A DNA stretch of 64,000 nucleotides from Owenia fusiformis (lineage: Eukaryota > Annelida > Polychaeta > Sabellida > Oweniidae). This document shows positions 1-64,000 of the stretch, one piece after another; position 1 is the first letter of the stretch; each line of letters opens with the position of its first letter. A model generated the notes under the pieces. That model had not been told where the DNA came from. It worked only from the letters and a program-made list of their open reading frames with translations, and made no database searches. A program made the translations under genes and the position numbers. Location of the stretch: the NCBI GenBank assembly GCA_903813345.2, contig CAIIXF020000001.1:28883915-28947914 (forward strand). Direction: 5' to 3'.

Positions 1-125
1 GAACACCTCCAGAAGTAGAACATTCTGCTAGTTGAACACTTCAGAGTACAAGACCAACTGACTTCATGTTAAATGAACCTCCTCCCAAGAAACACTTTTT
101 AGAGGTAGCAAAGATATTCCACTAT
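1..125. mobile_element. Truncated copy of a small GAACACCTC-type inverted-repeat element
   Basis: The sequence resembles the complete element at 54180-54360: both carry GAACACCTC near the left, then a segment ending GTTAAATGAACCTCCT, then a stretch close to TTTTAGAGGTA. The left terminus lies outside the window. Related copies are at 28511-28671 and 44364-44522. The element has no coding capacity. Confidence 0.4.
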
Positions 126-707
126 ATTAACATGCTTATTATATTTCAATGATTAGTGAATATGAAATATTGCCAAATTTTTAAGTGACAAACCAGACAA
201 GAAGTGCAATGGTGGCCCCCTGGAGCATATCAGTCCGATGGTCATAAAATATGGATAGTTGGAAAGAAAATGAATGATGTACAAATGCACCAAATATCAG
301 AAAATAAAATCAAGGGTTGCTGTTTTTGATCACCCTGTATAATGAGTATGCAACACCAAAAAAATAAAATACAAATAAAATAAATTAAACAATAATTACC
401 TGAAAGCCTACGACGGCCATCATCTAATGTACATATACACTGTATAGACTTCAATGATCCTAGGGTATTGTTATCTACATGTAGGAGACATCACTCAGAT
501 TGTTAATAAAAACATCTATTTTAGAAGGTGTGTGCAGTAGGCTATTGTGATTGTAGATAAAAAAGAAGTGCAGCAGTGTAGCTTATTAGAATGACAGCTT
601 GTGATTTAAACCTAAAAAAAGAGAGTTAGAAGCCAAATGTAAGGGGATGGGCATTTTTTCTTGTGTAAATTCTATGTTCAAATTAGAGCAATCTTAGTGA
701 AATCATG

Positions 708-1135
708 TCAATCTGGGTACCCAGGTGGATAGATAAAGGGATGACAGATGAATGGATGACAGATGAAAAGATAACGGAATAACAGGTGAATGAATGACAG
801 ATGAAGGGATAATATAAAGGAATGACAGATGAAGGTATGGCATGTGAAAGAATGGCAGATGAAGGGACGACAGGTGAAGGAATGACAGATGAAAGGATGA
901 TATAAAGGAATGACAGGTGAAGGAATGACAGATGAAGGGATGCTAGATGAAGGGATGACAGGTGAAGGAATGACAGATGAAGGGATGACAGGTGAAGGAA
1001 TCACAGATGAAGGGATGACAGGTGAAGGAATGACATATGAAGGGATGCTAGATGAAGGAATGACAGGTGAAGGAATGACAGATGAAGGGATGACAGGTGA
1101 AGGAATCACAGATGAAGGGATGACAGGTGAGACAA
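708..1135. repeat. Minisatellite of 15/30-bp units
   Basis: Units of about 15 bp alternate between forms such as GAAGGAATGACAGAT and GAAGGGATGACAGGT, forming a 30-bp higher-order unit. The unit length is a multiple of three, which opens long frames on both strands encoding Met-Thr-Gly-Glu-Gly or Pro-Ser-Val-Ile type peptides. These frames show no sign of being genes. Copies on the left (720-860) are more diverged than those on the right. Confidence 0.85.
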
Positions 1136-1139
1136 GTTA

Positions 1140-2690
1140 TTAAACAGTTGAAGCGAGGGTTATGTCCGCCATTTGTGACAACGGAATCTAACTTTATCGT
1201 AGTCAGGCTATTCCGGTGTGATGGTGGCAAATCAAAATTAAAGTTGCAAACAAAATCAAGATATCCCACTTTGAGTCATCCCATTTAATTTCTTCAAACA
1301 TTGAAACATGCAGTAGGATTAATAGATCAGCGAGCAGTGCCAACTCAGGCGTTAATTGGAATGCACCATTTTTCTTGTTCCATTCAAACTTGTTCCATTC
1401 AAAGCAAAACAAAAATGCTTTTCTGTTGGTACATTATTCTGTTAAACAGAATTGTTCCTTTTACCCGTGTTTAACCCAAAGCCCGCTAAAACGAGGGAAT
1501 CTGTACAATTAAGCAATGCACTGACAGAAAGGCATTGTGTTTTCCTTTGTTTGAAGAAAAAAGGTGCAGTATGAGACTCACAATCCTTGATTTTCAAACA
1601 TCTGTTAGTTCTAAAATTCAAATTAACAGTTGTTTTTGGTAAAGTTGGACCCGTGAGATACTAAAATTGAAAACAGTGGTGCAAGACTTAGAATGAACAA
1701 TGTGAATTTAGCAACAGCTTTCACCTCCAATTCTCCTTTTCGCGGTTCGCTCTTTGAACCAGAACGTTCGCAAATATGCACTCAAAAAGCACTCAAAAAG
1801 GACAAAATTTGATTGGTCAATATTTTCCCACTATGCATTTCGCGTAGCTATTTGCGTGACAAGAAAGTTCTAAATCAAACTAATTACTCAATTTTGTTTT
1901 TACACCCGTACGCTAAATAAAACAATGACACCATCGTAAGTATTCTTCTTTGTCATTGCTTTAATGGTCAGTATACCGAGTTTAATCAATAAAAGATTGT
2001 ACAATGAACAACAAAATTCAGAAAGGAGTACTATAGATTTGCTTTCGGACCACTGAACAGATTGACCTAGATAATAGCGACGCGTCTTCTTTGGTCTACT
2101 GCTCAGTTGTTTCTGGGTTTTCAACGTACCTCTATAATGTAATTTGAAGATGAATACTTTTATTCAGTTGTTGCATCGATGTCGCAGTTTGTAATGCGGT
2201 AAGATTGGCATGAAAGTATTGAAAGTCGAATGGAATAGTTTTTTCCAATATGGCGACTAGTCTACGGATCACGTGACCTTCTCTTCCGGAAATATTTTCT
2301 CACTTTTCAATCATCGTTTTCACCACGCTATGAATTAATACAATGAAAAAAATAGCTGTTATATTAAGATTAATGAGAGATCAATCGTTTCTAATAATTT
2401 TTTCTGTACTCTCGTACGGGAATATGAACGAATATATCGTTTGAAAAATAGGTGTGAAAATCCCCATGTTAAACCTATGAGGGAAAATAAGGAAGTCTAA
2501 ATTTGTTCCTCCGCGAACTGCATCATGGGAAATATTTTGCCCTTATAAGAAAAGATTTTCGCATCTTCTCTTTTGAAGAGGGAATAACGATTTCGAAAAT
2601 TCTGGTGGCAAATATTCAAATTGAACTCTCAGAGCGCCATCTTCCAAATATTGACCCCTAGAAGTGGAACCATGTGACAAGCAAAGGAAA
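1140..2690. other. Non-coding stretch, nothing recognised
   Basis: I see no convincing coding exon, RNA gene or transposon end here. Open frames are short and low in complexity. Around 2240-2560 the sequence is slightly richer in CG, without further structure. Confidence 0.4.
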
Positions 2691-2694
2691 CTGA

Positions 2695-3320
2695 AGGGTG
2701 TCGCATACATAGATCTCGGCCAGATTTTTTTGTAGTAGGGTAAGTAGCTCAATAAATATTCCTCAAGATGAGACACCGAAAAAATTTCGAATTTTAAAAA
2801 TGACGATTGTGCAGCAATTTCTGAAAAATATGAGAGAAATCATACCTCAGTCGAAGCGTCTTGTTATTCTTTAACTTTTTTATCACTAATGAACGTTATT
2901 CAAGCAATGGTGTGTTGATAAGAGGCCAAAACTGATATTTATCTGCGGGCTCTTGTCTGTCCAAATCTGAATGGCGCTCCCGTGATTCCGGAAACGAGAC
3001 GTCAGCATTACAAAGATATTTGGACACACAAGAGCCCGGATCAAGTGAAAAATATTTGCCGTATTAAAAGTCAATTTACTGCGTCCATGGGTTATTTACT
3101 CGAACAAAACAAGTAGAAATAGAAAGATGAAGCTCTCAGCTATAAATTAAATGCAAAATCTGTCACGGGGAAGCAGGTACCATTCTGTATAAGGAACGTT
3201 TTGAAAGGTGGTCACTTTTTTTGAGATTTTCCAGTTTGGTGTCTCATCTTCTGAATTATTCTTTGAGCCTATGAGATCCTACTACAAAACGATCTGGCCA
3301 ACATCTATGCTCACATACAG
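2695..3320. mobile_element. Foldback-like inverted-repeat element
   Basis: The segment around 2700-2785 (containing GGCCAGAT, TTTGTAGTAGG, AGATGAGACACC) recurs as its reverse complement at about 3233-3320. A second, inner pair lies at about 2945-2975 and 3010-3045 (GGGCTCTTGT versus ACAAGAGCCC). Two nested inverted pairs make the whole segment able to fold back. No transposase frame is present and I could not fix the exact ends or a target-site duplication. Confidence 0.55.
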
Positions 3321-4179
3321 GGTCCCATATTACCAATGTGATGCCTAGGCCTAGATTAGAAGGTAGCCTATCAATGTGTCAACATGGATTGTAAGAGAAA
3401 TTCTACATAAAAACTTACAGCAAAATGTGGTCTCTCGGAGTTGCTTGTAGGCCTCTCACCCTCTTGGTTATTTTCCGCAGTCATGGTGATAGTATAGCTG
3501 TTGTAGATGTCCAAGTCAAGGTGTTCATTACAGAATATTTGAAGTAAAAAAATTGAAATTTAAAAAATTGTAAAATTGACCGATTTCGCCGATATGTCAG
3601 TTCCAAAGTGTATTTATTTATTACTTTTCATGTAAATTGATTATTGATATAATATTATATTATCGTTTTATTTCATTTTGAACTTTGGTTGAAGCATAAT
3701 CATCGTTTTAATGTTAAAAATGTGTAGTTTCCAATGTCCATCTTGTCATTTACCTCATACCTTTAATCGTGTAATTTCAGTAATCAAATCAATGTGAATA
3801 ACTCGCTGCGTGCACCGAACTCGGGTAGCAGGTAAATCATTAATTGAAAGAACTCTTGTTGCCTAGTGCAGGTAAACTGCTTTCAATAAAAAGTTTATAC
3901 AGGAGTAATGTTGTGACATAATCCCTTTCAAAACAGCTTTTACATTTCCATGTGACGAGTATTATCTGGAGTTGGTTCATATCCAGGCCTAATAGTCACT
4001 TTGATAAAGGATCAAGCTTGATAAAGTATCAAGCAAGCACATAAGGCAACACTAAAAAAAGTCATTTAAATTGACAATTATTTGCTATCCGTCTAGGACC
4101 TTGGAATAAAATCAAGTGGAACTGCAACTAATTGTGTACCCCCCCCCCGTGTTGGACTTGTTGGTATACAATGTATATC

Positions 4180-4803
4180 CAGGTTGTTCCCCTAGGGGAT
4201 TCACTGTATATAAAACTCGACGGGGGTCCTACATGTAGGCTGAAGCCTCGAATATCAATATGTTCCCATACCAATCTGTCAAATTTCAATATGTTCCCAT
4301 ACCAACCAAAATAACGCCCAAAGGCTATACCAAATGTCCAAATATAGGACCAATGCCATACATGTACCAAATGTCCAAATATAGGACCAATGCCATACCA
4401 AATGCCCAAATTATGGGACCAATGCAATACCAAATGTCAAAATGTAGGACCAATGCCATACCAAATGTCCAAATATGGGACCAAGGGCTAAAATTCAAAA
4501 GTTGAAGAAGGCCCTGGAAAAGAAGATACTTCGGGAAACGATCCAAAACAACTTCAAATTTGCAACTACTGGACCAATGCCATACCACGAATGTTAGGTA
4601 ACGTATCTACAACGACCATTCTCATACCAGAAGAGCAAAAGTCCGACCATTGCCATAGCTCAGAAGTCAGAAATTTCCGGGCATTCCCATACCAAATCCT
4701 AAAATATGGGTCCATCGCCATACCAAACGTTGAAAAAGGTACCCCACATGTGCCAAGGATCCCGTCAAGGTTTATATATAGTGAACCCCCCGGGGTTGTA
4801 CCT
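4180..4803. mobile_element. Non-autonomous inverted-repeat element, copy 1
   Basis: The left end (AGGTTGTTCCCCTAGGGG followed by TTCACTGTATATAAAAC) is matched in inverted orientation by the right end (GTTTATATATAGTGAACCCC, then CGGGGTTGTACCT). The terminal inverted repeats are close to 48 bp. The interior at 4330-4480 holds about five units of roughly 30 bp built on ACCAATGCCATACCAAATG. A second copy with the same ends and related interior lies at 10603-11098. There is no transposase frame; the short open frames come from the internal repeat. Confidence 0.65.
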
Positions 4804-5719
4804 AACGGTCCTTATTATGTTTTTTTGATTATATACAGTTGTATAAACTACAACAGCCTTTGTGAAGATCTACATCACATTTTGCATGCATCGTTTCCCT
4901 GATGACAGTAAGCAGCTCAAAGCTGTGCAGTTGCATGTTGTTTCTAAGGCATGTACTGCATTTAAAATATTTGACTTATTACAAAACAATATTATCATTG
5001 TAAAACCACAATCTTTGATAAATCCATGGACATTTAGATTGAATTCGAGGTAGATGGCAGCAGCAGAATTCTTCGAATATTTTTCTTGAATTATGAATAA
5101 ACACAGGTCGATTACCATGCCATCTTTATTAATAAAAAAATTATTTAAACTTTCTGCAAATTCAACATGATGACAAAAATTGACAAAGTGTCCCTTATAA
5201 AAAGTTCAACATTGAAAGTCCAAATTTAAACCACTGTTATCAATCTCTGGATATCGATTGTTTCAACAATTAAGATTAAAGGAAAAACCATAGTACAATC
5301 AATAACAATGACTAGCAACCATTGGGCAATATGTTTTGTTCAATGATTGTATAGTTCAACCTCTGCAACCATCAGACCATCCTGACTTAATATTATTCAA
5401 AATTATCTTTATGTTTTAGTTTGGCAGGCATCGTGGTAAGCCCCGCCCTCTCCATCTCTATCCTCCTGCGATGCAACAGAGAGAAATGCGCATGCTATGA
5501 GTATCAGAATGTTTGACAGGTAGTTGGCAGGTAGAAACAGGTGATATATTTCAAATATCCCAGACAGATAGGCTATGGAACAATGGGAAACATCAGTTGC
5601 CATTCGCTTCATCCAATATTCGCAGTTAGGACTGAAGATTTTATATATAACCATGGGCTTTCATTTAGAAGGGTATGCAACTCTGTGTAATAACCTGAGA
5701 CCTTCAAAATGAGCAATGC

Positions 5720-7450
5720 CATGCTTCCCTTTCAGGCCCGTAAGACACTTTTCTCCAAGGGGGGTGCGGTTTTTAGCTTACTAAAGAGAATATAAAATTG
5801 TCAATTTTTTTGCCGCGTAAATCAAATCGCGTAAGTCAGAGGGGGGGGGGGGCTCAGTTACTCCCTATATTGGTTTGGAATTAACAAATGCAACTTCCAA
5901 ACGTTTTAATTGTTTTGTGGGGGGTGTGAGGTCCACTTCCCTAGAAAATTGTACAGTTTTGAGATGCTATTTGGTGCTTTCTGGGCACTTTCAAAGTGTA
6001 AGTTTCCAAGCAGTACGCCACCACCATGGCAATAAGAGTTGAGTGAATAAAAAACCGAGCATTCATGGGGTCTGGGAAAATTTTGAAATTTGGTTGTATT
6101 TGGAGCGAATTTGCAACCATCTGGTACGCCTGTGCGTTATGAATCAATAAGAAAAATGTGTATTTTTTTCAAATTATTTTGGGGGTGTCAAAGTGGATGA
6201 GAGGGTGAAATGGGGTGTGGTGCCAGTAGGGGAGCAAGGGGTTGTCCCCGAGAAACATTGACCATATCAAGGTGCTATTTGATGATGTCTGGGCACTTAA
6301 AAATTGTCTGAGACAATACATGAAATTCAGAATATTTTCTTTTGTTTTGTGGGGGATGTGAGGGGTGGCTAACTCTCCTAGAAAATTTTACAATTTAAAG
6401 ATGATATTTGGTGCTTCTGGGCACTTTTAAAGTGTATTAGTCAATAAAAACATTGAAAAACAATCACAATTTTTTTCAAATTTTGGGGGTGTCAAAGGGG
6501 GGGGGGGTGCCAAAGGGGGAGGTGGGGCTGGGGTGCCAGAGGGGGAGCAAGTGTTTGTCCCCCATATCAAAATTTACAATATCAAAGTGCTATTCGATGA
6601 AGTTTGGGCACTTTAAAAGTGTCTGTGCCTAAAAGTGCCAATTTCCCAAGAAAATTTTAAGATGCTATTTGGTGCTTTCTGGGCACTTTAGTCAATAAAG
6701 TCAATAAAAAAATTTGAACTTTTTTTTTGGGGGGGGGGTGTTAAGGGGGGGGGCTGCCAGAGGGGGAGGTGGAGTGGGGATGCCAGAGGGCGAGTGAGTG
6801 TTAGTCTTCCAGAATCATTAACTTTATCAAGAAGCTATTTGATGATATCTGGGCAATTTAAAAGTGTCTGAGACAATACATAAAACAAATTCAGAACTTT
6901 TCCATTGTTTTGTTTGGGGTGTGACGGGGTGGCCCACTCCCCCTAGAAAATTTTACAATTTTACAACGCTATTTGGTGCTTTCTGGGCACTTTCAAAGAG
7001 TATGAGTCGCAATTAAAGAATTTGAGAAAATCACAAATTTTTTTCGGAGGGGGGGGGGTCAAGGAGGGGGGCGCCAGAGGGGGGGGGGGTCTATGCAAGT
7101 GCAAGATGCAAGAGAGGGAGCAAGTCCCCGAGAAACACTAACTCAAGGAGCTATTTGATGATGTCTGGGCACTTTAAAAGTGCCTGAGACAAAACACTAA
7201 AATAAATTTAGAACTTTTCCAATTGTTTTGTGGGGGGTGTGAGGGGTGGCCAATTCCCCTAGAAAATTTTACAATTTTAAGATGCTATTTGGTGCTTTCT
7301 GGGTACTTTCAAAGTGTATGAGTCAATGAAAAAAAAATTACAAAAAAAAAAAATTTCAAAATTTTTTTTTTTTTTCAAATTTATTTTGGGGGGTGACAAA
7401 GGGGGGTGCGGTCGCACCCATCGCACCCCCCCCATCTGACGGCCCTGCCT
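5720..7450. repeat. Tandem ~300-bp repeat with poly(G) tracts
   Basis: Two landmark phrases alternate along the region: GATGCTATTTGGTGCTTTCT near 5963, 6400, 6660, 6970 and 7280, and GCTATTTGATGATGTCTGGG or close variants near 6270, 6590, 6830 and 7150. This gives four to five diverged units of about 300 bp. Each carries G homopolymers up to about 12 bases and GGGGGTG runs. No gene is present. Such G tracts could form G-quadruplexes and are prone to assembly error. Confidence 0.7.
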
Positions 7451-7579
7451 TTTATGCATAATATTTCGAAAAGTATTAGGTAAATGTATATGTTTTAGTA
7501 TTATTTTGATTAAAAATCAATTTTCAAAAGGATTAAAGCATAAAATATATTCAATCTCATGTAAAAGTAAACAAAAAAG

Positions 7580-7859
7580 TAGTTCAACAAGTTAAACCTA
7601 GTCTGGGCCTTATTTCTTATCTGACATATCTTGTGGCCCGCCCTAGGTTTAACTTCCGTGCCTATTCGGCCCTTGATGCAAAAAAATTTAATGGTGGCCT
7701 ATGGTACCGCATGAAATTCCATGCGCGTTTAATTAATAACTGATGGTGAGAATTTGCAACAAATGAAAGCATAGCACGGAAGTTAAACCCAACCACGGCA
7801 ACACGAACATTCAGATTAAAAAATGAAAGCCGTGGTATTGGGTTTAACTTGTTGAACTA
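7580..7859. mobile_element. 280-bp MITE with TAGTTCAACAAGTTAAAC ends
   Basis: The left end TAGTTCAACAAGTTAAACC is repeated as the reverse complement GGTTTAACTTGTTGAACTA at the right end. The interior also holds GGTTTAACTTCCGTG and its complement CACGGAAGTTAAACC, so much of the element is palindromic. It has no coding capacity. Both ends sit in TA-containing sequence, which would fit a TA-targeting family. Confidence 0.6.
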
Positions 7860-8429
7860 ACAAAAAAGACCAATAAGAATAAGAGGTATCAAGATGTTCT
7901 CTTTGGGTATTGCATTGTGGGTAATTATTCAAGAACACATTCCAATAAAACATAATTTGTGGGAGAATGTTCACTTTCTGTATTGTCATAATTATGATTA
8001 ATTCCATTTTTTATTAGATTATCAACATGTATGGAGATAATCATGTTTATATTTTTGAGTTATTTCTCTAATCATCCATAAAAAATACAAAATAAGATTT
8101 TCTTGGAATGTGTACATTCTCCAATTTTGAAAACCCAAAGGCAATGCTTATGTATGAAATATGGGAAGTTGCCTACCCTTCTAGTTGAACGCCCATGATA
8201 TAACTAACTTTCATATTTGACTAATCACAAGCTGCGCCTTCTTCATTTATATTCATGTCCATGTACACTTGTACAGTAGTGATCTTGGGAATGGTACATC
8301 TGAAGTATTTATTCCTTTGGTAGAATAATTCGATTTCTAAATGGATGGCTCAGACAACAGTTAAGCATCATATGTAAGACAACAATGGCAAACACAAAAT
8401 ATTTATGACTGACTTTTGACCTTTCTGGT

Positions 8430-8700
8430 AACATTGAATTTCTGAGAACTTGTAGATGATTTTGAAAAAAAAATTGACCTTGAGAAGATCATTGAAGGTC
8501 AATTTTTTTACCTTGAGAATGTCATTGAAGGTTAAATCTATAGTCAGATTTGAACTTTTGAGAACTTGAAGATGATTTTGAATAAAATTGGTCAATTTGA
8601 AGCAAGTTGAAAAAAGACCTTTTGACCTTTTTTGACCTTGAGAAGGTCATTGAAGGTCAGATGTTAAATCTAAAGTCAAATTTGAACTTATGATACCTTG
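8430..8700. repeat. Diverged short repeat (GACCTTGAGAAGGTCATTGA)
   Basis: The phrase TTGACCTTGAGAAGGTCATT followed by GAAGGTCA occurs three times in slightly different form (about 8475, 8505, 8630), linked by AGAACTTGAAGATGATTTTGAA-like spacers. The arrangement is an imperfect tandem repeat. No gene is visible. Confidence 0.5.
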
Positions 8701-8764
8701 AACATGATTTGAAAAAAATTGAAGTCAGTCTACACAGTATTTGTTAAGTTATTGGAAGAATTTG

Positions 8765-8871
8765 TTACAGATGCCAACCGCCGCCTGCCACCCACCGATC
8801 GCCAAACACCAACCACCGCCACAAAAAACGGTCACCATAACAATATGTCACCACTTCTTGGTGGTGACATA
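8765..8871 (+). repeat. Dispersed ~110-bp repeat, copy A
   Basis: It shares TTACAGATGCCAACCGCC, a stretch of CAAACACCAACC words and a closing ATGTCACCACTTCT with 62430-62540, and in reverse orientation with 34990-35110 and 46335-46470. Four copies in one 64-kb window point to an interspersed family. No coding capacity and no tRNA-like promoter were recognised. Confidence 0.5.
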
Positions 8872-10602
8872 GTTAAAAGCCAGAATATCTACTTGTATTT
8901 CACAAGTACATACTGAATTGTTCACAAAAACTGACTTTTTACATGTAGGTAAAAATATTACGAATGGATATGGTTAATGACCGAATTCAGGTATTTATGA
9001 TTAAAATGTAATTATAGTGCAGTCAGAATGTGGGTTTCGGCGTGCGTTCAGAGGGATTTTATGGGACATAATTTTTCATGTTACTACTATGATTATACAT
9101 ATTTGTATGGATTATTAGATCTTAGTTTTTCAGCTTTTAGATTTTGTGGCCATTTTACCCCCCATGGGCTTAAATTTGGACCCCTACTATAAAATTGGGC
9201 AAGAACTCAAAAAATACTCAGTGGAATGTTTCCAAATTACAAAGTTATATTGGTATAGGCTAACTGAATATATGATAAAAATTTCATGTCACATGGTTAA
9301 GTGGTTGCCATGGAAATGGATAAAACATGCCCATCGGGTGTCAATTTTCAGGCCAATTTTTCAGGACTGACAGAGTCATTTCATGGATATTTTGTCACCA
9401 ATGTGTTAGGAAGGGTTAAAATGTAAATAGAAAACTTCTATAATATATTAGCAACAACTGTATGTAAAGATCAGTCCACAAAACCTCAGATTTTGGCCTT
9501 GTATTGGTCCATGACTTATACAGGGGTCTATTTCATAGACTCGAGCTCCCACATTGGATGGATGCTATAACTTTTGAAATAATGGAGATACAGGTCTCAT
9601 TTTTTCAGATCTTCATAAATGGTTAGTTTTAAGTATTTTATTTTACTTTGGGAGCTGACATGTGATTGGTTGCCATGGTAACCAGGGTTTTAAGGAAATT
9701 CTGACCCCCAGATTGGATGGATGCTATAACTTTTGAAATAAGGAAGATACAGGTCTCATTTTTTCAGATCTTCATAAATGGTTGGTTTTAAGTATTTTAA
9801 TATACGTTGGGAGCTGGTATATGATTGGTTGCCATGGTAACCAGGATTTTAAGGAAATCCTGACCCCGACATTGGATGGATGTTATAACTTTTGAAATAA
9901 GGGAGATTCATGTCTCATTTTTTCAGATTTTTGACAATGATTGATTCAAAGTATTGATTTAGACTTTGAGAGCTGAAATTTGATTGGTTACCATGGAAAT
10001 CAGGGTTTTGTTGAAATTCAGACCTCCACAAGTGATGAACACTATGACTCTTAAATACAGCCAGATAAGATATAATCTTTTCAGATGTAAGATAATAATA
10101 ATATGTGTGTATTTTATTAGACTTTGGAAGCTAAGATTTATTTGTCTGCCATGGGAACCATGTTTCATTGTCATGGTAACTGCTGTTTTCGTTTTCAGAT
10201 TCACCTTTATTCTAGATAGGTCACATGACATAAAATACCAAATTGCTCAAAGTTACCATTTTATTCTTAATTTGGGGATTTTTTTCTATTTTATATGATT
10301 TACATGCTCATGACTCAATAATACTAGAGATGCAAACATTGTTTGACTCATAAAATATCAAATACTAGTAAACAATACATGTATGTCTGACAATATTGCC
10401 TTATTCCATACGACTAGTTCTTACAAAAGTTCTGACTCCTAATTTGTTCATCTGTACTCATCATTACTGTTTTCATTTAGCACAATTTCCTCTTAACATC
10501 AATTTCTGTTGGAATGAAGGATTGTTTTGACCATTCTTGAGATAAGGATCCTCAGGGGATATAGTCCACTCATGCAGTATTGGACTTGGCAGAATGGGTT
10601 AA

Positions 10603-11098
10603 GACTGGTCCCTGTGGGTTCACTGTATATAAAATTTGGCTGGGATCCTAGGCTGAACCCTCAGCTATCAATATGTTCCCATCCAATCTGTCAAATTCGA
10701 ATGTGTTCCGATATCAACCAAAATAATGCCAAAAAGCCATACCAAATGCCCAAATATAGGACCAGTGCCATACCAAATATCAAGATATGAAAACATGGCC
10801 ATTCAAAATTTCTAATGCCTCGAGAAGAAGGCAGATCATTGAGGAAAACAACCAAAAACAACCTCACATTAAGGATATACTAGATCAATGCCATACATGT
10901 ACAACAAGTGAGGGGCAACATATTTTTCACGACCATTCCCAAATCCGACCTTTGCCATACCTCTCAAGTCATAATTGGGAGAGCATTCTCATACCAGATC
11001 CTAAAATTTGGGTCCATTGCCATATCAAATGTTAAAAGTAACCCTCCTGAGCTGAGGATCCCCTCAAGGTTTATATACAGTGAACTCCTGGGAGACCT
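10603..11098. mobile_element. Non-autonomous inverted-repeat element, copy 2 (nested)
   Basis: The left end GGGTTCACTGTATATAAAAT and right end TTTATATACAGTGAACTCC are inverted copies of each other and match the ends of the element at 4180-4803. The interior keeps the CAATATGTTCCCAT and CATACCAAATGCCCAAATAT words of copy 1 but lacks its tandem expansion. It lies within the foldback element at 9015-13287, so it probably inserted after that element formed or was captured by it. Confidence 0.65.
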
Positions 11099-11267
11099 CT
11101 GTTTATTTAGTAATGTTTCTCCTTCCAAATTTATGTTTTATCATCCATCCTCTTCAAATGTTATAATGAGTAATCATTACAAGGTGGAAGAGTTCATCAT
11201 TTAATTCATTGCATTTTATTAGCTGCTATGAAAGCAGTGAAGGACCAATCTTGAAAGATGGGAAGAG

Positions 11268-11875
11268 TTGAAATGTCAACACCTCCATAAGTGAGGGCAG
11301 GACTGTTATGTTTTGGAGAATATCTTATGTGAAACCGCTCATATCGTTATCTATTGATGTAAGTTACAAATATATTTTTGTAATTCTGCTGTACTTTTAC
11401 TGGTGAACAATTAAACTTTGGATTTTATTGTGTCAGGAATTTCTATATTGATTCCTATTATGAAGAGAAAATAACCTTAAGAACCTCAACTGATGTGAAC
11501 TCTGTCCCATTAGATGTCAGAGGCTCAACCCAACCCCTGTAGCTGCAAATCTAGGACCAAGTCCTGTGTGAAGCTATATTAGCCTTCAATGCGTTTACTG
11601 GATCAGATTCCTCCAGTGCCTTTCTGAACAAAGGAAAAGTAAATCAACTGAAACGGAAGACAAACAATTCTTAAAGTTGTTTTCTTCAATAGGAAACAAT
11701 ATAGGAATTCCCGCTACCATAAAATCGAAAGTTGAATTTCACCTGCAAAAATACAGCAGAAATAGAAAAATAACTGCCACTTATAGATTACGAGATGAGC
11801 TGTTTCCCATGAGATACAGAACAAAACAGAACAGTGCTGCCCTCACTTATGAAGGTGTTGACATTTTCTTTCACA
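11268..11875. repeat. Inverted pair inside the foldback element
   Basis: AAATGTCAACACCTCCATAA followed by GTGAGGGCAG at about 11271 recurs inverted at about 11835-11870 as CTGCCCTCACTTATGAAGGT followed by GTTGACATTT, and the match continues inward for about 60 bases. An open frame of 67 codons at 11677-11880 ends in the right copy. It has no recognisable domain and I do not call it a gene. Confidence 0.5.
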
Positions 11876-13669
11876 TTTGAAGAGGGTAAATTATCAAACC
11901 TATGTATGGACACATTCCCACCAGCCTAAACCCAGCTCTACCATTATGCCCAAACTGCATGAATGAACTGTGAATTCCCTGACGAATCTTTAACACAAGA
12001 ATGGTCAAAAGAATCCTTCTTTCCAACAGAAATAGTTGATATTTTTAATTAAGAGGCAATTGTGGAAGATGAAAATGATAATGATGAGTAAAAACAAGTT
12101 GGGTGTCAGAATATGTCTGAGAACTAGTAGAATGGAATGAGGCTATACTGTCAGACATACAGGATAAATTGCTAAAATTAAGAGCAAAATGATAATTTTG
12201 AGCATTTTGGTATAACATGTTGTGAATTGACCATTCTCAAATAAAGGTAAGCCTGAATAAAAAATTAGGGGTACCATGACGACGAAACATGGTTACCATG
12301 GCAATCAAGTAAATGCTAAGCTACAAAGTCTAATTCAATACAGAAATCTAATTAATTTTTAAGATCTGAAATGATGATATCTGTATCTGCTCAAATTCAA
12401 ACGTTAAAGCATTTATCAATTGAGGAGGTCCAAATTTCAATAAGACTCTAGATATCATGGTAACCAATCAAATTTAAGCTCCCAAAGTCTAATTTAATAT
12501 TTATTTAATATTTATAATCAATCATTGTCTAAGATCTGAAGTAATGAGACATGTATCTCCCTTATTTCAAAAGTTATAGCATCCATCCAATGTTGGGGTC
12601 AGAATTTCCCTAAAACCCTGGTTACCATGGCAACCAATCACATGTCAGCTCCCAAAGTAAAATAAAATACTTAAAACTAACCATTTATGAATATCTGAAA
12701 AAATGAGACCTGTATCTCCATTATTTCAAAAGTTATAGCATCCATCCAATGTGGGAGCTCGAGTCTATGAATAGACCCCTGTATAAGTCATGGACCAATA
12801 CAAGGCCAAAATCTGAGGTTTTGTGGACTGATCTTTACATACAATTGTTGCTAATATATTATAGAAGTTTTCTATTTATATTTTAACCCTTCCTAACACA
12901 TACGTGACAAAATATGCATGATATGACTCTGTCAGTCCTGAAAAATTGGCCTGAAAATTGACACCCGATGGGCATGTTTTATCCATTTCCATGGCAACCA
13001 CTTAACCATGTGACATGAGATTTTTATCATATATTCAGTTAGCCTATACCAATATAACTTAGTAATTTGGAAACATTCCACTGAGTATTTTTTGAGTTCT
13101 TGCCCAATTTTATAGTAGGGGTCCAAATTTTAGCCCATGGGGGGTAAAATGGCCACAAAATCTAAAAGCTGGAAAACTAAGATCTAATAATCCATACAAA
13201 TATGTATAATCATAGTAGTAACATGAAAAATTATGTCCCATAAAATCCCTCTGAACGCACGCCGAAACCCACATTCTGACTGCACTATTAGGCCTGGAGT
13301 ATCTTTTTAAATCTGTCAAAGGTTTTTCATAACACTTCAAATGAATATTTTCCAAATAAATCTAAAACAACAGAATAGTATATTTTTGCAATTAACAGAT
13401 TCTCTATTTTATTGTATAACATGGACGGAATATGTTTGGTTTCACAAACTGTTATCACTTTGGCTTCAACCATATACAAATATGAAGATTCTTGAGGTAA
13501 TTAAAGAACTTTTCCCCCTGCTGTTTTGGGAAAGGATGAATCCTACATGTAGCTGCAGCGCTGTCTGTATATCCAACTACAGAAAAAGCATTGTTATACA
13601 TGTATATTCTTAGATGAGATCATGTACCATCATGCACCCCTGTGCACCATTTTCTGAGACATTTTCCGC

Positions 13670-16600
13670 TCAAAACACAATTTGCTCTTCATCCTGAACT
13701 CCTGATATATCATCCTGATATTCATCTGTCAGTTTACGCCACCAAGGCTGGTTCAATAGTTTTATTTCATTGATATGATTCTGTCTCGCTTTAGCAGCCA
13801 CAGGAGCTGACCTACTGGTATACAGTTCAATGTCTTTATCACTTGCATCCACTAGGCTGGGGGCATCTGGAAGATATAATATGTAAATACATGTGTACAT
13901 GTACATATGTTAACATCCATATTCATTTGTATTGGGTCATTTTTCACAAACAAAAACTTATTTGATCATATTCACTTGGAATCATTTATTTACGAAATAA
14001 ACATGTTCTCGGTTGATTTACATGATTCTGCTGAACTGTCCATAGTTGTATATATAGTTAATTTGATATACATGCGATGTATAATAATCCAATGGCCCAC
14101 GGAAATTATGACAACAGATTTCAGACAGATTTTTGCACGGACTTTCTGACCACAAAAACAAATGCATATTTAACAGTTTAAAGGACAACTGAAATAGCTT
14201 TTCTCAGCTTGCAGCTACAAAAATGTGGTTTTCTCCATTGTAAGCCCAACGCAGAGTTCTTGCGATAGCCATTATAAAATAAATGTTAGATAACTGCTAA
14301 CGCTCATAGATAACGAAATAAAAGTAACTGATCAATCAAATTGGCCCCCACGTGATTAGTAACGTCATATACAAAATATAGCTTTGGTTTATTGGTTCCT
14401 TAGTAATCACAATGTCACGGCAACCATAGGATTGTTGTGTAAACAAATAACAAAACATTTTGGCATTATGACGTCATGATCTAATGGACCAAAATGGGCC
14501 GCTGAGGGGCCAGTGAGAGATCACGTGGGGGCCAATAACGTCACAACCAATTCGAATATTGCTTATTAAGCAACTATAACGATCGTTAGAGTGAAATTAT
14601 TTTCACACTACTGATGAGAAAACATGTCCAAATACATTTATCAAAAAGTTTATTGATTCCTTTAGGTTTTAAAATACCATTTCATATCTGCTTTAATGTC
14701 AACTTTGATTACTACTCACAAAAAGCTAAAACTGTCTGAAATCTATTGCCTGATAACTTCCATGGCTTTTTCCCTGGATCCTCAGAAATTGAGCATTTTT
14801 GTGTTGCACAAATATGTACAGTATATAAGTATATGTTTTATGTATCGTATAACAAATAAATGTTCACTTACTCAGTAAAAGATCAGCATCTGTTTCAAGC
14901 CTTGCCAGCAAAGCTTCTCTCCGTTGTTCAAGTTTACGTATGGTCTTACACTGACTGATATGGCTCCGAATGGCATCCTGCACCTTGTTATGGAGTTCTT
15001 CCTGTTGGGGACGAGTCTTGGAGGGAAACTGAAAATATTTTAAATTACGGGGTACTTGCAACTTAATATTAATTTTAAAATTGTATTTCTACTGTGTATC
15101 TGAAGATCACCTTGAGACTGTTATGTGTATTTAGCATAAACTTGAAGAAATGTTTTTTGGTAAAAAGTTATTTTTATCAAGAATCTCCACAGTCCACACC
15201 TGTATTTTTTTACATTTGTACCCTCTACATCTATTCATTTGACCTGATGTTGTCAAAAAGTGAAATACTCAATATTATGTAATTTGATCAAGTATATAAA
15301 AGTGCTAAACATAATTTTATTTTTATTTATTTATTTGCCAACACTTTTATAACAGTGGCACATGGATTATTATCCAGTGCGGCTACATACAACCATACAG
15401 TATGAATAAAAATATACAGTCAATCAGTCATGTATAATTTCTTTAAAACAATGTTGCATATACTAAAAAAATAATCAAAGACATAAATCTCTGGGCTTGT
15501 ACAATTGGATTAAAAAGCGTTTTACAATGCTATCAAATGCGGCAAGACTCTTGCCCCCATTTTGAAAAAGTCTCATCAGCAAGCATAAAGGTCAATTTCT
15601 CAGCCAGATTCCCCTAAATGAAATCAGAAAATAAATCGGAGGGACATTGCTTACAAACAGTGTGGAAAAAGGATTCACGTTCTTCTTTAAAATGTTCACA
15701 CAGCAGCAACCTATGCTGTAAGTCTTCATGTACATTCAAACTACAAAGTTTACCTTTGCCATCACTTTTGCCCCATGCAGAGTAATTGGATTGAAGGCAA
15801 AAATTGTTGGTTCTTGCAAGAAATTTGAGTCTAGAACCATAAAAATCAAAGTCTTGTTTTAGATAAAATTTCTTGGTATGGATGGTATGGATATCTGAGA
15901 GTAATTCACAGTGAAATTACCATGGGCATTCATTAGATTGAAAGCCCATGGAAATTACCAAAGAAAAGAAGTCTATTGAGTATACTAGTGACTTGGTGAA
16001 GTACTAGCCATTTACAAATTGTCCATGATACATGTTCAAATACAATACCTTTCATATATTTAATTGATTTAATAATAGAGATCATTACATAAATGTTACA
16101 TCAATATCCCTTGAGGCAGTTGAAAAGATATTTAGCACTGAAATTTCACTAATGAATTCAAGTTGGCCTGTTAGCCAAGCCGTGATCGTCTAGTGGTTAG
16201 GACCCCACGTTGTGGCCGTGGTAACCCAGGTTCGAATCCTGGTCACGGCATGGCCAACATTTTTTTATATTCAAATCCTGGAGGCTATTTCATAAAAATT
16301 TAAAACTTTGAAATTGCGTTTATGATTTCAAGTTGGCCTGCTAGCCTAGCCGTGATCGTCTAGTGGTTAGGACCCCACGTTGTGGCCGTGGTAACCCAGG
16401 TTCGAATCCTGGTCACGGCATGGCCAACATTTTTTTATATTCAAATCCTGGAGGCTATTTCATAAAATTTAAAACTCTGATATTGCATTTATGATTTCAA
16501 GTTGGCCTGCTAGCCTAGCCGTGATCGTCTAGTGGTTAGGACCCCACGTTGTGGCCGTGGTAACCCAGGTTCGAATCCTGGTCACGGCATGGCCAACATT

Positions 16601-19600
16601 TTTTTATATTCAAATCCTGGAGGCTATTTCATAAAAATTTAAAACTCTGATATTGCATTTATGATTTCAAGTTGGCCTGATAGCTTAGCCGTGATCGTCT
16701 AGTGGTTAAGACGCCACATTGTGGCTGTGGAAATCCAGGTTTGAATCCTGGTCACGGCATTTCCAATATATTTTTTTCTTTTGTAATCCTCAAGGCTATT
16801 TCATAAGATTTAAAACACTGATATTGCATTTATGATTTCAAGTTGGCCTGATAGCTTAGCCATGATCGTCTAGTGGTTGAGACCCCACATTGTGGCCGTG
16901 GTATCCAGGTTCGAATTCCTGTCATGGCATGGCCAACATTTTGATTTCGTTTTTCTGTATTTGAATCACTGAGCCTATTTCATGACATTTTTTACACATA
17001 TTATTTCTGAAAAATCCATTCCAAAGTTAACAATTTATTTCGGAAATATCCTAGATTTTAATGTTCTTTGTGGAATAATGTTCCAGATTTTGTAACAATT
17101 TTTTTGCTTGTTATTTAATGTCTCAATCTAATTTGGTCTCATAATTCCTTTTCATGCTTTTTAATACAAGAAGTTCATTTCTATCCCTGAATTAGTCTTA
17201 ATAGGGAATTCATAGATTTTAAACTTTATTTTTTCATTTTTCAAATGTTCATATCCACATTCATTATCATGAAATATCTTAAAGTCAGGGTGCACTTTGA
17301 TGAAATTACATGACCATGTGCTATTTTCAGATAAACATAACTCATTCCACACATCATCTACATCTTTCATTCTTGCACAAAAGATGCATTAGTGTACCTA
17401 GACTATTAATTAAGGGGTGGATAATTCTTCAGAATTTTTAAAATAATAGAATATTCAGTGGTTTACTTTTCAAGATTGCAAAAAAAATTCAAAAGTGCAC
17501 TCTGGCCTTAATCTAAGCTTGATATATTATACGAAATTATATTTGGAATGGTAAAGAATAAAATCAGATATATTTGGGAAATAATGCTCTAGCCTAGCCA
17601 AATGCATAGGGAGTAAGTCACCCCCTCCCTCTTATAGTCTATATATATATATAATATAAGTGATATTCGATGGTTTCAAAAGTGATATTCAATGGTTTCA
17701 ACTTTAACTTTATTAATTCTGCTTGAGTCTCAGATTCCTCAAAATGATTTTTTCAAAATTTTCATTTTTTCTGATTGTTTAATGTTCGCTGGGATATAAT
17801 TTCCCATGGGATAAACCTATGGTTTTGAAGATAATATCAATTAAATCCACTCATATCATACATCAATATCCACATATGGACATAAATTATATTTTTTCAA
17901 AACCATAGGATAAAATTCAGAGTCCCTGGAATCAGACCTGGACCGTTCAATGGTAAAGTCAATTTTACCCCCAATATTATTCAATAGATTTCAATAGGAA
18001 GTAAGAGCCAGGAAACATTTAATTCATAAAATGGACATCCATGTTAATACTGACATCATGCTGAGGATGCAATTAACCAATTTGTTACATCTACAAATAA
18101 TAATTAATAATTTTGAATGTTTGGACATAATACCTGGGCTAATTGAAGAGTCAGAGATAGAGAAGAGGTGTCAAAAATAAAGCCAAAATGATAATTAACC
18201 AAATAACATGTTCTAAAACATCTAAAAAATATAATGTCTCCTAATAAGTTCCACATTTTATCAAATGGTGCAGTAATTAAAGAATTCATATGGAGATATG
18301 TGTCTACAATTCTATTTGTGTACATGGACCTCTGATGTGTACTTGCTTTGTCTTAATGTAAACCCACATTTAAAAACAACTTAAAATAAATATTTTGAAG
18401 GGAGATGGGAGGGGGCTTCAAAAACCCAGATCATGTTAATTTCTATCAATAAAAATATGAAATATCCCTAGTTCTTGAGAATATAAACCATTGAATATTA
18501 GGAAAGTAAAACTGAAAAGGAAATAAGATGAAAAGATTATGAAATAAGAATCTCTTATTTTACCTTTAATTTTCAAAGACAATATTATCATTAGAGTTTG
18601 GTGTCAGGATGCCACAATGTTGAAGTATAAAAACATCTAAGATGTAAAAAGGAAATAACTTTTCTTGAATCTGGTTACTTCCTTTTGTTTCTTTTATTAA
18701 CTGACAGAACTATCTAAGGTTCAATCAATGATAACAATCATAATCTAAGCTAATAACCCCAGATTGAACCTTAATTTATGACACTTTGTTTATCAGGTTA
18801 ATTAGAAACAATAAAGGAAATATTGGCTAAATATCCCAATAGGAAGCTATTGTTTCAAACAAGAAACAATATTTAGTAATCAAAGAAATTAACCATATAA
18901 ACACCAAAACAATCAAACACACAATACATCTTGATGCTAATTTTAATTACATGCGTTGGTAATTAAGGGGTTAATCTAGGTAATAAAAGCCCAAGAGTTG
19001 TTAAGTTGGTGACATTTTGAGAAGGTGTTTGGAGTGGAACAAAGGGTGTGGGTAATCCTGACTATAAACCCTGACCCTAACTCAGGGCCAACACTCTCAA
19101 ATTTAGATGAAACATGGAACTCACAAACATGCGGATTAGGAGTATGGCATCCCCAGTTGGTAAGTTTTTGTTTTCATCATCTCCATTGTTTGTGACATCT
19201 TCCTAATTATTATTTGTTTGTCATCAAACTGCTAATTAATGACATTATTGTTTGCAATGTAATGTGAATATAAAGATAGTCTCAGAAAGGGTACTGCATT
19301 CATTCAACAATGTATGGGACATTAACAAAGTGATTCTTTCAAGAATTTGATTTCGCATCTTTAAAAAGTTAAAACACAGTGGGACAGGATATTTTGTTCT
19401 ATGTAGGACATAAGCAAAGATGCCATGGGTTCACATACAAGACTTTTTTTCAGGTAAATTAAATTGCCACAAAACTTGATGCAAAGATTGACTGTGGTAG
19501 CTCAACTTAGATGGATAAAGACTCAACATATTTAAATCAATTAATTAATAAACTCTCACAGACTTCATTGACATGGAATTTAGATACGAATCTTTAACTT

Positions 19601-22600
19601 CAATTGTAACTATACAAATCATATGCCAATGCTCTAATTGCACAAAGGAAGCCATTTTGAAAATTTGATGTCATACAAAAGGAAGTCATGAAGTGAGATG
19701 ATTAATTAGAAGCCACTTATGTCTTCATGTATCTTACACATATAGGTATATAACATCAACACTTGGTACAATGCAATCATTGCACAATGGTTCCAAACAC
19801 AGAACATCTTTAATTTACAAGAGAACACTCAGGAAAGTTTTATGAATTTTTCTCAATTAGCTGGCTATTAAGGTACAGTAGTTATAGGACATCAGTCTTA
19901 GCCTAGGTAATCGATCATCTGCAAACTCAACACTATCATTTATGATAAGAATTGGTATTAGAGAAACAAGTATTTTGCTACAAGGCAACTATTGGCAAGT
20001 TGTTGGAAGGTTCTAATTTGCGAACATTTCAACAACGAGCCAAACTTTGAATTGTGACATGACAACACAGAACAATGAACATACCTGGATATGGTGAAGG
20101 ATCTGGTGAAGGTTTTACCAAATCTTTACATTTTTCAACTATTGGCAAGTTATAGGAGACACTTTACTATAGAACAGTGGATCCTGAACTTGTCAAATGT
20201 CGAATATGGTTTATCAACAAGTATTAAAAGTAGGTCGTTAAATTATTGAGCGTTGTGTGTAACCAGTATCTTCAAACTTTGTAATGGGATCCGGAATGGA
20301 ATAAGAGAATACATAATTTGGCAAGTTTCAGGAGACGCTTAAAAATTGAATAGCGGATTCTGAAGTTGTCAAATTTTGTGCTTTCTTAAATTAAACTAAC
20401 AATACAAGAAAAAGATGGTACAATTAATCCATGGATTGGGTCTGTTTTTAATCAAGGATAAAAAAGAAGGGAAATATATTTGTCCATCATAACCTTGCCA
20501 TAACTGGGACTTCTCACTGGAGTTTCACAAGTATTGGCAAGTGAAGGAGGCACTGTTTTAATACCAGTGTCCTATCTTTTGTCAAATTCTGTGAACTCAA
20601 TATAATCAACTTAACTCTTACATGGCTAGGGGTGTCAAATTGTGAATTACAACTATTGGCAAGTAAAGAAGGCACTGTTTAATGTCAGTGTCCTTTCTTT
20701 TGTCAAATTCTGTGAACTCAATATAATCAACTTAACAATTACATGACGAGAAGCTTCAAATGGAGTATTACAAGTATTGGCAAGTGAAGGAGGCACTGTT
20801 TCAATTTCAGTGTCCTTTCTTTTGTCAAATTCTGTGAACTCAATATAATCAACTTAACTCTTTCATGGCTAGGTGTTTCAAATGGAGTATTACAAGTATT
20901 GGCAAGTGAAGGAGGCACTGTTTCAATTTCAGTGTCCTTTCTTTTGTCAAATTCTGTGAACTCAATATAATCAACTTAACTCTTACATGGCTAAGAGCTT
21001 CAAATGGAGTATTACAAGTATTGGCAAGTGAAGGAGGCACTGTTTCAATTTCAGTGTCCTTTCTTTTGTCAAATTCTGTGAACTCAATATAATCAACTTA
21101 ACTCTTACATGGCTAAGAGCTTCAAATGGAGTATTACAAGTATTGGCAAGTGAAGGAGGCACTGTTTCAATATCAGTGTCCTTTCTTTTGTCAAATTCTG
21201 TGAACTCAATATAATCAACTTAACTCTTACATGGCTAGGAGCTTCAAATGGAGTATTACAAGTATTGGCAAGTGAAGGAGGCACTATTTCAATTTCAGTG
21301 TCCTTTCTTTTGTCAAATTTTGTGAACTCAATATAATCAACTTAACTCTTACATGGCTAGGAGCTTCAAATGGACTATTACAAGTATTGGCAAGTGAAGG
21401 AGGCACTGTTTCGATTTCAGTGTCCTTTCTTTTGTCAAATTTTGTGAACTCAATATAATCAACTTAACTCTTACATGGCTAGGAGCTTCAAATGGAGTAT
21501 TACAAGTATTGGCAAGTGAAGGAGGCACTGTTTCAATTTCAGTGTTCTTTCTTTTGTCAAATTCTGTGAACTCAATATAATCAACTTAAATCTTACATGG
21601 CTAGGAGCTTCAAATGGAGTATTACAAGTATTGGCAAGTGAAGGAGGCACTGTTTCAATTTCAGTGTTCTTTCTTTTGTCAAATTCTGTGAACTCAATAT
21701 AATCAACTTAAATCTTACATGGCTAGGAGCTTCAAATGGAGTATTACAAGTATTGGCAAGTGAAGGAGGCACTGTTTCAATTTCAGTGTCCTTTCTTTTG
21801 TCAAATTTTGTGAACTCAATATAACTAACTTATTTCTTACATGGCTAGGAGTTTCAAATGGAGTTTCACAAGTATTGGCAAGTGAAGGAGGCACTGTTTC
21901 AATTTCAGTGTCCTTTCTTTTGTCAAATTTTGTGAACTTGACAACATCAACCTAACTCTTACATGGCTAGGAGTTTCAAATGGAGTATTACAAGTATTGG
22001 CAAGTGAAGGAGGCACTGTTTCAATTTCAGTGTCCTTTCTTTTGTCAAATTCTGTGAACTCAGTATAATCAACTTAACTCTTACATGGCTAGGAGCTTCA
22101 AATGGAGTATTACAAGTATTGGTCCTTTCTTTTGTCAAATTCTGTGAACTCAATATAATCAACTTAACTCTTACATGGCTAAGAAGTTTCTAATGGAGTT
22201 TTACAAGTATTGGCAAGTGAAGGAGGCACTGTTTCAATTTCAGTGTCCTTTCTTTTGTCAAATTCTGTGAACTCAATGCAATCAACTTAACTCTTACATA
22301 GCAAGGTATTTCAAATGTAGTGTTACAAGTATTGGCAAGTGAAGGAGGCACTGTTTCGATTTCAGTGTCCTTTCTTTTGTCAAATTCTGTGAACTAAATA
22401 TAATCAACTTAACTCTTACATGGCTAGGGGTGTCAAATTGAGTATTACAAGATTTGGCAAGTGAAGGAGGCACTGTTTTTATAACAGTATCCTTTCTTTT
22501 GTCAAATTCTGTGAACTCAATATAATCAACTTAACTCTTACATGGCTAGGGGTGTCAAATTGAGAATTACAAGTATTGGCAAGTGAAGGAGGCACTGTTT

Positions 22601-25600
22601 TAATATCAGTGTCCTTTCTTTTGTCAAATTCTGTGAACTTGACAACATCAACCTAACTCTTACATGGCTAGGAGTTTCAAATGGAGTATTACAAGTATTG
22701 GCAAGTGAAGGAGGCACTGTTTCAAATTCAGTGTTCTTTCTTTTGTCAAATTCTGTGAAATCAACATAATCAACTTAATTGTTACATGGCTAGGAGTTTC
22801 AAATTGAGGATTACAAGTATTGGCAAGTGAAGGAGGCACTGTTTTAATATCAGTGTTCTTTCTTTTGTCAAATTCTGTGAACTCAACATAATCAACTTAA
22901 TTGTTACATGGCTAGGAGTTTCAAATTGAGGATTACAAGTATTGGCAAGTGAAGGAGGCACTGTTTTAATATCAGTGTCCTTTCTTTTGTCAAATTCTGT
23001 GAACTCAACATAATCAACTTAATTGTTACATGGCTAGGAGTTTCAAATTGAGGATTACAAGTATTGGCAAGTGATGGAGGCACTGTTTTAATATCAGTGT
23101 CCTTTCTTTTGTCAAATTCTGTGAACTCAATATAATCAACTTAATTCTTACATGGCAAGGTGTTTCAAATGGAGTATTACAAGTATTGGCAAGTGAAGGA
23201 GGCACTGTTTTTATATCAGTGTCCTTTCTTTTGTCAAATTCTGTGAACTCAACATAATCAACTTAATTCTTACATGACAAAGAGCTTCAAATGGAGTATT
23301 ACAAGTATTGGCAAGTGAAGGAGGCACTGTTTTAATATCAGTGTCCTTTCTTTTGTCAAATTCTGTGAACTCAACATAATCAACTTAACTCTTACATGGC
23401 TAGGAGTTTCAAATGGAGTATTACAAGTATTGGCAAGTGAAGGAGGCACTGTTTCAATTTCAGTGTTCTTTCTTTTGTCAAATTCTGTGAACTCAACATA
23501 ATCAACTTAATTGTTACATGGCTAGGGGTGTCAAATTGAGGATTACAAGTATTGGCAAGTGAAGGAGGCACTGTTTTAATATCACCGTCCTTTCTTTTGT
23601 CAAATTCTGTGAACTTGACAACATCAACTTAACTCTTACATGGCTAGGAGTTTCAAATGGAGAATTACAAGTATTGGCAAGTGAAGGAGGCACTGTTTTA
23701 ATATCAGTGTCCTTTCTTTTGTCAAATTCTGTGAACTCAATATAATCAACTTAACTCTTTCATGGCTAGGAGCTTCGAATGGAGTATTACAAGTATTGGC
23801 AAGTGAAGGAGGCACTGTTTCAATATCAGTGTCCTTTCTTTTGTCAAATTCTGTGAACTTGACAACATCAACCTAACTCTTACATGGCTAGGAGTTTCAA
23901 ATGGAGTATTACAAGTATTGGCAAGTGAAGGAGGCACTGTTTCAATTTCAGTGTTCTTTCTTTTGTCAAATTCTGTGAACTCAATATAATCAACTTAACT
24001 CTTACATGGCTAGGCGCTTCAAATGGAGTATTACAAGTATTTGCAAGTGAAGGAGGCACTGTTTCAATTTCAGTGTTCTTTCTTTTGTCAAATTCTGTGA
24101 ACTCAACATAATCAACTTAATTGTTACATGGCTAGGGGTGTCAAATGGAGTATTTCAAGTATTGGCAAGTGAAGGAGGCACTGTTTCAATTTCAGTGTCT
24201 TTTCTTTTGTTAAATTATGTGAACTCAATATATCAACTGAACTCTTACATGGCTAGGAGTTTCAAATGGAGTATAAAAAGTATTGGTGAAGGCACTATGT
24301 GTGAGTACTTATCAGCATAGGACACAATATACCACAAGTGTTTTAATTTTTTATGCTTACGATAATGCTCTTTTTGACAAAGGTGTCACTGAATCAACTT
24401 TCTATGATCCGTCTTTTTGAAATTCAATCTCAATATTTCTCCAACTGATATCATTTAGGGGCTTCAGTTTTTTCATTAAGATGCTGAACACAGCAGTTCA
24501 AGTTAAAGTGTATTCCTCCAACCTGTAAGAGAATTGGGATGAAGTTGATGAAAGACAAACATTGAAACAGCTGGACTTACTGGGTGATTTTCTCTCCAAT
24601 CTAAGATTTTTGCCTGTAACTCTACCCTCCTGTCATCAGTCAGACCTGGTGGTCTCTGCCATGGGGGAGGCTCACGTCTCTTCACTCTTAATCTCTCTAA
24701 CCATTTACGAACCTTTAGTAAACCAGAATTAAAGTTATCATTGCATATAAACATTCAAATTGCATGATATGTGATGTACATATATATTAGTATTGAAATA
24801 GTTTGGCATTTTTTCCAGCAGACTCTTGTGGTACATGCATATTATATGACTGTTTTTATTTCCTGAATTTTAACATTAATTTCTAAAGATATGCTGTTGA
24901 GAATAAATAAAATCTAAATATATATTGGTTCTGAGAAGGAGATGAATGAAAGTGAATGGTTTCAAGTACTATACTAATAATAATTAAATCTCAAAGTTTA
25001 TTTATAGACATTGAACCTGGGAAGGAGCAAGGTGTCAGAACAAACATTTCAATATTTACATGAAATATTGAGTTTCTAAAAACATCACACAAAACTTGCA
25101 AGTTCAAAACCCAAGATTTTCCCAAGAAGTTTTCAAATGGACCAATTCTATTATGCATAAAGACAAAACACCTATAGAAAGAATATATTGAGTATCAATA
25201 CAGACATGTATGGTGTCCTTTAATATATAACTGTATCCATAGAACCTCGCGTAATACTCATATAGGCAAACATTATGTCCCAATATTTGGCCTATGTCTA
25301 TAGACACTCAAATTGATGACTCCTTGAAATTCTGCTCTCATACAGTCTTAATGTCACAACATACATATGGAATACCTACCGCCCTTTGTATAATTATCAC
25401 AGATCTTAATCTCTTTGTGGCCCGTTTCCTGGCATTTGGACTACCTATGGACTTTCTTTGTCTGTACCCCCGGAATTGTGCCTGTATTTTTATTGCAGCT
25501 CTCTGTTGTTCTTTTTCAAGGTATTGGTCCATCTGACCTATACATACCACATGTGAATAATTCAACGCAAAGGTTCATGTTAAAAAAATCTGGAACAATA

Positions 25601-28600
25601 TTTCAATCTTAAAAAGCAGGAAATATTAGCTGATGTATGTATAATTTGAATGAAAGCTATTTCCAGCCTTGAGACTATACAGGGAGGGGATGATTTTTAT
25701 AGATCCTTTTACAAGGTGGAGGTCACTTTTTGACACCCCTGGTGGTCAAACATTCAATGTTCTACCCACCAGCTGGTAATATCCTAATTGCCTCCAGCTG
25801 TTTATTCCTCAGGTCCCTCATGGCCTTCTTCCTCCTTAGCAACAATAGGTGTTGCAGCTCTTGCTGCATGGCTCGCATTTCTCTCGCTTTTTCCGCCTTT
25901 TCACGTTTTGCCCTACAATGTTATTAAGTGAATCATGGCGTTAAGCAGGTCATTTCTCATGGTTTTGGAATCTCAAATCAGAATGTGAATTCAAGAGTCC
26001 TGGTTTTATGACACATTAGAAATACAGTGATAAATCAAATATCCCTTAATCTTTATTTTGAGATATATTTTACTTTATTCAATCAAGACATTCAAAATAT
26101 TTCTCTAACACCTATTTATTTACTCAGAGAATTAACACTTTAATGTTGTATTTACATTATGACTTTCATAAAAGTGAAATCAGAACAGAATTTATCCTAC
26201 TTAATTACCTGAATGATTTCTGTAGTTTGCCCATAGCTTTATCAGCTCGATTAAGCTTTTTTCTTGTCTTGAAACTTCTAAACATGGCTTGTATTGTACA
26301 AGCTGCTCTATGCAGCCTCTGAATAGCAAATAAAAACAATGAATGCAAATGCAGTAATTCAAACTCCTAGATACTGAATGTGTTTTTCAACACATTGGCA
26401 TACTTGTATTGAAAGGATCATTATTGTGGTGTCCATTGCAATGTACATGTATGCTAAAACATTCTCTGGAGAACACTACATAATGGTATCTGGATTACTA
26501 TATGAGTGATCAATTATAACTACTTCTTCACAGATTGTATGGCTATTTACTTCAGATAGTTTTGCTGTTTTATACCTCCATATCTGCCTTTTGTTTATTG
26601 CCTGTATCCAATAACAGCAGTAATTGCCTCAGATCTCTTCCAAATCCCTTGCCAGTCCACTTGCTTAACAATGGCCTCAGACCTCTAAATAATATTCATA
26701 GAATATATTGTGTATGAAGCTTTATGATATACAATGGATCTATCAATATAAGAAAGAAGAACTCATCAAATAATATGTTATAAGACATGAGAGGCCCAGA
26801 AATATACAGGGTCGTACAGTATACCCCCACTCAGAATGATGTAATTTCAATATCATGGCCAATATGCCCATGTTGCCAGGTCAAAATCCCCATAAAGAAG
26901 ACACCTCTTTCATGCAGTCACGTGTCATCAAGCTTTTACATTTTACATTAATTTCAGAAAAGATTATTCAAAATTTTCAATAAAGAAGTGAAACATTTTA
27001 GAGTAATGTGTAAATCTTACTTGTATCTGCTACACAGTATCTCTATCATAGTAGCCTGGGCATCACACAGTGTCAGTAGGCACTTTGTACTTGCACTTAA
27101 AAAACATACAGTAAATGTTATTGTTAATTCAGCAATCCATGCATGGTAAAGACTACAGTATAATTAAGGTAGGGCCAGCTTGAATCAATTAACAGAAAGA
27201 ATAAACAGTGATCTATTTCTAAAAAAATTTCGAACTTAAACTTTTTTAAATATTATATTCTAAAAATAAAGAATTCTTCCATCCATTGTTGTCACTATGT
27301 AATTCACAATGCATGGATTAATGAGAAAAGACCTTGAAATTTCAAAAATTTTATATCTTTTGTCAAATTCAATTAACATTTCAATACATTCTCAACAGAT
27401 TTGTGTTATGCACATAACCCTGATGAAAAAATTATGTTTTGATAAAACTCAAATTTTTGAACATTTCTTTGTCTAAATTGGCATTTTGTCAAGAAATTAG
27501 AATTTCACATTCAACTGAGAATTTATCCCATAGAGAGCAGTATTGAACTTACCTTCCTACAGATTCATCCATGCTAGCAGAGAGTTTGTAGATAAGCTCA
27601 TCTAATATATTATGTAGGACCTTGTTATCTACAGTCACTGGGGCCAACCTAGACAAACAAGATGTATCATCAGTTATGATTTACAGAAAATCAGGCCAGC
27701 ATGATCAACAGTGACCAACATGATCAACATTTAAATAACTAGCTCTCATTGTGAAGCTAGTCCCGCCAGTATTCAGTAAGGCCATGTTTTACTTTTCAAT
27801 ATTCACTCAAGTAGACTAATAAAGGGATGGTGAGTATTATAAACCATTTGCATGTGTTTGAGTTGGCTTCTTTAAAAAAGAGCTTCTTTGAGTTAGAGAT
27901 AATCCCTTGAACTAGCCTTAATCAATCAAAATACTGAGAATATGGTCGATGAAATCCAGCAATCCAATCAAAATATCATTCACTAAATTTTGCTTCTTTA
28001 AAAGAGAACTTCTTTGAACTAGCCTTAACCAATCAAAATACTGAGAATATGTTCAATACGAGATCAAGCAATCCAATCAAAATATGATTTCCTAAATATT
28101 TTGCTTTCATAAGAACCTGGCATTTAGTTTATATTGAAACTGTCATTGAAGGGTATGATAGTTACTTTTGAGGTGACTAAGATCTCATCAGCATAATTGT
28201 AAGTTTATTTTTCCTGTACAGAGTCTAATATATTAGATATTATATAATCTGAACAATGACTACAGATGTACTTACAGATTGACTCTAACTACACTTATTA
28301 TTATACTGATGACTACAACAGCTGTTTCTACATCATCTGTCAGCAGCAGCTGTAGCAGCCATGGTGAGCTCAAAGCTGAATTAAAATAAAACAAGTATAT
28401 ATTTTGATTTACATAACAAAAGTGTGATAAACCAGAATGGCTTATGCTTGATTTATAAATGGTATCCAAAACTTGAATTTTAGAAGATTTACCATGAGTC
28501 CAACAACACATAGTAAAACCTGTCTGAGTGGAACACATTTGGTACCTCTAAAATGTGTTCCACTTGAGAGGTGTTCCACTTATGGAGGTTCATTTAACAA

Positions 28601-31600
28601 TAAGTCAGTTGGTCTTGGGACTCTGAAATGTGTTCCACTTCTAGAGGTGTTCCACTTCACAGGTTTCACTGAATATATTTTCACAATATATGGATATTTC
28701 TAATACATTTGTAACTAAATGCCTACCATTCACTGTCAAAGATGTATGACCACTAAACAAGTAACGTAAGGAATCTGCAACCAGTTTAAAGTCATCTAGC
28801 ATCTGTTCTTTGCTTCTCTTGGTTGCCTAAAATGAAAAATAGTTCAAATCAATTAATTTATCATATTAAATCCTCTCTTTAAATGCTGGCCCGGGTAAAA
28901 TGTACACAATGAGGGATTCTTATAACATGGTCATCAATGTAAAGAATGGATGGCTTTAGAATGAGTTGTTCACTATAGACAAGTGTGTAAATGGAATCTA
29001 AAATTATGAATCAAAAATACAAGACTTTACCACTGATGTTTCTATATATTTTTCTTGAATTCTCCATGCAAGGATTAACATATTTTCTATGGCATCAGGA
29101 AGCAGTTTATCATAGAAATCACTCTCCCCACTGGGTTCAATTCCAACACAACACTGGCTGAAAAACACACATGAAAAATATTAAACAAACCTAGTGCTGA
29201 GCATTGAATGGTAGTATTTTGGAGTATACTATAGGAGTGTTCTAATTTTGTCAAAATCAAATACCCATTAACCTATTTAGGAAGATTATTCTGCTTTCTA
29301 TACCATGTGAATTGGTGGTGATAGAACATGAACAGAATCACTCCTCAATGCATCAATGAGCATGTATGCATTTAAAAAATTATAATACATTTACAGGGTT
29401 CTCACCAGGAAATTTTTAGACCTTGAATTTTTCACTGTACTCCTCCCCCATGTGTGATCAGAGATATCCTATTAGTATACTTTTCAAAATACTTCTTAAG
29501 AGATTATCTTCCTATTTTAATCACGATTCAACATTTCTAAAAGGTTTCTGACCTCCTATTCCTCATTTGTATCCAGTTTTAGGTATTTTCCCAAGAGATT
29601 TACCACAAATAACGTGACAAAAATGTAAAATTAGACTCCGGAAAAAACACTCTAGACTCTGGAAAAGCTTTTAGACTCTGAAGCAAGAGGGTCTAAAGAC
29701 ATTGGACTCTGGAGGATCTCCAGAGTCTAAAAGCCTAGTGAGAACCCTGATTTACCAGAGTATAATACCCACTCCCCCCAGTTTTCTGCAAGTTAAAATG
29801 CTCAATTCTGCAAGTGAAATTAGTGAATTCTGCAAGAAGAAAGGGCTAATTCTGCAGAAATTCCGCGGATATTCGCGGCATTTTTTTATATAATATAAAT
29901 AAATGTTATTAATTTATGTCTTTGTTTAACTTTCTGACGAGAACCGAAAGAAAAACTAATGGTTTTCAAACCAGTAAACGGGAAAATATCGTGATAGTCA
30001 GGTAGTCAGTCACTACATACATGCTGCCATCTAACGGCAGAAATCAAACGATGGCGTTTAGAATTTTCACTTCGCATAATTTGGGTTATTTCTGCAAGGG
30101 ATTTGACTGAAAACGTGTCAAATTGTTACAGGTAAGACTGACTTTTTAAACTTTTGGAAAATATATGGATCCTGCGGAAAATTCCGCGGAAATTGACCAA
30201 AATAGTTGATTCTGCAATTCCGCGGGCAGAGGCAAATTCCGTTCGCGCTCTGCAAACACGGAATCCTGGGGGCAGTGAATACCTACCTCACTACTTTAGA
30301 TAACTGAGCAGCTGTATTCCATCCTTGAGCAACTTTTGTATAGTCCTGTTTAAGCACCAAGATGAGCACTGGGAGTAAATCATAGGACCATATATCATTC
30401 TTCAACTGCTTAATCTGCTTACTTCCAGAAGGGGTTGCATCTAGGTACTCTGGAGCAAAATATTTTAAGATAATAGAATGTACAGTATTTTCAGTTTTTC
30501 AATGATTCCAGTGAAATACAGAAAATATTTTGCCAGAGACAACCGAACCGTATCACAATGGTAACGTCATTTTCACTCTGTATCCCACGATAAGTTGAGA
30601 GTGTGTAAATGTACAGAATATATTTCAGTCACATGGACCAATCAGGTTGCAGGGAATTTCACCATTATGGAATAAATGTATATATCTTTTCATTGTAAAC
30701 CAATGTAGAATAATGTTGAATTTTCAAAGGACTAATATTGTAGACTTTCAAGATAAACTTATGGACTGTCAATTATACTCAGTAGATGGCATACATATTC
30801 AGTGGTGTAAATTATAAACATGAACCCCCATAAAATATATACACAAGCATTGATTCAGGCTAATGGCTGTTAAGTGAACATTTTTGACTCCGAAAACCTT
30901 GTTCGTGAAGTGTACTTGTCTTGACCGTGCATAATAATGACCTAACGCTGCAGGGCCATCGTTTCTCATTGGCACAAGACGACAATGCTGTTTCTGGTCA
31001 ATCTGAATATCAGCGAAATGTCCGAGAGTATCAACGAAAGGTAAGTGCCCAGTGGTATGTATTAGATTGATGCCAATATTTAAACTTGGTGGCAATCTAA
31101 ATTTCTTTTTACTATCTGTGACCATTATCTCAAAAAAAAAGACATTTGACAAGTACAAAAGATTATATGATTAGATCTAAGCTTAGACTAGAGGTAAAAA
31201 TAAACTAAATAAACCTAAAAACTAAATAAAATAACAGTGAGTAGGCTAACATTTAAAAAACAGGCACAGCTTACTCTACCGACTGTCAGCTCTGGGAAGT
31301 TGGATGTATGTATACTTGAAGAGAATAAATCAAGCCCATTTTCACATAACGCTGTGCTGAGTAGTGTTTATAACACGCTATATATTTGAATCAATACATA
31401 ATTTAATTGTTGTTACCTTATTTTGTTCCTTTAACAGTCTGTTGTTGCAGTAAATCAATGTTCTATTAGACAACAAAACTTTTGAATTTAGATTCAAGCC
31501 ATTTTAGGTCTCGCCAGATCTCGTGACTATCGAAAGTAAAAATTTGCTACAAAATAACTTGCGTTAGCTAAATATGAATAGTCACGTGATCTTTCAGGGG

Positions 31601-32034
31601 TAATACCCGTGCACATAAAAAGTACAATGCGCATGTGCACGCATGCGCAAAAAGTTAAAAAATGGTGCGCGTCAGATCTGGAATTTCTCCACTTGAACTG
31701 CAATTACACAACAAATAGGACTTATTGTTACCACGCGTCATGAAAAGGGCAAGTTACATTCAATTATCTTCTTAATACCGTTTCTTATTCCAGCGCGCCT
31801 ACTGGAAGTTGGAGAAAACCACTTCACAAGACGGTATATCATAACGGTTCGTCAGCTGGCTTTTGAGCCAGCTTTGTTCAGTAAGGCACAGCTGAAAAAA
31901 TAAAAAAAATTGTAAATTCTACCTTTGAGTTGCAACAATAACCCTGGAATGCGAACATCTCCAGCACCAGCAACTTCTGCAGCAAGAGTGATGATTCTTC
32001 TGTCATCCGGATCATATCGATCGTCATCCATCAT
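13670..32034 (-). CDS. IQCB1: IQ calmodulin-binding motif-containing protein 1 (nephrocystin-5)
   Basis: This is the ciliary transition-zone/centrosome protein that binds calmodulin and CEP290 and is needed for ciliogenesis. I reconstructed 14 coding exons on the minus strand, 5' to 3': 32034-31923, 30449-30287, 29157-29031, 28826-28727, 28375-28276, 27648-27553, 27089-27021, 26684-26576, 26318-26209, 25912-25770, 25537-25380, 24712-24581, 15028-14872, 13866-13670. All junctions are GT..AG, phases agree throughout, and the product is 590 aa against 598 in human. Residues about 1-290 are the helical N-terminal region, starting near RRIITLAAEVA and containing QCCVGIEP. IQ motif 1 lies at about 297-312 (CTIQAMFRSFKTRKK), a Lys/Arg/Glu-rich coiled coil at 330-375, and IQ motif 2 at about 388-405 (IKIQAQFRGYRQRK). 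The C-terminus keeps SRSAPVAAKARQ and QPWWRKL. An in-frame ATG at 32052 would add six residues. Intron 12 (15029-24580) is about 9.5 kb and full of repeats; it also contains the tRNA-His array on the other strand. Recognition rests on similarity remembered along the whole length. Confidence 0.94.
14340..14545. repeat. Short inverted repeat around TTGGCCCCCACGTGAT
   Basis: TTGGCCCCCACGTGAT followed by a copy of TAACGTC at 14340 is mirrored by ATCACGTGGGGGCCAATAAC at about 14519. It may be a small MITE in IQCB1 intron 13. Each arm includes a CACGTG E-box palindrome and a TGACGTT-like site. Confidence 0.45.
15300..15960. other. Intronic stretch, possible retroelement debris
   Basis: The left part starts with TTTATTTATTTATTTGCC and continues with moderately complex sequence. 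It might be the 3' tail of an old retroelement inserted in reverse, but I recognise no protein motif and cannot name a family. Confidence 0.2.
16179..16250 (+). tRNA. tRNA-His (GUG)
   Basis: The 72-nt sequence folds as a complete tRNA. The acceptor stem is GCCGTGA/TCACGGC with discriminator A, the anticodon stem CCACG/CGTGG with loop TTGTGGC (anticodon GTG), and the T arm CCAGG-TTCGAAT-CCTGG. The A box (GTCTAGTGGTTAGGAC region) and B box (GGTTCGAATCC) are intact. A run of seven T starts nine bases downstream and would serve as the Pol III terminator. No intron and no encoded 3' CCA. Confidence 0.95.
16349..16420 (+). tRNA. tRNA-His (GUG), second copy
   Basis: It is identical over its 72 nt to the copy at 16179-16250, with the same GTG anticodon, intact A and B boxes and a T7 run downstream. 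Flanks are also almost identical, showing recent tandem duplication or gene conversion. Confidence 0.95.
16518..16589 (+). tRNA. tRNA-His (GUG), third copy
   Basis: It is identical over its 72 nt to the first two copies. The internal promoter boxes, acceptor stem and downstream T run are all intact. Confidence 0.95.
16688..16759 (+). tRNA. tRNA-His (GUG), diverged fourth copy
   Basis: The cloverleaf is still possible and the anticodon is GTG. The closing pair of the anticodon stem has changed on both sides (CCACA/TGTGG instead of CCACG/CGTGG), which keeps pairing. The T loop is TTTGAAT instead of TTCGAAT, altering an invariant B-box C, and the variable loop has changed. Function is therefore doubtful although the fold survives. 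Confidence 0.75.
16859..16929 (+). pseudogene. tRNA-His-derived pseudogene, fifth copy
   Basis: The acceptor stem changed in a compensated way (GCCATGA/TCATGGC). The anticodon stem, however, has an A-C mismatch (CCACA/CGTGG), one base is missing before the T arm, and an extra T plus a lost G disturb T-stem pairing (CCAGG against TCCTG). At 71 nt and with these faults it is probably not a working tRNA. Confidence 0.65.
16980..20510. other. AT-rich intron sequence with degenerate satellite relatives
   Basis: I see no exon of the host gene here. From about 19990 isolated phrases such as ATTGGCAAGTT (19993, 20142, 20318) resemble the core of the satellite that follows. They may be decayed outer units or the source sequence. 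A small TA microsatellite lies at about 17640-17660. Confidence 0.4.
20520..24295. repeat. Satellite of ~31 units of 122 bp
   Basis: The landmark GGCAAGTGAAGGAGGCACTG recurs at 20901, 21023, 21145, 21267 and 21389, giving a 122-bp period that continues to about 24290. Each unit also holds CTTTCTTTTGTCAAATTCTG and a TCTTACATGGCTAGGAG phrase. Subtypes differ at TTTCAATTTCAG versus TTTTAATATCAG and by GACAACATCAACC versus ATATAATCAACTT, and they are interspersed. One unit at about 22115 is shortened. As 122 is not a multiple of three, long frames do not persist; the 60-80 codon frames are artefacts. The array is in IQCB1 intron 12. Confidence 0.9.
28511..28671. mobile_element. ~160-bp MITE with AGTAAAACCTG ends
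   Basis: The left end AGTAAAACCTGTCTGAGTGG pairs with the inverted right end CCACTTCACAGGTTTCACT. The inside carries AAAATGTGTTCCACTT and GTGTTCCACTT repeats and GAGGTTCATTTAACA, as in the copies at 1-125 and 54180-54360. It lies in IQCB1 intron 4, about 55 bases beyond the exon 4 splice donor. Confidence 0.6.
29770..30277. mobile_element. 508-bp CACT-ended element with 6-bp target duplication
   Basis: The ends CACTCCCCCCAG and CTGGGGGCAGTG are inverted copies, and AATACC flanks the element directly on both sides (29764-29769 and 30278-30283). Inside are AATTCTGCAAG repeats and several CCGCGG words. It sits in IQCB1 intron 2, and its right flank duplication ends one base before the splice donor of exon 2 (GT at 30286-30285, minus strand). 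CACT ends recall CACTA/Chapaev-type families, but the 6-bp duplication is atypical and I do not assign it. Confidence 0.65.
30799..31158 (-). other. Unassigned open frame in IQCB1 intron 1
   Basis: An open frame of about 119 codons lies on the same strand as IQCB1. Composition is more protein-like than the surrounding shadow frames (for example HTTGHLPFVDTLGHFADIQ). I recognise no family, see no splice signals that would join it to IQCB1, and homologs have no insertion at this point. It may be decayed transposon or retrocopy sequence. Confidence 0.2.
31623..31652. promoter_or_regulatory. NRF-1-like CGCATGCGCA sites
   Basis: ATGCGCATGTGCACGCATGC followed by GCA contains two overlapping matches to the palindromic NRF-1 type core (GCGCATGCGC). 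It lies within IQCB1 intron 1, about 400 bp from that start codon and 700 bp from the RPE start. It could serve as a shared regulatory site; this is inferred from the motif alone. Confidence 0.3.
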
Positions 32035-32326
32035 CCCAATACAGATATACACTAAGAAATATCACCGAAATATTGATTTTGACATTTTGAAATTTAATTC
32101 AGAGTTCGCGCGTAATTTATTTTGGACCGCATTTTAGTACTAAATAATACCATTATCTGTTAATACTTAAACATTACATTTAAATCATAATTATACGCTT
32201 GTACTATAGATTCATCAAGGAAAATATTAAGCTATTATCACATTCATTTATAGAGAAAATAAAAGAAAACGATTCAATCATAAATGACCTTCACCTTGCA
32301 CTCAGTTGACCTTTCAATATTTTGAG
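32035..32326. promoter_or_regulatory. Bidirectional IQCB1/RPE promoter region
   Basis: Only 292 bp separate the start codons of the divergent genes IQCB1 (minus) and RPE (plus), so this stretch must contain both 5' UTRs and probably a shared promoter. I see no TATA box placed convincingly for either gene. A short GC-rich patch (TTCGCGCG) lies near 32106. Confidence 0.6.
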
Positions 32327-35300
32327 ATGGCAGAATCAACATGTGAATGTAAGATTGGTCCTTCTATTTTGAACTCGGATTTGTCAATGTTGGCATCCGA
32401 GTGTCAGAGAATGATGGATTGCGGGGCTGACTACATTCACCTTGATGTAATGGATGGTGCTTTTGTGCCAAACATCACCTTCGGTCATCCTATCGTCAAA
32501 TGTCTTCGACCAAAATTGCCATCTGCATTCTTTGATATGCACATGATGGTTGCCAAACCAGAACAGGTAAATTGGCACGTCTTTCTATTTTTAATCGATG
32601 AATACATGCTGGAATATCTACTGATTGAGAGTGTATGCTCTAATGGGGCTCTGTCTGAGTGGGGCAGCCCTGTCAACCCTCACGCAAATCACGCATTTTG
32701 TTGATAGTTTTAAAAGGGGTCAACCCAGTTGTCCGAAACCCAGTTCTCCAAAACCCAGTTTTCCGAAACCCAGTTGTCCGAAACCCAGTTCTCCGAAACC
32801 CAGTTTTCCGAAACCCAGTTGTCCGAAACCCAGTACTCCGAGAATTAGGGGATCTTATTTGAAAAATACAATTTTTTTAAACGAATCTCGTTGTCGCAAC
32901 CTCTGCGAATCACAACATAACATTGGAATAACGTTGACACCATTGCAAAATTAGGCTAAATATGCTAAGTCAAGACGTTAATTGTTTAATGTTTAGCCTA
33001 CGAAAGTTCATATACAGGTGATATAGATGTTCAAACAAACAAAGTTAAATTATGTTATTCTCATTGTAAAATGACGTTCACACAACATACATAGATAGGG
33101 GTCTACAATTTTTAAACCAATTTTCTTTATGGCCCATGGGCCTTTTTTGAGAGGGAACAACATTTTTCCAATGGGTGATGAGCGTTCATAAAAGGAAAAA
33201 TAGCTTTCCCAAGCCAATGGGCATTTATTTAGTAAAGTTGACATGTACATCTTTTGAAACCAAAACATATTCTTCATTTACGTACTCTGTTCGAGAAATA
33301 GAGATTAAATTAAAAGGATGAAGTGAGTACATGGCGAAAATGAAACTTCTTGCGAATGGGAGAACATCCATTTTGATACGAGGACAGCGTTTCCAGTTGA
33401 TCCCAAGTGATTAAGTTAAGAATGTTTTGTTCTTTTACGATTTGATAAAATACAGAGACTAAGAAATTAAATGCGACGAAATATTTTGACAACGTAATAT
33501 GTATACTGTTTTATTCTTAAAGTACTATATGCGTAAACTTATTTTATCTGTTTCAAAATGATTCATTTTATTTTGCCTATATAAAAGAGATTGAAGAAGA
33601 TAAGATAAACTGTTCCGTAATATATTTTTTGTGTTTTGATAACCTTTTTTTAGAATCACAATTTAAAATAAATCCCCCGTTCCTGCCATTCTGGTAACGT
33701 GTGCAATGGATGCAATTCAAAGTGAGAGAGAGAGAGAGAGAGATCTATGAACATCAGAATGCGTCCATGCCATTAATTTGGCCAAATACATGGCATGAAA
33801 CTGGCCTAAGCTTAGTACGTCTCCCCTTTCTCTGGTAAATTATGACTATATTTTTCGGAGTAATGGGTTTCGGACAACTGGGTTTCGGACAACTGGGTTT
33901 CGGACAACTGGGTTTCGGACAACTGGGGTGCACCCGTTTTAATAAGCGTTTTTCATAAAATGCAGATTCGGTAAAATACCGAACAGCGAAAAAAAGCGAA
34001 CGCATTTTGTTCGGGTTTTGCACACGATTGCTGTATGCATTTGGTTCAAAATATGTGTATATATCACGCATTTGTTTCGAAAATATTTGCACCTACTCCT
34101 ACCACTTTTCAAGATGTCAGAAGGCAATAGGCAAGATGGAGGAATTTTCTCAATTTGCCAATTTACTTATAATGAATTGGAGATTCAATTGCATGCCTAC
34201 CATAAAGATGCTCTTTTTCTGTTTTAGTGGGTTGAGAACATGGCTGATGCAGGTGCAAATCAATATACATTCCATATTGAAGCTACAGATGAACCTGAAG
34301 CTTGCATCAGGAAAGTGCGTGAAGCAGGAATGAAGGTAAATGCTCCATAAAATACAAATACTCAGATCTATGTACTTGATTCATTTAAAGGTATATGCAA
34401 TATGAATGCATGTGTCATTTTGATCCATTCACTCTCTTGGGAACAAAATGGTCTTATTCTATTCTGAATTTAATGTAAAGTAAAGTATCAGTACAAAATA
34501 GTATAGTGTAGTGTAGTGTAGTGTAGTGCAGTGTAGTATAATGTAGTGTAGTATAGTATAATGTAGTGTTATGTAGTGCAGTGTAGAAAAGGTACAGTAT
34601 GGTACAGTTGGTACAGCACAATAGTTACAGTTTCATTTGACTGGTGTGGTTTACACTTGAATGAAAATGACTGTTTTCAGTTTTTCAATCCAAAGCCAGT
34701 AAATGACATTATTATTCTCAATTTGAAACTAAAGAGATCAGACCAAAGATGTACATGTACAAGGAATAAATAAATTGAATGTTTTTTTCTTACACTACAG
34801 GTTGGTCTAGGTATAAAGCCTGGTACTCCAGTAGATGTACTACTCCCCTATGTTAACCATGTAGATATGGTTCTTGTCATGACAGTTGAACCAGGATTTG
34901 GTGGACAGAAATTTATGGCTGATATGATGCCAAAGGTAAGCAAATCCAACTTATTTCATATATAACTACTGTATAACTATTTATTTTATAGTCTCCAACT
35001 TTTTTGTGGATGGTGTTTGGCAGTTGGTGTTCAGTGGTTGGTGTTTGATGGTCAGCATTTAACAATTGGCAGGTGGTGACATTTTGCATGGCAACACATT
35101 GTTTGCGATGTCACAAGTTCAATAACATCCTTCTTTTTATAGAAACTTGTATTCAGTTTTGGGAATTTTGGTATTTTAAAATAATTTAGTAAATAAAAAA
35201 TGTGGACTAAATTTTGGAGTAAGTTCTATTCCATAAAGGTTTACCAATATCACCCTGAGACTTCTCGTCAGAGATAAGTCATATTGATGTTACAGTATAT

Positions 35301-35941
35301 ATTTTTCCAGGTAGCAACTCTTAGGCAGCAGTCACAGTTACTTGACATTGAAGTAGATGGCGGAGTGGGACCTGCTAATATAGACCAATGTGCAGAGGTA
35401 GGCATTCTGTGGACATTAATGAACATCATATTTTTGGTACATTTCTAGTTTGCACAATACACCATGCAGTAAATGATCTTGTGACTATCTAGCCGCAACA
35501 TTTCCATCCTGGAAATTCTTTAATATGTCACATTCCTAGCGTCACATCATAGATGAGCTTTATTTGGTTGGTTGACTTCGAGTAACACCATACATGACCT
35601 CGTGATACCATACCATCAGTATTTCTGTTAACAAATCATCTATACTATTTGGCAAACTGAACAAACCGTAAACCCCATTGAAAACCTAAATCTATGACCT
35701 ACATATAGATTAACAGTAAGGTCTAGATCTTCACCAGGGGTATACAATCTCTCCAGTTGACCTCTTAAAAGTAGTTCACATAAATGAACATGTTGATTTT
35801 TAATTGATGTTATTCCAGGCAGGGGCCAACATGATAGTATCAGGTACAGCTGTAGTAAAAAGTGACAATCCACGAGAAGTGATCAACCAATTACGTAGAT
35901 CTGTTCAGGAGGCTATACAGAAATCTCAGTTAGAGAGGTAG
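32327..35941 (+). CDS. RPE: Ribulose-5-phosphate 3-epimerase
   Basis: The cytosolic enzyme of the pentose phosphate pathway interconverts D-ribulose 5-phosphate and D-xylulose 5-phosphate. Five exons with GT..AG borders, all in phase 0: 32327-32566, 34228-34335, 34801-34935, 35311-35397, 35819-35941. The product is 230 aa (human 228). It is a TIM barrel with all expected active-site and metal ligands: His38 and Asp40 in HLDVMDG, His72 in FFDMHMMV, Met143 in [12 protein letters not shown], and Asp177 in DIEVDGGVG, with phosphate-binding GQKF and [10 protein letters not shown] segments. The ATG at 32327 fits the family start (MAES...[10 protein letters not shown]); an upstream in-frame ATG at 32306 would add seven residues not found in homologs. 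It shares a short intergenic region with IQCB1. Intron 1 carries a 1.2-kb inverted-repeat element. Confidence 0.97.
32713..33940. mobile_element. 1.2-kb element with 15-bp repeat arrays as inverted ends
   Basis: The left end (AAAAGGGGTCAACCCAGTTG) and right end (CAACTGGGGTGCACCCGTTTT) are inverted copies. Next to each lies an array of a 15-bp unit, TGTCCGAAACCCAGT: about eight units in direct orientation at left (32735-32840) and four in inverse orientation at right (33865-33925). Left units vary between TTGTCCG, TTCTCCG and TTTTCCG. The core is AT-rich with no recognised frame. It is inserted in RPE intron 1. Confidence 0.7.
33727..33743. repeat. (GA)n microsatellite
   Basis: A run of about eight GA dinucleotides inside the RPE intron 1 element. 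Confidence 0.7.
34498..34620. repeat. GTGTA-type pentanucleotide repeat
   Basis: Imperfect repeats of GTGTA, with GTATA and GTGCA variants, lie in RPE intron 2 and end in GGTACAGTATGGTACAGTTG-like sequence. Confidence 0.75.
34990..35110 (-). repeat. Dispersed ~110-bp repeat, copy B
   Basis: It contains GTGGATGGTGTTTGGCAGTT, TTGGCAGGTGGTGACATTTT and GCATGGCAAC words. It is the reverse orientation of the family seen at 8765-8871 and 62430-62540, and it lies in RPE intron 3. Confidence 0.45.
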
Positions 35942-37699
35942 CCGCTGAAGTATAAACTTAATGGAATAATTGAATTGCCAACACTCATCCTAATAGTCTA
36001 ACTATTTGTATGAATTTTCAACTGTCGATGAAGAATATTTGACACATTTCAAGAAAAATTGGATTTACTTCCATGAAGAATTGGTGGTTCTTATGTTCAA
36101 TGATTGAAGGATAGGAACACATCAACAGTAATAGTGTAACATATACATGAACAAATTGTCACATGTTTCATCATAAATTGGAATTCTGTAGACATCATGG
36201 ATATTGAACATTGAACAGTTCTATATATGTTTAAATGAAAGCAAAGATGAAACAGTGTGAGGATAGTGCAGCAATAAGGTCAGTTTTAGTTAAGATGTTT
36301 CTTGTTTTGATGTCGTTCATAACAGACTGTACAATTTTAATGTTGAAATATGTACGCTTGAACTTTTTTCTGTACTAGAGTAAAAGTTGTTACTCTATGC
36401 ATGTTTATTTGCTTATTCGAACATGACTGTATTCACGCCTTCTATAAACTGTGAACAAAGTCAAAATTTGACCCGGGGTATATTCGGTAACACTACCCCT
36501 GGTAATACAAGTAATTTGTGACGTCATAATGGCGGTTGGTAGTGATGCAATATAGACCTCCGAGCAGGTGTAATATAGATGAATACACCCCTTAGGGTCA
36601 ATACAACCCACTTGAGATTTGTTTTGCTCATGGTATAGGAAAAGTTTTACCTAAAACACTAGTTTGCTACTTTGTAGATGTATGGCACGTATATGTGGAC
36701 ATGTATTGACAATTAATGTTTGGAAATAGCTAGTGGGAGTGTCAGGGACCGCTGATAGATTATAATTTTGAACCAAAAAATTGAATTATATTTTTGGCGG
36801 TCTCAGTTAATCAATGGGATAATCAGGTCCTACTATGTAGCAAAATCTTTTTTCGTTCGTGGGATATTTTTCTCATCATATTTGTGCCTAGCCCTGCGAG
36901 GTGTATTCGTCGATATAACACCTGCTCTTCGGTTTATATTTCTTAAATAATATATCAGCCCCGCCTTAGGAAAACCGGTCTTATCACAAAAATATAAATT
37001 GTGCTAGAGAGCCAAAAATGTGCCCAAGATTAAGAGGAAAATGTGCTAAATTCAAATTCATGTTTTGGTCTATATCTGCGAGGAAAAATTTATAAGACAT
37101 AAGCCATGGGACATTTGAAAGGCCTCTTTGTGCTTTTTAAGATAAACAAAAAATCAAGATATTTTCCCGTGGCCTGGCTCATATACTGTACTGTGTTAAC
37201 GATGATAATCCTGTATACAGATCATTAGACATAAAATACATGTACAAATGCATTTTGTACATATGCATGTACAAAAAGTTATCTTGTTTATAAATACTAG
37301 AACTGTAGTTAACTATTAATAGTAACTATTATTTTTTATCCAATGATCTGCAATTGGATATGTATTTATTACAAATGCACAACATAATTAACAGAACATT
37401 ATAAATGATATGTATCTTAAAGATACTTTTTTGTAGAAATATATTTATCTTAAAATATATTAGAATGCTGTGTTGAATGAAATGTAGCACATTAAAAGTA
37501 AGTTTTTCGTCTCACATCTCCTGTGATTGGAAAGTGTCCGTTCTTTCTTCCAACCTTTTCTTGGCACTTTTAGTCTCTATCCATAAGATTTCACATTTAT
37601 GTACTATATGGCCAGTTTCTTATTCGTTCCTTTTTACAATTTAACTATGGAGTCTCAAGAGAACTTCACTTCAAATGTCTGTTTTCTACTTTTATCAAG
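35942..37699. other. Convergent intergenic region between RPE and FAAH
   Basis: The 3' ends of RPE (plus) and FAAH (minus) face each other across 1.76 kb. At 36563-36600 and 36891-36928 lie inverted arms (GAGCAGGTGTAATATAGATG and CGATATAACACCTGCTC), suggesting an old palindromic element between them. Several ATTAAA/AATAAA-like words exist but I cannot choose the polyadenylation sites. Confidence 0.5.
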
Positions 37700-40600
37700 T
37701 TATTTTTTGTTCTTGACTCCTCGTTCAAGATCTGCCATCAATCTGAGGCAGCGTTCATCTTGCCAAGGCAGTGTAATACATTGTACTGCCACTGGGAGTC
37801 CTTCACTACCCTCCATATGCTGAAATTATACACGTGCCTTCCTTAGTCAGTTGTTTTATAAAACCCCAAAATTTGACTTAGATGTAGAGAAGTTCATAAC
37901 AAAATATAGTAATAATAAAAGTGATATTTTTTATCAAGTTCTCAATTTTAGCAACTTATCAGCAGGAGTACAGTACCAGATGAGAATTTAAAACTTCCTT
38001 CTTAATTTTATCTATCCAGATTAAAATCTAGTTGCGCCAAGTTTGGAAATGTAGATCAGAATAAAGAAGAATTTTGTACCCAGTCTAGAACTAACTACAG
38101 AGAAGCTTTAAAGGGAATTTCTTTGTCTCATTAGTGACCTTTGATCACTGGACCAAAACCAGAATTCTCACCTTTTTTATACGTCTACTAGCAAACGTTG
38201 AAGCCTTCCAATGCTTTAGATTTTCCTGGTCAGATTTTGTTACCTTGGTTACGGGAAGAACACCAGCTGGGAAATTCAAGACATTCCACAAGGCAAAGTA
38301 TGCCAGAATTTGACCTGGATCAAAACAGAATTTTATCAATTGAAGTATTATCAATTCTTAGATTTAATATCTGATTATTATGCATTGTCTCCTTAGTGAT
38401 GTCCCATAATAACTGCTAATATATTACATACTGTAAATATATCTTGAGACCAACTTATGGGCACAGTATTGCTGATATATTGAGAAAATCAACGAAACAA
38501 CCAACTGTTAGATTTTAACACAATTTCGCTAGTTTGAACTATTTGCTATGGAAGGGAATTCCTGTTGCATGGCATGAGCATCATCACATGACTTTAACCC
38601 AGGCAGCCAATCAGATTCAGAGCTGTTTTTTGTGTTTTTTTGGAATTTCTGACCATCCAGTAAATAATTCAAAATTATCAAGGCCAGGGGTACTCTAATT
38701 GTGCTCCAATTAGACAGTGCCTGTGACAGGAAATTGTCTCAGATATCAATGCATCAGTCAGACATTCCTAAATCTTATTTGGATTAATTTCTGGGTTTTT
38801 CAGTTTAACATCATTAGACTAATTTCAGACATTGTCATTTTTCACTCAATGACTCATTTAATTGTGTTGTTTACCAACATAATCTTCTGGGTTTCCAGTA
38901 GGCATAGCAACTGATCCATAAGCCGGAGCAATCACTGCATCGAGGCCAGCTCTCTTCCAGTGGTCAATGAAGCGACCTGTCAGTTTCTGGAATCAGTTAT
39001 ATAAAGTGCATTCAATATTTAGAATCATTGGTGTTATTGAAATTTTCTTGAAGTTGGCCTACGCTTGCCAAAAAGGAAATTAAATATCATATTGAGACAT
39101 AATTCTCTCTTACCTCGCACAGTGCTGTAACATCCCACCAATCTTGACACCTCCTGCAAATAAACACATAAGAATTGCAACTTGTACATTTTCCATGCAA
39201 AACTCGTATGTACCTATATTTATCCAATACTTACTAGTGTTATAGGTAAATAACATGTGGGAATATAATTAATATCTGAGGTAAGCGGGTGATATATGTA
39301 TCTCCCACTGAGGTGAGCAGGAGATATACTGTACATTACTGGCTCATCACGAATTACATTCTGTGTTTTTTGTGCACTGAACAATATAAACGCCAAAGCT
39401 TTAAAAAACTACAAATGTTAAGAACTTTAAATTGAGATTAAATATTCATGTTTTGATTGTATAATTATCACAATTGTAATTATTTCATGAAGGTTCCATA
39501 ACATTCAATGTACATGTATACTTGATCATAATCATATCTCTCGCTAGATTCAATATATCAACCTTTGGTCTCGGTGATCATTCCTCCGGTGGATATATTG
39601 TATTTCCCTCAGATTATACCCTGTATCAAAAACCTCCCATTAGATAACCTCAATATGTTGAGTTTATGTAGTAACAATTGTTGGATTGAATTGAATCTAC
39701 TGATATTCACTTACTTCATTTTTGAAGATGATTCAATAGTTGCCGCCTCATCCTTCATCTGCAAAAGAATCACAACCAGAGTATCATTCAAAGTTTCCTT
39801 GTTTTATTTTTTCATTTAGATTTCCAATTCTAAACTAGATTCCATCGATATTACCTGAGTTAATGCTCGTCATAACTGGCAGAATGATAGTAAACAAACT
39901 TATTCTTTCTGTAATTGAATAATACTTGGCAAAAAGGGTGTTAATGAATGAAGGAGAATGCAAATAATATGTAGGATAGTGTTAATGAATGGAGGAGAAT
40001 GCCAAATATATAGGATAGTGTTAATGAATGAAGGAGAATGCAAATAATATGTAGGATAGTGTTAATCAATGAAGGAGAATGACAATAATATGTAGAATAG
40101 TGTTAATGAATGAAGGGGAATGCCAATAATATGTAGGATAGTGTTAATGAATGAAGGAGAATGCCAATAATATGTAGGATATTGTTAATGAATGAAGGAG
40201 AATGCCAACAATATGTAGGATAGTGTTAATGAATGAAGGAGAATGCCAATACATGTAATATGTAGGATAGTGTTAATGAATGAAGGAGAATGCCAATAAT
40301 ATGTAGGATAGTGTTAATGAATGGAGGAGAATGCCAAATATATAGGATAGTGTTAATGAATGAAGGAGAATGCGAATAATATGTAGGATAGTGTTAATGA
40401 ATGAAGAAGAATGCCAAATATATAGGATAGTGTTAATGAATGAAGGAGAATGCAAATAATATGTAGGATAGTGTTAATGAATGGAGGAGAATGCCAAATA
40501 TATAGGATAGTGTTAATGAATGGAGGAGAATGCAAATAATATTTAGGATAGTGTTAATGAATGGAGGAGAATGCCAAATATATAGGATAGTGTTAATGAA

Positions 40601-43600
40601 TGTAGGGTGGGGTATATCACAAAGAAAAATAGGCTGTAGATACCATATGATATGTACATGTATGTGCACATGTCTTGTATAGACTAAATATTCTTGGACA
40701 AATACTAATACATACACCTATCAAACTGAGAAAGTGCTTTAGGCAGGTTTTCAGCCACATTGGTGCTACATGGGTGAATGCTAACATCCTCGTAGTTGGA
40801 TCTATTATCTCACCTTTCCTTTAACAGAGAACAGTAGTTAATGATTTAGTTTCTTTATATATTGTTTCTTTATATCTTATTTTTAAACGTATAAAGATTA
40901 TAGGATCAGTTTTTAGATTAATTAAGCAGACAGATGTTTGATTGGAATTTACTACACCTTGGCATAGGTAAAATTGAATTCTTTCAGAAGTAGGAAACCA
41001 AACCAGTGTTCTCCCTGGGATTTTTTTATCAAATGGGTTCAAGTTTCGCCACCAGGTGGCAAATTCGGGGGAAATAACATGGTAGGGTATTACAAAGTTC
41101 CCTTAAACTTGAATATTCATCAGTTTTAGTGGTTAACTTTTCATATTACCCTTATGTATTTGATAGTTATACAAATTGAAATATGTCCAGTAAAAAAAAA
41201 AATTATCTGCCCAACACAAGAAAAGATATTTCACTTTTTGTGATTTTACAACATGGGGAATCTCCCTGACCTAGAAGTCAAATATTTAATGACGTAAATC
41301 AAGATTATTTCTACTCGCATCTAGTTTATTTAGACAAAATTTGGTCAAAATATCTATTTTTCATGATATTTTTCATTTTAAAGTGGGTGCAAATGGATTC
41401 TCAGGTGGATGCAAGCCTATTTTTAAAATCTCAGGTGGGTGCAGTGCCTACTTGCCTTAATTCCGGGGAGATCACTGCATACTGTACTTACAAGGACTTG
41501 TAATGTTCTGTGCAACTTTCCCCAATTATACAGGGGGTGTAGACATCACGAAAAAGTTCTTGGACAAAGGGAGGTTTGAATTCTACAAGCTGAAATACAG
41601 TGTACAATTAATAATCAAGTCGTATACTATTATGCATAATTAAAAAATATTGAGGAGACATCTTGTTCTTCATGGTTTAAATTGTGTATCATCGCGATTG
41701 CGACCCGTGGGGCGCGTAGAGAACTTTACTATCCTACCAAACTTTATTAATTGAGAATTGTTGAAGAGAAAAACAAGTTTTATACTTAAATGACCACAAA
41801 TTCTGATATAATTTTGAATTAGTCAGTAAAACAAGCTAAAATGTTACTCACTGTATGCCCCTGATGTTCCAAAATCTGTTTAGCCTCTCTCACAGCCCTC
41901 TGTACAGCTGGTATGGCTTCAAACAATGGTGGATCAAAGCTTGCGAAGTAGCCTATCTTCATTGGCCTTTTGTCTTCATAAATCTGCATCAAGTACACAA
42001 CATATTTATTAATGGTCACAGAGTATTTAATTACATCAATGGTGAAGACTCTATTGCTTAATTCTACAAACCCACACAAACTAATATAGGAACCTGTTTG
42101 TTGAACACCAAAGGTGGTGTTGTTGGAGCCAGTTGGAAGAGCTGATCAGTTAATAAAGCCTCCATACATACTGCTAGACCATTCACATCCTTAGCTAGGG
42201 GGCCGAATGTAGCTGGAATGGTCTTCTCTCCTTTGAACATCTCCAAATTGTCATCATTGCTAGAATGAATGAAATATCCTAATAAACCCAATACATAAAT
42301 TGTTATTTTTGTTCATGTCAAATACAAGTTCAACCAGTCTACACCTTTGAGCCCAATGTTGGACTGGATCGTGACTGTTTGAATATTCCAACATAGTACC
42401 AAAGTTGTGGTGTTGCATGATTCTTAGGCATCGGTTGGTATGTTTTGGTTCAAAAACTGTTTGGTTTGGTTTTTACAGAAGGTTGATTCAGAAAAATATG
42501 GCTACTTGTGATTGTGTAGTAAGCAAAATGTTAAAAGTGAAATAAGAACCAAAAGACCGAAAGGTCAAACAGTTGCAAACTGAACCATATCAAGAAACTA
42601 TGAAACCGTTTGAGCCCAAGTCTGAAGACACCAACCTTAATCTTCCTGCAGTTGGCTTAAAACCACAGCAACCACAGAATGTAGCTGGACACCTTATACT
42701 TCCTCCAATGTCACTCCCAATTCCTAAGACTGACCCCCCTCCTCCTATAATAGCACCCTCACCCCCCGAGGAACCTCCTGGCCCCCTCTTCTTGTCATGG
42801 GGATTCAATGAAGTACCAAACACTGGATTTGAAGTCTCCAAACTGAAACAAAGTACCATGATCTGTTTATGCACTAACTCCATTTGTCATCCTCCGATCA
42901 CAGGGCTTCAAAATCCAGAATATATTCTTTATTTTTACCCCCTGCAATAAGCAGTTAGCATTTCCCCGATTAAGAATTCGCAATCTGATTGGCTGTCGCA
43001 ACACTGCGACAGAAATCACGTATAAGCCATTGTGCATAATTAGATCATGTTATTCAGTTTAATTGGGCGCTTCCAAATTGGTTATAGCAGGAGGAAGAAG
43101 GAGGTACGGATTCTGGATACCTGCTTAGGAGGATGCCATTTGTAGAACAGTAAAAATCTAAAATATATTGAAGATGATATGAATCTTTTGATCTAACACC
43201 TGAACTTGAGATAAATCTTTAGATTTCATATCTGAACATGAGATAAATATAAAGACTTCATACCTGGACATATCAAGTTTTTAGATCAGTTTTTTCATAC
43301 TTAACAAAGATTTCATATCTGAGCCTGAAATTAAATCTTTCAGACTTAAACTCAAGCATGAACATAAGATCAAATCTTTAGATTTCATATCTGAACATGA
43401 GATCAGCTTTTTCATACTTAACAAAGATTTCATATCTGAGCATGATATTAAATCTTTGAACATGAGATAAATCTTTAGATTTCATACCTGAACATAAATC
43501 TTTAGATTTCATACCTGAACATGAGCTGTGTGGAATCTTTAGATTTCATACCTGAACATGAGCTGTGGTACATTGGTTTTCACAAATGGAACAGCACCTT

Positions 43601-45698
43601 GTGACCTTAACACTTGCACAATGGATTGGTCCATTAATGAAGGTTTGAAGATGGACTGAGTGAGTCCAATTGTCTGGTCATATCCCTGGAAATAATAACA
43701 TCATTTAAAACTTGAAATTTTGGACTGTCTTATACTTGTATTACCTTCTATTTCCATCTTTATTTTGAGTATTTATATTTAATAGTGAAGTATTTTTTAT
43801 TTAACTGGGCATGTCTTACCTTATATTCAATGATACAAAATAATTTTTCTACTTATGTGCATGTATATCACAATAACTCAAACCTTAACAGCTAAGTGAT
43901 CTTTGAGTGATATAGGTAGACCATGCAACAATCCTTTAAGTTCCTTAGAATCATCACACTCCTTGGCCCACTCCTCTGCCTCTTCTAAAGTCTCACACCA
44001 GAAATTCAGGTCTTCATTCAGCTTCAGAGCTTTGCCTTGGAATGCATGCAGGGCATCTAGTGCCTTCAGCTCTCTCTTATGTAGCTTCTGGATCAATTCT
44101 GCTGTACCTAGTTTTGTTATCTCATCTTGCTTCTTGTAACCCTATGAGCATTGTATAAACCATTATTAAGGTGAATATTATATCAATATCATGTTGAGGT
44201 TCCCCAAAGGGTATGTGACAAGGTGACCAGGCCTATAAAATGAGATATGTATTTTAAAATGAATAAAAATATGTGCCAAATAAATGCTTGGAAGTCACAA
44301 TTTGAGCAATGATATGGCTCATAAGTGTTTTGAAGTGATGTAATTTGTTCTGGATGCATATGCACTAAAACCTGTGTATAGTGAACCCATGGAACCACAA
44401 AAATGTGTTCACTATAGGTAGGTGTTCACTACAGCAATTTCTCAGTGGAGTATGTGCTGAGACGAGGTGCTCATTAGACACAGGTCACAAGAGAGAAGTG
44501 ATCACTAAGACAGGTTTCACTGTGGATGCGATTAAAGGTGAATTATTTTGTTTTGTAATCAAACTGAATGAAAATTGAACATAACACAGACCATTTATTG
44601 CACTGGATAAAAATGAATGAATCTGACAAAATATGATGAGTAAAATATAAATGTGACAAGTTTCAATTACAAATTTTAAATGTGACTAAAAAAATTTATA
44701 TGGGATTTCATGTTATAATACATGGACATGCATTTATAATTGTTGATGCAATATCACAAATATAGATGTGAAACAATTATTTGTTTATCTGGTTTTCTAA
44801 TTTTAATTATTAAGGCTGAATGTTTTTTTAAATCAAAACATTGATCCAGGGAGAATACTATATGAAAAGGTATTGGGCCAGAAATTTTTTCAAGGTGCCT
44901 CAAATTCAACTACAATGTGTTGCAGGATATAAACCGCTTAAAAGATCACATTCAAAAAGTAAATGTCATTTGATTTCTTTTTTTTCACTGGTCCTTTTGA
45001 ATGAAATCTTGAATAAATATGATGATGAAAAGAGATATTTCTAGAATAACAAAAGTGCACAGTCTTGTTTACTAACTAGTGTTTTATTGCTTTTTGATAT
45101 CTGTTCACATATTTATTGGAACAGCATTTCATGTATGGTTGTAAGGATGTAGTAATGTTATGCCATTGTCTTGGAGGCTGTTGGAGATTTTTTATTCATG
45201 AATAGATAACGTGCTTGATGCCTAAGCTTAAGGTCAGGGCGCATGTTCGGAATTTTGACGCAATCCTCAATTGAGTCACATGTTATTGTTTTTCAAATAT
45301 GAATCACTCCTTCCTCACATTATCTACATCTTTCAGTTTTGCACAAAACATGTGGCTCAATTGAGGAATGCAGAAAAATTCTGAACATGCACCACCCTGT
45401 CCTTAACCCCCATACAGCCATTTGCAATATGAAACATAATTTGAATTATACTTACAGGCGTGTCCTTAATTCTCTCCTTCAGCCTGTCCCTGGCCTCTTT
45501 ACTTTCCTCACGTTTGACCTTCACAAGAGCCTTCAGTGTATCCCTGTTGATCTTCCAGGATATCAACCTGTATAGCCCCCTCACTAGCCACATCAGGGGT
45601 AGCACACATAGTGCTATAGCAACCTGACAACCATTCACCTCAAACTTCACCTGGGTGAATGGTATTGGTAGAAAATACACAGTGTCTAAAATCCCCAT
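37700..45698 (-). CDS. FAAH: Fatty-acid amide hydrolase (amidase-signature serine hydrolase)
   Basis: This membrane enzyme hydrolyses anandamide and other fatty-acid amides. Exons found, 5' to 3': 45698-45456, 44141-43884, 43685-43552, 42842-42636, 42259-42094, 41983-41852, 41589-41492, 40801-40718, a possible exon near 39906-39857, 39761-39718, 39153-39114, 38986-38875, 38314-38172, 37819-37700. Residues about 24-44 form the N-terminal membrane segment. The catalytic triad is Lys161 (SLKDH), Ser236 (GGSSGGEGA) and the nucleophile Ser260 (GSDIGGSIR). The Lys-Ser spacing of 75 and Ser-Ser spacing of 24 equal those of rat FAAH (142/217/241). The C-terminus keeps [12 protein letters not shown] and [15 protein letters not shown]. 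Total is about 592 aa plus the unresolved part (mammal 579). Between 40718 and 39761 the phase does not carry through. A frame reading [16 protein letters not shown] at 39910-39857 resembles the membrane-cap segment, but its obvious donor leaves the wrong phase for the next exon, so a weak splice site, an assembly error or a real lesion is possible there. Confidence 0.93.
39935..40605. repeat. Minisatellite of ~40-bp units in a FAAH intron
   Basis: About 16 units start with GTGTTAATGAATGAAGGAGA. Two subtypes alternate in the right half, one with ATGCAAATAATATGTAGGAT (41 bp) and one with ATGCCAAATATATAGGATA (39 bp), giving an 80-bp higher-order unit. It lies beside the unresolved part of FAAH. 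Minus-strand frames of 60-94 codons here are repeat artefacts. Confidence 0.85.
41004..41477. mobile_element. 474-bp MITE with CAGTGTTCTCCC ends
   Basis: The left end CAGTGTTCTCCCTGGGATT is mirrored by the right end AATTCCGGGGAGATCACTG. The inside has paired GCCACCAGGTGGCAAATTCG and GTGGGTGCAGTGCC segments. The ends recall hAT-type MITEs, but I find no clear 8-bp target duplication. It lies in the FAAH intron after the exon at 41589-41492 and stops 14 bases from that splice donor. Confidence 0.55.
43190..43551. repeat. Tandem repeat seeded at a FAAH 5' splice site
   Basis: Units of about 25-45 bp contain AATCTTTAGATTTCATACCT followed by GAACATGAG. On the minus strand this reads CATGTTCAG-GTATGAAATCT, the exact end of the exon at 43685-43552 plus its splice donor. 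The donor is therefore repeated downstream: GT at 43513-43514 and 43485-43486 in the same CAG-GTATGA context, and a further CAG-GTATGA at about 43259. Outer units are more diverged (GAGCATGATATTAAATCTTT). Confidence 0.75.
44364..44522. mobile_element. ~160-bp MITE with CACTAAAACCTGTG ends
   Basis: The left end CACTAAAACCTGTGTATAGT and right end AAGACAGGTTTCACTGTG are inverted copies. The interior has AATGTGTTCACTATAG and GTGTTCACTA words, diverged from the TTCCACTT family members at 28511 and 54180. It lies in the first FAAH intron. Confidence 0.5.
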
Positions 45699-46771
45699 GT
45701 TGTATGAAGGTTGATCATTGACGCTAAATGCTAAAAGCCATGGCTATCTCATTCATTATTGACTAGGCAAGTGTACTTTGCTCTTTCACTTTGCTCTGTG
45801 TCTGTTAAATGATATGCAATAAATATGAGGGGGAAACCATTAGATTTTAGGGGAACTGGTGTAACCATCAACAGAAAATGCTGGCACAGAGTGCAAAGGG
45901 AATATTTAATTTGTGAAAGTGACACTGTATTCATGGAAAATAATGAAATATTTGTTTTATTTTATTCTTCACTGTAGCAACAGAAAGGTTGGTTAAAGTG
46001 TGTATTAAATAAACCTTTAGAGCCCTTTAGAGTTGTAACACATGTAACGGCTGTAATGCCAGTGAGAGAGTGAAGGATATGGCACTGATATAATGAAACA
46101 TATAAATCAACTAACAAAAATGACTTTTTGATTTTTTTTATGACTTTTTAATAATAATAATAATATGACCTACTTGCCTGTATTTTTAAAAATGACTCAA
46201 AAGTAAGACAAAAAATGATGAAAGAAAAAAGCTTTTTATCAAAAAGTATATCTATATACAAACTATATTGTTGATAACTTGTGAATGAAAAAATAAGCAA
46301 GAAGAATTACAATGTAAGCCTACCAAATGGAGCCATTTTTATGTCAACATCACAAGTGGTGACATATTGATATAGTCTCTATAGTGGAAGGTGTTCTGTG
46401 GTTGATTTTTGGCATTCGGTATCTGTAACAAATGCCAGGTGGTGTCATTTTGCACGTTAATGCCTTGTGTATTAAATGTAGTCACTGTAATCATACATAT
46501 TTTGGGGAACATATTAAATTGGCGAATAATAATACAATTTCATTGCAACCTTAATACTCAAGCATACCATATCACATTTTCAAAAACATCCAAGAGATTT
46601 GCCATTATTTATGACATGAAAATCACTTGAATTGAAAAATGTTGGCAATAATTTTGTTTAACAGGATATTTTCTTGTTACAACAATTCAAAATTCAGCCT
46701 GACACCAATTTATATTTTTCTTCACTGTCAACATCAGGCAGAACTTATTAATGGTTCTATTTCTATTTGGG
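45699..46771. other. Intergenic region between FAAH and the claudin-like gene
   Basis: It must hold the FAAH promoter and 5' UTR and the 3' UTR of the claudin-like gene. A copy of the dispersed ~110-bp repeat lies at 46335-46470 in reverse orientation (GTGGTGACATATTGATATAG, GCCAGGTGGTGTCATTTTGC). A short ATA repeat lies near 46150. No other gene is seen. Confidence 0.5.
46335..46470 (-). repeat. Dispersed ~110-bp repeat, copy C
   Basis: It shares ATGTCAACATCACAAGTGGT, TCTGTGGTTGATTTTTGGCA and AATGCCAGGTGGTGTCATTT with the reverse complement of copies A and D. Confidence 0.45.
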
Positions 46772-48550
46772 CTATTTGCTATATGCTTGATTAGATTGAC
46801 CAGGGTATTGTGTTACTGGTACAGAGTATGCTGTTGGTTGTCCGGGATGCCCTGTTGTTTGTGTAGGGTATGTCATCGATTGTGTAGAGTACCCTGTTAC
46901 TGGTGGCGCTCCAAATGTGGTCATAGCTTGTGGGGGGTTGGCATAATTTGCAGGTGTGGCTGTAATTGGACATGTGTTTTCCCCCTCCAGACTTTGTGCA
47001 GATATTCGCATGCATAGAGCACCAATAAAGCCTATCAAGGCTGCCACTGTCATCAGGTAGAAACTTTCATCAAGGAATGTAGCATCAGTTACATGTATTT
47101 GGTTGGTGTAAATCCAGGTTTCAAAGAAGGCTCCGAAGAGGCTGAATCCAAGCATCATAAACACACCTGAAAATTCAACAAATATAGTGATTCAGGGTGG
47201 TGTTTTATATACAGGCAACTTTGCTGATTGGTGAAATGACAGTGACATCTTTTCATTCTGAGTGGTTACATCAAAGAAATGCACAAAGGGCAATATTAAA
47301 TTGGATAGTAAAAAAAGGATGTCAACCACAATTGATTTTAGAAAATAGAAGTATTACATATAAAGGCTTCATGTATTTGAGTAAATTATAGAAATCCTTA
47401 AATATTCAGTAGTGAATAATGGCAATTCACCTGCTAACAGAGCCATCGCTGCCAAAGCAAATGTAGTGTATCGAGCAACTCTGGGGTTCTTAGTCCCATA
47501 AACGCAACAGAAAATTGGACCGTTCAAGATTAGTGTAAGGGCCATAAGGATTGTTCCACACATGTTCATAGCCATGGCAGCCGTATGTGCGTGAGCTGAA
47601 ATATATAATGTCAGTGTTACATTTTTTACAGCATTTCCAATAACTTATTTTTTAGTTTATATGAATCTATGAAGAACATATATACAGGGTGAGCCAAAAA
47701 AACAATACCGTTTAAAGATGAATAATTCATATGATATATGATAAACCATGCCATTTGTTAAATATCATTTTAAAGATAAATCATTTCCTAAAAATACGAC
47801 ACCATCCAATTGGAAAACCTTTGTTTACTTGTGGAGTTAGAGGCTAAAATTGACAGCTAGCCGCACTCAATATGTTTGACTGAATCATCATACATTTATT
47901 TAACAATTGATAATTAATTAAAAAGATATAAGTATTATTGGTGAATTTTGCACTAGACATGTCCCTCCATTTTCCACTATTCCAAGTTTTTTGTTGCTCA
48001 TGACAACCCTGGTTTTAATCCCCATGAAAACAACAGTTTTTCAATCAGATGGTGTCATATTGTTATAAAATGATTTATCTTTAAAATGATATACAATACA
48101 TGGCATGATTTAACGTTATATCATATGATATTCATCCTTAAATTTGGGTATTGTTTTTTTGGCCCACTCTGTACATATAGACAGGTTATAAGTTTCAACC
48201 TATATCTGGCAATATATTTAGGATATTTTTGTAATGTAGCATTAATTGAAAAGCTAATGAGCTGTAAATGAAGAAGTGAAATGGTTGATTTAAATGATTT
48301 ATCTGGACTTACGTAAATTCATGTCAAGTGTACTTTTACATTCTCTGTCCGTTTCATTCACTGTGTTGCACATTTGAAATAATCCTATTCTCGTGTCCAA
48401 TTGGTGGGTTGAGTTGGATGAAGAAATTCTGGCCCAGCTTTGTTGTGAAACACTTCTTATTGCCATTCCCATGGATACACCAACCATGACAACACCTGCG
48501 ATACGGCATCCATGCCCATAACTGTAGGCCCTTTTGCTTTCATGTATCAT
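46772..48550 (-). CDS. Claudin/PMP22/EMP-like four-TM membrane protein
   Basis: Three exons with consistent phases: 48550-48313, 47595-47431, 47166-46772, giving 265 aa. The claudin-superfamily signature lies in the first extracellular loop: Trp39, then Gly56-Leu57-Phe58-Gln-Met-Cys61 and Cys71 (W...GLF-x-x-C-x9-C). TM segments are at about 15-34, 84-108, 118-148 and 165-188. Possible N-glycosylation sites are NST at 46 and NET at 65. The last ~70 residues form a cytosolic tail rich in Pro, Thr, Gln, Gly and Tyr with repeated YPxQ or HPGQ motifs, ending QAYSK, which is not a classic claudin PDZ ligand. Family membership follows from motif and topology; whether it forms junctions is unknown. 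It is transcribed in the same direction as FAAH, with its stop codon 1.07 kb upstream of the FAAH start. Intron 1 contains a mariner-type MITE. Confidence 0.75.
47685..48171. mobile_element. 487-bp mariner-type MITE
   Basis: The ends CAGGGTGAGCCAAAAAAACA and the inverse TGTTTTTTTGGCCCACTCTG are flanked by TA on both sides. Inverted arms extend about 115 bp, including ATGAATAATTCATATGATAT and its imperfect complement. CAGGGTG-GCCAAAAA ends with TA duplication fit Tc1/mariner-type MITEs. A related end (TATAGGGTGGGCCAAAAATT) occurs alone at about 51650. It lies in intron 1 of the claudin-like gene. Confidence 0.8.
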
Positions 48551-49009
48551 AATTTTCTTTTAGATATTATATTCAATTATAAACAGTTCAGTATTTAATT
48601 GGCAAGGTGTGTTATTCAAATGAATGTGTTATTCATTGCGGTTGTTGTGTGAATGTTTCTTATCATAATCATAGCAACGTTATCTTAATCCTTTCTATCA
48701 GCTGGCTCAAAGATAATATGTATACAAGTGGAGTTTACTTAGTCTACCTTTTACAGCTTTTATTGTATTGTTTTGTAAATGTACATTTTAAATAAAAGCA
48801 TTTCCTTGAACATCTGTGGCTTGCTCTATCAACAAATGTGTGAATGCATGACATTTCTAAAGTCCATTTCAATATTAAAATGTTTGAAAGATCTGTTGAT
48901 GTTATGTTTTATTATGACTGTATCATTGAATTTTGCTTGATTGTTTTTTTAGCTCTCATGGTATTAGTTATATAATCAGCCACTTTTCTGTCCACCTCTC
49001 CATCTGCCT

Positions 49010-50815
49010 GCCTACCCATCCATCCATCCACCCATTCATCCATTCACCCATCCATCCACCCATCCATCCATCAATTCATCCATCCATCCACCCATTCACC
49101 CATCCATCCATCCACCTATTCACCCATCCATCCACCTATCCACCCATTCAACCATCCATCCATTCACCCATCCATCCACCTTTCTACCCATTCACCCATC
49201 CATCAATCCATCCACCAATTAACCCATCTATCCACCCATTCACCCATCCATCCATCCACCTATCCACCCATCCATCCATCCATCCATTCACCCATCCATC
49301 CATCCATCCATCCACCCATTCACCCATCCATCCATCCATCTACCCATTCACCCATCCATCCATCCACCTATCCACCCATTCAACCATCCATCCATTCACC
49401 CATCCATCCATCCATTCACCCATCCATCCATCCATCCACCCATTCACCCATCCATCCATCCATCCATCCATCCATCCATCTACCCATTTAACCATCAATC
49501 CACCCGTTCACCCATCCATCCATCCATTCACCCATCCATCCATCCACCCATCCATCCATTCACCCATCCATCCATCCACCCATTCACCCATCCATCCACC
49601 CCTCCATCCATCCATCCATCAATCTATCTATCCATCCATCTATCCACCCTTCACCCATCCATCCACCCATCCATCCATCCACCCATTCAACCATCTATCC
49701 TTCCACCCGTTCACCCATCCATCCATCCATCCATCCATCCACCCCTCCATCCATCCATCCATCAATCCATCCACCCATTCACCCATCCATCCATCCATCC
49801 ATCTACCCATTTTACCATCAATCCACCCGTTCACCCATCCATCCATCCATTCACCCATCCATCCATCCACCCATTCACCCATCCATCCACCCCTCCATCC
49901 ATCCATCCATCCATCCACCCATTCACCCATCCATCCATCCATCCATCTACCCATTTAACCATCAATCCACCCGTTCACCCATCCATCCACCCACCAATCC
50001 ATCCATTCACCCATCCATCCATCCATTCACCCATCCATCCAGCCATTCATCCACCCATTCACCCATCCATCCAACTACCCATTCACCCATCCAGCCATCC
50101 ACCCATCCATCCATCCATCCACCAATTCACCCATCCATCCACCAATTCACCCATCCATCCATCTACCCATCTACCTATTCACCCATCCATCCACCTATCC
50201 ACCCGTTCAACCATCCATCCATTCACCCATCCACCCACCCATCCATCCATCCATTTACCCATTCAACCATCCATCCATCCACCTGTACACCCATCCATCC
50301 ATCCACCCACATACCCATCCATCCATCCACCAATTCACCCATCCATCCATCCATCTACCCATCTACCTATTCACCCATCCATCCACCTATCCACCCGTTC
50401 AACCATCCATCCATTCACCCATCCACCCACCCATCCATCCATCCATTTACCCATTCAACCATCCATCCATCCAGCCATCCAACCATCCATCCACCCATTT
50501 ACTCATTCATCCATCCACCCATCCACCCATCTGTCCAGCCATCCATCCACCCATCCATCCATCCATCCATCCACCTGTCCACCCATTCACCCATTCAACC
50601 ATCCATTTACCCATTCGCCCATCCATCCTATCATCCACCCATCCATCCATCGATCCATCCACCCATCCATCCATCCATGCATCCATCCATCCATGCATCC
50701 ATCCATCCATCCTATCATCCACCTATCCATCCACCCATTCATCCACCCATCCATGCATCCATCCATCCATGCATCCATCCTTCCTATCATCCATCCTATC
50801 ATCCATCAGGTTTCC
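49010..50815. repeat. 1.8-kb CATC-based simple repeat
   Basis: CCATCCATCCATCCA tetranucleotides are interrupted regularly by CCCATTCAC blocks, giving a loose 20-30-bp higher-order pattern. A 341-codon plus frame (Ile-His-Pro-Ser and Phe-Thr-His-Pro) and minus frames (Met-Asp-Gly-Trp) arise only because repeat blocks keep a frame. The segment at about 50160-50270 recurs closely at 50345-50460, a local duplication. It lies between the claudin-like and transporter genes. Confidence 0.92.
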
Positions 50816-52157
50816 AGCACTTTTACAATGTTAGCCTACATATCCATGGTGCTTATTTACTATTGTATATTTAGAGTATGGAGTGAGCTATTGTAATGGC
50901 CCGTCTGTTCTTCTGTCCGTCTGTCTGTCTATCCTTCTGTCATCACATTGATAGTTACTCGTAATTTGAAATCCATGACAATTGAAATGGTTTCCTTTTT
51001 AAGACATGTCTATCTAAAACGTTCAATTATCCCATAAGTTGCGTCTCAAAAGCTTGCCTTGATTTGTTTCAAAATGGCAGCCATTTTTATTGTGGAAAAA
51101 TCAGGTTTTCAACACCTTTTTGGTCAGAACTCAACAGGTATTCCATCAATTTGCATGAAATTGTACAGGTACCTTAATTTTTCATGTTATCAATAATATA
51201 TACAATTACAGCAAAATATGTTGGAAAGATTTAAAATGGCTACCATTTTTATTGCGGAGAATACCTAAATGTATAAGTTATCAATAATGTCTAGAAGTTT
51301 CTGCAAAATATGAAGCAGCTAAGTATATGGGAGGGGGCAGGCACCTGAGCCCTCCCAATGTCCACCACTACAATTTGTAGCCCAACACTTCAAAATAAAT
51401 GGGTAACTGCCTTGCTAAGTTATGTCATTACAAACTAACCTTTTTTAAAACCACTATAGATAGACTAAGAAGCTTAGAAGCCTCTTTTGCCATCTAATAT
51501 GCTATGGAAATGTGGTTATTGCAAATGTTACCTCATATTTGAACATAAAGGGCTAATAAAAGTCTCGATCATTTAGTATATTTTATTTCAATGCTAATAT
51601 TTATTATCATATGCTCTGCAATGTTTTCTGTACAACTACATTAAAATATATAGGGTGGGCCAAAAATTGTATTTTTTTTATTTTGTTCACCCGGTCTGTA
51701 CATGTTCTTTCTGATAAAAAAATAATATACATGTATAATAAACCATTTGGAAAATATATATGAATATACCAACGAAATGTGTCTCCTTCAATTAAATCAT
51801 TTCATATCATTTTACGGTTTAAGCCTGAAATGATATCATTATAAGATATCATTCTTAGAGTGTTCATTTTGATTATGATGCGTTTTGTCTCTGATTTAGT
51901 TTCTTGTATCTTGAAGCCCTTTAGAAGTCACTCAATGGAATCCTTGCTAGCTGTCAAATAACATTCCTGCAATTTGATTAGTATATATATAGTATATATA
52001 TTAATTTGCATTTATTCAAATTTTTCTATACAGTGATGTATGCCAATGGGAAAACACCATAAATGGTTACAAAATACAACAAGAAAAAGAACACCAGTAC
52101 ACCAGTCATAATAGTAAAAAAACATGTATGCCAATATTCAACTGAATTATGTGTAAA
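50816..52157. other. Intergenic region downstream of the nucleoside transporter
   Basis: No coding exon was recognised. A lone mariner-type end (TATAGGGTGGGCCAAAAATT) lies near 51650. A minus-strand AATAAA (plus TTTATT) at 52011-52016 lies about 140 bases beyond the proposed transporter stop codon and could be its polyadenylation signal. Confidence 0.4.
52011..52016 (-). terminator. Candidate polyadenylation signal of the transporter gene
   Basis: On the minus strand the word is AATAAA, 142 bases beyond the TAA at 52158. It supports the gene ending in the last recognised exon, but such a word is common in AT-rich DNA. Confidence 0.3.
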
Positions 52158-55100
52158 TTATTCACCTGCAATGCAAGCTGTTGTAAAGCAAGCAAGATTC
52201 CCTGCAACCATGGCCCGTATAGCAACAGATGCTAAATCTCCTGTAAAGAGAAATCATAAATCAGCATTCAACACAGGTTAAAAGTTTCATTTTGTCCATT
52301 TTGTAAACAATACTATTGTATCTCTTAGGCTACGTTCACACCAATGGCGCTTTGATGGCGCTTTAAAGCGGCTTGTAAAGCGGCACCAAAGAGTAACAAA
52401 GCTTGATTAAAGCGTCGGGGTCGTAATAGGTAGTAGAAAAGCTCGGAGTAAAGCGGGATATTCGGCAAGAGCGCAAAAATAAAAACTGTTCAAGCTACGT
52501 TCGCACCAACGGCGCTTTGATGGCGCTTTAAAGCGGCTTGTAAAGCGGCACCAAAGCGTAACAAAGCTTGATTAAAGCGTCTGGGTCGTAAAGGGTCGTA
52601 GAAAGGCTCGGAGTAAAGCGGGATAATCGGCAAGAGCGCCAAAAAATTTTAAACAGTTTAAAAATTTTGGGCGCTCAGTTACGAATTGATAGAAGCGCCG
52701 AGAGCGTATCAAAGCTTAACAAACCGTAACAAAGCTCAGCAAAACCTTGACCCAAAGCGTATGAAAGCTTTACAGAGCTTGGTTCAAAGCAGGGACCCCA
52801 GTCTCTTCACTGTCTGTTACCACTTGACACGCTTCGTTAAGATGTCTCAAGATTTGCTACGATCTGGCATGAAGATCTGACACGAGGTCAGACGCTTTAA
52901 TCAATATCTGACACTCTTTGTTACACTTTCATGAAGGACTCTCAAGCTTTCCAACAAATTGAGACGCTTTAATCAAGGATTGAAACGCTTTGCTAGGCTT
53001 TGTTACGCTTGACAAGTTTCCACACGCTATATCACGCCGTGCGACAAACATCATGTCCATCTGCAATTTCTGGATCTTGTTGTTCTGCCATCGTGTTCTC
53101 AAGTCAAAGATGCAATGGTTTTATGGATCTACTGCATCTTTATATAGTCATTGGATCAAAAGCGGCATGAAATCGGCGATCTCGACATTTTCCAATGCGT
53201 GACAGAGCTTAACAGAACGTAACAATGCACAACAGAGCTTGGCAATCGTATCAGAGCCTGATTTAAAGCGTCATTGTCGCATCAAAGCGTAATAATGCTT
53301 ATCAAAGCTTATCAAAGCGTAAAAAAAGCCTGAGGAACCTATCAAAGCTATGTTAAGCTTTCCTACGCTTTGGATCAAGCTTTTCTGAGCTTTGTTACGG
53401 TTTGTTAAGCTTTGATACGCTCTCGGCGCTTTAGTCAATTCGTAACAGAGCACCCAAAATTTTTAAACAGTTTAAATTTTTTTGGCGCTCTTGCCGAATA
53501 TCCCGCTTTACTTCGAGCTTTTCTACGACCTATTACGACCCCGACGCTTTAATCAAGCTTTGTTATGCATTGGTGTCGCTTTACAAGCCGCTTTAAAGCG
53601 CCATCAAAGCGCCGTTGGTATGAACAAAAATAACAAAAATGACGGCGCTTTGCTCGCCGATTTAAAGCGTGGCATTCGCCGTTGGTGTGAACATAGCTTT
53701 AGAGAAACCTCTACACCCCCAATCTGCACTCTGAAATCATGTTACTGTATAGTGCATTAAGAGTATGGTACCATATGGTACTATTAGAGTATGGTGCAGT
53801 ATAGTGTACATGGAATACCATACAGTACTGTTGGATATTGGCTGTGTATTTTTCTATAAATTCAACCAATTTAAGTGAATTCAATATTGATTTCACTTAC
53901 GTTTCCTAGATGGCGCTAGTGCAGTTACACTCCCTAGAACAATACCAACATCACTGAAATTTGCAAATCCGCAACAAGCATAAGTTGCTATCACCTCTGA
54001 TCGAATCTACAATAAATATTACTTTACTAATTAGGCATAATAATGACACATTATGGCTAAAATGAATAAATTTTAAGTGAACTGGTACACTTTTAAGGAA
54101 TTCAGATTGAAAATATTTTAATAAATAACTACAATCCCAGTGTAAGACCATTATTATCAAAATATGCATGTTTTATATACAGTGAAACCTATAAAGTGGA
54201 ACACCTCTAGAGGTAGAACACCTCTGTAATTAGTGTAACGCTTTCCAGAGTCTCAAGACCTCCTGGCTATATGTTAAATGAACCTCCTTCAGTGCAACAG
54301 CTCTCAAGTGGAACACATTTTAGAAGTACCAAAGGTGTTCCTCTTTGACAGGTTTTACTGTAATTTGTTCGTCTATACTCACAGACATTGCAGGAAGGAT
54401 TCCAGCTTTCCTGTTGTTAATGAGCTCTCCAAGCTTTTCATAAGCTACAATATCACTTAGAAATATTTTTGAACCAATCAGTTCTCCAACTTTCAAGCAG
54501 TCTTTGAGGTCCACACCCATCAAAAGTGCTAAGGGCCAGAATAAGTAAGAACAGATCAGCTGGAGAATAGAATATACTAGTGTGAACATATTTAGAAATG
54601 CCTATAAAATTTTGTCTATTACTTTTGAATCGCCCCTCGTATATCAGAGGACGGGTATATAAATTTATTTAAAGGGTCTTGTATTGGATACATATGGGTC
54701 ATGATTAATGAAATGATGGTATGACTTTTTATAAAAGATAAAATCAGCTTATTCAGGGCATAGAGGAAAATACTATCCCAAGACATTCATTTAATAAGTA
54801 TGTTCTTTTGTTGAAATTAATTTTTCCGAAAGAATTGATATTTCTTAAGAGAAATCTGGATTCTCCGAATGTTCACATTTTCTCATTATGACTGAAGTGA
54901 AGATGAAGCAAAAGCAAAGCAAAAACATGCTACTTACCTGGAAGCTAAGATCAGGGTAGCTCACACGTTCTCCCAGCCAGCTGAGGGTTGCATTAATGAA
55001 GGTTAACATTGCCACGAATGCTATCAAGTTGACTACAATACTTGCCACCACTGGAACAGAATCACTTGCACCAGATGCAAAGGCATCAATTGAATTCCTA

Positions 55101-58100
55101 GCTGGACTATAGCAAACAAAGACAGTATTTAGCCCACATATATGTATACATATATACTGAAGGTCACTTCGTGTAAATATTGGACCAAGTTACGATTTGT
55201 GAAAAGTATCTATACATGTAATGTGTATATTAGCAACAATTTATCTTACACTGGCTTATTATATCAAATGAACAAAAATGATGAGAAAATAGAGGTTAAG
55301 GTCCAGCATGCCATTGACCAAATATGACATTGAGTTGGTGTAAATACTGTACGTAAGGTAACTTAGTTTACAGAGCCTGATGATTGTAAAATCCCCAAAA
55401 TTTAATAGCCACAAAATTGTGATTTATGGCGTTTGTTTTTACTGGAATAATCAAATCCTTTATTATATTCACCCATGATTTTACTTCTGCTTTGATAACA
55501 TAATCTGCTAATGTGCATGGCTGAAATCATGATGACTTACGATTTTTCAAACTTGATATCCTTGACCTCAGCAATAGATGGCTTTTCTGTCTCTGGGTAG
55601 AGGAGACGTGCTATGGCTAGGGCTGCAGGCGCTGACATCAGGCTGGCTGCAACAAGATGACTAGACTCAACCTGTACATAAGAGGTAAACCATGTTATGA
55701 CTGAACTCTCGAAAACCTGTACATAAGAGGTAAGCCATGTTATGACTGAACTCTCGAACAGTATTTAGAGTGAGCGCTATCCCAAACAATGCGAAGACTG
55801 AATTATGTTTAAATAATGCTGAAATTGAGAGTCTGATTGTAACCTGTCCCTTCCCTGAATAATGTTTCGATTAATAAATAAACAATTACTGTTGATTAAA
55901 TCAATTAATTATAAGTAATTTATTCATTTGTTTATCATAAATAATCTGCTGAGTGATTCCTATCATGATTAATATATAGACTAAGCCTTATCTTGAATGA
56001 TGTATAAATTGAATCCTATCCCGAATGATGTATCAACTGAAACCTATCTCGAATTATGTATAAACTGAATCCTATCCTGAATGGTGTATAAACTGAACTC
56101 TATCCCGAATGATGTATAAACTGAATCCTAACCCAAATGATGTATAAACTGAACCCTATCCTGAATGGTGTATAAACTGAACCCTATCCCGAATGATGTT
56201 TAAACTGAACCCTATCCCAAATGATGCATAAACTGAACCCTATCCCGAATGATGTATAAACTGAACCCTATCTCGAATGATGTATAAACTGAACCCTATC
56301 CCAAATGATGCATAAACTGAACCCTATCCTGAATGATGTATTAACTGAATCCTATCCTGAATGGTGTATAAACTGAACCCTATCCTGAATTATGTATAAA
56401 CTGAACTCTATCCCGAATGATGTATAAACTGAATCCTATCCAGAATGATGCATAAACTGAACCCTATCCTGAATGATGCATGAACTGAACCCTATCCTGA
56501 ATGGTGTATAAACTGAACCCTATCCTTGATGATGCATAAACTGAACCCTATCCCGAATGATGTATAAACTGAACTCTATCCCGAATGATGTATAAACTGA
56601 ACCCTATCCCGAATTATGTCTAAACTGAACTCTATCCCGAATGATGTATAAACTGAATCCTATCCAGAATGATGCATAAACTGAACCCTATCCTGAATGA
56701 TGCATGAACTGAACCCTATGCCGAATGATGTATAAACTGAACCCTATCCCGAATGATGTATAAACTGAACCCTATCCCAACTGATGCATAAACTGAACTC
56801 TATCCCAAATGATTTATAAACTGAACCCTATCCCGAATGATGTTTAAACTGAACCCTATCCCAAATGATGCATAAACTGAACCCTATCCCAAATGATGTA
56901 TAAACTGAATCCTATCCCGAATGGTGTATAAACTGAACCCTATCCCAAATGATGTATAAACTGAACCCTATCCCAAATGATGTATAAACTGAATCCTATC
57001 CCGAATGGTGTATAAACTGAACCCTATCCCAAACAATGTATAAATTGAACCCTACCCCAAATGATGTATAGACAGCAAGAAGGCCAAAATCCACTGTTGA
57101 GAAGCCACTGGTCATAGCAGAGTGGAGCTCAGATATTGTCATCTTGGCAAGAAAACCAGAAACTGTGAGTAATGATGTTGTCTACAAGCAACAAAAAAAC
57201 ATTTAGAATCTTGACTAATTGCATTTTTTATATTACTTTAACTGTATACCAAAAGTACTGTATATACCTGAATTAGTGAAGTAATATGACTTCATCCATT
57301 TTAGGGATACTAATACTATTAGTTCAACTCACTGGCCCAGTAAAGACATTTGCAGCTGCTATGAAGGACTCAGTTGGTATGGTACCCATGATGACCTGCA
57401 TCATCCAGCCAAACTTGCGGATCCCCACCTGTATGACCCCCCAGTGGTACAATAATGCATTGATGGCAGCAAAGAATGTGATAACTGGCATGACCTGTAA
57501 GGTAAAGTAAGCAAATTATAATAATTTAGGTAGGGTTATTCCTGGATTTTCATGCATTGATATGCTTATTGAATTTTCTCTTGATGGCCCTGGGCTATAA
57601 ACTGAAAGGCCTTACCTGTACATTTTTCTTTTTATAAAGGCTCAATGGCCTATTTTTGAAAAACCATGATAAATGCTCTCCCAGCATTTATTTGAAAATA
57701 TTCATGCTATGGATTGAAATATTTAGCACACATTTTATTCTACAAAAAGTATTTTATAGCCAGCTCCAGGTGCTATTTTCCTCAAAATAAAACTCCACAT
57801 GAGTTGCTTTTAAAATATTTTTAATAAAAAGTCAATAACAAATGAGTGGAACATAAAGAGAATTTTTTTTCTTTATTCTGGTGCAACTACTTAACTCTAA
57901 ATACATTTCTCACATTCCGATTCGTTTGCTATATGCAATTTTAATTCTCTCGAAAGTACCTATGTTCTATACCATACCATACCATACCTGGAATACAAAC
58001 ATATGCTCTAAGTAGGCATCACCAAACACAAATTTTGATCCAAAGTCTGCATAATTAAGGAACATTGTGATCTGGTCCCCTAGCCATTGAAAGGCTATCA

Positions 58101-61100
58101 GTCCATATGACCAACGTAAAATTAAGAGGCCGAATATGAATTGTAACACCATTCCTGATAGCACAAGACTCCAGTTCACCTACAACCATGTTCAATATGT
58201 GGTCAATATGTGTATTCATTTGAGATCATATTTTGGAAATTAAATTATGATGTATAATGCTGTGCGAAATGGATGGATTGATATTCATATACTGTACGCC
58301 CGGTATTATTTGCGAGCTTTAATTTCGCGAATTTTGCGAAAACACGGTTTCGCGGCTATTAAATTTCGCGAAAATGGAGGGGATCCCCCTTAATCTTAAT
58401 GTGCAAGAGCTTCTTAAAAGACCGAACTGTCGATTCGGAGATTTTGAAGTGTTTAGCAGCGCTTGAATTGCCATTCAGTAATGCGTGCCGGGCTATGTTT
58501 GCCCTTTCTGCATCGTTATACACCTTATATGTCCCGCGTTTGGAATTGGACTTCATGTTATCTTTTGCAATTTGCACTTCATTTGCAATGATGTCATCGA
58601 TATCATTATTTGGCCTACTGGTGGTACTGGGCCGAATCAGCCAATGTAAAATGGACATTACTGAAGTCCTGAAGATCGTGGATATCCAATTATCGCCCAA
58701 TAACACTAGACGAAACGTTTACACAAAACGAAATGCATCAGAGCCCTGGCAATTGGCAATTTCGCGACGATAATTTTTCGCGATTTTAACACGAAAAGCG
58801 AAAAGCGCAAAAGTTAATCGCACGCGAATAATACCGGGCGTACAGTAGATATTTTATGAAGACTCTTTAGGGCTCTTTCAGACCTATAATGTCGGTGCTC
58901 AGAAGTTTTTGAATTCATCAAGGAAAACGATTAACATACAGTATAATCTTTAGATATTACCTTAACTGCATTTTTTGATCCCACAAATGCTAGCAATAAG
59001 AAGGCCAATATGCCTCCTACAGACACCAGCTTATAAGGTTTCCTAGAGGCATCAATGCCAATGAACACTATGATAGCTATTGCTACTATAACATACCATA
59101 CCCTAAAAAGAAATGAAATCAGGGTTACCTTATTACACTCATGGCAGTTGTTAAATCAAATGTGAATCAAACATGCGCAAAGGTATTAAATATAAAATGT
59201 TAATCTGCCTGACTTATCTTTATTTATCTTATACGAGGCTTGTTTCTGGTTTTAATTGGTTGGATGAATATCAAAATTTTAAATGGTTTTGAGTAAGTAC
59301 TGTTTTCTCAGGTGGAGATTTTAGGTGAATATCAAAACATTTTGAGTAGGGTTGTCCCAGGTATATTATCATTCTTTTTAACTAACATGAAATTTAACAA
59401 AGGGATGTTCATGTACACAGAGATATGATATGATTGATTACCAAAGATCAAAGAAGAACATCATCATATCATTTCTTGATCCCTAGAATCTAATATACAG
59501 AATGATAATTTTTATTATCATTTATATTAATTTGACGTCTGTGTAGTTTTACATACAGTATAAAAGTTGTAAATGCCTGTATTATATAAACTAATAACCT
59601 ATATTATATGTCATACTGAGTGACACAAAAATTCCACCCACTAATTTTGGAATTTCTCAATAATTAAGGAATCTTCATAATTTTCATAATTATAATTGGT
59701 ATGCTTTCATAGCATCAAATACTTGGAAATTAAGAGATATCTCATTTTCCGCGGAGGCATGGCCTGACACAAAATCACTCAAAAATATAAATTAGAAAAT
59801 CTGTCTTTCTTAAAATTTACATAATAAGTGAATCAGTTTATCAAATTAAATGGATAGATATGACATATTATTGATAATGTTTAGAAAATTGTATTTTTGG
59901 AAATTTTTTGACGATTTCACCGAGAGCATGCCTGGACGGAAAATGTGATATCTCTAATTCTGAAGATGGAGAGTGGCATTTTTGTGTCAACCTGTTTGTA
60001 TGAATTATATTGTTGTTTCTAATGTTTACTGAATTGAACCTTCCACATCAATATTTAAATGATAACTACATTTCCCTTTGAAGTAGTTAAGAAAAGAAGG
60101 ACAAATAGAATTCTTGTTGAGGCACCTGAGAAGTAAATACAACATGCACAATTTGCAATTTTTTAGCCACATTTTCTGTGATAACTATGAAGCACATGCT
60201 TTTCATTTAGAGACATTTCATATATCTGTACATTAATTTCCATTGATAGATTGTTCTATTGAAGTTTATCTAGTGGTGTCAAAACTAGAATGGGTAAGGC
60301 ACTTGAGTGGCTGTCAAACAAATAATATATGAACCCTAGGATGGGCTTGTCACTTTATCAGTGCATGGTAAACAGCTCATTTCTTGCAATTAAGTATAGT
60401 ATAGGAATAGTACTTTCTTCCAAGGGACAGTTTTTCTCTATGAAGCAGAGATATATGTAATAGAGCCTAGTTAGAATATGTAATAGAGCCTAGTTAGAAT
60501 ATGTAATAGAGCCTAGTTAGAATAAAATTATAATTAAATTAACCCTTCAGGAACCCCATCATGCATATCATGTCATATATTTTCTGAACTACCAAATGCA
60601 GATAAAACAAATGGTGTTTTGATTCATGCTTTGTATGGCAGAGAATCATTTGTTTCATTAATAGCTATAGATTGTGAAAACTATAACTGATTACTTATTA
60701 CATGTGGTTGATAAATCAGTTGAACCTATTTGAAAATGCATATATAATCATTTGTAAATTTTTATGATGTAAACATTGAAATTGATAACATCAGAAATGA
60801 AACTTGGCAAACTAATATGTTTTGAGTACAGGATTAAAATTATTTATATGATATTTTTCCTCTTATTATTCTACGTCATGATGAAATATAAAACTCCTTA
60901 TTTCAAATATACAAAAATGTATGATACACTTACCAGCGTAATTTATTCCATTTTGTTTCTACAAAGTGAATTGGTTTTTCTAGGACCTTAAGAATTTTGG
61001 GTCCGAGATATTTTTTGATGAGATTGTATATTACAAAGAATATAACAATGGCTGTTATAACGATCAATGGTATGGCACCCTGAATGTTCCAGTACATTGC

Positions 61101-61397
61101 ATATACCAGATATGCTCCATATAGCAGTAGCCCCAGTACAAATGCAGCATATTTGATGGACTTTTTATGTGCCATATACATGGTGCTCATTTTGTTTTGA
61201 ATTTTAGCAACAAAATGATTCTTGTCCGTATCTTCTTCTTCTTCTTCTTCTTCTTCATGCTGTACGTTTGGGAGAACATCTTGATGATGTGACTTTTCTT
61301 GAATGTTAAATGTTTCCATATTGGCTCCATCTGATACAGTATTGACATATTCAGGTATATCTGCCCCGTGATTATTGATTCCTATATTTGATACCAT
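52158..61397 (-). CDS. SLC28: Concentrative nucleoside transporter-like protein (SLC28/CNT) with altered substrate site
   Basis: CNTs are plasma-membrane Na+- or H+-coupled nucleoside importers. Exons 5' to 3': 61397-60934, 59102-58961, 58179-57988, 57494-57333, 57181-57056, 55671-55541, 55106-54938, 54559-54383, 54006-53901, 52240-52158. All phases agree. The product is about 582 aa if translation runs through the GTGAA after CIAG to TAA at 52158; a further small exon cannot be excluded (human CNTs 649-691, with longer tails). The cytosolic N-terminus holds an acidic Glu run at about 49-56. Landmarks are RPYKL-like KPYKLVSVGG, VNWSLVLSG, SGFSTVDFGLLAVYTSFG, SASLMSAP-like AASLMSAPAAL, MGVDLKD and IATYACCGFAN. 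Positions that bind nucleoside in known CNTs differ: the HP1 motif GQTE(S/A)PL reads GPTTSLL (319-325), NEFVAY reads SDIVAY (497-502), and NFSS/NIGS reads NFSD (537-540). Framework residues are retained, so it looks like a functional but diverged carrier. Confidence 0.93.
52324..53702. mobile_element. 1.38-kb palindromic element rich in AAAGC words
   Basis: The left end CTTAGGCTACGTTCACACCA and right end TGGTGTGAACATAGCTTTAG are inverted. Further inside, GGCGCTTTGATGGCGCTTTA with AAGCGGCTTGTAAAGCGGCA (twice, at 52350 and 52510) faces its complement at 53575-53615. The whole element is a mosaic of AAAGCG, AAAGCTT and GGCGCTTT words in one orientation at left and the opposite at right, plus a GGGTCGTAA and CGGCAAGAGCGC duplication. 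GC content is well above its surroundings. No frame is recognised. It lies in the last intron of the transporter gene. Confidence 0.75.
54180..54360. mobile_element. 181-bp TA-flanked MITE (CAGTGAAACCT ends)
   Basis: The ends CAGTGAAACCT and AGGTTTTACTG are inverted and flanked by TA (54178-54179 and 54361-54362), as for pogo/Tigger-type MITEs. The interior is palindromic: GTGGAACACCTCTAGAGGTA and CAAGTGGAACACATTTTAGA. It is the best-preserved of four copies in this window. It stops 20 bases from the splice donor of the transporter exon 54559-54383. Confidence 0.75.
55672..55770. repeat. Two-copy direct duplication of about 47 bp
   Basis: CCTGTACATAAGAGGTAAAC followed by CATGTTATGACTGAACTCTC is immediately repeated with one change. 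The first copy includes the AG acceptor of the transporter exon 55671-55541, so the duplicated copy carries a second, similar acceptor-like sequence upstream. Confidence 0.7.
55960..57055. repeat. ~38 copies of a 28-bp unit abutting a transporter 5' splice site
   Basis: The unit is ACTGAACCCTATCCCGAATG followed by ATGTATAA, with small variations. On the minus strand it reads ATACATCATTCGGGATAGGG. The adjacent exon (57181-57056) ends TATACATCATTTGGG and its donor continues GTAGGGTTCA, so exon end plus donor equal one repeat unit with ATAGGG changed to GTAGGG. The array runs from the intron start almost to the next exon. Confidence 0.85.
58292..58845 (-). mobile_element. 554-bp TA-flanked element encoding only an HTH domain
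   Basis: The ends CTGTACGCCCGGTATTATT and AATAATACCGGGCGTACAG are inverted, with TA on both sides (58290-58291 and 58846-58847), as in Tc1/mariner/pogo-type elements. A minus-strand frame at 58706-58359 of about 115 codons has a Lys/Arg-rich stretch and then a helix-turn-helix resembling pogo/CENP-B N-terminal domains (ERANIARHALLNGNSSAAKH, then FKIS-ESTVRSFKKL). The DDE catalytic domain is absent. The subterminal parts are rich in TTTCGCG/CGCGAAA. It lies in intron 2 of the transporter gene, transcribed in the same direction. Confidence 0.75.
59103..60933. other. Transporter intron 1, little structure
   Basis: This 1.8-kb intron holds a 23-bp tandem repeat (ATGTAATAGAGCCTAGTTAG, about three units, 60450-60525). 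Around 59610-59990 lies an inverted pair: TGACACAAAAATTCCACCCA near 59622 and GAGTGGCATTTTTGTGTCA near 59972, probably the ends of a small element of about 370 bp. No additional exon is recognised. Confidence 0.5.
60450..60525. repeat. 23-bp tandem repeat
   Basis: ATGTAATAGAGCCTAGTTAG plus AAT is repeated about three times with almost no change. Confidence 0.85.
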
Positions 61398-63399
61398 CTT
61401 ATTTTTCTTTGCTTTATTGAATATTTTAAATCAATTTTAGCTAACTTATGCTGGTGAATTTATTTCTGGCATGATGTCTAACTTTGAATCCAAGTTGTTC
61501 TATATGATTAGATTTGAACTTATAAGTACTTCATGTATATCATATCAATACAAGTCTACTGAGGCTTATAGCCTTATATATTAGAAAACTGAAAGCAATT
61601 TTACAACACAATTCATTGTAGATATCATTCAAGTGGCTCTTACATACACAATTCATAAATCTATACATGAATCCTGAATCAATTCTACAAGGGCTGTCCT
61701 ATATTCAAAAGTAAATATTTTGTTATTAGATTGACAAACATATTAAGTAGAATAGCGGGCTCATTTTTCACCCCAAAATTGTAACTAGCAAAAATGTGTG
61801 TTTACTGGGTGAAGCGATATCTGAAGTGTTTGGATCACAAAGTTAGATATTTGAAAAATTAAGAACATAGTACAATCCTGATAGGCATCTCCGGACATAC
61901 AATTAAAAGGTATACCAAATTAATTTCATATTAAAGTGAAGGTATAATTCCTTTCTTAATGAACATTAATTTAATTTCAGCCTTGAATGATATAAACTCT
62001 TAATTTGAGATCATTTAGTTCAGAATTTATTGAACAACCCTCGTATTTATTGTCATGTATATTTTTATTACACGCTGAATAAGCATTTTCAAAATTTAGA
62101 TGATATACAATTAATTCATGTATTTCTTATTATTTATTTAATAGATTTCCATCATGTGGCTATAATGTTGATATAGAATGTAATATTTCAGTTTGAGATT
62201 ATTTCACTTATATATAGTATTTAATATAAGTATTTAATATTAAGAAATGTAGTAACCTTGAGGTGTGGATACCTTTTGGCATGCAATGGTTTAATCCATG
62301 TTAAAAGCAAAACTGCATTGAAGTAGGGCTTATTTATTTACTTCAACTTTGGTTTGCGCCCTAATTTTTGCACAATTCTGTTTTGCATTCATTAAGATTA
62401 GAGGCAAGACATTAACATTCAAAATGTCACCACCTCCCATTTGTTACAGATGCCTACCGCCAGTTGTTGCAGATGCTGAACACAATCCACAAAAAGTTGA
62501 AGACTATAACAGTATGTCAACACTTCTGGTGGAGACATAAAAAGTTGAAACACAATATAACTATAGAGAATGAACAGAAGGGGATATAGGCATTAAGAAA
62601 AATAGCCTGGAGAAAAATTAAAAGAAATATCATTAATAATTTCTATAGTAGTCATTGAATCAATGGGTATAATGATGCCATTATAAGAGAACAATAAACA
62701 GTGGAATTAGCCTGAATTCTTAACTTATTCAAAGACAAGCTGGCTCAGTTAAGAGGTCATAACTTAACCATATACATGTAAAGGGCCTTTATAAGAATTA
62801 GAAACTGTCAACAAGTATAGATATAGATCACTCTGGCCTAGTATTGATTGGGCTTAGGATTTAAATTGAACCTTATTTGAAAAAAACATTCCTTTAAACT
62901 CTGTACTGATCATATGGTATGAAATGAAAATTATTGTACCCTACTCTTGCTAAAGTTAAGATTAGAGATTTGAATTTAATGATTCAGCTCATAAATAGGC
63001 TTTTTGTAAAGAAATGAAAACACCTATTTTTCTAAGAAATTCTAAGAATTCAACTTCATAGGTTGTGAATATGTGAGCATTGTCTCAACTATACATGTTT
63101 GTATGTATTCTAGTATTATAAGACTTATCAGATAACACTGTAAGTCACATTGACCCATGCTGCTCAATTCAATAGTTATATCCCAAAGAACAAAGTTTGG
63201 TAGGGATAATGAAACTCTCTGTATAATATGTCTGTCAGTCTGTCCAGAAGATACTAGTAAGTGTAATACTAGTGGACAGATTTTTTTGCAAGTTTAAAAA
63301 AATAAAAGCAACATAGTAGTAATAATATTCACAATATGCATTTATTCCGTGTTTCTCAGCCTGACCCCAAGGGTGGTCGGGAGAACAGGTATTTTTGTT
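61398..63399. other. Upstream flank of the transporter gene
   Basis: It should contain the promoter and 5' UTR of the transporter gene, which reads away from here on the minus strand. Apart from the dispersed repeat at 62430-62540 I see no gene or clear element. Confidence 0.4.
62430..62540 (+). repeat. Dispersed ~110-bp repeat, copy D
   Basis: It starts ATGTCACCACCTCCCATTTG, continues with TTACAGATGCCTACCGCC and ends ATGTCAACACTTCTGGTGG. This is the same order of words as copy A (8765-8871), allowing for gaps. Confidence 0.5.
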
Positions 63400-63794
63400 A
63401 AAGGACGATTCTCGGTTTGGAGAACGAAGTTCATCAATCTAACTGAGCATTATCCCTGCTTCGGACAAATTTGATTTTTTTACATGATAAAGATTTGAAT
63501 GTCTTCTTTTGAATAGTCATAATTTAATTTGGGTAATATTTCTAGATTTTTCGCAAAAAAATATTAGCTCAGTACACTGATGGACTTCTTTCCCCGAATC
63601 GAGACTTGTATTTATATTTAATCGGTCTATTTGAGCATTATCCCTGCTTCAGACCAATTTGTTATCTTTACATCTTGTAGATTTAAATGTCCTCTTTTGA
63701 ATATTCATAGTTTAATTTGGGTAATATTTCTATATTTTTCATGAAAAAAATTATTAGCCCAGGAGACTGTTCTCCAAACCGAGAATCGTCCTTT
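63400..63794. mobile_element. 395-bp MITE with AAAGGACGATTCTCGG ends
   Basis: The left end AAAGGACGATTCTCGGTTTG followed by GAGAAC is repeated exactly inverted at the right end (GTTCTCCAAACCGAGAATCG followed by TCCTTT). Inside, a segment of about 150 bp starting GAGCATTATCCCTGCTTC occurs twice in direct orientation (63446 and 63633). No coding capacity. Confidence 0.75.
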
Positions 63795-64000
63795 GAGATC
63801 TTTGTGAAGTATAGCTTTATCATTCTCAATTGTAAGGCAATTAAGAGTGCATGTAGATTGCAAATATTGTATAATTTTTTTAATTGGGGATTCAGAAAAT
63901 TCAAAGTGGCTGCCTCATGTGGGATTTTGCAATAGTTTCCTAATTTCTTCAAAGTATGGCTATATTTTACTTAAATTGAAGGAATTTTAGAGTAGATCAC

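Follow-up and report, generated by a model that had tools for sequence, protein, structure and literature searches.

A CNT/SLC28-family gene of Owenia fusiformis with a rebuilt substrate pocket and conserved sodium ligands

The window, the whole 64,000-nucleotide stretch of Owenia fusiformis DNA that was analysed, carries a gene that appears to encode an intact membrane carrier of the SLC28/CNT family. Five of the eight residues that contact the nucleoside in human CNT3 (hCNT3) are replaced in its product, together with three residues of the neighbouring TM7 hinge, and the sodium side-chain ligands are all unchanged. SLC28 proteins have been described as carriers of nucleosides. The likeliest reading, to which we give about even weight, is that this one works as a Na+-driven elevator for some substrate that is not an ordinary nucleoside.

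Gene structure

Read on the minus strand and spliced from 61397 to 52158, the gene yields a protein of 583 amino acids. Counting a probable last exon it has 11 exons, with ten of ten introns bounded by GT-AG and no inner stop:

Exon 1, 60934..61397, minus strand: putative start codon, acidic N-terminus and first TMs; open frame, GTAAGT donor
Exon 2, 58961..59102, minus strand: spliced translation
Exon 3, 57988..58179, minus strand: part of the CNT N-terminal domain
Exon 4, 57333..57494, minus strand: ends in HP1 ...NVFTGP; N315 (=N336, Na1), P320 (=Q341)
Exon 5, 57056..57181, minus strand: T321 and T322 (=T342, E343), S348 (=S369), T349 (=T370), D351, F352, G353 and L354 (=A372, G373, S374, V375)
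Exon 6, 55541..55671, minus strand: MSAPAALA, S375 (=S396)
Exon 7, 54938..55106, minus strand: spliced translation
Exon 8, 54383..54559, minus strand: HP2 SDIVAY, D498 (=E519)
Exon 9, 53901..54006, minus strand: TM10 C533, F535, N537 and D540 (=C561, F563, N565, S568)
Intron 9, phase 1, 52241..53900, listed without a strand: of the other 19 models, only L025 and L028 have an intron at this position
Exon 10, 52166..52240, minus strand: TM11 C574 and T577 (=C602, T605); CAG|GTGAAT donor
Probable exon 11, 51947..51966, minus strand: (G)MLFDS and stop; phase-1 acceptor

The original prediction placed the end of the gene at 52158 and overlooked the probable exon 11. This stop very probably lies inside intron 10, because in every one of the 20 CNT genes of the genome the conserved ...CIA, or what corresponds to it, is followed by a GGT or AGT codon, which offers a GT donor; the product is then probably 587 amino acids long and ends at 51947. 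CAG|GT stands at the exon-10 donor place in 14 of the 20 genes. Short last-exon candidates (G-[MILV]-[LFIMV], a pattern chosen after the window's own exon 11 was seen), some of them weak, were found downstream of 16 of the 19 other genes, and none was found 3' of L009, L015 or L028.

The CNT family in this genome

Three Pfam domains score over cut-off in the protein (Nucleos_tra2_N, 76.3 bits; Gate, 36.5 bits; Nucleos_tra2_C, 248.8 bits). The gene clusters with vertebrate CNT3 and with the other CNTs of the genome against the bacterial CNTs, has intron positions in common with these other CNTs, and is a CNT/SLC28 gene by descent. It is not a lone oddity, and the earlier picture of it was incomplete in this respect: it is one of 20 CNT gene models (19 others), a C-terminal fragment, L027, being excluded from all counts. 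The model of L018 has one stop, within a modelled insertion, and a frameshift in the first spliced alignment of L025 was gone once a family profile was used. A weak match was seen on contig C289. SLC28 genes number one to three in insects and three in mammals, according to PMC9467524, and a literature search in which subscription journals were thinly covered listed no report of SLC28 genes multiplying with changes in the pocket.

With the pocket columns omitted, the tree unites the window gene with L025 and L028 (support 100/99), a clade backed by the private phase-1 intron 9; all three have Thr at the position of L347, followed by Val. Groupings with human and bovine CNT3 (AU p 0.0155) or with L009-L011 (AU p 0.0017), named after the tree had already been seen, were disfavoured. 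Core identity to hCNT3 is 51.6%; L009-L011 score higher, L012 and L013 equally and the remaining 14 genes lower. The branch is not elongated: by root-to-tip distance it ranks 7th from the shortest among the 20 genes of this genome.

The substrate pocket

The alignment of the window protein with hCNT3 and vcCNT is gap-free from HP1 to HP2, and the pocket positions are therefore equivalent (P320 to Q341, T321 to T342, T322 to E343, D498 to E519, N537 to N565 and D540 to S568); pairwise alignments with bovine and human CNT3 were also made for residue equivalence. This answers the reservation, raised with the original prediction, that the positions might not correspond. The motifs that it reported, GPTTSLL (319-325), SDIVAY (497-502) and NFSD (537-540), reappear in the spliced protein, and so do its replacements of Gln by Pro, of the HP1 Glu by Thr, of the second Glu by Asp and of Ser by Asp, with Thr and Asn kept.

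Eight nucleoside contacts are published for hCNT3: Q341, T342, E343, V375, E519, N565, S568 and F563. The window protein differs at five (Q341P, E343T, V375L, E519D and S568D) and keeps three. On the nucleobase side, formed by HP1 and TM7 (Q341/T342/E343/V375), the residues are P, T, T and L, with one of four kept; the ribose and aromatic contacts (E519/N565/S568/F563) are D, N, D and F, with two of four kept. Beside the pocket, the TM7 hinge carries A372D, G373F and S374G, which had been overlooked along with V375L; A372D and G373F are found in the window gene alone among the 20. The CNT signature (G/A)XKX3NEFVA(Y/M/F), as given in PMC5465479, is unmatched in the window protein, which reads GSKIFLSDIVAY here, with SDI in place of NEF. 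The same differences, NEFVAY to SDIVAY included, separate the protein from both hCNT3 (SLC28A3) and bovine CNT3 (PDB 6ksw, 8tzd), whereas vcCNT of Vibrio cholerae (PDB 3tij, 4pb1; 37.1% core identity to the window protein) matches hCNT3 at each of the eight contacts.

In 80 bacterial CNTs, the best 80 of 582 confirmed stretches in order of similarity to hCNT3, obtained with patterns biased towards C561, F563 and N565, Q341 is Gln in 78, E343 is Glu in 79, G373 is Gly in 79, and E519 and S568 are Glu and Ser in all 80. Of 80 positions conserved both in this set and in the human, bovine and Vibrio proteins, the window gene has changes at 5 of the 8 contacts and at 14 of the other 72 (one-sided Fisher p 0.016, nominal, for one gene of 20). 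A wider pocket set gave p 0.018, and 0.052 without G373, which had joined the set only after its change was seen (both nominal, one gene of 20). The enrichment is thus modest.

Altered pockets are common in this genome: 16 of the 20 genes keep at most five of the eight contacts, and only L009 keeps at least seven (7/8). Unlike the window gene, its sister L025 keeps six, retaining E343 and S568, with Pro at Q341 and E519S; L028, on a very long branch, has Gly at E343, E519 and S568. Met occupies the Q341 position in L010, L011 and L026.

The window protein might still be a nucleoside transporter, with changed selectivity, low affinity or a preference for modified nucleosides. This is unlikely, yet it is an alternative of some substance. 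T342, F563 and N565 are retained, the E519 position is still acidic, the sister gene L025 has six contacts left, and the bacterial CNT L104, whose ribose side is normal, has MTT in HP1 (E343T). Activity can survive a single change at Q341 or E343 in hCNT1, hCNT3 or NupC: hCNT3 with Cys at Q341 is functional, and the hCNT1 and NupC mutants equivalent to E343 retain low activity (PMC5465479). Against this, five contacts and three hinge residues are altered together, and S568D would put a charge at the ribose site. In hCNT3, uridine binding is lost in E519A, E519Q and S568P and weakened in E343A, and N565A still binds (PMC7440666); Cys at E343, E519, S568 or F563 inactivates the protein, the cell-surface level of the E343 and E519 mutants being also lowered (PMC5465479).

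The cation sites

None of the seven published or proposed sodium side-chain ligands has changed. The Na1 ligands N336 and T370 correspond to N315 and T349, and N/S-type Na1 side chains are also present in vcCNT; the five proposed Na2 residues S369, S396, C561, C602 and T605 are S, S, C, C and T, as in human and bovine CNT3. The window gene is the only one of the 20 that is identical to hCNT3 at all five. N336 is kept in 20 of 20 genes and T370 in 19 (Ser in L028). Two Na1 backbone-ligand positions differ (V339T and I371V).

In hCNT3 both E343 and E519 affect cation coupling, and Slugoski is said to have found, in 2009, uncoupled Na+ currents with E343Q. These roles, together with the hinge changes A372D and G373F, would fit an uncoupled protein that leaks Na+ or that serves as a sensor and transports nothing. 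The complete set of cation side chains and the unique hCNT3-like Na2 site favour an ion site in use and make this quite improbable, even if a leak would be compatible with them. Of the two outcomes first proposed, a changed substrate explains the findings most economically, and changed ion coupling is less favoured on account of the seven side chains. The two backbone positions and the roles of E343 and E519 leave some room for it.

Integrity of the gene

A relaxed or decaying gene, open by luck, is very improbable. The exons are open, as originally stated: about 63 x d stops (d being neutral changes per site) are expected in the 583-codon frame and no inner stop is observed, the chance of a stop-free frame being 0.043 at d = 0.05. 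The 11 exons with ten GT-AG introns, the ordinary branch length and changes that lean to the pocket with the cation ligands intact also argue against decay. The odd substitutions at otherwise nearly invariant positions (A372D, G373F) speak for it, as does synonymous saturation, which leaves the window gene with no measurable dN/dS: the value against L025, 0.13 at dS 3.6, is unusable with saturated synonymous sites, and dS against L009, L010 and L012 is beyond computation. For six pairs of other paralogues the ratio is 0.05-0.16; the L010/L011 value (dS 3.6) is unreliable.

It is scarcely credible that a gene-model or assembly error masks a canonical GQTE pocket, for although the junction GGGCCA|GTGAGT might recall GGNCAG|GTGAGT, GP|TT falls at an intron position present in 19 of 19 other models, CCA likewise encodes the Pro of L025 at the Q341 position, contact changes occur also in exons 8 and 9, and tblastn of the window with the peptides encoded by exons 4 and 5 of L009 and by exon 5 of L010 and of L025 found no alternative HP1 exon that would restore GQTE(S/A)PL, further matches being weak (E 0.22 or worse).

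Discussion

The observation behind the original prediction is confirmed, and its interpretation is partly supported. By homology, the product would be a trimer that works by an elevator mechanism driven by Na+. Its pocket is rebuilt on the nucleobase side (HP1 Gln and Glu to Pro and Thr, the TM7 contact Val to Leu), in the adjoining TM7 hinge (Ala-Gly to Asp-Phe) and on the ribose side (Glu to Asp, Ser to Asp), with F563, N565 and the cation side-chain ligands left as they are, and it may continue to transport, on the sodium gradient, a cargo other than an ordinary nucleoside.

Several observations count for such an altered-cargo carrier: three contacts kept against seven in L009, with a complete set of cation side chains; changes enriched in the pocket, 51.6% core identity, an ordinary branch and a stop-free frame; and the hCNT3 mutants at E519, S568 and E343. 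There is also a precedent in SpoVV of Bacillus subtilis (Gate family), which by description is a CNT-like carrier tied to the non-nucleoside dipicolinate; it differs in working at a spore membrane and, according to PMC5629000, in being only remotely homologous to CNTs. Against the altered-cargo reading count the conservative nature of E519D; the retention of N565, which says little, as this residue is dispensable for uridine binding; the natural variability of Q341 and its functional Cys mutant; L104 and the low-active E343 mutants of hCNT1 and NupC; the six contacts of L025; the modest pocket test; and the saturated synonymous sites, with which low dN/dS is not demonstrable. The bulky Asp-Phe hinge could, moreover, impair the transport cycle. 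Since the pocket is without the HP1 Glu and has two new Asp residues, its cargo may, as a weak guess, be a small solute that is rich in hydroxyls or carries a positive charge.

The number of genes in one genome with at most five contacts is newly seen and hints at a family adapted to other cargo. More tentatively, and on balance doubtfully, SLC28 may have radiated in this lineage, with six or seven classes of pocket over an Na+ site that stayed conserved, into Na+-driven importers of several non-nucleoside solutes, with the window subfamily having lost nucleoside recognition altogether. If the substrates do differ, the CNT fold would offer a natural series on how an elevator carrier changes cargo with its ion site kept, and calling such genes nucleoside transporters from homology alone would be wrong.

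Gene model of the window CNT

The window carries a CNT/SLC28 gene on its minus strand. Splicing as in the original prediction reproduced the 583-residue protein, with the motifs GPTTSLL, SDIVAY and NFSD at the claimed residues. Three CNT domains, all above the Pfam cut-off, are found in this protein. Among proteins of solved structure it matches bovine CNT3 (E 3.5e-152) and human CNT3 (hCNT3) best, the first being recorded as a sodium/nucleoside cotransporter that we take to be the bovine protein. The stop at 52158, previously given as the gene end, lies just inside a putative last intron. A GT donor in a codon GGT or AGT follows the conserved ...CIA (or equivalent) in all 20 CNT genes of the genome (CAG/GT in 14), and in the window gene (G)MLFDS-stop can be read from an acceptor of phase 1 at 51967. 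Short last-exon candidates starting with G-[MILV]-[LFIMV], a pattern defined after the window's own last exon had been seen, lie downstream of 16 of the 19 other CNT genes, some of them weak (GLLYTE in paralogue L025); none was found for L009, L015 and L028. The revised predicted product has 587 residues, encoded by 11 exons with ten GT-AG introns and a putative start codon, and reads openly through every exon, as had been stated, with no inner stop.

Several repeats and other elements were observed within and outside the gene:
52334-53625, intron 9: large near-palindromic element with 245-nt arms (92%)
55995-57070, intron 5: 28-bp minisatellite of 38 units
58291-58846, intron 2: element bounded by terminal inverted repeats, with an open frame on the minus strand (58359-58718)
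16179-16929: five tandem tRNA-His(GTG) genes in a 170-bp repeat
20518-24286: array of 122/366-bp units, the longer one present about 10 times
49014-50807: long CCAT-type simple repeat

Since the first minisatellite unit is made up of the final 15 nt of exon 5 and the splice donor, this exon-intron boundary appears to be the source of the array; GT stands at the donor place in only one of the 38 units. The open frame in intron 2 may, by its look, encode a helix-turn-helix protein. The plus strand is nearly G-free over most of the CCAT-type repeat, and this accounts for a GC skew that reaches -0.55 at 48-52 kb.

The substrate and cation sites

From HP1 through HP2 the alignment with hCNT3 is gap-free, the window residue number being that of hCNT3 minus 21. 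PMC7440666 lists eight nucleoside contacts of hCNT3, of which five are changed in the window protein (Q341P, E343T, V375L, E519D and S568D) and three are kept (T342, F563 and N565). The TM7 hinge residues A372, G373 and S374, which uridine protects in cysteine scanning (PMC5465479), become Asp, Phe and Gly; PMC4139061 assigns G187 and V188 of the Vibrio cholerae CNT, which correspond to S374 and V375, to a nucleobase-side pocket. Among the 20 genes, position 372 is Ala in 17, Ser in two and Asp in the window gene; at position 373 the window gene has Phe, against Gly in the other 19. Both Na1 side chains (N336, T370) and all proposed Na2 side chains (S369, S396, C561, C602, T605) are retained, and the Na1 backbone positions V339 and I371 are occupied by Thr and Val.

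Within the 80 sequences nearest to hCNT3 out of at least 582 confirmed bacterial CNT stretches, Q341 is present in 78, E343 and G373 in 79 each, and E519 and S568 in all 80, a set that understates bacterial variety because of this nearness and because the search patterns favour C561, F563 and N565. One of these, a CNT from a Planctomycetales bacterium, reads GMTTAP in HP1 and so has Thr in place of E343; its ribose side is normal. Over 80 positions conserved across this set and the human, bovine and Vibrio CNTs, the window protein differs at 5/8 published contacts versus 14/72 other positions (one-sided Fisher test, p 0.016). For a wider pocket set the figures are 6/11 versus 13/69 (p 0.018), or p 0.052 without G373, which was added after its change had been seen; all these values are uncorrected for 20 genes. 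Paralogues L016, L024, L026 and L028 also give p <0.05, likewise uncorrected, so the window gene is not alone in this bias towards the pocket.

The CNT family of the genome

Two genome searches revealed at least 21 CNT loci, made up of the window gene, 19 further models (L009-L026 and L028) and a C-terminal fragment, L027, which enters none of the gene counts. One additional weak match lies on a small contig. Six of the 19 models (L014, L015, L016, L024, L026, L028) begin well within the protein.

Table. CNT genes by nucleoside contacts (string order Q341 T342 E343 V375 F563 E519 N565 S568)
Near-canonical: L009 QSEVFENS; L010 MTEVFENA; L011 MTEGFENS
QVEVFESA class: L012, L013, L018
S/G-V-E + S568D class: L014, L017, L020, L021, L023
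G-M/L-D class: L015, L019, L022, L024
Single types: L016; L026
Window group: window PTTLFDND; L025 PTEVFSNS; L028 TTGGMGSG

No more than five contacts are retained in 16 of the 20 genes; L009 keeps seven, and L010, L011 and L025 six each. N336 is retained in all 20 and T370 in 19 (Ser in L028) while the contact classes differ, which indicates that the Na1 side chains are held and that variation falls on the substrate site. More variation than in the Na1 side chains is seen at the proposed Na2 positions, all five residues occurring together only in the window gene. Pairs within divergent classes (L012/L013, L017/L020, L019/L024, L017/L021, L014/L017) give dN/dS of 0.06-0.16, so the altered pockets of those classes reside in maintained genes. 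Asp at S568 also occurs in the five-gene clade L014, L017, L020, L021 and L023, where the tree suggests an origin apparently independent of window D540. Introns at 155, 203 and 363, found in most paralogues, are missing from the L010 model, and those at 203 and 363 from the L011 model, which suggests intron loss.

With all binding-site columns removed, the window gene groups with L025 and L028 (support 100/99), and its pairing with L025 persists at 100/99 when the long-branched L028 is removed. Only these three of the 20 genes have Thr at the L347 position and a phase-1 intron at window residue 557; Pro at Q341 is common to the window gene and L025, with an identical codon. The full GPTTSLL string, whose conservation in relatives would have supported a distinct subfamily, is not shared; P-T-x-S-x-x-T-V is common to the window gene and L025, and T-x-S-x-x-T-V to all three. 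The window gene's end branch (0.40) and root-to-tip distance (1.01, seventh shortest of the genome's 20 genes) are ordinary, and the probability that its frame would escape every stop over 0.05 neutral changes per site is 0.043; saturation of synonymous sites, which extends to the comparison with L025, prevents a direct dN/dS. Two trees, in which human and bovine CNT3 are the only other eukaryotic sequences, give moderate support (85/88 and 88/88) to an origin of all 20 genes after the split from vertebrate CNT3.

Putative function

A changed substrate or ion coupling had been proposed originally. We favour, at evenly balanced confidence, a Na+-driven elevator carrier of a small solute other than an ordinary nucleoside, as the cation side chains are fully retained. 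The HP1 Glu is lost from the pocket and Asp is gained at A372 and S568, from which one might guess at a cargo that is cationic or rich in hydroxyls. A Na+ leak without coupling is possible, since E343 reportedly has a part in coupling. An ordinary nucleoside as the main cargo is unlikely, if still a sizeable minority prospect, given published hCNT3 mutants: Cys at E343, E519, S568 or F563 inactivates hCNT3 (PMC5465479), and the window protein changes three of these and retains F563; uridine binding is abolished in E519A, E519Q and S568P and weakened in E343A, while N565A binds (PMC7440666).

The published description of the SLC28 family is one of nucleoside carriers, numbering one to three in insects and three in mammals (PMC9467524), and dipicolinate has been linked to SpoVV, a CNT-like protein of bacteria (PMC5629000). 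In the literature searched we met no description of an expanded SLC28 family whose pockets are altered. The window gene is SLC28 by descent and is not classed as a nucleoside transporter in function.
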